Under the pieces are notes generated by a model. The model made no database searches and was not told the origin of the DNA. It saw nothing but the letters and a program-made list of their open reading frames with translations. A stretch of 57,771 nt of DNA from Syncephalis plumigaleata (lineage: Eukaryota; Zoopagomycota; Zoopagomycetes; Zoopagales; Piptocephalidaceae): contig JAIXMF010000045.1 of assembly GCA_025201365.1 (NCBI GenBank), forward strand, positions 1-57,771, given 5' to 3'. Shown one piece after another: positions 1 to 57,771 of this stretch (positions within the stretch are counted from its first letter, which is position 1; the number at the start of each line of letters is the position of its first letter). The translations under genes and the position numbers were made by a program.

Positions 1-429
1 TTCGGACTTGTCTGACAATTCGTTACTATATTCTAACCAGTGAGATGTTTCATGTCATCCATGTCTAATCTATCTAGTATACCATTTCTAGACAGAGCTA
101 GAAAATGATAAGCATACATTTATGTGCTTGCTACTACTTAAAAGATGATCATATAATCGGAATGAGAAAAGAGGATAAGCATTGAGTTCTAATTGTTATC
201 GGAATAATGATAAGCGACATTTTGCTAATCCATTCATTGACTTGTCTACTACTCATATCAAATATTAAAAGGTGAGTGAAATAATGTCACCACTCGCATG
301 TCACAGACCTCAAACAACTTGTTGCAGCAATCTAATAATAATTATAGTAAGTAAAATGTTGTATCCATTGTTTCAACATAACCCTTAAACAACTTGTACT
401 GCCAAGCATTATTAAATGATACAGTTCCA
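1..429. other. Left flank, no gene recognised
   Basis: AT-rich sequence before the first mobile element. All six frames are broken by stops within a few dozen codons and I see no spliced coding pattern. It may be the intergenic continuation of whatever host gene lies to the left of the window. Nothing in it matches the repeated element sequences that begin at 430. Confidence 0.5.
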
Positions 430-1780
430 ATGAGATACATGATTTGTATGTACAGGGTTTTTCCAACCGATTAACACAGTTAGTCATTACTTTTGCCGTA
501 TATTAATAAGTAGATTTGCACAATTGTTAACACCGTTGTCACCATAGAAATGCCAATTGATATAGCATGATAATAATAACAATTCAGTATTAGTAATGGA
601 TCCTTCATTGATAGCGATAATTATCATCATCAATTCTATAAGGTAGACAATACAAATGTACTAGTATAGTTGGATATTGCCATGTCATGTACCTACAAGT
701 AGTAATAAACTAGTATGATAGATAAATTATGATGATAGTACTTACAATTGAGTGCATCGAGAGCAACGAGTGAACAAATAGAATACACGATAAACAATGT
801 AATAAACAAGCAGCAACTAGTAGAATGACTGAATTGTTATGAATGAGCAAGGAATGAGCAAGGAAGGGTGCATGAACATGTATACCAGTTTATTTGAAGA
901 AGCAGTGTATGCTTGTAGGTAGATAGAATATGTAGATGGCAGTAAACAAATGAAAATACAAATAAAAGCATGACGTAAGGGTGGCATACAAACAGATGAC
1001 GGAAAAGAGCGGTAAAAGTGAAAGGTGCATATTACAACGAGAGCAGTAAATGCTTAAACATTGATAAATAAGCAGGACAGTGATAGAAAACAAAGGACTA
1101 GAACAAACAATAAACAAGGCTTATTGGTATAGTAATAATAACGACAAGTGAGCATGTAGATAGGTTAGAGCAAGAGGAAAACAAAGAGATAAATAAAAGT
1201 CATAGAGATAGTATGGCAGAATAGCTGCTATTGGGAATGTATATGCTAAAGTGAAAGAAGGAGTAAGTAGAATGCGAATGACACGAAGAAGACGCGTATT
1301 ACTGAGAAAGTAAAAGAACTAGCTAGCATATAGTTAAGAGGAAGTAGACGCGTGTCGTTTACTGACAAGTGGAATGTAGTTGACACAAAGAAGGCACTTA
1401 TTGTTTAATGGTTAGGGAAATGTAGTTGGCACGAATAAGACGCGTGTTGTTGAATGACAGGGGAAATGAAGTTAGCAGAAAGAAGACAATAGTGGTAAAG
1501 AAGGGAAAGGGAAACATGGAAAACAGTTAGAATGCAGCTGACACGAAGAAGACGCGTGCTGTTTAAAGAAATAAATAACAAGGGGAATGAGCAATAGATG
1601 GAATTGTGGATACACGCAGAGTGAAATGATAATAGTGGCGAGCATGTGTATGTAGTGGGATAAGGTAGAATGAATGAATAAATTGTAATGAATAGAGAAA
1701 GCAACAGTGGAATGAATGGAGTAGCAAGTATAGAAATGTTTGTATGCAGTAATTTAAATTGTTAATGACAATAGTAGTAC
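430..1780 (+). repeat. Element 1 left terminal inverted repeat, non-coding
   Basis: Terminal non-coding part of the left arm, matched by 13220-14599 and, in its outer and middle parts, by 39900-41081 of element 2. It begins with the terminal core near 445-470. Between about 1270 and 1600 there are imperfect direct repeats built on a GACACGAAGAAGACGCGT unit, spaced roughly 45-110 bp, with ACGCGT at 1292, 1348, 1440 and 1552. Such subterminal clusters are typical transposase or host-factor binding regions in TIR elements (inference). Confidence 0.7.
890..1117 (-). other. 75-codon hydrophobic open frame, left TIR
   Basis: Open frame without an ATG at its 5' end; an internal ATG would give a hydrophobic peptide of about 47 residues. 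The same frame is open and indel-free at 13912-14139 and 40391-40618, with scattered amino-acid changes. It could be a small membrane peptide or chance openness in pyrimidine-rich TIR sequence. I lean to the latter. Confidence 0.2.
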
Positions 1781-1820
1781 ATTTATTGAACAGAATTGCA
1801 TGATACACCAGTGATGACAT

Positions 1821-4212
1821 TTAAGGAGCGTACCGTGGTCGCTTTGGCGATTGATCGGCCTGGTCGGATTGTGAGTGGCTAGCAAGCTCGCGCTTGTTCG
1901 TTTCTTCCAATGAATTAAGCCATGGATGCTGCAGGGCATCCTTGACCGTCATTCGTTGGATAGGATTCAATTGAAGAAGACGGTTAATAAAATCAATACC
2001 TAACAGTATTAATTGTAGTTAGCTGATTTTATTAGTGTACTCGTAACCTACCTTCGTGCACAGGTTCATTGAAATTTATAATTTTAAATGGTGTTTGTTC
2101 ATTTAAAACTTCCTTTAGGCACTCTTTATAAGTGCGCTTACCCATGCATCCCGGGAATGGATGATCATCTATAGTATATCGCGTTAGCTATCATTAGTTT
2201 TAAGCAGAGATTAACTTACAGGATAGCAGCAAATATGTAAGCACGCCTACGCTCCACATATCGCCACTTGTACTGCATCCAAGGTACGAATTTAAAATAT
2301 AGGCGACTTTCTGCATACCGATATCACCTTGGTTTATGAAGGATTGCACAATTGTAATCGCATCTTCCTGGCACAAGAGGATTTCCGGTGCCGTATACAT
2401 TGGGGTGCCAATAAGCGACTGGATAGGCGCATATGGATATGCGAATTCGTGCGACAATCCAAAATCTGCCAGGAGGATGTGTGTACAATCCTTGTCCTTG
2501 AAAAGAACATTTTCCAGCTATGTTTGTGTTAATATTTGTAATAAAGCAAATAAATAAATGACTTACTTTTATGTCTAATTGTAATTGGATTACATTAAAT
2601 AAATCACCATGAGTACACATTATTAGTTAATCCTAAGCACAGCTGATTACTTACCAAGGTGAGCGGTATTGGCGTTGTGCAAATCCTAATAGTATATGGT
2701 TAATATAGCTTTAATAGTAGTCATAGTTGTATTACTTACCTGAAGCGCCAACAGGATTTGGCGGACAATTGCCTTGACCTTGTCTTCAGGGAGAAGTATT
2801 GGGGTTTTCTTAATGTAGTCTAAAAGACTACCTCCCTTAGCGAGTTCCGCGACAACAAACGTGCCATAGTCATTTTGATTGAAGTTAATGACACGTAAAA
2901 TATTTTGTTGTTTGCGAAATTTTCGCATTATGCCCCATTCGTTTTCCAGTGCCGTATTGCCGCTATGGGCTTGCTTGATCGCCACTTCTTCCCCGGTAGT
3001 GCGCGATATTCCTTTGTAGACGGCGCCGAAACCGCCACTAGATGCGCACGTTAGCTATTCATTATAGAATTTCCCTGTATTTAGCTATTTGGTCGCTTAC
3101 CTGCCGAGACACTTTGTAGTGTGATAATAATCACCAAGCATCTGTATTGTGTTAGTAGTAATATTGTATACATTTGTCTCCATTTACCTGTGTGTAATAA
3201 ACAGGCAACACTTGCTCTGATTCTGCGTGTTCTAACGCGGTATATAAAAAATTGTCTATATATGTTGTTAGCTCAAGTTTATCAATGAAGTTGCTGTAAC
3301 TTACTATCACAAGCGTTTATATTGATGGTGCCGACGTTTATAAATGTTCTGTGTTCATTTTCTTGTATATTGTTTACTACAGAGTTGATTAGCATGAGTA
3401 TTCGACCGTACATACCAATAACTTACTAAATAAGGCAGCAGGGCCTCCATTCTAATAAATGATTAGTTAAACGTTCAATACATTTGAGCATAGTACTTAC
3501 AGTGATATGGATCTTGCCATTCTTCTAATGAGCTGCAGGTTAGATTATATCCATCGTTTAATATGATTATGATCTTACCTCTGATATATCAAGAGCACAG
3601 ATCGTATCGAGAGGAAACTTATAGTCACTAATATGTTGCAATTAGCAAGTAGATCAAAGTGACGTAATAGTAACTTACCAGTCAGCCCCATTACCGAATG
3701 ATAGTTTGCCGCCACGGTAAAGTAACAATTCTGTAGATAGGTTAGTTATTGTCGCCAGTATCATTTAAACACAGCTTACCTTGCTTATTATCCTCTTCTG
3801 GCGTTATCCACCCTACTAGCTTCGCGCGTTTCTCCTGCTGAAGCTTGAGCCACTCAAAAGGCACACGAATAAATTTACTGTGCTTTTTCTCTATACCTGA
3901 GCCACCGTCGCCAGCAGATGATAGTTGTGCTGGCTTTGGCGATAACACCACTGTTTGAGCAGGCACCGACTCCGAGGCGGCAGCAGCGACAGTGGTAGTA
4001 GTAGAAGCAGGAGCAGTGGCAGTAGCAGCAGTAGTAGGAGAGGTGGTAGCGGTAGTAGCAGGAGCAGTGGTGGTAGCGGGAATAGGAGCTGAAGTAAAAG
4101 CGGCAATACGTACTCTTCCACCGTTAATACCAGCGGTAGTAGCTGGTATTAGAATAGGTGCGGACTTTGACGCTGGCACTCGTACTGGTGCTGGACCGGC
4201 ACGTCGTTCCAT
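1821..4212 (-). CDS. FHA-like/Chk2-type Ser/Thr protein kinase, left copy (spliced)
   Basis: The same multi-exon gene as 10723-13207, on the opposite strand; every GT-AG junction I checked is conserved. Start at 4212 (MERRAG); stop TAA at 1821-1823. The N-terminus is Pro/Ala/Thr-rich and shorter or rearranged relative to the right copy. The FHA-like region keeps its YRGGK start but reads HRTFIN where the right copy has NGTFKN. The kinase domain has the Gly loop (GSGGFGAVYKG), VAIK lysine, HLD catalytic loop, DFG and GTPMYTAPE. An 8-nt exon (2567-2574) encodes most of the DIK triplet. In the parts of the kinase domain compared there are only a few changes from the right copy, so it looks intact and probably functional. 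It lies inside element 1, so it is mobile-element cargo rather than the resident checkpoint gene. Confidence 0.75.
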
Positions 4213-5855
4213 CTTGAGAGCGCAATCGTTAAGTATATAACCGTAAGAGTATAGAAAGTAGGAGTGGAGCCGTATGGATAAGTAAAAGCTTGCGCGTAAA
4301 CCAAGATTGAACTAGGTAGTGGATAGAACTGGAAGAGTAGCGGAATAAGAGGTTGTGCATAGCCCAGTACCTACTGTCGCCATCACTAGTGGCTTTATAT
4401 AACGCAGCACATAGGTCATAAAACTGAAGCTTTAGCTTATACCGCTACACTTCGTCCAGTACGCTTTGTACCTGTGAATATTTCAAGCTCCTACTGCGTA
4501 GAACTGAGCAGAACTGAACAGCTCTAACACTATAATAATCACATGTTTTTTACGATCTTTACCAATACTTGACCAATTTCGACGCGGCAAGTTCTCTTGG
4601 ATAGCTTGACATTTGACTAAATACGCTGTGCACATTTAATGTAGATATCTTTATTCATGATAAATTTCTAGGGCATATAAGATATTGGTCGTCAAGATAA
4701 ACAAGCAAAGTGACTGCGCGCTTGCATCGTCTTTATTTGGAAGGTGGTTTTGCTCTGCGTAAAGCAGCCACGATCTGTCTGATTATTGACAAAGCACTTC
4801 CGCACCGATATCGTTTACCAGGATCCCCTTCCTTTCTTTCCTCTTTTACTAGTGCTTATGAAGTTGGCAGTTCATCCCATTCTTTCGACGCTGTTGGCTC
4901 ATGCCAATTCAGATATCGCAAGCTATCGTTTTCCTCATTTCTTTGTTCACTTATCCAACACAACGCTTCCAAAAACGATTATCAAACAGCTATTCCATAT
5001 AGGTTACACAATCCTTACCAAAAAATTCTCACGCCGTTATTCCACCTATGCACTGTAGTCATGTCACTACAATATCGCACTGCAACCTAGCTTAACACTG
5101 TGCACGTTGTCACCGTCAACTACTATTTAATCCTAGCCTATCGGAACTAACCGACCGCACACTGCATCCGTTATCTTTCTCAACTGTCTACGTCTTTTGC
5201 GCTTTTTATTTCTCTTCCGTTTTCCACCATCATTCTGCTACTCTTTTCTTGTAATGACACTTCCTACATAATACTGTCGTTTATATACATAGAATGAGTT
5301 ATCCTTTATTATATTTGTTCGTATGGCGGTAACAATAAGTATGCTAATAGGTACTATATATTTGCGCTTTATTTGCTTGAATGTACACATGCATGGGACA
5401 TTGGTTGTTGGAGCTACAGTCGAAAGTAGCAGCGAGCTTAAGTGACTGGAGGTAGTACCGAGTAGTGGAACGGGGCACGCACTGCGATACAGTTTTCATC
5501 GAGTGCTGTTAAACCAGCTCTCCTTAAGTAAGCTGCTATGGTTGTAGTAATCCGCAATCAATGTAAGCGATACTTGAATGTCCTGGATAGTTGGAAGGCT
5601 AATGTACATAGCAGAGTTCTGCTATTACAAGACACTCATTTATCGCGGTAGGTAGATGTTGTGTATGTCCGCTATTACGCTGATCGAAAGATTGCTCAAT
5701 AGTATTCCGTGGGGAATTCTAGGACATACAACGGCATCTGCCTCGCTACCCTTTTGCTACTAACCATTTTGCTTAATTAGATAGCCGTTTATTCATATTA
5801 CGAGAATACGCGCAACGCACAACAATAGTTAGAAGGTAAGTAAATATGGCCACTC
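4213..5855. other. Inner part of left arm, no supported gene
   Basis: Sequence upstream of the left kinase gene, repeated inverted at about 8773-10722. Several frames of 60-130 codons are open but begin at non-ATG codons, are not all kept in the other arm and show no domain. The first few hundred bases presumably contain the kinase promoter. A GTAAGT donor near 5836 followed by AG suggests a possible intron leading into the hydrophobic frame that starts at 5856. Confidence 0.5.
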
Positions 5856-6119
5856 GTGCATACATTCAATATTAATAGCTGCCGTTTACTAATTACACTC
5901 TTTATTATTCATTTACAACGCTATCAACCATTTAATTACTGCCATTATAGTCTAAACATTGCAATCATAGGAAGCATATTTGGGTTGCCTAAGCCAGCAT
6001 TGTTTGGCTTAGGAGGGATAGGGGTAGCTTACTGGTCTATGGCCGGTATTGCTTTGGGTGTACACAAATATGCTTCCTATGCGGGTTTTCCTTCACTTAA
6101 TAAACATATTATAACATAA
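5856..6119 (+). other. 87-codon hydrophobic frame over a nested inverted repeat (left arm)
   Basis: The frame is nearly identical in the other arm (8509-8772). It has no ATG start, but could be the last exon of a small spliced gene via an upstream GTAAGT donor near 5836. The C-terminal half is Gly/Ala-rich and membrane-like (GLGGIGVAYWSMAGIALG). The same DNA is a perfect 17-bp inverted repeat (5966-5982 with 6065-6081) enclosing a 9-bp stem (5988-5996 with 6005-6013). It is also more GC-rich than its surroundings. It may be coding, a structured RNA, or a small inserted element. Confidence 0.35.
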
Positions 6120-7249
6120 CTTTATTCATTGCTAATGCAAGTGACAACATCCAAACAACATGTACTAATTTTCATTCTAAATGTCAACCAACTAATACTC
6201 AACAACAATAGCAATATACCGGAATAATCAACCACGCTAATGCTTATTGCCAATACTCATTGCCATCCATCATTGACAAGCATCCACTAGCAATATTAAT
6301 AAACATGAATCATTTTGATCTATATTGACATGTCATTACTGTATCCCTTCCTATCTCATTATTGCTTCATTACCTTCTACTTGCCAGATCAACACTCTAT
6401 CTTAGCATACTCGCTCTTCTCTCTCATTCAGAATCAATCATTCCATACACTCATTCCATTCTACTATTCCGGCATCTTCATCAGTAATGTAAGTCATTTA
6501 TTCCATTCTACAGTCATTATACACATAACAATAAAGATAAGCTGTCCATTGTGTGCACATTCTAATATAGCGTAAACACAGATATTTATTATGATCTACT
6601 CGTTATTCACATTCTTGCCAATGCTTTTACACAATAAACATCCATCTTTACAACAACTATATGTTGATTTTTCGAGCAACTGCTGTTCTACATTGATGCA
6701 AATGGTGTATATCATAGATGAATCTATACTAGATGATTAGCCTTGCTCGGCTTTGACGACGACTGAAACGGTTAGTCCACCCACTGACCGAGAATAACAT
6801 CCGACTCCATTCTAATTACCGAATACTTGCTGCGGTATGTCAGCCATGTGATATGCCCAGTTTTATTTACCGATTGAGACGACGACTGCCCATACTCATA
6901 TAGAAGTGCCGTTAATGGTAATAATCGAGTGTTCGCTATGCTGGCAGTAATTAATGTAGCATAGATTGCATAATAGCAGTATCACGTGTATCAATATCTA
7001 TCATTAATCATATCATATGGATGTTTATAGACTGATGATGATGATGGTATCATTAGTAGTAATAATTGCTAGCTGATCATTCTAATCCATTCAACTAATA
7101 GTGAATATCGTACACGAATACTATATGATAAAGTAACGGTTTATAATTGGTATGTGTCTGGCAACTTGGTTCTATGTGTTCAGGATGATCGAATGAATCA
7201 GGTCGTTATTCAATAGGCTTGCTAGCACATCATCGATGGGATGTTGCTA
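6120..7249. other. Centre of element 1, left part: mosaic of repeated element DNA
   Basis: Non-palindromic spacer. About 6440-6570 matches, inverted, the region 33190-33300 near the left end of element 2. About 6540-7249 matches, inverted, 36090-36800 of element 2, the 3' side of the IleRS fragment. The sequence ending CAHSN(I/T)A then stop at 6550-6575 is shared with the minus strand of element 2 near 36790. No intact gene; I read it as rearranged captured DNA. Confidence 0.5.
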
Positions 7250-8482
7250 TCAGTTACATGAATGCATAGCAGCGTCAATGACGTGTCCTTTGTTATTGTT
7301 CACAACAAGCTGGTATCGATTGCATAGACATTCCGGTTGATCACATCGATAGCTCCAACATCTAGGACATTTATGTCGTGCCGATAAACATAGGATCATT
7401 TGACCAGATGCACCATTCATAGTGTCTATTACGTTGTCGATCAATAGTCATTATCATGGCACGCTCATGCTTCATACTCCATGCTTACTTGGTAATGATA
7501 TCGTTTCACTAATAAGGACAGTGTCATTTCTCGTGGTTAATGTCGACTGTGCAGCAACATTAACCGATGCACATAAGAACAGTTCAGGCAGTTGTGATGC
7601 TAATGCGTATTGCTTAATAAACTATATACAACCGATATCACTATCGCTATTATTATTATTGTCGTCTTACCGTATTTATGTAGCAATTGGCCTAGTGGAG
7701 ATATCGCACTGTCTTCTAGTTCTAGTGTCAGGTTGATTTGCGCGCTTGTCTTGATTCCTCTGTCAGTCAGTGAAATTTGTAAATAAATCATTTGCTATAC
7801 TGCAGATAGTACTTACTTGACCTGTCGCACCTTCTCGACTAGCTGGTAGTACTGACTACGAAGGTGTCGTAGCACTGTCCAGTCTTGTTCCAAAGCAGTA
7901 TTATGCCAACGATCATCCTATTCATTGCCAATGCTCGAGTGTTAGACCATACATAGCTCAGTGATTGTAAGTGTTTACCAGAGATATCCATCCGACTGGA
8001 ATACGCTATCAAGCGGTGTCGACCAACTCGACGAGGAGAAAAGCTGAATCTCCTCGGCTAAATGACAAGTAATTGGTGCGAATGCGCGTGTGTACACCTC
8101 AATTATCTATATGGCATTCCTTGCTTAGGTACAGTTGCATACCAAGTATCAATGGATTCTTACGCGGTATACGGCAGTCTGTGCTGATCTTCGTGCCAGC
8201 GATAATTTGTCGTCAGCGTAAACGCGCTCCTTGATAGATTCAAAGTAGAACGCCGATAGTTGTGAGTTGGTAAAGCGATTCAATTCTTGAATAACTACAA
8301 TAAACAAGGAAAATATTAGTTTTACCGTTGTGTATGCTGCTCACACTTCTTATTGACATACCTTTATTGAACGAGAATACCTCGTAGGCATTGCTAATAA
8401 GCGTGGTAGAGCAATGTAGTTCATGTAAGATATAATGATCTATCAAGTAACGATGAGAATGCAAAAAGGTTAACGTAATCAA
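7250..8482 (-). pseudogene. Captured C-terminal fragment of isoleucyl-tRNA synthetase (element 1)
   Basis: Spliced reading gives the C-terminal part of a mitochondrial/bacterial-type IleRS: a stretch around LIDHYILHELHCS and FSFNK, then IQELNRFTNSQLSAFYFESI and the RRSAQTAVY motif, the helical anticodon-binding domain ending near LEDSAISPLGQLL, a linker exon with LPELFLCASV, and the zinc-binding tail beginning HKCPRCWSY. Introns are short GT-AG. The HIGH/KMSKS catalytic domain is absent, so it cannot aminoacylate. The last zinc ligand is lost here (CLCNRY, versus CLCNRC in element 2). The fragment starts almost at the junction with the right arm, as expected of gene capture. The parent gene is not in the window. 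Confidence 0.75.
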
Positions 8483-8508
8483 TATCCACTGTTATTAAGT
8501 TGATTGTA

Positions 8509-8772
8509 CTATGTTATAACACGTTTATTAAATGAAGGAAAACCCGCATAGGAAGCATATTTGTGTACACCCAAAGCAATACCGGCCATAGACCAGTAAG
8601 CTACCCCTATCCCTCCTAAGCCAAACAATGCTGGCTTAGGCAACCCAAATATGCTTCCTATGATTGCAATGTTTAGACTATAATGGCAGTAATTAAATGG
8701 TTGATAGCGTTGTAAATGAATAATAAAGAGTGTAATTAGTAAACGGCAGCTATTAATATTGAATGTATGCAC
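8509..8772 (-). other. 87-codon hydrophobic frame over a nested inverted repeat (right arm)
   Basis: Inverted copy of 5856-6119, with only a few changes near its end (for example SFNKRV for SLNKHI). The stem-forming sequences are unchanged. Conservation of both frame and stem means the two copies cannot tell a protein from an RNA role. Confidence 0.35.
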
Positions 8773-9804
8773 GAGTGGCCATATTTACTTACCTTCTAAT
8801 TATTGTTGTGCGTTGCGTGTATCCTCGTAATATGAATAGACGGCTATCTAATTAATCAAAATAGTTAGTAGCAAAAGGGTAGCGAGGCGGATGCCGTTGT
8901 ATGTCCTAGAATTCCCCACGGAATACTATTGAGCAATCTTTCGATCTGCGTAATAGCGAACATAAACAGCATCCACCTACCGTGATAAATGAGTGTCTTG
9001 TAATAGCGAAACTCTGCTATGTACATTAGCCTTCCAACTATCCAGAACACTCAAGTATCGCTTACATTGATTGCGGATTACTACAGCCCATAGCAGCATA
9101 CTTAAGAATTTGGGGTAGCAGCGCTCGATGAAAACTGTATCGCAGTGCGTGCCCCGTTCCACTACTCTGCACTAGTCCCAATCGCTTAAGTAGCTGCTAC
9201 TTTCTGCTGTAGCTCCAACAACCAATGTCCCATGCATGTGTACATTCAAGCAAATAAAGCGCAAATATATAATACCTAATAGCATACTTATTATTAACGC
9301 CGTACAAACAAATATAATAAAGAATAACTCATTCTATTATATAAGCGACAGTATTATGTAGGAAGTGTCATTACAAGAAAAGAGAAGCAGAATGATGGTG
9401 GAAAACGAAAGAGAAATAAAAAGCGCAAAAGACGTAGACAGTTGAGATAGGTAACGGATGCAGTGTGCGGTCGGTTAGTTCCGATAGGCTAGGATTAAAT
9501 AGTAGTTGACGGTGACAACGTGCACAGTGTTAAGCTAGGTTGCAGTGCGATATTGTAGTGACATGACTACAGTGCATAGGTGGAATAACGGCGTGAGAAT
9601 TTTTTGGTAAGGATTGTGTAACCTAGATGGAATAGCTGTTTGATAATCGTTTTTGGAAGCGTTGTGTTGGATAAGTGAACAAAGAAATGAGGAAAACGAT
9701 AGCTTGCGATATCTGAATTGGCATGAGCCAACAGCGTCGAAAGAATGGGATGAACTGCCAACTTCATAAGCACTAGTAAAAGAGGAAAGAAAGGAAGGGG
9801 ATCC

Positions 9805-10378
9805 TGGTAAACGATATCGGTGCGGAAGTGCTTTGTCAATAATCAGGCAAATCGTGTCTGCTTACATAGAGCAAAACCACCTTCCAAATAAAGACGATGC
9901 AAGAGCGCAGTCACTTTGCTTGTTTACCTTGACGACCAATATCTTATATGCCCTGTAAATGTGTCATGAATAAAGGAATCTGCATTAAATGTGCACAACG
10001 TATTCTACCAAGTGTCAAGCAATGTAAGCAAACTTGCCACGTCGAAATCGGTCAAGTATTGGCAAAGATCGTAAAAAATGGATGGATGGATGGATGGAAA
10101 TCCTGGTAAATGATATCGGTGTGGGTCCTTTGTCAATAATCAGACAGATCGTGGCTGCTTTACGCAGAGCAAAACCACCTTCCAAATAAAGACGATGCAA
10201 GCGCGCAGTCACTTTGCTTGTTTATCTTGACGACCAATATCTTATATGCCCTAGAAATTTATCATGAATAAAGATATCTACATTAAATGTGTACAGCGTA
10301 TTTAGTCAAGTGTCAAGCTATACAAGCGAACTTGCCGCGTCGAAATTGGTCAAGTATTGGCAAAGATCGTAAAAAACA
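9805..10378. repeat. Tandem duplication (about 290 bp) in the right arm
   Basis: Two diverged copies, about 9805-10078 and 10101-10378, each running from TCCTGGTAAA(C/T)GATATCGGTG to TTGGCAAAGATCGTAAAAAA. The seam is a short GGAT/ATGG tetranucleotide run (about 10078-10100). The left arm has a single copy (about 4555-4830, inverted). The copies differ at many positions, so the duplication is not recent. Confidence 0.7.
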
Positions 10379-10722
10379 TGTGATTATTATAGTGTTAGAG
10401 CTGCTCAGCTCTGCTCAGTTCTGCTTAACTCTACGCAGTAGGAGCTTGAAATATTTCCAGGTACAAAGCGTACTAGACGAAGTGTAGTGGTATAAGCTGA
10501 AGCTACAGTTTTATGACCTATGTGCTGTGTTATATAAAGCCACTAGTGATGGCGACAGTAGGTACTGGGCTATGCACAACCTCTTATTCCGCTACTCTTC
10601 CAGTTCTATCCACTACCTAGTTCAACCTAGGCTTACGCGTAAGCTTTCACTTAAGTTCCATACAGCTCCACTCCTACTTTCTATACTCTTATTGCAATAT
10701 ACTCAACGATTGCGCTCTCAAG

Positions 10723-10843
10723 ATGGAACGACGTGCCGGTCCAGCACCAGTACGGGTGCCAGCGTCAAAGTCCGCGCCTATTCTAATACCAGCTACTACC
10801 GCTGGTATTAACGATGGAGGAGTACTTATTGCCGCCTCCAATT

Positions 10844-10877
<34 letters not shown>

Positions 10878-13207
10878 CGCTGCCACTGCTCCCGTTACTA
10901 CTACTGCTCCTACCACTACTCCTGCTCCCGTCCCCGCCACTACTCCTGCTCCTGCCGCTGCCACTGCTCCCGTTACTACTACTGCTCCTACCACTACTCC
11001 TACTCCCGTCCCCGCCACTACTCCTACTCCTGCCGCTGCCACTGCTGCTGCCTCGGAGTTGGTGCCAGCCCAAGCAGCGGAGCCATCACCAAAGTCAGCA
11101 CAACAATCAACTGCTGGCGATGGTGGCTCAGGTGTAGGGAAAAAGCACAATAAATTTATTCATGTGCCTTTTAAGTGGCTCGACCTTCAGCAGGAGAAAC
11201 GCGCGAAGCTAGTAGGGTGGGTAACGTCAGAAGAGGATAAGAAGCAAGGTAAGCTGTGTTTAAATGATATTGACAACAATAACTAATCTATCTACAGAAT
11301 TGCTACTTTACCGTGGTGGCAAGCTATCATTCGGTAATGGGGCTGACTGGTAAGTTACTATTACGTCACTTTGATCTACTTGCTAATTGCAACATATTAG
11401 TGACTATAAGTTTCCTCTCGATACGATCTGTGCTCTTGATATATCAGAGGTAAGATCATAATCATATTAAACGATGGATATAATCTAACCTGCAGCTCAT
11501 TAGGAGGATGGCAAGATCCATATCATAGTAAGTACTATGCTCAAATGTATTGGACTTTTAACTAATTGTTTATTAGAATGGAGGTTCTGGTGCCTTAACT
11601 AGTAAGTTGTTGACATGTACGGTCAAATATTCATGCTAATCATTTCTATAGTAAACAATCAGCAGGAATTTAGAAACGGCACGTTTAAAAACGTCGGCAC
11701 CATCAATATAAACGCTTTTGATTGTAAGTTACAGCAACTTCATTGATAAACTTGAGCTAACAACATATATAGACAATTTTTTATATACCGCGTTAGAACA
11801 CGCAGAATCAGAGCAGGTGTCGCCTGTTTATTATACACAGGTAAATGGAGACAAATGTATACAATATTACTACTAACACAATACAGATGCTTGGTGATTA
11901 TTATCACACTACAAAGTGTCTCGGCAGGTAAGTGAACAAATAGCTAAATACAGGGAAATTCTATAATGAATAGCTAACGTGCGCATCTAGTGGCGGTTTC
12001 GGTGCCGTCTACAAAGGAATATCGCGCACTACCGGGGAAGAAGTGGCGATCAAGCAAGCCCATAGCGGCAATACGGCACTGGAAAACGAATGGGGCATAA
12101 TGCGAAAATTTCGCAAACAACGAAATATTTTACGTGTCATTAACTTCAACCAAAATGACTATGGCACGTTTGTTGTCGCGGAACTCGCTAAGGGAGGTAA
12201 TCTTTTAGATTACATTAAGAAAACCCCAATACTTCTCCCTGAGGACAAGGTCAAGGCAATTGTCCGCCAAATCCTGTTGGCGCTTCAGGTAAGTAATACA
12301 ACTATGACTACTATTAAAGCTATATTAACCATATACTATTAGGATTTGCACAACGCCAATACCGCTCACCTTGGTAAGTAATCAGCTGTGCTTAGGATTA
12401 ACTAATAATGTGTACTCATGGTGATTTATTTAATGTAATCCAATTACAATTAGACATAAAAGTAAGTCACTTATTTATTTGCTTTATTACAAATATTAAC
12501 ACAAACATAGCTGGAAAATGTTCTTTTCAAGGACAAGGATTGTACACACATCCTCTTGGCAGATTTTGGATTGTCGCACGAATTCGCATATCCATATGCG
12601 CCTATCCAGTCGCTTATTGGCACCCCAATGTATACGGCACCGGAAATCCTCTTGTGCCAGGAAGATGCGACTACAATTGTGCAATCCTTCATAAACCAAG
12701 GTGATATCGGTATGCAGAAAGTCGCCTATATTTTAAATTCGTACCTTGGATATAGTATAAGTAGCGATATGTGGAGCGTAGGCGTGCTTACATATTTGCT
12801 GCTATCCTGTAAGTTAATCTCTGCTTAAAATTAATGATAGCTAACGCGATATACTATAGATGATCATCCATTCCCGGGATGCATGGGTAAGCGCACTTAT
12901 AAAGAGTGCCTAAAGGAAGTTTTAAATGAACAAACACCATTTAAAATTATAAATTTCAATGAACCTGTGCACGAAGGTAGGTTACGAGTACACTAATAAA
13001 ATCAGCTAACTACAATTAATACTGTTAGGTATTGATTTTATTAACCGCCTTCTTCAATTGAATCCTATCCAACGAATGACGGTCGAGGATGCCCTACAAC
13101 ACCCATGGCTTAATTCATTGGAAGATAATAACAAGCGCGAACTTGACAGTCTCTCGCAATCCGAGCAGTCTGAGCAATCGCAAAAGCGACCACGATGCGC
13201 TCCCTAA
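10723..13207 (+). CDS. FHA-like/Chk2-type Ser/Thr protein kinase, right copy (spliced)
   Basis: About 590 residues after splicing roughly a dozen short introns. Residues 1-175: low-complexity Pro/Ala/Thr (APAPAP and TTTPTP runs), then a basic segment. About 176-275: FHA-like domain (YRGGKLSFGNG, ICALDIS, KIHIIN, then NGTFKN). About 280-580: CAMK-like kinase with GSGGFGAVYKG, VAIKQ, HLDIKLENVLF in place of the usual HRD, LADFGLS, GTPMYTAPE, DMWSVGV and RMTVEDALQHPWL. About 28 extra residues lie between APE and DMW. An 8-nt exon (12454-12461) codes most of the DIK triplet. The C-terminus has a basic QKRPR patch. FHA plus CAMK-type kinase is the layout of Rad53/Chk2/Dun1 DNA-damage kinases (family knowledge); the FHA match is weak. 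Start at the first ATG; stop at 13205. Cargo of element 1. Confidence 0.8.
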
Positions 13208-13219
13208 ATGCCCTCTCTA

Positions 13220-14599
13220 GTGCATCATACAATTTTGTTCAATAAATGTATTACTATTGTCATTAACAATTAAATTACTGCATACAAACATTTTCATACT
13301 TGCTACTCCATTCGTTCTATTATTGCTCTCTTTATTCACTATACTTATTTATTTCCATCATTCTATCTTTCCACTACCTATACATGCTTGCCACTATTCC
13401 CATTTCTCACTGCATGTATTCACTATTCCACCTATTGCTCATTCCCCTTGTTGTTTACTTCTTTACACAACGCGCATCTTCTTTGTGTCAACTGCATTCT
13501 AACTGTTTTCCATGTTTCCCTTTCCCTTCTTTACCACTATTGTCTTCTTTCTGCTAACTTCATTTCCCCTGTCATTCAACAACACGCGTCTTATTCGTGC
13601 CAACTACATTTCCCTAACCATTAAACAATAAGTGCCTTCTTTGTGTCAACTACATTTCACTTGTCAGTAAACGACACGCGTCTACTTCCTCTTAACTATA
13701 TGCTAGCTAGTTCTTTTACTTTCTCAGTAATACGCGTCTTCTTCGTGTCATTCGCATTCTACTTACTCCTTCTTTCACTTTAGCATATACATTCCCAATA
13801 GCAGCTATTCTGCCATACTATCTCTATGACTTTTATTTATCTCTTTGTTTTCCTCTTGCTCTAACCTATCTACATGCTCACTTGTCGTTATTATTACTAT
13901 ACCAATAAGCCTTGTTTATTGTTCGTTCCAGTCCTTTGTTTTCTATCACTGTCCTGCTTATTTATCAATGCTTAAGCGTTCACTGTTCTCGTTGTAATAT
14001 GCACCTTTTACTTTTGCCACTCTTTTCCGTCATCTGTTTGTATGCCATCACTACGTCATGCTTTTATTTGTATTTTCATTTGTTTACTGCCATCTACATA
14101 CTCTATCTACCTACAAGCATACACTGCTTCTTCGAATAAACTGACATACGTGTTCATGTGCCCTTCCTTGCTCATTCCTTGCTCATTCATAACAATTCAG
14201 TCATTCTACTAGTTACTGCTTGTTTATTACATTGTTTATCGTGTATTCTATTTGTTCACTCGTTGCTCTCTATGCACTCAATTGTAAGTACTATCATCAT
14301 AACTTATCTATCATACTAGTTTATTACTACTTGTAGGTACATGAAATGGTAATATCCAACTATACTAGTACACTTGTATCGTCTACCTTATAGAATTGAT
14401 GGTGATAGTTATCGCTATCAATGAAGGGTCCATTACTAATACTGAATTGTTATTATTATCATGCTATATCAATTGGCATTTCTATGGTGACAACGGTGTT
14501 AACAATTGTGCAAATCTACTTATTAATATACGGCAAAAGTAATGACTAACTGTGTTAATCGGTTGGAAAAACCCTGTACATACAAATCATGTATCTCAT
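13220..14599 (-). repeat. Element 1 right terminal inverted repeat, non-coding
   Basis: Inverted match of 430-1780. It is pyrimidine-rich on the plus strand, with ACGCGT at 13584, 13676 and 13732 inside the repeated subterminal units, and the terminal core at about 14560-14584. The hydrophobic frame 13912-14139 is the counterpart of 890-1117. The outermost 15 bp are the inverse of 430-444. Confidence 0.75.
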
Positions 14600-14823
14600 A
14601 TGGTAAGAGATATATAAGAAATAGAGACTAATAAACTTGATTCTTTATACATCAAGTAGTGATAACCATAGTAAATAATAGTAATGATAGAAATAATAAG
14701 ATGATAGAAATAGATCAGTTAAGAGTAGAGAAGAGAAAGGAATAGTGAGCTATGCACTCAAGCATAGTAGCGTAATAGTATTATTGTTATCGTTATTATT
14801 ATTATGTACTACTACTACTACTA

Positions 14824-17079
<2,256 letters not shown>

Positions 17080-18405
17080 CTATAATGTTGACACATCCTT
17101 TGATGCACCTCTTGATATGCCAAGCCTAAATGAATGTTATTAGTACAAGAAATGAATGAATTCCTATTATTAGAAACTTACTTGGGAAGACCACGATTCA
17201 ATCCTTCTAGTAGCATGCATGCTTTGCATAATTTATTACTAGCTACGTAACCACATCGTTCACATTGACCTTGTACTGGCATCTTTACATCATCTCTCAC
17301 CATTAATTCCTCACCGGCATGTATAATATCAAGAATGGCACTGGGTCGTGTTGCCTCGAGATCTTTTAGAAAGGCGCGTGCATATCCACGATAAGCATTC
17401 GGTGAGTAGATACATTCGGTGGAGAAGTAGTCGAGTTTCTTGAAATAAGCATACATGACAATCTCTTTTTCATACGTGTACTTGAATGGTTTAGATCGTG
17501 GTAGAACGCCCTCCATGTCACCAGTGGTTACAATCTCTGTGCATCTCTGTAATCGTGCAATATCACCTCGTAATACTGCATACATGCTTTACTGTTAGTA
17601 ATCAATTCATCTAGTGCTATCCCCTCATCTGTACACTTACTGTTCATTAGTACAGTCTCTGCTACATCATCGGCATTATGTCCAGTAACAATGTGATTGA
17701 CACCTAGTAGAGTTGCACCACGATCAAGTGCTTGACGACGGAATACACCACAGAATGTGCCTAGTTCATGTATAAATCATTAATATCATCTACAGTAGCA
17801 GTGGTAGTAATAGAAACATACAATTGTTTTTCTGACCAATAGTGGCAACAATACGATCCATCGTCCAGCCATATAATTCCTCATACGAGACAATCTTCAA
17901 TGGTAACGCGTATTGATCTCGATTACGCTTTACTGTCTACATTGTAGTATAGTTGATTCACATTCTATTAACTACAATAATAAAGTAATAAGCATCAAAT
18001 ATCCTACCTCTAATGAATCATCGCGATATCCTGTAATACCTTCATCTACCGATAATAGAAATAGATCTAGTCCATAGTCGTATCGTTCATTAAGTAGTTT
18101 TAGCACATACGCTAATACAGTTGAATCTATGTATACATATATACATATACACATATACATATATATATTTGTGGTGAGTCTATATCATTATTGAATACAG
18201 AATAACGAGTGAGTTTACCTTTACCGCCTGATGCACCAATGGCAACACGATCACCACGTTTAAATAGCTTATGTCGCTGAATTGTCTGGTGTATTTCAGT
18301 CTCAAATACTAAATAGAAGCATTCTTTACAAAGACGCTGCAATGTCTTTGGTCGACGGAGCATTGCTCGCTCTGTCTGACAAATAGAGCATAGCTTTGGT
18401 GCCAT
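17080..18405 (-). CDS. CTU1: Cytoplasmic tRNA 2-thiolation protein 1 (CTU1/Ncs6)
   Basis: ATP-dependent enzyme that thiolates wobble U34 (mcm5s2U) of cytosolic tRNAs with CTU2, using sulfur relayed by Urm1. About 350 residues. The N-terminal zinc site is CSICQ with CKECF. The PP-loop SGGK-DST spans an intron at about 18126-18226. Further motifs are [29 protein letters not shown] and [14 protein letters not shown], then [11 protein letters not shown]. The C-terminal zinc module is CERCGY...[16 protein letters not shown]. The last exon adds [14 protein letters not shown]. Length, order and motifs all fit the family. The start at 18405 is only about 170 bp from the start of the divergent gene at 18578, so the two likely share a promoter. 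Confidence 0.93.
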
Positions 18406-18577
18406 TATTCGTATTGATTATGGTAAGGAAAAAGAAGAAAGAAATCAAAATAAACAGAGTGTTAAAAATCGATTTCCCTTGTTTAATTACTGACCGCCTA
18501 TTTTATTCTGTTAACATCATCTTGTTATTTTGTCAAATTCAGTCTTTATATTATATATACACTAAACAAGTGTAGCA

Positions 18578-19032
18578 ATGTCTGATAATATCGTCAATAG
18601 TGATAGTAGCAATATGGAGGATAAGGTAGAATCTACAAAGACAGAGGATAAGACAAAAGTTCTATTAGATTCGGTAAGTAAGAAAAGCTTAGAACCAGTA
18701 ACGAATTCATTTGACTAACCTCTTTAATATTGCGACAATAGACACAAGAACTTATTAAATCATTGGTATGATGTATTAACAAGTATGTATGCTTTCATAT
18801 GACTAACAATGATGGTGTATATACTGATATGTAGAAGACAAAAATGACCACTTCAACTGATCCTGTAGTTCTACGATGTAAGTGAGCATTTAACACAATT
18901 AGAGATATGCTAATTGTAATAATGATGTGCTCATATGTGCATACTACTAGTGGATGCATTGGACAAGTGTGCCAATAGATTGAAGCAGCGAGTAGATCGT
19001 ATGACAACAACAACAACAAGTACTACAGGGTA
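18578..19032 (+). CDS. Small acidic/coiled-coil protein, unknown
   Basis: Four small exons (first 18578-18673, second 18742-18765) encode roughly 77 residues: an acidic, Ser-rich N-terminus (MSDNIVNSDSS) and a heptad-like helix around LDALDKCANRLKQRVDRM. The size and helix recall small coiled-coil adaptors such as HSBP1 or BLOC-type subunits, but I cannot assign a family. The last codons (TTTTTSTTG then stop) run into the eroded left end of element 3: the stop TAA is inside ACAGGGTAA. The original C-terminus may therefore have been replaced by transposon sequence. Divergent partner of CTU1. Confidence 0.55.
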
Positions 19033-19105
19033 AACCATCCGTACTCTTAAAGTTAGCCTTTAACTTTTGCTGTTTATTAATAAATAATCTTGCACAACAT
19101 TTAAT
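19021..19105 (+). repeat. Eroded left TIR of element 3
   Basis: Matches the left terminus of element 2 most closely in the segment AACTTTTGCTGTTTATTAAT and the following CTTGCACAA. The outer part (TACTACAGGGTAAACCATCC) aligns with GTACAGGGTTTTTCCAACC allowing substitutions. It begins inside the 3' end of the small gene 18578-19032. Confidence 0.6.
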
Positions 19106-19123
19106 ATGATTTATTGATAGCTG

Positions 19124-20766
19124 TTATATTTCACCATATTCTACTATTCTTTGTATACGCATGCCATAGGAACAACATAGCATACCAAGCATTGCATACA
19201 TACGGTAGTCCCATTTCTTGTCTGGTGTTTCAAATTCACGTATTATTTCTTTTGTACTGATGTCTACAAGCAATATATTGTATTTATGATTGCAACCCCA
19301 TGTAAGAAACTCATAGAGATCTCCAATAATATGTCTGATGGAAACTGTATCCGGTATTTGTAATACTTGGTCGTCATTGAAGGATATGTCTGTCCATACT
19401 TTTGCTAGGTTGGAGTTGAATATTAAATTTTCGAGTCCAGCACTTAATAATGGGATAGGTATACGTTGGTCAGTTATATTGTAGCAATTACGTGGAGTAT
19501 GGCTTTGACCACTTGATGCTACGCTATGGATTATGTATGGATGACAATTATGTTGACTAGGAAATCCTATGATCATATGCGAACCGTATGAATTACAAGC
19601 AGATATTTCCATATCCGTTATTTCTTTAGGTAGTTGAAACCAGCCATTTCGTAGTTGTTCAACAGGATTATCGCTTGAGAATTGGTATAGTGCCCATTCA
19701 ACACGATCCACATCATCATCTTCCACTAGTCTTGCCATATATACTATTGCTGTATCATTGGTTGTTTTGTAGAAATATGTCACATTCCATGTATCATCAA
19801 TGCTCCCTGGACACATGATACTGTTATCTATATCGAATACCATTACATTGACTATATCCATTAATTATTAGCACTAGTTATATTGCATCACTTTACAGTT
19901 ATCACTCTTACTTATACAATCTGGTGAATCAGCAAATCGCTTTTTTGATTCATGCACTAGCAATATCCATTTCCCCTCGATCTTCTTCACTCGATATTGT
20001 GCTGGAATATCGAATGTAGTGAAAACACCACCTTGCTTGCGAGAAAGTATTCTTACATTATAGTCGGTATCGTTTCTGATTGCCTTAGGAGATACGGCTA
20101 TGTAATGGTCACTCAAGATATAATCATACTCATCCTCATTACCAGTATCCAGTGAATGGATGTTTGGCGATGTGGAGAATGTGCTTTCATATACAGTATT
20201 GTTGCTTGATTTAAGGTTTGAATGCGGTAAATATTCCAAAATATAATAATGGACTGGTGTTTTGTCTGAACGACCTTGCTCTGCGATAATTATACGATAA
20301 TCATGAACATATAATTGTGATACCATACTCCATTCTTGCCCTTTTCCATATCGATATGCGTTGTCTTGCATCGTCCATATCGCCTATTATTCTCGATGAT
20401 CACTCGTCGACGATATGTGTTGTACCAGTCTACATTCTCTAGTAGATCGGCTCGTTTATCCGATGTACATGGATTGTTGACATCCGTACGTATACACCAT
20501 AATACGAAATCCATTTCTTTAGCATAATACGCTCCCGATAGGAAATCCCTATGATATAGTGCTTGCCATAATGCTCTATCATTTCGAATACTGCTTCTTA
20601 ACGAGTGACAACATGCTGATAAACGCAATAATTCGATATGATCAAGTAGACTACGGAAGACACGCTGGTCATGAAATGGAAGACTCTTCAGACAAACTAG
20701 TAATCTACAAGACGAGTTGGAATTACTCAATATCTCAGTAGTAGTAGTAGTAGTAGTAGTAGACAT
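19124..20766 (-). CDS. F-box-like protein, possibly frameshifted (element 3 cargo)
   Basis: The N-terminus after a run of threonines reads LPFHDQRVFRSLLDHIELLR then LSACCHSLRSSI...ALWQALYHRDF, an F-box-like helix set; such proteins recruit substrates to SCF ubiquitin ligases. A long C-terminal region follows, with WYNTYRRRV, RYGR, YILEYLPHS and FNVMVFDIDNS, of unknown fold. The last join is a clear 45-nt GTAAAG...ATAG intron near 19850-19900. The earlier join (about 20290-20383) needs either a 50-nt GTATGG...AG intron or a frameshift, so integrity is uncertain. Start at 20766 (MSTTTT), or upstream at 20811. A truncated relative lies in element 2 (38960-39773). About 515 residues if intact. 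Confidence 0.6.
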
Positions 20767-20937
20767 AGTGGAATGGAATAAGAAAGGCGATATGGGGTAG
20801 AGAAATACCATTACTTCTAAACGTTCAAGAAAAGGAGGACAAGGACAACGAAGAACCAAACAACAACAAACAACTTAACCGTGATGGTTATCGCTTCCAT
20901 ACATCTAAATACGTAAGTACGTATTATCATAGCTACT

Positions 20938-20995
20938 ATTTATTAGTAAAGTAAAAGACTGATTGCGCATATTGGTTGGAAAAGTCCAGAACTAG
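20938..20995 (-). repeat. Eroded right TIR of element 3
   Basis: TATTAGTAAAGTAAAAGACT...GCGCATATTGGTTGGAAAAGTCC corresponds, with small gaps, to the sequence just inside the right ends of elements 1 and 2 (TTAATGACTAAC then GGTTGGAAAAACCC). It lies between the F-box-type gene and the gamma-tubulin 3' end. Confidence 0.55.
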
Positions 20996-21101
20996 CAGTA
21001 ACTAGACATCATTATTATTATAATAAAACTCGTTTAATCAATAAAGATACATCGGTTATGTAATCGCTGACTATTGGCATATCATCGAATGATTACATGA
21101 A

Positions 21102-23172
21102 CTACATGACCATATCTGATGATTGTCCCTATATATTACATTAGTAAATACAGATATATATTCATCTTATGTTATTGATGCACACTACGCTTACCTTTGT
21201 TACATAGTCTGGCTTCTCACAGGCAATATACTCATCCATCAAATCTTGAACAACCGCTCTATTTCATTCATTATGATATATGCATACATGTCGATTAGGT
21301 GATATTATAGACATTAGTCGAGTAACTTACCGTGATTCATCAAATTCATCAAGATTATCTGCAAACATTGATTGACGTCGATACTGATCAAGGAAAGCGT
21401 TACGTCGACGTAATCGATCATATTGGTCGATAGTTCGTTTGAACAACTAGCATACAATTTAGTATTAGACTACCGATTAGTAGTAGTACATGATGATGCA
21501 CACTTACCGATGCTATACTCGTATGATTGGCAAGCATGAGACCGGATACTCGATGAGTGGTTTGCGTATAAGGTGATTTACGCGTTAATGCCACCTGAAT
21601 ACTAGCTGGACCCCATGGAATGAATGAGGCAAGACGTCGTTCGCGAATACGTAATAATGATTTATGTACCTAGTGGATACGATTAATCATGAGTATGGAT
21701 ATATACATACATATCGAGTATTAAAGTCACTTACATCGGTGGGATCAGCCTCACCCTGAATGATATTTAATACGGAAATGTAACAACTACGCTTGGATGA
21801 CACGGCGCTAACCATTTTGTTCTTTGGTTGCAGTAAACGACGCATTACATCGAGTACAGTTGTTTTTCGAATTGATCTTGCCTAAACATATTCATTTAGT
21901 AATACTAATACAACTCGTAGTAATATTTCATTACCTTATCGACATTCTCCACTGTAAATGGTGTATAGGCCGTCATAAGGAAATGACATTTAGGTGTTGG
22001 AATGAGTGAGGCTACCAAGCCAACTAGATCATTATTCATATAACTCGGATAGCGAAGTGTAGTCGTACTGGCTGCCATTACTGTTGATACCTATATAAAT
22101 GTAATAAATATATATATATACATGTAGTGCTTGTTCCTTATGCTATTCATCACTTACAAGTTGGTTCGTTTGCATGAATGTCGGATTAGCGATATGAAGT
22201 CGATCACAAGCAATTCTACTTAATGCTGCATTATCAAGTACAATCTAATTGTTATAATTGTCATTATTATCACCATTATAGTTTATCATACATTCGCTTG
22301 ACTAGTTACTTACAACACAGTCTGCATTGAGGGTTAGACGTTTTAGTGTCAATATACTGTTATACGGTTGCACGACAACATCGGATATTTCTTCATTGTT
22401 GGGGAATACCGAGTAAGTCTGTACCAATTTCTTAGGATAACGATCGTTCAACTTCTCCAACAAGAATGATCCTAGACCAGATCCTGTACCACCCGCGATA
22501 GAGTGTAGTAACATGAATCCCTACCAGTATTACTCGATATTAACTATCACGTCATCTATAGAGTATACGTGTACTTACTTCAAGCGAGTCACTACCATCG
22601 GCTTCCCGATCAATCATATCGAGGATCTCCTCACTCATACGCTCGCCTTGTTCATAGCCACTGCCCCAGTTATTACCTGCACCGCCACCTTCACTAGGTT
22701 GAAAGATGTTCTCCGGGTTATACAAGTTGGCATAAGGAGAAGTAAGAATATTATTGATAACCTAAGTAATAAGTAAATAAATAAATAAATAGCTAACTAA
22801 TACTAGGGAGGTGATATTTAGTATAGCTTACGCGTGGTTCCAGATCCAAGAGTATAGCTCGTGGAATGTAGTGTTCGTCGTCAGCCTAGTTATTATAACG
22901 GTGTTATATGATATGCCGATACGCAATAAACGTGCCTGTCACTTACTTGATAGAAGAACACGTCTTTACGGTCTACACCTTCAGTGGCATATTCCTCTAG
23001 GGTGCCATCACTACTAATACCGTGTTCAGCACAGAGTTGTTTCCAAAACTCCATACCAACTGTATACGTATATATACGTATATTAGCAATATAGCATATT
23101 ATGATTAGAATAGCGCTACTCACTCTGATTGCCACATTGGCCTGTTTGTAGTGTTATAATTTCTCGTGGCAT
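21102..23172 (-). CDS. TUBG1: Gamma-tubulin
   Basis: Microtubule-nucleating tubulin of the gamma-TuRC at spindle pole bodies/centrosomes. About eleven short exons give about 445 residues. The start is [16 protein letters not shown] (ATG at 23172), followed by [30 protein letters not shown] and [13 protein letters not shown]. The GTP-binding tubulin signature is [49 protein letters not shown] and [13 protein letters not shown] are gamma- rather than alpha/beta-specific. The last exon (GQSSDMVM) follows an intron with an ACTAAT branch site; the alternative without it stops a few codons into the intron. Confidence 0.95.
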
Positions 23173-23443
23173 TTTATACGTTAACCAGTGAAAGTAACAG
23201 AGAAAAGTGGGTAAAGGAGGTAAACAAAGTGAAAAATATCGATCCTTATAAATATTACACGTTAACACTTATCCTATTTGTTCATTGTACATAGATATTA
23301 TTATAGAAATGTACGCTATTTATTAGTAAATATGATTAGCAATGTATATAGAGGTAGAACAATTAGAATGTATCATAAACAATACAAAAATGTTAATAGT
23401 AGGATAGAATGGTATCGTGTAATTCATGGAATGATAGCAATTA

Positions 23444-25187
23444 CTATGTCGCTACACTCCTTTGTAATCGATAGCCCATTTGATCACGTCGTCTACGTCG
23501 TTCTCGTAGTGACCATCCCAGTATTATAGCGCATACACAACCAGCAGTGGTAATGTAGAATGTATCACGATAGCAGTAATGACCTGTACATCCATCGGGT
23601 TGTTCCATACGAGCATCAAACATGGCACCGAATATCAAGTTGAACACTTGGCCACCCACACCAGGCGAACATGACATCCAACCCCTAATTGTTGTCACGA
23701 TAATAAAGTAAATATTGAATTTGCTTATCTATATTAATAATAGTGTAAGCACTTACCAGTTACGTCCAAATGTTGTTACGCCCCAGTATTCACTTGTAAT
23801 CGCGGTGAACAGTGTGAATAGTGCACCATACGTGCATCCCACCATGAGTGTAATGGCAATCAATCCAGAGGCTGTTGACACCTTTAACGCCATGATTTGA
23901 GCTAGCATCATAATGATACTCGTATAAATCACCAATGTAAGTCGACGTATTTGATATTTACGTTTAGTATAGTCGGATATGGCACCTGCCATCAATCTAG
24001 CCGAGAAACTACCCATACTAATTAGGGCCACATGCGTGCTAGCCGCTAATTGTAATCGACCCTCTGATGGTACACCTTCATCATCTGGATTATCCACTAG
24101 CAGTTGACGTACCATACCCCCTACATTAGTGATATACATGAGACCAGTACCGGTGAGTATGCCCATCATACACCATAATTGCCAAAAGTCACCACTAGTA
24201 AATAGTACTTTTAACGGAATATGTTCGTCTGATAATACAGGCATATTCGGTGTACATGATTGCTGTTCTTGTTGTTCAATATGATTATCTGTTAATAGCG
24301 GTGTATCACTATGACTTCTTGCACGCGTATCAATCTGAGGTGTCGCAGTACTAGTAGCTGCATCAGTACTAGTAGAAGCAACAGGACTACATGAATCAGT
24401 GACATCCACTGATGCTTCCGTATTAACTTCTTCCGCATCATCCTCTATCGGTACTTGTTTCAATCCCCATACGGATAATAGATTGACACCACTGCAAACG
24501 AATGCCAACATTCTAAGGAATCCTAGTGTATCAGCTTCACCACCCGTTTCTACGCCGTGTTTCACTACCAATGGTTTGACGAACCACCAACTATTCACAA
24601 TTGATAGTACGAGCGCGGATAGTCCATAGAAACTCACGGGTAAACCTAGCATACTACCACGTAACTCGGAGGGAAAGTTACGAGCCGTGGTAGATAAGGC
24701 GGCCATACACGCTGAGGCTGAACCACTACCCGTCAATGTAAAGAAGAAGGCCGCCAATAAATAGGAGGAGGAGAATAGTTGTCCGTCATACATACTAGCC
24801 AGACCATTGAAACCTAGAAACATGAATACGGCAGCCAGTAGACAGCCACTAATCGATTCATCGATGCATTGAATGATACACGTAATATAAAGTAAGTGAC
24901 CGTGTTTTTCACTACCTTCGTATATGCTATCGAATGACTTACAAACCAGCCCCGAAACGGTCAACTAGACCACCGAAAAGCGGTGCTCCTAAATAAGTGC
25001 CAATATCACCGGTAGAAGCAATGATATTAAGTTGTAGATGAGAGTAGCCAAGTTGCTTAGCAATAGGTGGACCGAACAACGGGAATGCATAGCGCGTACC
25101 AGCACTAAGATTACTTAGCATAGCAAATACGAGTGATACAAGCCGTCGAGGCTGCACCCATAAGAAGTGCACAGCCTGATTGACCAT
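23444..25187 (-). CDS. Nodulin-like MFS transporter
   Basis: About 520 residues, three exons. The N-terminal signature LSAGTRYAFPLFGPPIAKQLG followed by STGDIGTYLGAPLFGGLVDRFG is typical of the nodulin-like/Mch1 branch of the major facilitator superfamily. About twelve hydrophobic segments are split by an acidic, Ser/Thr-rich central loop (EEVNTEASVDV to about SDEHIPLKV). The second half has FTSGDFWQLWCMMGILTGTG and TNVGGMV. The C-terminus ends in an Arg-rich cytosolic tail (RERRRRRDQ). The substrate cannot be told; fungal relatives are monocarboxylate-permease-like or unassigned. The start at 25187 is the first in-frame ATG before the first membrane segment. Confidence 0.85.
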
Positions 25188-25412
25188 ACTACTAGAATAG
25201 AATAGAATAGAATAGCCAATGCAAGAGTAATAGTAGTAATAGTAATAGTAGTAGAAAGAAAGATGTTTATAAAAATGCGTAATACAATTAATTGGTGCCA
25301 GTTATTTATATAATAAGTACACAACTTGTCAGGGGAATGATACCTAACATCTACTTGGTTGCAAGGAAAATGGGTGAACACAGCTCGGCAAATGGGTAAA
25401 TGCACTTATTGT

Positions 25413-27030
25413 TTACCTCATTAGATTGAGATGATGATGATGTTGATGTTGATTATGACTACCACCACTTTGTTGTAATTGTTGCTGTTGCTGTTGCTGT
25501 TGCTGTTGTAATAAGCGCCATCTTTCACGTCGACACATTGGCACCAATCCTGTTAGTACTTCAATTGTAATGCGTTCTATTACATACAAATGTCATTAGT
25601 ATTATAGATAGATAACTATCCTATCATAGAATAATCACTACTTACGTTCATCAGATCCCCATAGACGTAGAGCGTTCTCATTAGATCTATCATATGGATG
25701 CATCGTAGAATGTCGACGTCGTGAATAGGGTTTCTTGTTTCGTGTACTTGGCTGGAAACGAGTCGATTCCCCTAGTAGATCATGGCATCCTAGGCATAAT
25801 AAGGCCGGTATACGCTGTTCTGCCTTTATTTGACAATGCGTACATGTACCAGAAGTAGTTGCTCCATTCGATGGTAATGCCATTGATGATGCTGATGCTG
25901 ATGCTGTTGACAATGAGTGATTGGCAATGGCCAACAATTGAGCTGCTTCATCATCTATGACATCGTAATGATTACTATTACTATTGCTACTATTGTTGTT
26001 ATTGTAGAATGATTGAGCAGTAGAATGATTGGTAGCACCTGATACTTGCATTGGTACAGTTGTCGTATGACGTCGTGCTAATGGAATACTCGTTGGTTCC
26101 ATATCTTCAGATAATCCATACAATGCCATTTTACTATTAGATATTGCTGATGTCGATGCAGATGATGCTAATGATAATGGTGACATTACAATGTTAGATC
26201 CACCTGTTGTCCTACTACTACTACTGCTGTTATTCGTTGTACGTTGTTGTTGTTGCTGTTGTTGTTGTTGATTAGACACACTAGCCAATTTACCATTCTT
26301 GCCCGATAAACTTGATATAGAATGTGCCTATAAGTGATAATCATCATCATGTTTGACATCAATATGGATTTATACTCGCCAGTCTTTCAATCTCTCATGT
26401 CTATACCTTGCGATGTTGTTGTGCCGATGATGATGACGATTTACTCGTATTGTTGCTACTCGATCTTCTCGTATCGGTCTCCTTTCTTACTGGGCGTATT
26501 TGATCTCCTTGAAACACTTTACGCTCAGTGTCACGTGCCCAAGTAAATGAACGAGGTACAATGCCTGTTTCCCAGTAGAGTGTCGCCAATTGTACGGCAC
26601 GATCTCGTTTGAATTGATTAGAGTGTGGACCACGTAGATAGTCAGTGTAGGGTGATTTATCAGGAGAGAACGCTACTAGTTCACGCTCATGAACCACCGA
26701 ACTAAATAGTGGCATCGATTAGCGTTGTTATCCTACAATAAGAAACACTGCTATGCAGATACTTACAACGAACTATCCTCAAAGTAGCACACCAAGTGTT
26801 CATTCGGACCTGGTTCCTGGATATCCGATGTCATGGTTTGGCGGAATACGTCAATCTCACTTTCTGGCACCACCTACAAGAGTGTACAGTCAGTAGTGAC
26901 TTATTAACTAGTTAGCATTCTAGGAGAGAATCCTTCCTACCATAGCAGGCCACCAGAATAGCGCGTTAGGATCATCGGGATCTACGAATACAATACGACG
27001 CTTTGCGTGAGATCGTCTTGGTGCTGTCAT
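25413..27030 (-). CDS. PWWP-domain protein with C-terminal CxxC zinc motif
   Basis: Start MTAPRRSHAKRRIVFVDPDD at 27030. A PWWP-like domain spans about residues 12-95: FWWPAMVVPESEI, then HLVCYFEDSSFSVVHERELVAF, the usual PWWP start and aromatic strand. PWWP domains read methylated histone/DNA in chromatin (family knowledge). The middle is low-complexity: polySer, polyGln (about 26250-26275), Asn/Ser runs. Near the C-terminus CTHC-x12-CLGC is a likely zinc knuckle, followed by a basic RRRHS region and a second polyGln/polyHis tail. About 470 residues over four or five exons. Probably a nuclear chromatin factor (inference). It shares a short (about 210 bp) divergent promoter with the complex I gene at 27241. 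Confidence 0.7.
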
Positions 27031-27240
27031 GACGTTTAGTCAACAAGGTGGACAAGGGAACTGTTCCTTCGTGGTAGGGTAACTAGTGTAGGACTATCGT
27101 TGTAGACAAGTAAGAATAGGAAGAGGAGAGAAAGAAAATCAAGTGAATATTTCCTTCTCTATCTATTTCTCTATTCTAGTCTTCAATCTTCATCCGTCTT
27201 TCTCTTTTCCGTTCTCTTCAATTGTCGTGATTCGCGCACC

Positions 27241-27632
27241 ATGAACAACTATAGCCACGAGCAATTCGAGAGAGTACCTACGCTAAGCGAGGTTGATCCT
27301 AAAGATTATGCAGGTACTGTATACACGTCAATCTAAGAAGATCAGACTATTATTGTTGTCGTCTATTCACACTATATTATATCTATCTATCTATTTATCT
27401 ATTTATTATCAACTGTACGCTGGTTATAGCTGTGCACAAGGCACGTGCTCAACATGTTCGCGAGGAGTGGGTAAAGGTGATGGAAGCGCGTATTGTACGT
27501 GAGGCCATGGCCAAGTGTTATCGTACGGAAGGTGTGAATCACTACGAGCAATGCCGTCACTTGGTGGAACTCTACGGTAGACTACGCGGTGAATATACAC
27601 TAAAGGGATTTCTAAAGCCACATGCTGAATAA
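27241..27632 (+). CDS. NDUFB10: NADH:ubiquinone oxidoreductase 12-kDa subunit (NDUFB10-like)
   Basis: Two exons (27241-27313, 27430-27632) encode about 91 residues. HVREEWVKVMEARIVREAM then KCYRTEGVNHYEQCRHL matches the accessory 12-kDa/PDSW subunit of mitochondrial complex I; the paired cysteines (KCYR...YEQC) fit its intermembrane-space disulfide motif. No presequence is seen, as usual for this subunit. Its presence says the organism keeps a conventional complex I. Confidence 0.88.
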
Positions 27633-28416
27633 ACACACACTCGCACACTCGATCTATCCTCCTTATAAGCAATAAACAATGAACAATCACCATGAAGGAT
27701 TAGTGGTCAATAGTATGACGTTGTCACTCTATCCGTATCAATTCAATCTAGACAATGGACAATAGTGCAACTTGTAGCAATGATGTGATATGCCATGCTA
27801 TACCGTATTAGTTGAATAGACTATTCTAGATTGTCATGTTCTTGCATTCCTTGTTTCTATCCTTCTAGAATTAGATATACATCCATGCATTGCTTTAATT
27901 ATAGGAAATAGTCCTTGTGTTTAGCCTATTGCGTATTATTAATCTATTTCATACTCTCTGCATAAAAAAGAAAGCATATTGATGCCCCTTATTCCTTTTC
28001 CTTCACTTTAGCCTACTCTTTATCAATTGTTGCTTATAATCACCACAATAATAGTTAATATTGATATTAGTATTCTAATATAATAACAAGTGTTCAATCG
28101 GATCGATTGACTGATTGGTTGACTGGATAAATGATTGTCGCTTTCATTTGACATTATCGCCATATTAAGAAGTGACCAGCATTCGTATTGTTTATCGGCC
28201 TTGTCAGGTGCCGCTCCTCCCTCATTGCCTTGTTCGTCACCTGCTGATTCTTTCGCACGCGTGTACACACACATATACTTCATAAGTCACCGCACGTTCT
28301 CCCTTTATCTGACTTTTTGTATTCTCTCCTCTCTACTCTCTATTCTTTACTGTCTGTCTGTCTGTTTACCTGCTTATCTACTTGTCTATTTCATTTGCTT
28401 TTATCTTTTACTGACA

Positions 28417-28447
<31 letters not shown>

Positions 28448-28501
28448 TGCTGCAGTAACAATAATTATTTATCACGCTCACTACCACATCCAATATCAAT
28501 C
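27633..28501. other. Intergenic region with CAA microsatellite
   Basis: 3' flank of the complex I gene and promoter/5' leader of the PI-PLC gene. The last 250 bp are pyrimidine-rich (TCTC/CTGT runs), then a CAA run at about 28420-28445, some 55 bp before the ATG at 28502. No credible gene. Confidence 0.5.
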
Positions 28502-29701
28502 ATGTGGATATCATCCATGCTTAGTCTACGTAGTCGGCCTATTCTTACTTATACGCTAGCAGCTACCTTGAGTACTACTTGTCTATTGACTGTTGGTCTG
28601 GTACCTGCAGTTCAAGCAGCAGCAGCTACTACTAGTAATTCACTTTGTAATGGTTACTCCGAATTATGTGATAGAACACTTGATAAAATAACATTTGCCA
28701 CCGCTCATAATGCATACGCCGTTAGTCTCAATAATCCCGCCACGAATCAACACAACTCCATGGCCACCCAGTTGGGTGATGGCATACGTGGATTCATGCT
28801 TGACGCGCATTATCTCGATCCAAATAGTCCCACCGATAACATACAATTATGTCACACAAGCTGCGCTTTATTCGATGGTGGTTCCATGACAGATGGTCTC
28901 AAAGTATTTACGAAATTCCTAGAGGAGAATCCTCGTGAATTTATTGTGATATTCGTGGAGAATTTTGATAACTTTAACGGTGCCATGATTGCTAAACACT
29001 TTGATGCATCGGGTCTGACGAAATACGCCTACTATAAGAATCCATCGGATGACTGGCCCACCCTCGGCAGTCTAATCGATCAGAATAAACGTGTCATGTT
29101 CTTATTCGATCGTCTCTCGGATAGGACAGCGCCATGGTAAGTGGATGATCCTAGTGGTATACTAGTGTGTACGAATATTATGATTGCTAATGGACACATG
29201 TCTACTAGGCAAATGCTCGAGTATGATGTTTGTTGGGAAACTACGTATGAGATACCCTACAAAGAGGCCAAATATACGTGTGCCGTGGATCGTCCTAGTG
29301 TCAAACCACCAAAGAGTCTCTACGTGCTTAATCACTTTATATTCACGACATTCAGCATGGGTGGATCGGCCATTCCCATTCCTAATCCGGATGTTGCTGC
29401 CACTGTCAATAGCGACCCGCTAAAGAATCATATTGAATTGTGTAGAACGCAGCAGAGTGGCGTGATGCCCAATTTCATTGCTGTCGATTTCTACGAACAA
29501 GGTGACACGCTAAAACTAGTGGCTCAACTTAACGGCGTCAATTACACAGGTAATGGCGGTACGAAACAATCAACTAATCCAAGTACATCTATGGCCACCT
29601 CTTATATGAGCACCAATGCCATGACTATTGCTATTACGAGTGTATTGAGTTGGTTCACCATTATTATGGCAAGTAATATGTCGTTGTTATCATGGCTATA
29701 G
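28502..29701 (+). CDS. Secreted, probably GPI-anchored PI-PLC X-domain protein
   Basis: Two exons joined by a GTAAGT...CTAG intron (about 29138-29209); about 375 residues. N-terminal signal peptide (hydrophobic LAATLSTTCLLTVGLVPAVQA). The X domain follows: ITFATAHNAYA (first catalytic His), GIRGFMLDAH (second His), REFIVIFVENF, and KRVMFLFDRL. Paired cysteines suggest disulfides. The C-terminus has a Thr/Ser-rich spacer and a terminal hydrophobic segment (FTIIMASNMSLLSWL) fitting GPI anchoring. Such proteins are atypical phospholipase C-like enzymes of the cell surface; the substrate is unproven. Alternative start at the second ATG (SSM). Confidence 0.85.
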
Positions 29702-29892
29702 CATCGATTCATATCTCACCTTTATTCTATTTTATTTCCATTATTATATGACTGATGATTCTAAATGACTTTACGAGTCATGATATCAGTTAATCTATTG
29801 ATATTTATGAATAAACCATATTCGTTTAACTAAACAAATATATACAATAGAGAATGTGTATTCATCATTAGACGTGCATATATTCATTCACT

Positions 29893-31248
29893 TTATAAAC
29901 TGTCAAGATCAAGTCCAAATATACGTGCTGTTAAATCACGAGAGCATCGTTGGAAGTCCATCTTATAACACGCGTAGACTTGCGTAGCACCCGGTGCACC
30001 CAACCAGTGTGGATCAAGTAGGACATCCAGCGGTGGTGCGTCATTTGTGGTATTGATGATGGTCTCTGCTTCCGCGGTCATATACGCTTCCACCACCGTG
30101 ATAGCGTGAGCATCACCGAATCGTCTATCGATGAGACACATGCCGCGTGTCCAGTTACCTTCTGTCTCCACACGTATATCCTCTCGTTTAATTTGCCAGC
30201 CAAATTGACCAGTTACCGATAGTCTCTGTTCAGGATCCTTTGCTAAATCAATGATCAATTGAATAGTAGCAACATCCGCTAGACATAATTCATCGATGTT
30301 TTGCTGTTTCATTACACCATACGCGTAACGGGAGATGGCCGCATAAAACTCGGCAATGGGTGTGGCATACTGTGAAGAACAATGATCGAGTAGTGAGCGT
30401 GGCACTCTAACATGATAAAAGACTATAAAGCAGCCATTAGTATAGCAATGACAGCAATGACATACGGCTATTATACTTCTTCTTACCATCTTGCGGTACG
30501 AGTATTACTTCCATTCGTTCATCCTCGGGTGTCTCCAAGGAGGTGCGTCGCAATACAATATCAGCGGCATGAGGATCGGCCCAAAAGTTGAACTCTGTCG
30601 TTGGCGTGACATTACCCGGTACAAGTAGTGCACCGCCCAAACAAACAATACGACGAGCACGCGCGAATGTTTTCGCATCTCTTTCGATGGCAAGTGCAAA
30701 ATTCGTCAATGGTCCAATACCAACGAGTGTGATGGTATTAGCGGGCTGTGTACGCAATTGATGTAGTATCTCATCGGGTCCATCACGTTCACTAATATCG
30801 TAGAGTGGATGTGGCTCCACTATATCCGATGGCAATAATAGATCGCGTGTCCAATGAGGATGACTCGAGTGAACGCCGCCTAATCCACCTTCACCGTGGA
30901 AAAATTCCGCATCATAGCGTAGCATTTTAAGTGGAGATTCCGCACCTATTTACCATAATAGTTAGTATCCAAATAGCCAGTAATAGACTGCTGCTGCTGC
31001 TGCTGCTGTTACTTACCTACGGCCACTACAGGTCTATGCCATTCACTATTGTCGTCTCCTTTAGTGGTTCGGTGACGATGTAATGCCTCCAGTAGGGTGG
31101 CAAGATTACGAGTGGAGCTTTGTACAGTCGAATTACCGTGCACGGTCACTAGTGCTCGTACTCTTAGCTCGGGAGAGTTGAGTGCATAGAGAATAGCCAC
31201 GGCATCGTCCACACCGGGATCAGTGTCGATAATTATATCAGACGGCAT
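29893..31248 (-). CDS. Inosine-uridine preferring nucleoside hydrolase
   Basis: Purine/pyrimidine salvage enzyme that cleaves ribonucleosides to base and ribose. About 400 residues. Start MPSDIIIDTDPGVDDAVAIL carries the DxDxGxDD calcium/ribose site. Then VHGNSTVQSSTRNLATLL, HGEGGLGGV, ITLVGIGPLTNFALAI and TEFNFWADPHAADIVL match the family in order. Near the C-terminus RRFGDAHAITVVEAY. Two short introns (one holds a CTG/CAG run near 30990). Ends convergently with the PI-PLC gene, about 190 bp away. Confidence 0.9.
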
Positions 31249-31544
31249 AGTGTAGCAAGTGTGAACGTAGAATAGGAAAGAATGGCGATATGTGAGAGCA
31301 GAAAAGGAATGGCGTAACCATAAATGATTCGTTAGTCATTGTCATCAAAAGGATGCTTGATTGGTATTGTCTGTGAAACTTGCCGCCTAAGTCGTCTCCA
31401 TATATGAACAGGTTATAGGAATAAAACAAGAATCATCATCATCATCATAGTAGTAGTAGAAGATAGTATACTAGTATAATAATGCAGCAGAAACATTTGA
31501 ATTGCTACATTCAGTATTCATTTATTTATTCAGTCATTTAGTAT

Positions 31545-32920
31545 TTAATAGCGACGATAATCACGACGATGAGATGGACTACGACTACGATAACGACGTT
31601 GATCTCGATCCTGACTACGGTCTCGTGCACGATAGCCTTCTTCCCTTCGAGAGCGATAAGTATCACGACGATCATAGTCATCACGCGTGCGTCGATGCTG
31701 ATTATCATATCTATTGCTACCACCTCTACCTGATCGATCACGTCTATCATCTCGTTCGTGATGACGTGAATAGGAGGATCGATTAGGTGAACGTGAGTGT
31801 CGTCGATAATCCGGTTTAGATACTCGTTCTTCTTCATAAGTATTATGTCTATTGTTATTTGGATTGGTAGCAGTGGTAGTAGCAGCAGCAGCAGTAGTGG
31901 TGGTGGTGGTGGTTGCTGCTACTTCCTTATCATAAGCAGCTAGTTTCTCTTTAATATCACGCGCTACTGTTACAGGAATACGTGGTAGCATAGTACCACA
32001 CCATTTCTGTTGTGTCAATAGATGTCGGCATATTGCACCAATAGTCCTGGATGAATAGACATTAGTGTTCAATTCGCATAATAGCATACTAATGAATAAA
32101 ATAACTTACATAGTTTGTGCGTGTCCACCAGTCTTTATCTCCAGCTCTTCCTCGTCATCCAAGTAATCCACAAGCCAATCCCATATCGTGTTCGGCTGGG
32201 CAATGTAGCGTACATATAGACAACCAATACCTCGAATATAACTAGCGATGACTATCCATTAGATGATATGATAACACAATAATGCAATAATAATGATAAT
32301 GATACCTACGGTGAATCAGTATGATTTAGTAAACCGCTAACTTGTCTGACCGTAAGTCGTAACGTCCACAGCTTGTATAATAGACAGAATGCCGAACTAG
32401 GTGTGGTTCCCCGCATAAATGGTTCTAAATACATCATAGATAACATAGATATGCATACACATATACTCAATGTTAGTATTGGTAGTTCCAAAGATAGTTG
32501 CAGCATTAGTGCTACAAGTATTCTCACACTCAATAATCAGTTTGCCTCCATGCATGTATTGCACGGCTCTTTCTTTACTCCCTCAAAGAAAAGAAAAGAA
32601 AGAAAGGACACACACACGCACCTAAAGTTTCCACTATAGATTCACTGTTAGTACTCGTGTTATCGATGAATATACAAAGTATGCCAGTAGTAACCACTTG
32701 ATACCACTTACCGTTATTATAGATTTCATCGACTACTTCGTGGTATGTTTTCTTGTCGCTAAACAACAACAACAACAGTAAGTCATCAATGCTAATTTAG
32801 ATCTGTATTCACGTACTATAACGCTTTGAAATAAGGAGACGATTGGATATTCACGAATAGCACTTCATTCAAGTTCATATTCGTGGGATTGCCCCATGTT
32901 TCAAACGAATTGCCACTCAT
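31545..32920 (-). CDS. PRPF38B: Pre-mRNA splicing factor PRP38B
   Basis: Start MSGNSFETWGNPTNMNLNEV at 32920, then VNIQSSPYFKALYDKKTYHEV and VVDEIYNN, TPSSAFCLLYKLWTLRLT, GLLNHTDSPYIRGIG, DWLVDYLDDEEELEIKTG and WCGTMLPRIPV, the conserved PRP38 core. A C-terminal Arg/Ser/Asp/Tyr-rich RS-like tail (RSPNRSSYSRHHERD onward) ends in DYRRY. The protein belongs to the spliceosomal B complex, fitting an intron-rich genome. About 350 residues, five or six exons. The ATG lies only about 90 bp from the left end of element 2, which has displaced its upstream region. Confidence 0.92.
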
Positions 32921-33009
32921 GATGAGATAGATATAACGAATCAATTATTAATGCAAAAAAGAAAGAAGCCTGTATAGATTAGCTTTCATGTGTGCGTGTT
33001 ATTATAATA

Positions 33010-33160
33010 ATGATGAGTCAACTTTGTATACGAGATTTTTCCAACCAATTAACACAGTTAGTCATTACTTTTGCTGTTTATTAATAAATAGATTTGCACA
33101 ATTGTTAACACCATTATCGCCGTAGAAATGCCAGTTGACACAGCACGATAATGACATGAT
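33010..33160 (+). repeat. Element 2 left TIR
   Basis: Terminal repeat diverged from its partner at the right end (CGAGATTTTTCC versus CAGGGTTTTTCC, and a different TATTAAT block). Yet the outermost 13 bp (33010-33022) are the exact inverse of 41069-41081. It is the closest relative of the eroded left end of element 3. Confidence 0.7.
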
Positions 33161-34869
33161 AGAATGACATGAGTAGATTAGTGAATGGTATGAAGCAATG
33201 GACAGCTTGTCTTTATTGTTATGTGTATAATGGTAGTAGAGTGGAATAAATGGCTTACATCACCGATAGAAATGCCGGAATAGTAGAATGAGTAATGTAG
33301 AATGGAATGCAGTCAATATCGTTGACAGTTGGATGTTCTAATTGTAATATTGTTAGTGCATTGTAATAAATGAGCTTACCTGTAATTAATAATTATAATG
33401 AGTGATTATAATAAAGTGTTAAAGTATATTATGTCCCCATCATATCCACCACCGCATCACCGCTTCTACGATGAATGCAGAATGTTATGTTGAAGCAGCT
33501 GAATAGCCTTGCGACAAATATACCGCTATACTGCTGAATATTAACGTAATAACACTAAGCAGTAGGTGCTACGACAATGTGTATAAGGCCATCTGTAATA
33601 AATGGCCATATACGCATTGCCGTAGTGTTCGCGATATACCAGCTGAGACACATACAAGGGATCAGTAGATTAGCACATTGATACAAATGTATCTGTGCTA
33701 ATAGGACATAACATAATAAATAAAGGGATTAGGATGATGCAAAGAGAGGATGTGGAGATATGAACAAAAGATACAATTAAAATGTAATAGGATAGCGCAA
33801 ATAAAGAATGATTAAACACACACAAAAACATATCATTAAATGAGGTCAGTCACCATAATAGCAAGTAAACTAAGCCCTTCTCCTTGAAGTAGCAACATGA
33901 TGGTCAAATATCATGGCAAAGCATAGCTAAATGATATTATGATGGCAAATATCTCAAACACATATCAATATAGAATAAAGATACATGTTCAAGCATTTGC
34001 AAACCGATACATCTCATAATACTCATATAATAGAGAGGCTATCGCGCTACATTAACAACTTAATGACCTGTAGAAACAATAGCTCAGTAGATTATTCCCT
34101 AGGAACCAGGAAAACTTTTGAAACCTATCGTTAAACCTCCATACACCATTGTTTTGCAGCACCTTCATATTATACATGAATGCCCGCAAGCAAGTAGCTT
34201 CATATTATACAAATATATGAATGTCCGCAAGCAAGTAGCGTAGAAGACCGACACCCATTACAGGTACCGACATCACACTGAGTTGAAGAAAGTCAACTAC
34301 GCTCATTACCACACTCAGCGCTACGCTACACGCAAACAGTTTACAGAGCACTGACCTATTTCGCTATGTGTATGTTTAAACAAAGAAAGTAAAAGTGAAA
34401 GTAAAGAATGAAGAGTGAAAAGCGAAGTAATGAGAGAAGAGCGAAGAGCGAAGAGAAGCGAGGAAGCTAAGCGTGATGAAGTACTGAGAGAAGAAGAGAG
34501 AAGAGAGGAGAAGCTAAGCAAGCTGTAGAATCGAGCGCTATTTATTTGTTAAAATGACGTCGTTAATCGTCATTTAGTGGTTCAAGTAAGTATTAATGAT
34601 GCCTCATTATAAATCGTTTTGAAATTTAGTATGTCGATAAACACACACTTCGATAATCCAACTTGAGCATATCCTTGTATTTCATTTCATTTTATTTCTT
34701 ACATATATGATCTTTTTACTCGAATGTTGCATAATAGTGTTTATTACAATAAAATAAAGTATGACAACATTGAAAAGAGAGAGAAATGATATATTTAGTA
34801 TGTGCAAAGGGCGCAGTCATTATTACCATTTAGACTGCACACTATTCTGTATTGGGTATTGATTACGTC
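33161..34869. other. Left internal region of element 2, no gene
   Basis: 33190-33300 matches 6440-6570 of element 1, inverted. A tandem duplication lies at about 34165-34240 (two units containing CTTCATATTATACA ... GCAAGCAAGTAG, about 35 and 41 bp). A purine-rich degenerate tract of AAG/GAGCGAAG type runs from about 34380 to 34520. No supported reading frame. Confidence 0.5.
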
Positions 34870-36089
34870 AACCTTTTTTGCATTCTCATCGTTACTTGAT
34901 AGATCATTACATCTTACATGAATTACATTGTTCTGCCACGTTAATTAGCAATGCTCACCAAGGATTCTCGTTCAATAAAGGTATGTCGATATGAAGTGTG
35001 AATAACATACACAACGGTGGAACTAATATTTGCCTTGTTTATTGCAGTTATTCAAGAATTGAATCGCTTTACCAACTCACAACTATCGGCGTTCTACTTT
35101 GAATCTATCAAGGAGCGGCTTTACGCTGGCGACAAATTATTGTTGGCACGGAGATCAGCACAGACTGCCGTATACCACGTAAGTTACTAACATTTGGTAT
35201 GCAATTGTAGCTAAGCAAGGAATGCCGCATAGATTATTGAGGTGTACACACGCGCACTCGCACCAATTACCTGTCATTTAGCCGAGGAGGTTCAGTTTTT
35301 CTCCTCGTCGCGTTGATCGACACTACTTGATAGCGTATTCCAGTCGGGATGGATATCTCTGGTAAACACTTGCAATCACTGAGCTATGTGTGGTCTAACA
35401 CTCGAGCATTGATATGAATAGGATGGTCGTTGGCATAATACTGCTTTGGAACAAGACTGGACAGTGCTACGACACCTTCGTAGTCAGTACTACCAGCTAG
35501 TCGAGAAGGTGCGACAGGTCAAGTAAGTACTATCTGCAGTATAGCAAATGATTTATTTACAAATCTCATTGGCTGACAGGGAAGTCAAGACAAGCGCACA
35601 AATCGATCTGTCACTAGAACTAGAAGACAGTGCAATGTCTCCACTAGGCCAATTATTACAGAAATACGGTGAGGCGACAATAATAACAATAGCAATAGTG
35701 ATATTGGTTGTATATAGTTTACTAAGCAATATGCATTAGTATCACAACTACCTGAACTGTTCTTATGTGCATCGGTTAATGTTGCTGCACAGTCGACATT
35801 AACCACGAGAAATGACACTGTCCTTATTAGTGAAACGATATCATTACCAAGTAAGGATGAAGTATGCCGTATGAGTATGCCATGATAATGACTATTGATC
35901 GACAATGTAATAGACACTATGAACGGTGCATCTGGTCAAATGATTCTACGTTTATCGGTACGACATAAATGTCCTAGATGTTGGAGCTATCGATCTGATC
36001 AATCGGAATGTCTATGCAATCGATGCCAACTTGTTGTGAACAATAACAAGGGACACATCATTACTACTGCTATGCATTCATGTAACTAA
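34870..36089 (+). pseudogene. Captured C-terminal fragment of isoleucyl-tRNA synthetase (element 2)
   Basis: Collinear with 7250-8482 and sharing its introns: LIDHYILHELHCS, IQELNRFTNSQLSAFYFESI, the RRSAQTAVYH exon, an anticodon-binding helical region, then HKCPRCWSY and CLCNRCQ, keeping all four zinc cysteines. Relative to element 1 there are many substitutions, one extra T in a T run at the start, and AHQGFSF where element 1 has AYEVFSF. No Rossmann-fold catalytic part. Introns are retained, so capture was at the DNA level, not through mRNA. Whether any of it is translated is unknown. Confidence 0.72.
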
Positions 36090-37371
36090 TAGCAACATCC
36101 CATCGATGATGTCCTAGCAAGCCTATTGAATAACGACCTGATTCATTCGATCATCCTAAACACATAGAACCTAGTTGTTAGACACATACCCATTATAAAC
36201 TGTTACTTTATCATATAGTATTCGTGTACGATATTCACTATTAGTTGAATGAATTAGAATGATCAGCTAGCAATTATTGCTACTAATGATACCATCATCA
36301 TTATCATCATCGTCAGTTTATAAACATCCATATGGTATGATCAATTATAGGTATTACTACACGCGATACTGCTATTATGCAATCTATGCTACATTAATTA
36401 CTGCCAACATAGCGAACACTCGATTATTACCATTAACGGCACTTCTATATGAGTATGGGCAGTCGTCATCTCAATCAATAGATTAAACTGGGCATATCAC
36501 ATGGCTGACATACCGCAGCAAGTATTCGGCAATTAGAATGTAGTCGGATGTTATTCTCGGTCAGTGGGTGGACTAACCGATTCAGTCGTCGTCAAAACCC
36601 AGCAAAGCTAATCATCTAGTATAGATTCATCTATGACATACACCATTTGCATCAATGTAGAACAGCAGTTGCTCGAAGGATCAACGTATAGTTATTGTAA
36701 AGATGGATGTTTATTGTGTAAAAGCATTGACGAGAATGTAAACAACGAGTAGATCATAATAAATCTCCGTGTTTACGCTGTATTAGAATGCGCACACAAA
36801 GTATTATTATCGCCACCTAGTTCGAATACATTCATTGCTGCTATGGCCACTGGCTCTACTGTACTCGATTCAAAATCAATAATTTAGTGCAGTTTACTAG
36901 ATGGATTTATATACATGTCTTCTGCTATCATCTTACCTGTAAGTCTTGTGCTGTCGTGTAGTCCTATTCGATTAATGTTATTAACGATTTAATAGTTATC
37001 AAACTAGTGAACGGAATGACCACGTATGCATATATGCTTACAACGAGAATGCAATGCTCGATTTTACCAAATACTTTAATGATAATTTACAGTGTCAACT
37101 ATACCATACTAAATAAATTGGATCCACATTACAAATACTCGCATACTCCATAATCATATGCTGTATATCGAGTCGTTATCGAATTCTACGTCTGGATATG
37201 CTATAGTAATAATAACGATGCTTAATTAATCGTACATTCAATGATCATTGAAATATAACAATAAAGACAACATTGGTACGCTGACACTCTCATACAAACA
37301 TAGGCCCATGCTACGAAGCAACCTACAGTCAAGATAAGATTATAATACAGCAATAAAATAGAATGATCAAA
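36090..37371. other. Element 2 internal spacer with a second captured piece
   Basis: The first 700 bp match the centre of element 1 (6540-7249, inverted). On the minus strand near 36795-36865 a frame reading VEPVAIAAMNVFELGGDN and ending CAHSNTA-stop follows a plausible GTAAGA...ACAG intron (donor near 36948), so it may be the last exon of another host gene. I do not recognise it. The rest is AT-rich with no gene. Confidence 0.35.
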
Positions 37372-37791
37372 CTAAAACGAGCCTTCGCTGTTTGCTGACA
37401 ATATAGTACAATTAAGAACGAGCAGTATACCAACCATTCCAATTAATAAGTTGTTAGCACGTATATGGCAAAGGATCATACATATACGCTTGCACCTGAT
37501 AACACTACAATAATGTCTACATGTATGTGACCAAAGAAAGAGATAAATAAAATGGATGGGTGTAATCCATGGCATTTTATTAGACGTATAAGTGACATGT
37601 GAGAGCAAGAACGCACAGAGAAACGGTAGAAATGAGCTGAAGGAGCGGAAGAGAAGAAGAGAAGAATGTATATAGCGTGCACGTTTAGTTATTTGTATTG
37701 CCTTATTATGCCAAAGAGCGGCAATTAAGGTAAATAAACACTCTATTGTATAGACAAGAAGCAGCGCTGTCAGTATAGCGAGGAATAGCAA
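37372..37791 (-). other. 139-codon hydrophobic open frame in element 2
   Basis: Longest frame in the left-type arm of element 2: rich in Leu/Ile/Ser/Cys, several membrane-like stretches, non-ATG start, no motif. It lies in a region related to the TIR sequences, where pyrimidine-rich strands tend to be open by chance. Probably not a gene; listed because of its length in AT-rich DNA. Confidence 0.15.
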
Positions 37792-38570
37792 GTGCCGCGA
37801 ATGAACAAATTATCAGCACGCTTAGCAGGTTGTATGTTACTGGTAGTCGAGAATAGAATGGAACAAGCCCGAGGAATAGACTAACGACAAGTGATATATT
37901 GTTAAGAATGAAAGGGAAGGAACAAGTAATAAAGTAATAAGTACTCGGTACAAAGACACGCATACTCGAACAACTTGCAGAAACGACGTATGTTTGTAGT
38001 GGAATAACGACGTGTAGATATCATTATGATAGAGTGGAGTGATATATGAACGAATAGTGGAAAAAAGACAGAGTGGGGATGACGTGTATCAGCGAGGATA
38101 GCAGACACACAAACAATATTACGCATACAAGACAGAACAGTGTATGCTAATGAGTAGAACAAACAATAAACAAAGGTGTTAGGACACTAAAGACAAATGA
38201 GCACATAAATGAGCTAAGAATAGTAGTAAACAAAGGAATAGCCAGAAGCAATAAACAAGGAATATAGGAATAGAATGACACAAAGAAGACGCGTATCATT
38301 GAGAAAGAATAGGTAAATAAAGAAAGAGAATGCGGTTGACACAAAGAAGGCGTGTGTTGTTTACTGACAAGTGGAATGTAGCAGGCACAAAGAAGGCACT
38401 TACTGTTTAATGGTAAGGGAAATAAGTAGAATGCAGTTGGCACAAAGAAGAAACGTGTTGTTTAATGACAAGTGGAATGTAGTCAAGGCTAAGAATATGT
38501 GTATTGTTCAGTGACAAAGGGAATGTAGTTGGCACTAAGAAGACAGCATTGGTAAAGAAGTAAAGGGAAA
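37700..38570 (+). repeat. Internal left-type terminal-repeat copy in element 2
   Basis: Resembles 890-1600 of element 1 (runs such as AACAAACAATAAACAA, and repeated units near GACACAAAGAAGACGCGT at 38280-38560, with ACGCGT at 38289). It is inverted relative to 39930-40660 of the same element. The truncated F-box gene thus sits between a left-type and a right-type arm, as in a smaller nested element. Confidence 0.55.
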
Positions 38571-38959
38571 CAACAATGAAATGGGTACTTGGAAATGGAT
38601 TAGTACATCATTAATGCCATTAGACACTAATAACAAACATGTCAATTAGTATTGACACTTATTGATTGCTAATAATAGACAAATAAACTAAATATATACT
38701 TATTGAGCATCTTTGAATGCTTCTATTTGAATGACAATGGATTGCTTTGTGTATTTGACTCACGTGTATAGACTACTACAATAAAGATATTGCTACAATG
38801 GTGTCAAGACAATGACGCGACGTGTTAGTTGGCGTGTAGATTAGCAATATAAATATATCATTATATACTAACTACGAAAAATCACATATAAAAATGAAGC
38901 TATACAAGCAGCTAGTAGGCTAGAACATCTACTCTTAACTGCTTTTATTTTGAAGTATA

Positions 38960-39773
38960 TTGACTAAAACTCTTTTTTTACTTATCTTTGCTATATCAAA
39001 AGGTGAGATGGGGGCGCTAAAGAATGCGAATTGGTATGATGTCTATCTTTGGGGGGTTACGACAAAAAATAACTGGCGTTATGGCCATTTCAACACGGTT
39101 GAGATTCGATTCGATGCAAATAGGAGGCGCTCTTGTAACGTAGTAGTAGAGAGCACATTTGCGTCCGCCTTGGGTTCCATGTTCGAGCTCAAGCGGCGTA
39201 ATGGCGGTAATAGCTGGGAGGGTACCAGCTATTACCTTGAGCCTGCTGCGCATCGGAATCTCAAGCAGCGTCACAACAAGACTGAAAACGCTGCCGTTGA
39301 CATCCTTCAAATGCCTAAGTAAAGGCTGTCAGCGGCAAATGGGACTTCTGGACGAGAAATTCCAAAAATAACAATTTTTTAAGGTAAGTGTTATATAATT
39401 AAAACACAAGTATACTAACATTATTTATACAATCAATATATCTTTATTAAATATAGAAAAAGCCATCATCTATCCAAATCGTATTGATGGCGCTTGGCAG
39501 GTAGCATGTTTCTATGAAACCAGCGATAGACATGCTACACTCTACACTGCGAGATTAAAAGAAGATGATCGTACTTGCCTTGAATGGGCACTCTATCATT
39601 TTCCCGCCGTGTCTCAAGAGGTTGAGCGGCTTCGGGACGGCTCGTTTCCTTTGCCTAATGAGCCCGCCAATGAGCTTCTACGTGCATACGCCATTCAACA
39701 TTCTCAAACCACATTTAGCGAAAAACGAAACCGACAATTTGGAATTACATTAACGGGCTATGGACCATTATAA
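38960..39773 (+). pseudogene. Truncated F-box-family gene captured in element 2
   Basis: Two segments parallel the F-box-type gene of element 3. The first (LKNANWYDVY...NNWRYGHFNTVEI) corresponds to LENVDWYNTY...NNRRYGRCKTTHI. The second (39457-39773; GAWQVACFYETSDRHATLYT, then LEWALYHFPAV) corresponds to DTWNVTYFYKTTNDTAIVYM and VEWALYQFSSD. The F-box itself and much of the middle are missing, and the first frame stops at 39322 before the second begins. The coding DNA is noticeably richer in G+C than the element 3 gene, so the two are diverged paralogues, not recent copies. Confidence 0.6.
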
Positions 39774-41068
39774 AGCACTAATAATGATTATACATTTGCT
39801 ATTTTCACTAACACTTTACATTCACTAATTATCTTTAACCACTCTCATTTTCATTTACATAATAAGCTACTAATTTATTCTAATAAACTTATCAACAAAA
39901 TATTAATTACTATTAATGATGTACTAATCCACTTCTAAGTATTCATTTCATTGTTACTTCCTTTTCCTCCTCCTTTACTTCTTTACCAACGACGTCTTCT
40001 TTCTTTTAACTACATTCCCTTTGTCATTAAACAATACATGTATTCTTAGTATTGACTACATTTCACTTGTCGTTGACTTCTTTACACAGCACGCGCTTTC
40101 TTCGTGCCAACCACATTCCACTTGTCAGTAAACAACACGTGTCCACTTCCTCTTAACTATATGCTAGTTATTCCTCTTTATTCTATTTACCTATTTACTT
40201 TCTCAGTAATACGCGTCTTCTTCGTGTCATTCGTATTCCACTTGCTTCCTCTTTCACTCTAGCATACACCTTCCCAATAGCAGCTATTCTGCTATACTAT
40301 CTCTATACCGTTTATTTATCTCTTTGTTTTATTCTTGCTCTAACCTATCTAAATGCTCACTTGTCGTTATTATTACTCTACCAATAAGCCTTGTTTCTTG
40401 TTCGTTCTAGTCCTTTGTTTCCTGTCACTGTCCTGCTTATTTATCAATGTTTAAACGTTTACTGCTCTCGTTGTAATATGCACCTTTTACTTTTGCCACT
40501 CTTTTTCGTCATCTGTTTGTATGCCACTATTACGTCATGCTTTGATTTGTATTTTCATTTGTTTACTGTCATCTACATACTCTATTTACCTACAAACATA
40601 TGTTGCTGCTTCGAATAAACTGGCATACGTGTTCATGCACCCTTCCTCGCTCATTCCTTGCTCGTTCGGTGACAAGCCAGTCAGTCTACTAGTTACTGCT
40701 TGTTTATTATATTGTTTATCGTGTATTCCATTTGTTCACTTGTTGCTACCTATGCAATTAATCGTAAGCATTATCAACATAGTTTATCTACCATACTAAT
40801 TTATTACTACTTGTAAGTACATGACATGGCAATATCCAACTATACTCGTACACTTGTATCGTCTACCTTATAGAATTGATGATGATAGTTATCGCTATCA
40901 ATAAATGGTCCATTACTGAATACTGAATTGTTATTATTATTATGCTGTGTTAATTGGCATTTCTATGGTGACAACGGTGTTAACAATTGTGCAAATCTAC
41001 TTATTAATATACGGCAAAAGTTAATGACTAACAGCGCTAATAGGTTGGAAAAACCCTGTACATACAAA
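39774..41068 (-). repeat. Element 2 right TIR
   Basis: From about 39930 this closely follows the right TIR of element 1 (13480-14584): the same pyrimidine-rich subterminal repeats with ACGCGT at 40211, the hydrophobic frame 40391-40618, and the outer segment reaching GGTTGGAAAAACCCTGTACATACAA. The 150 bp after the F-box fragment are unremarkable AT-rich DNA. Confidence 0.7.
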
Positions 41069-41255
41069 GTTGACTCATCATCTGACGCGCGTCAATTTTC
41101 ACAATAAAAATGGATAAATAAATAAAAAACCCCAACCAAACACGAAGACACGCCACTTTATTCGAGCCATTTTTTGAACGCGTTTCTCTTCTCCTTCATT
41201 TACTCAGTCATAGGAACGATATATCTATATACACATACATACTCGTATTGTACTC

Positions 41256-42407
41256 ATGCCACCCAAGCGAAAACGTCCGGATAACGATGCTAACGATGGT
41301 AGTTATGATGCTAACAATAATAACAATACTCGTTTTACGCATAAGCTTATTCATATGAATTTAGAGGAAGCACAAGTGTTAGCTTATCTTACTCGTACGA
41401 ACCGACCATTTAGTGCAGGCAAGTCTATATATACACGCACACACAGAGTATGTAACAGTAGTTGGCTAACATTACCGTAGGAGATGTCAGTAGTAATCTG
41501 CATAATGCTGTTGCAAAAACGGCTGCACAAAAGATTCTTACTCAGTTGGCCGAGCAAGGACAAATCGTTTGTAAGACGTATGGTAAACAGCAGATATACT
41601 TTATTGCACAGGTAACTAGAGAATTATTCAATATGTAACACTAGCAGTTAATACATTATCCATGCGATATAGACAGATAAGGCTTTACCATCATCAGAGG
41701 AATTACAAGCCATGGATCAACAGATAGAGACGTGTAAACAGAATGTGGCCACGCTATCACAACAAACGAAACAATTAGCCACGAGTGAGTATAAAGGAAC
41801 AGCGAACTAGTAAGCGTAGGATATTCATATTAACTATTTGGTAATACTAGTGCAGCAAGGATTATCTGGATCAATCAGTACTGATGATGCAGAGAAACGC
41901 TTAAATGAATTGGAGCAATCGGTAATAGTATACATGACATCATCATCATCATCATCATCATTACTTAATAGTATTGGTAATTAACGTGGAAACAATACGT
42001 AGAATAAACAAATGGAAGCAAAGCTAGCTCAGTTACGTCAAGGTAAAGCATTAATGGATCCAAAGGAGCGCAAGAAGATTGATCAGAACTATGAGAAATA
42101 CCGTAATTTGTGGAAGGATCGTAAGAAATTAGTAAGTGAGATAGACACATTAACATAACGATATACTAATAATAATAATCATTGTTATCCTATGTTATAG
42201 TTTCAAAATATATTCTCGGCTATTACAGAGCATCATCCAGGCAAGCCAAAAGCATTAATGGTAAGCTATATATAAGTAGACATGAATGTACATTGATTAA
42301 TATATATATATATATACGATGACTATTATATTATATAGGATGAAATGGGTATTGAAACCGATGAAGATGCCAAAGTTGATTGGCATAGCTATACGATAAC
42401 GCAATAA
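41256..42407 (+). CDS. HOP2: Homologous-pairing protein 2 (Hop2/PSMC3IP)
   Basis: Meiotic recombination factor that works with Mnd1 to help Dmc1/Rad51 strand exchange. Seven small exons, about 240 residues. N-terminal winged-helix domain (LEEAQVLAYLTRTNRPFSAG, NAVAKTAAQKILTQLAEQGQI, then KTYGKQQIYF). A coiled coil follows (LQAMDQQIETC to about KALMDPKERKKID, YRNLWKDRKKL) and the C-terminal FSAITEHHPGKPKALMDEMGIETDED, all as in the TBPIP family. The last exon ends YTITQ-stop. Its presence implies a sexual cycle. The ATG lies about 175 bp from the right end of element 2. Confidence 0.93.
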
Positions 42408-42476
42408 AGATACATATATACAGTATTTTAATAGAATGGATATTTATAATAGTTATTGAATAAGAGATAGTGTGCA

Positions 42477-43556
42477 TTAGCAACAATTCCAACCATTGCC
42501 TTTGTTATCCTGCTCATATGAACCGAGTGTCACATGATCATTGGCACGAGCAGCAGCGCGTGTCTCCTCAGCATCTACTACTCGTTTCTTGATTAATCTA
42601 AAGTAGTGACAATATTATGAGTAACAATAGTAATAGTCATTAGATATACGTTGTTTGTGTCACATTGTAATACAAGTTGTCGTCTTACCGTGCTAGAGCG
42701 TAAAAGGCATCATCAACACCATTACTTGATTTAGCACTTGTTTCCATAAATTCTAGACCGTGTTCAGAGGCTAATGCACGTCCTTGTTCAACTGTAACTG
42801 CCTGCATGATGAATGATCATGTGTTACGGTCATTGATGCCATGATGATGATGATGAAGACCTATTAATATACTTACTCGATCTACCTCACGGTCACACTT
42901 GTTGCCGACAAGCAATTTATCTACTGATTCATTGGCATGTTCCTCCACTTGCTTAATCCAATCGGATACATCTATTACCAGTAGAGATAGTATTGTCGTA
43001 AAAGGATATACGCTATATATTAATTAGCAGTAATGATAAAGGATACTAGAAAATGACTGTCTATCTGTGATATCGTATACGATCAACACTCCCATTGCAT
43101 TACGATAGTAGGCTGTATAGAAAGTAAACATATCAAGGATGAGTCATGCCATCTGACGTATGCACATTAATGATGATCATTATACCTGTAGTAATGTTAC
43201 GATATCGCTCCTGACCCGCTGTATCCCAAATCTATTGGATATCAAGTAGTAGGATATGTTTAACACAATGACTACTCCTTATTATTGTTACTATTCCACT
43301 TACTTGTAATTTGATTCGACGACCATGCAAATCGATTGTTCGCACTTTAAAGTCAATGCCTACGGTTGTTATGAATGAAGGTGTAAAGGAGTCGTCGGTG
43401 AAACGTAACAATAAGCAACTCTTGCCAACGCCTATTCAATATTTAGAAATATGTAGATATGTAGATAGATATAGATAGATATAATATCTTACCAGAGTCA
43501 CCAATCAGTAGTAGTTTGAACAAGTGGTCATATCCATTGGCATTATTATCACTCAT
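42477..43556 (-). CDS. Rab GTPase, Sec4/Rab8 type
   Basis: Small GTPase for exocytic vesicle targeting, about 205 residues in seven or so exons. Start [20 protein letters not shown] at 43556. Motifs: P-loop GDSGVGKS, switch I around [11 protein letters not shown], switch [24 protein letters not shown], and ETSAKS. The effector region and [12 protein letters not shown] fit the Rab8/Sec4/Rab1 group. The C-terminus GNGWNCC carries the double-geranylgeranyl CC motif. Convergent with HOP2, the stops only about 70 bp apart. Its start faces Nup93 across about 600 bp. Confidence 0.9.
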
Positions 43557-44162
43557 GACAAAAAGAAAACAGATAGAGTGAGTATACGTCCTTGAAGGAT
43601 AGTTGCTTAGTTGGTTGGTTGGTTGGTTGGTTGGTTGCTTAGTTAATGCACAAGATGCAGATAAATAAAGAGTAGTGCTATCAGGTCACTTAATAAACAG
43701 CAGTACTGAATAATGGAAGCTATACAGCAAATGAATAACCTTGATTATGACACCAGTACAAGACAGACAAGGGGATGAAGTGACGAGAGTAGAGGAACAA
43801 ACAGAAAGTGAGTGAGTGAGTTGACGTTGACGTTTTCCAAATCCTCGTTTATTTTACACCGCTACTACACTCCTATTTAGTGACTATGTTTAATCTTTAT
43901 TCATACAAATCGGATTGATTCAAGTAATCTATTTGGTAGTAAATAAGAACCGCGACAACCACGACAACAACAATATTAACAATAATAATGAACGTGTCAT
44001 TTTTTTCTGCATCTTAACTAGCTGCTACTCTTTCATTTCACTTATTGACCCAGAGATTGTTAGTGTAGTAGTTTTCCGTTCCATCTCTTGTTTACTTGGG
44101 CACTATACTTCATTTATTCCCGCTAGTATTTCTATTGTTCTTGCGTCTACTAAGAAGATAGG
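43557..44162. other. Divergent promoter region Rab/Nup93
   Basis: A TTGG tetranucleotide run at about 43613-43637, then a T-rich stretch. The 90-codon frame at 43915-44187 overlaps the Nup93 start and looks spurious. I see no further gene. Confidence 0.5.
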
Positions 44163-47100
44163 ATGGCGTCTAAAGCAGATTCGTTAGGATCACTAACGCA
44201 GTTGGTCGAGAATTCTCGACGTATGAACACCAATGTGATCTCGGCACATCGTCCACACATTGAACGTGGTCTTGATCAGATTGAATCGCACTCTCGTCTA
44301 TTACTAGCCAGGATCGGTGGCAAGGATGAAGGCTATACGGCCAAGACGTAAGTGTCATTAATTGATATAGAAAGACGAGAGACTAATACTGTACATTATC
44401 TGTAGTCAGCTATTCTTAGCTAAGGGCGGTGTGGATGCAGATGAGTTATCGGGTCGCGTGCAAGACACACGTATGGATGTGGCATTCGAATCGTTGCCAA
44501 TATTGCCCAAGATGGATGTTGAGGTAGAGATTATTGAAATCGCTTGTTGACTCGCTAATGATATTGACAATGATGATATGCGGGATATACCATCTAGGGG
44601 TTCCTTCGACATGAACATGAACAATCCATCATTGACGCGATAGAAGTAAGCACGTTGGACACTCATTCCATTGCCGAGGAATACATGGAGAGTGTGATGC
44701 AAAGCGAGTGGAATGACTATAAAACCGCGCTACTAACGCAGGAGAACAATCTATCACGACCGGATACTCGATTGATGACGACTAGTGGACTGGGTGTCTC
44801 GTCGGTACGACCACGTACGGAGGAATCTCTATTGTTCGCTAGTATGGCAAACACCACTACCGCTAACAATGGCGGTAATGGATTGGCATCTGGTACCAAT
44901 CTACGTACGGCACGCTATCTTCGAGTGATTAAAGACATGAATCAGAGTCGATTGGCCAAGGAGACATTTGCCGTGGTTAATGCGATGGAAACAGCAGTGG
45001 TGGGACTAGGCACGCAACAGGTAATGAATAATAACCTATGATTGGTATATACATATACGCGCGTATTTATTCTGTATAACTCTAGCAATGGCAACAAATC
45101 ACCGAGGCATGGCGTGTATTGGCCAGTGTTATTGGCGAGAAAGACGCGCAGAATGGTCAGTTTAAGCGTGGACCACTACTGCAAGGCCAGTACTTGAGGG
45201 CCTACAACGACACGCAAGGACCTGGACGTGCCGAGCTTTATCGTAAATTTATTCAAGGTGCTCAGGATCATTTAGAAGTTCAGTAAGTATAGTCAATGCC
45301 TGATAGTTAGATACGCGCTAACAAATCAATTAGATTCTACGAGTATATGGTGAAACAGATACAGAATCAGCCTCAACGTGCCCAACTAGGTGGTGTGCCT
45401 TCTGCCATCAGCACTGTACGTGGATTCATTAATCTTACACTATGGAGTAATAATGAATTGGTTAATCCGAATATCGAGGTATGTTAGTATGAAGTAGTAT
45501 AAAGTAATACGAATTAATATGGATTCATTGATCATAGCTCATGAAAGGAGATGCCATATGGGCCATCGTGTATTTACTATTCCGTAGTGGTAAATTCGCT
45601 GATGTACGTGATTACGTGACCACGTATCGATCATCATTCGACGCTATTGAGCCTACATTCCAAGACTATTTATTTGCCTATCTAGATAATGGACGTCAGT
45701 AAGTGATTACAATAACAACAGTAAGAATAGATATATATATGTGCTAATTTACTATTAGATTACCCAAAGTGCAACAAGATCGATTACATGCCGAGTTTAA
45801 TCAACGACTACGCCATGCACGAGAAACGACCGATCCATACAAGTTCGCCCTTTACAAGATAATGGGTCGATGTGAATTGCGTAAGAAGACCATTCAAGAA
45901 GTGGTGCACACCATTGAGGATTACATCTGGTTACAGGTAATGTGCATACACATGTATTCATGTATATAGATATTCATCCTATTCCATAATAGTTTATGCT
46001 ACTCTCCAACGAACAAGATGCACAAGGATTGTCGAGCGAGCGTTATACACTTGTGGAATTACAAGAAGCACTCGTTAAATTCGGTCCTGAACACTTCAAT
46101 CAACGAGGCAGTAATCCATTGCATTACTTGCAAGTGTTATTGTTAACTGGTCAATTTGAACGTGTAAGTAACATTGCTACTATAAATATAGAACTGTTCA
46201 TTTATTGAATGATATTATAGGCCATCTCTTATCTATACGAGCTAGAGGATTACTATTGCGAAGCAGTTCATTTCGCCATCGCCATGGCCTACTACGGTGT
46301 CATTCGTGTGGCCGATCATAAAGCGACCTATGAACGTCCCGTGCTAAGTATACAGAAAGACGCCAAGGGCAATAAGGTGCCATGTCTCGATTACAGCAAG
46401 CTCATCTACCAGTACTCCCATTGTTTCCGTGACTCGGCCAGCGACGCCTTCCAATACCTGTGTCTCATGTGCTTCTTTGGCGAGAACACGCCCACCGGTC
46501 AATTCTACATGCGCACCTGTCACAAATGGCTTACCGAACTTATTCTCGAGAGTAAAGACTATGAAACACTATTGGGTGTACCACAAAATGATGGTACTAT
46601 TGCGGTAAGTCATTGTCTATTCATATTATGATTATTAGCATGTTATTGCATCATTCTAATTCGTCGCTCATTCATCGATATTGTTAATAGGCCGGATGTA
46701 TGCAACAAGCGATATCACTGCTCAATTTCTCTACGGTGAAAGAGTTGACGCAAACGGTTACCACTCGAGCAGCCGAGACCTGCGAGCATAATGGACAATT
46801 CTTGGATGCGGTCAAGCTTTATAATATCGCCGAGGACTACGATCGTGTCTATCATATACTTATTCAACAGCTGGGACATCGTCTAATAGAGCAGCGACAA
46901 CGTGCACGACGTGGTTTGGACGAGCCACCCGCCGACGATCTTGTTAGTCAGGCGCAGAATATTCGTACACATTACGAACGATTCTCGCATATCATCACTC
47001 GAGTGTCAGAGGAACATCGTATTACACTCGGTATACTAATTCAACTATACGACTTTTTCATGATGTGTAATAAGGAGCGATATGAGGATGCACTACAAGT

Positions 47101-47540
47101 AAGATAATCATTATTAGTATCATTATGGATTGGTTATTAATGCCTCTTCTATTAGTTAATGGAACAGTTGAATCTAGTGCCACTACAAGCAGATACACCC
47201 AATGTCATTTATTATTGTGAACGTTTGAAATACGCCGATGATGCCATCGCACGTAATCTACCCGAATTACTCTTGGCAACCATGGATGCTGTCTATCAAG
47301 TGTATAAGCAATTACGCGACTCACCCTATACAGATCATAGTCGTCAGAAGGTAGAGTATATACATACTTGACTATAATAACAATAGTAATAATAACAATC
47401 ATAATGATAATAATTAGAAAATGATGGAGCAACGAGGCAAGGCACGCTCCTTGATGGTATTCGCTGGTATGATGCAAATACGTACATCGAGTGATATTTA
47501 TGCACAACTGAACAAGTTGGACGTACTCATGGGACAATAA
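44163..47540 (+). CDS. NIC96: Nucleoporin Nic96/Nup93
   Basis: Linker nucleoporin of the inner ring of the nuclear pore. About 890 residues from roughly a dozen exons. N-terminus MASKADSLGSLTQLVENSRR then DQIESHSRLLLARIGG. The conserved Nic96 domain includes GTQQWQQITEAWRVLASVI, GDAIWAIVYLLFRSGKF, LPKVQQDRLHAEF, HYLQVLLLTGQFERA, HFAIAMAYYGVIRV and VTTRAAETCEHNGQFLDAVK. The end, MVFAGMMQIRTSSDIYAQLN then LDVLMGQ, matches the family C-terminus. All exons I traced are in frame. Converges on the myosin gene with a gap of about 290 bp. Confidence 0.93.
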
Positions 47541-47827
47541 ATAAAGAGATATACACGAGCATAGATATATTTTGTTCTATTTCTTATTCAAACAATCTCA
47601 CTATATGTATATGTATATGTATATATATTGCGTTGATCAAGATAGATACTTATGATGACTAGTATCTATTTATATACTACGAATAGAAATGAGAGAAACA
47701 AAACACAACGCCAACTTGAAAATTAGAAAGTAAGAAAGAGAAAACACAACACAACATCAATGATAAATTACTTCTCTTGTATGTATGTATATATCAATAA
47801 ATATCAATAGATACCAATGGATAGACA

Positions 47828-50800
47828 TTATTCATTCAATGTAGAAATACTTGAGCGTAATGTCGATCGAGATGACCGTGTTGTGTGCATACTCTCTCGT
47901 GGTGAACGGGGATGTACGTCGGATAGTTGTTTAGAGTGCGCGGTACTCGACGAGTCAAGTTCATCGTCCATGCCAACAATCGCAGATAAATGTGGTAGAT
48001 CTAACCAGGCTGGTATGTAGCGTTCAATGGTAACAGCCGGTTTCACTTGATGTAACGCGTCTTCAGCACGATTAGCGTTCACTTCGAGGAATAGTTTACT
48101 CTCATCCGCTGCACCACCTTCATCGCATCGACGCATGACCTCTTGCATAATTTCCGTACTAATTGGATTCTCGTAATCGGAAGTCGAGTAGATGGTGATG
48201 AGCTTCTTCACTTGTGCCTTATTCAATAGGAAGCACACCTCGAACATGATCTCAATATCTTGCACCGAGTTCTTTTGTAGTTGTAGTAGTTTCGCCGCTT
48301 GCATTAATCGTTCCAAATGGTCGGCACCCTGTTGAATCTCGTGTGATTTACACCATTCTTCAATACGTGTAACATTGTATTGAATTTGCATACCTAAACA
48401 AACAAACAAACAGACATGTAAGTAATTGACTAGCTAATAGTAATCAAATGGTAAACTTACCGCGTTTCCATGTACCAAAGTTCTTACGCATCAATAGATG
48501 ATTAAAGGATACCATACCGATAGTGTCCAATACATCAAGAATGACTTTCTTGCCAATCTCTCGGTCGAGATAGTAGAATCCAATGGTCTTCCATAGTTTG
48601 ACTAGGAAGGTGAGCATACTATCGATATTAAGTGTGGGTGATTGTTGACCCATAAGCTTATTGAAGAAGCCGGTATCGTTCGAGATGAATCCAGGCAATG
48701 ACTGACTCTCAACTACAGCAGGTACTGCCAGTTTATTGGCGCGTGTTCTTAGATCCGATAACCACGCATCCATGATATGCAATGACAATTGACGTAGATC
48801 TGCCTTGGATTCACCCATGACACGAACCACTTCAATACCACCGGCATCTGCACTCTCTGCCATCTTTGCTTCAGTCTTGGCTAGAATCGATAATAGTTCC
48901 AAGACATTCGATAGCCAGAATACACAAATGTAGTCACCCTTGAATTTCTAATAGAGATATTAGTAACAATAATCATAGTCAAATTGTATTATTGACTTGT
49001 TCTTACCGCGGTCATGAGTTGAATGGTTTGCGTGACATTGAATAGCAATTTCTTTAATTGCTCACTCAATTGGAAATTCCACATTTGTGTGATACATAGA
49101 CCGATGATATGAGCGGGGAACAGGATTTCTCTTGTTGCATAACGACGATCCATATCTGGTAGTGGAATGGCAATATTCTTGATAAGATCATTAATGACTT
49201 CCGACATTAGAAGATCACTTTGTAGAATAGTGCGTAAATCCTTTATCATATAATAAATCGTATTATTAATCATTAGTTATTATATACATATGCTTATACA
49301 TTGATTGTATACACTTACATCATTACTCATATCAATCGGTGATGGTTGCATAAGCATGGAGATACGTTTCGAGGTTGCTTGTCCATTGCCAGCATGTGAT
49401 GGTGGAATGTCATAGGCACTAAGGGTGGCACGCTTCTGTCGTACGTCACTGGCCATGGACCAGCCACTGGATGTGCTGAATCGATTGTTACGTCGATCTG
49501 CTCGTGGCATATCCGCTTCATCTTGTTGTAGCATCGTTACCGGTGATTGTGCGGTCTTTGACGCAAACATACTGCGTAGATCGACACCGGATGTACGACG
49601 TGTGCTAGCACGTGAATCACGACGACTACCGCGTGCCTGATGACGTGCTAGTTCTTCGCGTAGTTTTGTCACCTCATGTTGCTTGTTAACGAGTTCCTCC
49701 GTTAGCTTCTGTGCATCCTCATCCATGGCATTGATCTTCTCGGATAATGCGGCACATCGTTCGGAGAATGCCTCCTTTTCACCGATCAAGTATTGCAACG
49801 CTTCCTTCTGCTCCTTGGCATCGCTTATGATCTTCTCTGCCAAGTGGCGATTCTTCGATTCAAGTCCCTTGCACTTGTCTTTCCAGGATTTCAGACGACT
49901 TTCTAACAATGATACGGTCTCCCTGTCAATAGTAATCATAATCGAGTGAGTAATTAGAATGGAGATATAAATGAAATAGACAATAATGCCTTACTTGAGT
50001 GCCTCGTTTGTCTTCTTCTGGGATTGCAAATCTTGTGTAAGTGACACGACTTTATTCTCCAGTTTGTAAGAGACCTCCTTAAGATGATTCGCCGATCTGG
50101 CCTCGCTACGTAGTTTGCCAAGTTCACGACGAGCATAACGACGACGAATGCACGACTGCATAAATATAACCGATTTAACCTTGCGCCGATAGAGTTGTCG
50201 GGTAAGCCTAGTGGTGTCATTGCAATAAGTATTCTATATTTCTATCATTTGTACGCATAGTAATTACCAGCCACGAGCTAGACTCTGAATAATGGTGGCG
50301 GCCGTATCCTGCTTCTTGCTCACAAATTGATCTCGAGTCAGATAACCACGAGCCACTAATGGATTATTTACGTAATAAGTATCGATAACTAATGATACGC
50401 ATAGCATTAGTAGTTCACTTACCAGTCTGGAAATAAATGATACTCGTCAATGCCAACTTGTAGGATTGACGTTGATAATAGCCACGCCAATGACGTTGTA
50501 TAGTGATGGCGGATGATTCCCTTAGGATACGTTCCTTTTCACGTAGTCGTAAGATACGACGATACTTGACCTGAATGGTGATGGTGGCATGTCGTAGGGC
50601 CAGGTATTTACGTCGATATATACGTGCCAAAAAGTTCTTTTTAATCATGGTGACGGCATTCAATATGGCATCGGTACGTGCTTTCTCCAATAACGCAATC
50701 TAATAGCGAGCGTTAATCATTAGTAATCTAAATGATAACCTCATAAAGATGACATCAACTTACCTGACCCGCTCGGAAAAACACCTTAGTCAGACCGATT

Positions 50801-53351
50801 TGATACTTCTCGGGTGATTTGAGTACATGATCGAGAATAGTGGCACAGTAATCGCGAGGTGATTCTGGTCGAGTTGACGATGGTACAAGCATGTAGTATC
50901 TACCAACAACAATAATGATTAATATGAGTAATTAGCCTTTGTTTAATACTTACCGACTAATGAATTCAGCCAGTGTACGCCTTGTCGGATAACCACGAGA
51001 ACTAATGTGAATTGTCTCGAGTACACCGCAAGCACGCAATTGTGACAATGTCATTTGCGGTTCGAATTTCCATGCCACCTTCGCTTCATTCGGTTTAATA
51101 CACCGAATATAGTGCACTTCCGTCGAGTTGATGGTGGTCATTAGTTCGATGAGTGATCCTTTGAACACCGAGCCTAGAGTAGGTTTCTTTGGTGCACTAT
51201 TGGCACGACCCTTTGGAGCGGGTGCTGCGGCTTCCTTTTCCTCATTGAGCTATTACATATTAGCATTGCCATTAGCATCATTATTACTATATAGGAACAT
51301 GTATGATGTTATTCTTCTGGTTACTTACCGCTTGTCGATGTTTCTGTACTTCGATCAAAAAGTCAAATGTACTCGCTTCCAACACTTCCATAATCTCATC
51401 GGGTACATTGTCTCGATTCTTATCGAGGAAGCCTTCCGCCTCGTAGGTGACATCGTGCGCGTAATGGCAAATGGTGAATGCACTTTGTCCGAATCTCGGC
51501 TTCTTAAAGTACTTCTTATTGGCGGGGGTATCCAGTTGCTGGTATAGCTTATTGATAAAGTTCTCGTCCGTACCCGATGGCATACGACTCTCCTCGTCGA
51601 GTAGGGCGAGTACACCTAGTTTGCCTTCAATCAATGCGATACAAGGCTGGTTATCGGTGAATTCGATAAACTGCCAGTCAATCTGTTCCCGCACGTATTC
51701 CTCCTGTTCCAGTTTAAACACATGCTGATTAAACTCTTGTTGCAACTTCTCGTTGGCATAATTGATACAGAATTGTTCGAATGAATTACGCTGGAAATGC
51801 TCGAAACCGTAGATATCCAGTACACCGATGAAGCTGTGGCATAGATCGGCACTGTCGTCGCTGCATAGTGTGGCGTTCACATTGCTAACAAGCCAGTCGA
51901 ACAGACTCGAGTAGATGAATTTGGCCACGGAATCACGAACGCTAACCGCTTGAGCTGACGTCAATTTACTGATGATCTTATCGCTACGCGTGATAATCTG
52001 CTTGTTGACTATCCACTTTGAGAGCATCGCGGCATCAACACCGAGCAATTGCGTGGCGATGGCAAAGGCAGCGTCATCCTCAGCGATACTGGCATTGGTA
52101 CGGCTTTGTGCGGCGATAGCCACATTACCCAAGTGTAGCAAACTAGCTAGCACACGAAAGATGTCCCATTGACGCTGTACCGACATGCCAATCGTGGACA
52201 AGGCTTTCTGCGTTTCTGCAAACTCTTCAAAGTCGTTGACTCCTTGAATCTCGCTGCAATTACCCCGGTTTAGATAGCTGAACTTTGTACACTCGTCGAG
52301 ACTAAGTTGTGCTCGTTCCGAGGGAGGTGCACCCGCGCACAATTGATAGAAGATATGATAGTTACGCTCGGAGTTGGGCTGGAAGATAAGTCGAGAACGC
52401 TCCAAGAGATAGGTACGAATGGTGGCGCCCACGATATAGGCTTGCTTGTCAAAGTGAATCTGGATGTATTTACCGAAACGACTACTATTGTCGTTACGGG
52501 TAGTCTTCGCATTACCGAACGATTCGAGAATCGGATTGGTGGCCATAATCTTCTCCTCGATCTCCGTGCCACGATCATCTCGTTTATTTGCGTCGAATAC
52601 CAGCGATTTACCGCCACTCTGCGTGGCTACCGTGGCAAAGTAGCGCATAATATACTTGGCGCTAACTGTTTTACCGGCACCACTTTCACCGGAAACAACG
52701 ATAGTTTCATTGCGCTGCTCCTGTATCATGTCACGAAACGACTCCTCGGCAATTGCAAACAGATGCGGCTCCAGTTCACCTCGTCGCTTGCCGGAATAGG
52801 CCGTCATCAACTCGGGCGCATAGAGTTGTACTCGATAAAACGGATTCATGGCAATTAGCACAATGCCGGAATAAGTGTAGATATTATGCTGAGCATAGCG
52901 TATGCGAACATTATTCAACACTGGAATGATTGTCAGGTGTTAGAACGTCACTCGTACAATGAGATATGCCTATACTATTACTACTAGTACTAGTACTACT
53001 TGATACTCACCAGCAGGTTCATGCAAATAACTAAGACTAGTAAGATCATCGGCACCATCGAGCACTTTTGGATTGCGTAGCGGTGGCAATTCGGTAGCTT
53101 CCGTGCGAGCCAACTCAAATTTGTGCGTCTTTGCCTATTTGATTAATGTGTACGGATTAGTATATGCATAAATGTATGTAGGATGGCGCACTACTTACAT
53201 CTTCACCATCGATGGTTCGTGTTTCTAGCGTAACATGCGTATCAGTTAGGTCTTTACTCTGGATGGTGGCTAGTTGCCATCCTTCCTCAGTATGCGGTAC
53301 CCATACTTCGAGACCCTTGACATATGGTTCTAGGGCGTCTGAGGATAGCAT
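47828..53351 (-). CDS. MYO5: Class V myosin
   Basis: Actin-based cargo motor, about 1,600 residues in roughly a dozen exons. N-terminal SH3-like segment (VWVPHTEEGWQLATI). The motor has P-loop GESGAGKT, switch I NDNSSRFGKYIQ and switch II DIYGFEHFQRNSFEQFC; near its end come HYIRCIKPNE and RACGVLETIHISSRGYPTRR. IQ motifs follow (AITIQRHWRGYYQRQSYKL and similar), then a charged coiled coil (about 49280-49940), and a dilute domain (KNFGTWKRG, ITRIEEWCKSHEI, LLQLQKNSVQDIEIMFEVC). The DIL domain binds vesicle receptors. Domain order and length are ordinary for fungal Myo2/animal MYO5A. ATG taken at 53351. Confidence 0.95.
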
Positions 53352-55044
53352 AACGGTCAACTAGACGAGTGCACTACTCGTTATACGGTAGACTCCGCTT
53401 GCAATAGATAGAGAAGTGTGGACGTGTATGTGTGTATGTGTGTATGTGTGTGTTGGTTCGCGCACGCGCACACCCACCACAATTAGATACGCGACAAACA
53501 AACAAAGGTCTTCGTCACTGCAGATGATAGAAATGTAAGTTGGTAATAACAGGTGCTAGATTCTACGAACAAAACTAGCATACAAGGTAATATTAGCGTT
53601 AGATGAACGACAAGTGGCAACCGAATAAGTATTCAAAGATGCAAGCCAGTGAAAGTCAAGAAGGAGGAGGAGTAAAAGGAGGAGTATATGTAATAGAGAT
53701 ACGTGGTTATTCAGTCCACGTGTAAGTACAATAGAATAGTGCTTATACGCAATAGAATTGCTTACAAGATGAACAGTATGAATATGATGCGAGTGTAGAG
53801 AGTTGAAGAATAAGCAAGTAGAGCAACCACAATGAATAAAAATGTGCGGAGTGTTGTAATGAGATTGGCAATCCTTCCTGTAATCATCACACTCACTCAC
53901 ACTAAATTTTGTAGCATCACCATTGTAAAAGAAAACCTGCTGAGCTTTGTACCTGTTGCAATGAGGAGTGATTTAGACTTCCGACCATACTCTTTCATTT
54001 ATTGTGATGGTTACCTGATGGCAATTCATGTATATCATAAAGACATACTCATTAATGAACAATTAGCATGCTTCTACAATAAACAACTAAACAATAATCT
54101 ATTCCTTTATCTAGTAGTTGCATACTAGATTGACTAACTCAATTACCTAATAAGAAGTAAGAGGATACGATGCTATTCACATGACTGCTTGTCATCATTC
54201 ATACATGACTACACTATTCATTCAAGTGGGTACAATTAGCCGTTTATTTATATTAGAATGATAATACAGTAAACATCAATGACATCTAGTAGATCAGTCA
54301 ATCCAATAGCATACTACTATTATTATTAGTAAATGTAACAACTATCAAGCTAATAATTCACAGAGAGGGTGAGAGAAAGAAAGAGTAAACAGCAAAGGCC
54401 TGTAGTAACAACAATTGGTTCAGAATGGTAGTGACAATAAAGAAGACAAGAGGACAAGAAGACAAGAAGAATCACGTCTGTCTATCATCGTCACATCATT
54501 GACATGTCACGCAATTCACAACAATATCTGGATCAAACTTGACGAACATTATCAAAGTGAAACAAAGACGACCACAAAACTTCATCGCTGTTTATTACGA
54601 AGACATTTCTTGTTGTCAATGCGGCATCTTTGTTCTAGGAGTTCTTTTAAGTTGCTTCAAATAGTTAATTAAGCATGCACAGCATCTGTAACAATTGTAC
54701 ATTCATTCTAATTAGTGTTCATCAAACTGTTTTAGCTGTTTTATAGCAAGTAAGTAAGTATACATTTGTAGTAATCCTACTCTCTATCTATGTCATTGTT
54801 GTATGATTGGATCAAGTACATAAACAATGGCGATCATGATGATATCATTCAGATGTGATTGACTACTCATACTCTACTATATATAAATATTGTTATGATC
54901 GTAATAAATACACAAGTAGTAACCAGGCCAATCACATCGTCATCATCATCACCTATTATTATTATTATTTTACTAACTTGTTCTTTCCTTTCCTTACTTC
55001 TTTATAATCATCTTATTTTTGACTATTGATGCAATTATACTACC
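53352..55044. other. Long divergent intergenic region myosin/ubiquilin
   Basis: GT microsatellite (about 53428-53452) followed by alternating GC (TTCGCGCACGCGCACACC), a possible Z-forming tract, just upstream of myosin. A 98-codon ATG frame at 53832-54128 has a hydrophobic start but no motif, so I list it only as a weak hypothetical. The remainder is AT-rich, with small ATT/ATC runs near 54940-54970. No element termini seen. Confidence 0.4.
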
Positions 55045-57192
55045 ATGAAAGGTGAAGACAATCGAATGTCTTTGTCCTCATCGTCGAATAGCGCTACTAC
55101 TTCCACTGCTACTTCTACTACTTCTACTACTGCCACTTCTACCACTTCAAAGGCTTCTTTATTGAGTGCCGCTCCCACTACTATTGTTACTATGGTACAG
55201 ACAGATGAGGCATCGGTTGCAACCGTACTGCCAACATCTGAAAGGTCTATACGCTTTCGAATGCCTACCGGTGATATTATCCATCATAGGGTTAACCTAG
55301 CCAACACCACGATCAGACAGTTAAAGGAACTACTGGCCACTGACACTATACCAGCCAGTCGAATGCGTCTGATACGTGGAGGACAAGTGTTGCAGGATGA
55401 AACAGATACACTGGAAAAGTATCGTAAGTACACTTACGTGTATGTATGCATGCATGCATACGTATATACCATTGATATCATCCTTTTTGTATAATGATGC
55501 ACAAACCTAATATAATCTTCATATACATATATGTATATATATATATATATATAGAATTCACCGATAAAGATACCATCTATGTAGTGCGTGGTGCCCAGAA
55601 TGAAACACCTGCCATCACACCAGAGGCGTTGAGTCGAGTCGATAGTCAAAGCGACCAGTCCTCGCCCTTTGGCATGGGTAACGATCCAATGGGTGGACTA
55701 ATGGAGTCGCCTCTTATGAAGGTAAATCCTTAATACTGGTAAAGAAGGATGATTACCATTTACTAATCAGATTCCATTAGAATCTAATGTCTGATTCGAA
55801 TTTCATGCGAGAGATGATCGTCAATCATCCAGATATGAAAAGATTAGCAGAGGAAAACCTCGAGGTAGCGCATATGTTACAACATCCAGAATTATTCGAG
55901 GTATGATGCAGTTAGATAGTTAGTTAGTTAGATAATTAGTTAGTTGGTATATCTCCATGTATACAGTGTAATAACCACAATGATACATTTGTGCATAATA
56001 GACCATTGTTGCAGCACAAAAACCGCAAATTATGCGTGAAATGCTACGTAATAATGATCGTGCTCTATCTAATATCGAAGCAATGCCAGGTGGATTCAAC
56101 CATTTACGCCAAATGTACGAGGGAGTACAAGAACCACTGATGGAAGCAGAACGTCCAGTAAGTCATGATTTATTACTACGATAGTATCTATTAGTAATCG
56201 ATCATCTAAATATGAATAGAAAAACGAATCGACCGATGCTATGAATCGAGCATTTGCTATGCGATTCAATATTCGACCTAACACGACACAAGGTGAGTTA
56301 TGTCTATTTACTACATAATAATACGTAATAATAACACTGCTATGCTATGCTATGTTATTAGAGAGTGATGAACCAAATGCTAATGCACTACCAAATCCAT
56401 GGAGACCACCTCATCATTCTACGCTACAACCACGTAGTATAGCTGCGCGTGATTTAATGCCATTACCATTCGAGTCTAGTAAGTGTGCATTATTTGATAG
56501 GTTAGATCATTGTCATCTAATATGGAATACACTTTACAAGACTTTCGTCCACGATTAACTACACAGCCTATGGAATTACCGCGTGCACCTCGTTCAATAT
56601 TTCGTACACAACATCCGTTCGCTTCACTTCGTTCTCCTCAACGTCTAGGCTCATCCACTTCTAATACTGCCACTACTACAACCAACAACAACAACAACAA
56701 CACTAATGATAACAATAATCCACCTCCATCATTTCTACAAGCTATTCTGGCATCACACAGGTAATTATTCCATAGTATTGAATATTGATCACTAATTATT
56801 AACCAATCAATTGATAATAAGGAATGTACCAAATTTGAGAGCAACTTCTACAAATGAAACAAGCATACCAGCAACAACATCGACAGCAACTAACACCGTA
56901 ATACAACCTTCCACACGATATCCAGAACAACTGGAAAAGATGCGCTCTATGGGTTTTACAGATGATGAGAAGAATACAAGGTAATGAGGAGAGTAGAGTA
57001 TGTCAAGTGTAACAAGCAACTAATAATGATTATATTATTACACAACTACATTGTAGAGCACTATCCCTGACTGGTGGTGACTTGAATGGTGCCGTTGAAT
57101 GGCTTGTCAATTATGGCAATGGTAGTAGTAATAGTAGTAACAATAATAATAGTAGCAGTAGTGGTAATGCCAATACAAGTCGTGGTGAATAA
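55045..57192 (+). CDS. DSK2: Ubiquilin/Dsk2-type ubiquitin receptor
   Basis: Shuttle factor that carries ubiquitylated proteins to the proteasome. About 535 residues, about nine exons. Ser/Thr-rich N-terminus, then the UBL ([20 protein letters not shown] through [18 protein letters not shown]). STI1-like helices follow: [70 protein letters not shown]. Then an Asn-rich linker and a C-terminal UBA ([39 protein letters not shown]). The intron near 56480-56541 is best read with its acceptor at TTTACAAG, which restores frame. Start at 55045; the next Met is eight codons in. Confidence 0.93.
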
Positions 57193-57469
57193 TACGATCT
57201 CTTCTTTTACATTTAACATTTAATAAATTGTGATATTGTTACTTACTATTGTCATCATCTTATAGTCATCATTATGATTTACAATTGTTATTTCCTGCAA
57301 AAAACAAAGTCACTTTCCATTGATAACCACAAACTGTATTTACTAAATGAATACATGTCATGGCAAGTTTGTATTATTACGCAATATGGATTGAGTTTGT
57401 TCGAATGAGTAGATACACGATGACGTTGTGTACCATCTCACTTTCCGTATACTGTTGACCTGTATATTT
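57193..57469. other. Convergent 3' region, nothing seen
   Basis: AT-rich spacer between the stops of ubiquilin and epsilon-COP; presumably holds both polyadenylation regions (an AATAAA-like TTTAATAAATTG lies at about 57217). Confidence 0.5.
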
Positions 57470-57771
57470 CTAAACAGTATAAGCTGCCGCTGCCGTATCA
57501 AACAATGCACTCTTCTCCAATCTATTTTGAATTAAGGGATGCGATGAATGAGCTTGTTCCAATTCACTAATCATTATATAATTAGTCATTTGTATTATAT
57601 CAATGATCTCAATTGCTAATTACCTTAGACATGTCTCGGCATCGGTTGTATTACCGGTAAGATAATGCGCTACCATAAGATCGGCTAGTACATCGGGATT
57701 CTTTGCATCCTATACAAATATAATTCATTAGTATAAACTACTAGTGTATGGAATACATGATTAGTCGATGC
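57470..57771 (-). CDS. COPE: Coatomer subunit epsilon, C-terminal part (runs off the window)
   Basis: The last two exons of a gene continuing beyond the right edge: DAKNPDVLADLMVAHYLTGN then TTDAETCLSELEQAHSSHPL and IQNRLEKSALFDTAAAAYTV-stop. TPR-like helices and the HPLIQ...K...FD ending match epsilon-COP of the COPI coat, which stabilises alpha-COP in Golgi-to-ER vesicles. An intron lies between the exons at about 57571-57625. The 5' part is missing from the window, not broken. Confidence 0.75.

What the first reader, a model, noticed from the sequence alone, without database searches (positions are those of the whole stretch)
430..14599. Giant fold-back element carrying two copies of an FHA-like plus Chk2-like kinase
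Sequence: two arms of 5.7-6.1 kb, inverse to each other, each with a complete multi-exon kinase gene with consistent splice sites, bounded by termini shared with element 2. Established knowledge: FHA plus CAMK-type kinase is the Rad53/Chk2/Dun1 DNA-damage checkpoint layout. Inference: a mobile element carries and keeps an apparently intact checkpoint-like kinase, which could modulate the host damage response to its own excision or bias replication or inheritance. I know of no described element family with this cargo.
Basis: partly seen in the sequence, partly recalled or inferred. Interest (0 to 1): 0.85.

Follow-up and report, generated by a model that had tools for sequence, protein, structure and literature searches.

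The report
Palindromic transposon-like element with paired kinases
A fungus-like genome holds many large mirror-image DNA segments, each with two copies of the same unusual kinase gene facing away from each other and some still edged by the ends of a Fanzor-type transposon, showing how mobile DNA and copying between mirror arms may keep a fast-changing gene family alive.

Summary
Window 430-14599 is a 14.2-kb inverted repeat with a complete 14-exon protein kinase gene in each arm. It is one of a family: 38 places with the kinase 3' end, haplotype copies included; 11 of 13 neighbouring pairs within 40 kb are divergent, none convergent. Four loci share the layout kinase-spacer-IleRS fragment-spacer-kinase. 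The shared termini are left ends of a TA-flanked transposon whose full copies encode Fanzor1. The kinase domain is under purifying selection (pooled pN/pS 0.29) and 14 of 21 copies modelled are open. New points: the other haplotype of this locus is a near-perfect palindrome (7.4-kb arms, 99.2%), strong evidence that arms are recopied; exons are mosaics between copies; introns are more conserved than the large kinase exons. Best reading: a dispersed palindromic element seeded by two Fanzor-transposon left ends, kept by gene conversion, with a diversifying kinase of unknown role. Present mobility is not shown.

The parts
430..450 (.). 21-bp flank outside the left TA, repeated in inverse at 14579-14599; its 13 outer bases differ from those at element 2
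451..1660 (+). left end of a Fanzor-type transposon, starting TA-CAGGGTTTTTCC, with ~46-bp subterminal repeats; 89-92% identical to two Fanzor1-carrying elements over ~1 kb
1821..4212 (-). left kinase gene, 14 exons, 564 aa, no internal stop
4279..6118 (.). arm spacer, with a short inverted-repeat MITE-like unit near 5970-6090 (read by eye)
6119..8509 (.). loop, largely shared in inverse with element 2 (33196-36799), where degenerate IleRS exons were recognised
8510..10653 (.). right arm spacer, inverse of the left one
10723..13207 (+). right kinase gene, 14 exons, 595 aa, no internal stop; Pfam Pkinase E 9.4e-51
13371..14578 (-). second copy of the Fanzor-type left end, in inverse
14579..14599 (.). 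inverted 21-bp flank
33029..41060 (.). element 2: two left ends (the left one degraded), IleRS fragments, a gene read by eye as two exons (about 39008-39773), no kinase match

Best explanation
Element 1 belongs to a dispersed family of large palindromic elements. Each has two divergent copies of a CAMK-group kinase gene around a captured isoleucyl-tRNA synthetase fragment, and some keep outward-facing left ends of a Fanzor1-type DNA transposon. Shown: repeated layout, intact genes, purifying selection on the kinase domain, a rebuilt palindrome in one haplotype, mosaic exons. Inferred: a pair of left ends was once mobilised in trans by whatever moves the Fanzor elements; many copies later spread or were trimmed by recombination; arm-to-arm gene conversion keeps the two genes alike and intact, as in gene-bearing palindromes of Y chromosomes. 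The kinase is probably a working, diversifying protein whose target is unknown.
For: Kinase 3' end: 41 matches, 38 kept after dropping 3 short partial ones; 11 of 13 neighbouring pairs within 40 kb divergent, 2 same-direction, 0 convergent; 9 of 11 after merging two allelic pairs, P 1.3e-4 against 0.25. Layout shared by el1, C290, C24:512-523k and C373:253-266k. Terminus beside the kinase at el1, C373:252k, C373:530k, C24:711k, and a degenerate one at C373:574k/C72; the two outer flanks tested are single-copy. Two full copies with this left end carry long ORFs; the one tested hits PDB Fanzor 1 of Parasitella (E 1.3e-112) and Spizellomyces Fanzor (2.5e-40). C24 allele: 7.4-kb arms at 99.2%, inner parts 99-100% alike, outer parts like C324. 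Kinase dN/dS: winR/winL 0.24; 24 close pairs pooled pN/pS 0.29.
Against: Of 18 outer ends at 10 loci, 6 show a terminus-like end and only el1 of 8 pairs shows both; four pairs clearly lack at least one, while 0.8-1.0 kb at five ends was not read. Several loci share a truncated junction beside another module (window 36806-37171), which looks like segmental duplication. No transposase search could be run, no target duplication beyond TA was seen, no empty site found. 5 of 21 copies are frameshifted as modelled and 2 have a stop near the C-terminus. The rebuilt palindrome could partly reflect change of the C324 left arm by a copy elsewhere: winL exon 1 is 98% like C290. No expression data.
Confidence: 0.6

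Rival explanations
1. A host kinase gene family was amplified by inverted and segmental duplication, partly near contig ends, and the Fanzor left ends are passengers caught in the duplicated unit; the palindromes never moved as transposons.
For: 12 of 18 outer ends show no terminus in what was read, and several share the same truncated junction with module 36806-37171; copies lie near contig ends at C24, C329, C157, C373 and C90. Contig ends are not shown to be telomeres.
Against: A left end lies about 1.0-1.5 kb beyond the kinase 3' end at el1, C373:252k, C373:530k, C373:574k and C24:711k in different flanks; el1 is TA-flanked on both sides.
Confidence: 0.3
2. The kinase is a selfish trait of the element, for example a killer/protector or incompatibility gene, kept by drive and diversified by exon exchange.
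For: Fast N-terminus (pN/pS 1.14 in close pairs), mosaic exons, many intact dispersed copies. Spok drivers also join a relocating block with a kinase domain (PMC6660238, abstract and passages).
Against: No killing domain recognised, no segregation data; Spok has a nuclease domain and a kinase-like domain of another type.
Confidence: 0.08
3. One reading: the kinase acts on the DNA-damage checkpoint to help the element.
For: The N-terminal motif FG-x4-CDY recalls Rad53/Chk2 FHA; RAD53 is among the PDB relatives of the kinase domain.
Against: No FHA by Pfam, PDB profile search or hhalign; the arginine after FG in Rad53 and Chk2 is asparagine in 12 of 12 copies aligned; twitchin and DAPK rank above RAD53.
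Confidence: 0.04
4. Assembly artefact from folded reads.
For: Arm stretches read at C290, C24:512k and C373:253k are 99.7-99.9% identical.
Against: el1 arms differ by about 6% in C324 and both haplotypes hold it; even the C24 palindrome keeps 3-5% arm differences at the steps between 0.15 and 0.9 kb from its ends.
Confidence: 0.03

Closest known systems
Fanzor1 TIR elements and their 'ghost' loci (Spizellomyces punctatus Spu-1)
   Same: Inverted-repeat ends; loci with the ends but without the Fanzor gene, and 11 Fanzor loci with further genes between the ends, are described (PMC10432273, passages only)
   Different: Here two left ends face outward, blastn found no Fanzor gene or right end in el1, and each arm carries a kinase gene; size 14-15 kb
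Foldback elements (Drosophila FB, Galileo, Tetris, Tm1)
   Same: Very long inverted repeats, partly internally repetitive (search listing only; FB recalled)
   Different: Arms carry a multi-exon kinase gene; ends are Fanzor-type
Gene-bearing palindromes with arm-to-arm gene conversion (human Y, Adineta vaga, Folsomia candida)
   Same: Paired genes in inverted arms, homogenised by conversion (PMC5490193, passages only)
   Different: The same palindrome recurs at many loci and is joined to transposon ends
Spok block / Enterprise of Podospora
   Same: Relocating block carrying a gene with a kinase domain (PMC6660238, abstract and passages; Enterprise recalled)
   Different: No nuclease domain recognised, different kinase type, palindromic, different ends

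Membership tests
Fanzor1-type TIR transposon | Terminal sequence shared with Fanzor1-encoding copies | tested here: met
   el1 ends 89-92% identical over ~1 kb to L041 and L042; L042 ORF is Fanzor1 by PDB match
Fanzor1-type TIR transposon | Fanzor gene or right end (omega RNA region) in the element | tested here: not met
   blastn: L041 and L042 match el1 only in their left ends; none of the 91 listed Fanzor protein matches is on C324 or in C24:222-238k
Fanzor1-type TIR transposon | TA on both sides | tested here: met
   el1, L041 and L042; element 2 on its right side only
Foldback element | Very long inverted repeats around a middle piece | tested here: met
Foldback element | Mobility as a unit (empty sites, polymorphism) | tested here: inconclusive
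   Two flanks single-copy, no second haplotype to compare; el1 present in both haplotypes
Chk2/Rad53 kinase | FHA domain | tested here: not met
   No FHA in Pfam or in a PDB profile search; hhalign 2%, score 18.4, 1 of 40 shuffles higher. A strongly diverged FHA is not excluded
Chk2/Rad53 kinase | Kinase domain closest to Chk2/Rad53 | tested here: not met
   Against PDB chains only: twitchin and DAPK rank first, RAD53 lower; no tree was built
CAMK-group protein kinase | Kinase match and catalytic residues | tested here: met
   the group name is recalled
Gene-conversion palindrome | Arms more alike within than between loci, with conversion tracts | tested here: met
   C324 itself is the exception, with arms ~94% alike
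Spok-type meiotic driver | Killing and protecting activity | not testable with these tools
   no genetic data

The most novel reading that the evidence does not exclude
A palindromic transposon, made of two Fanzor left ends, keeps its kinase cargo as a selfish or immunity-like trait: arm-to-arm conversion repairs the pair, and exchange between copies across conserved small introns shuffles exons so that a large repertoire of kinase variants is held in one genome.
Probability: 0.12. Interest if true: 0.9.

Novelty: new variant of a known kind. Interest (0 to 1): 0.6.

Why it matters
It gives a natural case where one locus has a diverged and a freshly rebuilt palindrome in the two haplotypes, so that palindrome renewal can be mapped. 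It also shows Fanzor-type ends bordering intact host-like genes, which bears on the open question of what these ends move. The kinase family, with large exons more diverged than its introns, is a good model for diversification by exon exchange.

Tried and rejected
FHA domain: Pfam, a PDB search with a 12-copy profile, and hhalign against Rad53 and Chk2 FHA gave nothing convincing. Resident Chk2: a Chk2 query at E 1e-6 hit kinase parts only, best C124:206.7k; none of the 7 FHA places lies within 70 kb of one of the 72 listed Chk2 matches, so a resident Chk2 is neither shown nor excluded. Viral origin: one scan of viral contigs, 75 pattern matches, none a relative. Empty palindrome TTTGTATGTACATACAAA: no exact match in the genome. 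Empty sites: none found at the two flanks tested.

A first count of neighbouring pairs (11 of 12) was wrong; one same-direction pair had been missed. The recount is 11 of 13. The 40-kb limit was chosen after seeing the list; merged counts are 8 of 9 at 20 kb and 9 of 12 at 50 kb, where one pair is convergent. The mirror count for element 2 was out of register and is not used; its flank was read by eye.

Literature: searches held 102, 29, 15, 1, 13, 2 and 0 papers, of which I saw listings of 15, 15, 8, 1, 8, 2 and 0. None listed describes, in its title or the start of its abstract, a fold-back or Fanzor-type element with kinase cargo. The library holds open-licence PMC papers only.
Full report
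OBSERVATION. The window is the whole contig C324 of a 32.6-Mb, 383-contig genome. Its other haplotype at this place is C24: el1 lies at C24:222.5-237.9k. Element 1 (430-14599) is a real inverted repeat, with main blocks 82-98% complementary. Exon limits read from splice sites give two complete kinase genes with 14 exons, 13 of 13 GT-AG introns of 46-80 nt, and no internal stop: 595 aa on the right (10723-13207, +) and 564 aa on the left (1821-4212, -). Pfam gives Pkinase at 9.4e-51. The Lys, Glu, HLD, Asn, DFG and APE positions are invariant in a six-copy alignment (motif names recalled).

TERMINI. A search with window 430-830 listed 40 scored matches of 751 candidates, so copy number is a lower bound. 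23 of the 40 alignments start at query base 22, the TA of TA-CAGGG. Two full copies, L041 and L042, match el1 over their left ~1 kb at 89-92% and carry ORFs of 696 and 634 aa. Pfam finds only weak OrfB/TNB traces, but the L042 protein hits PDB Fanzor 1 of Parasitella parasitica (E 1.3e-112) and Spizellomyces Fanzor (2.5e-40). Both copies are flanked by TA on both sides. Element 1 has two of them, facing outward; blastn with these two copies finds no Fanzor gene or right end in it, and none of 91 listed Fanzor protein matches falls in it or in its C24 allele. Published work on S. punctatus describes ghost loci with Fanzor ends and no Fanzor gene, 11 Fanzor loci with further genes inside the ends, and no transposase within them (PMC10432273, passages).

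FAMILY. The kinase protein gave 117 exon-level matches at E 1e-10. The 3'-end DNA gave 41 matches; dropping 3 short partial ones leaves 38, haplotype copies included. Of 13 neighbouring pairs within 40 kb, 11 are divergent, two same-direction, none convergent. Counting el1/C24:223k and C373:559k/C72 once each (the second inferred as allelic from equal scores and spacing), it is 9 of 11, P 1.3e-4 against 0.25. Pairs at the starts of C157 and C383, where one 3' end runs off the contig, are not counted. The middles at C290, C24:512-523k and C373:253-266k show the same spacer, IleRS fragment and spacer, mostly at 90-95% identity to el1. The IleRS label rests on two exon peptides of element 2, whose loop is 91-94% like that of el1 in its main blocks: zf-FPG_IleRS 6.6e-4 and Anticodon_1 2.4e-5, both just under the curated cut-offs, and a PDB IleRS match at E 0.12.

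ENDS OF OTHER COPIES, AGAINST THE SIMPLE READING. I looked at 18 outer ends at 10 loci, at most of them in 0.9-kb stretches placed where the end was expected. Six show a terminus-like end: el1 both, C373:252k, C373:530k, C24:711k, and a degenerate one at C373:574k. At least 13 keep some left-end sequence. One (C24:512k, left) has none between 510.0k and the gene; at five ends 0.8-1.0 kb was not read, one of them with 70 bp of left end next to the gene (C329:993k). Only el1 of 8 pairs shows both termini; C290, C24:512k, C24:8/21k and C329:1370/1405k clearly lack at least one. Ends at C290 (left), C329:1406k and C24:22.7k break at about the same point of the left end (window ~720), and these and C329:1368k and C373:266.8k hold a module like window 36806-37171. 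This favours later trimming or segmental duplication for many copies. Two flanks tested are single-copy in the assembly, which fits separate sites but gave no empty allele.

ARM RECOPYING. In C324 the arms are ~94% identical and the loop is 2.4 kb. In the C24 allele the arms are 7.4 kb at 99.2% with a ~0.6-kb spacer. In 150-bp steps, the C24 left arm matches the C324 left arm at 97-100% in the first ~1 kb, and the right arms match at 91-100%, while the two C24 arms differ there by up to 5%. Inward of ~1.47 kb the two C24 arms are 99-100% identical and match the C324 right arm at 97-100% except in one step; against the C324 left arm they fall to 81-93% in 11 of 20 steps and stay at 95-100% in the others. 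The odd step (3566) has winL and winR alike (99%) and both unlike C24 (84-85%), a short conversion tract. The simplest reading is that in C24 one arm overwrote the other from the middle outward; part of the contrast may instead come from change of the C324 left arm by another locus (its exon 1 is 98% like C290). Arm stretches read at C290, C24:512k and C373:253k are 99.7-99.9% identical inside the locus.

SELECTION AND MOSAICS. I modelled 21 copies by exon transfer: 14 are uninterrupted (three of them fetched without their 5' end; four are the two alleles of el1), 2 have a stop close to the C-terminus, 5 are frameshifted as modelled. Nei-Gojobori counts used 14 copies (12 uninterrupted ones and the 2 with the late stop; the frameshifted copies and the near-identical C24-left and 512k copies were left out). 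Kinase domain: winR/winL dN/dS 0.24; 24 pairs with kinase dS up to 0.1 pooled pN/pS 0.29; the pairs printed are mostly 0.19-0.40, with one close pair at 0.76 (4 synonymous, 11 nonsynonymous) and one at 0. FHA-like part 0.41; first 130 aa 1.14. Between winR and six distant copies, introns are 68-100% identical (median 88, 78 introns) and exons 9, 12, 13 and 14 are 61-89% (median 69, 24 exons); kinase dS reaches 1.0-1.4 for the farthest of them while introns 1-7 differ by 0.11-0.155. Nearest neighbours change along the gene: c90_147 is closest to c373_571/c373_530 in exon 9 (6.7%) but to c157_8/c111 in exons 12-14 (1.7-5.8%); c24_19 differs from winR by 34% in exon 9 but by 12-14% in exons 12-14. 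I read this as exchange of exon-sized pieces with homogenised introns; stronger constraint on introns is not excluded. Pair counts are not independent, and gene conversion violates the assumptions of dN/dS.

KINASE IDENTITY. Best PDB matches of the kinase profile are twitchin and DAPK, with RAD53 lower. FHA tests failed: no Pfam FHA for the protein or for 12 of 12 N-terminal segments; the only PDB profile hit was an unrelated protein at 0.62; hhalign to Rad53/Chk2 FHA aligned 15 columns, probability 2%, and 1 of 40 shuffles scored higher. The motif FG-N-x3-CDY lacks the arginine that follows FG in Rad53 and Chk2 in 12 of 12 copies (its role in binding is recalled). A diverged FHA is possible but not shown.

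CONCLUSION. A family of palindromic, kinase-bearing elements with Fanzor-type left ends is real; recopying of arms at el1 is strongly supported; mobility is inferred; the kinase's role is open. I score interest 0.6: surprising in design and useful for study, with mechanism steps still missing.

Noticed in passing
19021-20990: A ~2-kb unit with Fanzor-like ends around ORFs of which one is F-box-like (Pfam 5.4e-4, below the cut-off). Its 245-aa ORF is one of 150 scored matches of the element 2 protein in the genome. L041 has a similar unit beside its Fanzor gene.
   Followed up: partly
430-450, 14579-14599; 33010-33029, 41061-41081: Locus-specific inverted flank of 13 bp plus a shared TTTGTATG (or TTTGTAT) outside the ends of element 1 and element 2. 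Origin unexplained; the exact empty palindrome TTTGTATGTACATACAAA was not found in the genome.
   Followed up: partly
L014 and L022 outer flanks (C343:26.1k, C24:591.6k): Two left ends at different loci share ~28 bp of outer flank with one mismatch, as if nested in another repeat.
   Followed up: no
about 39008-39773: Gene in element 2 without a convincing Pfam family; its C-terminal part matches the large family that includes the window ORF at 19124-19861.
   Followed up: partly
C329:991-1018k: Three kinase copies and IleRS-loop sequence in one ~27-kb stretch, perhaps a compound palindrome.
   Followed up: no
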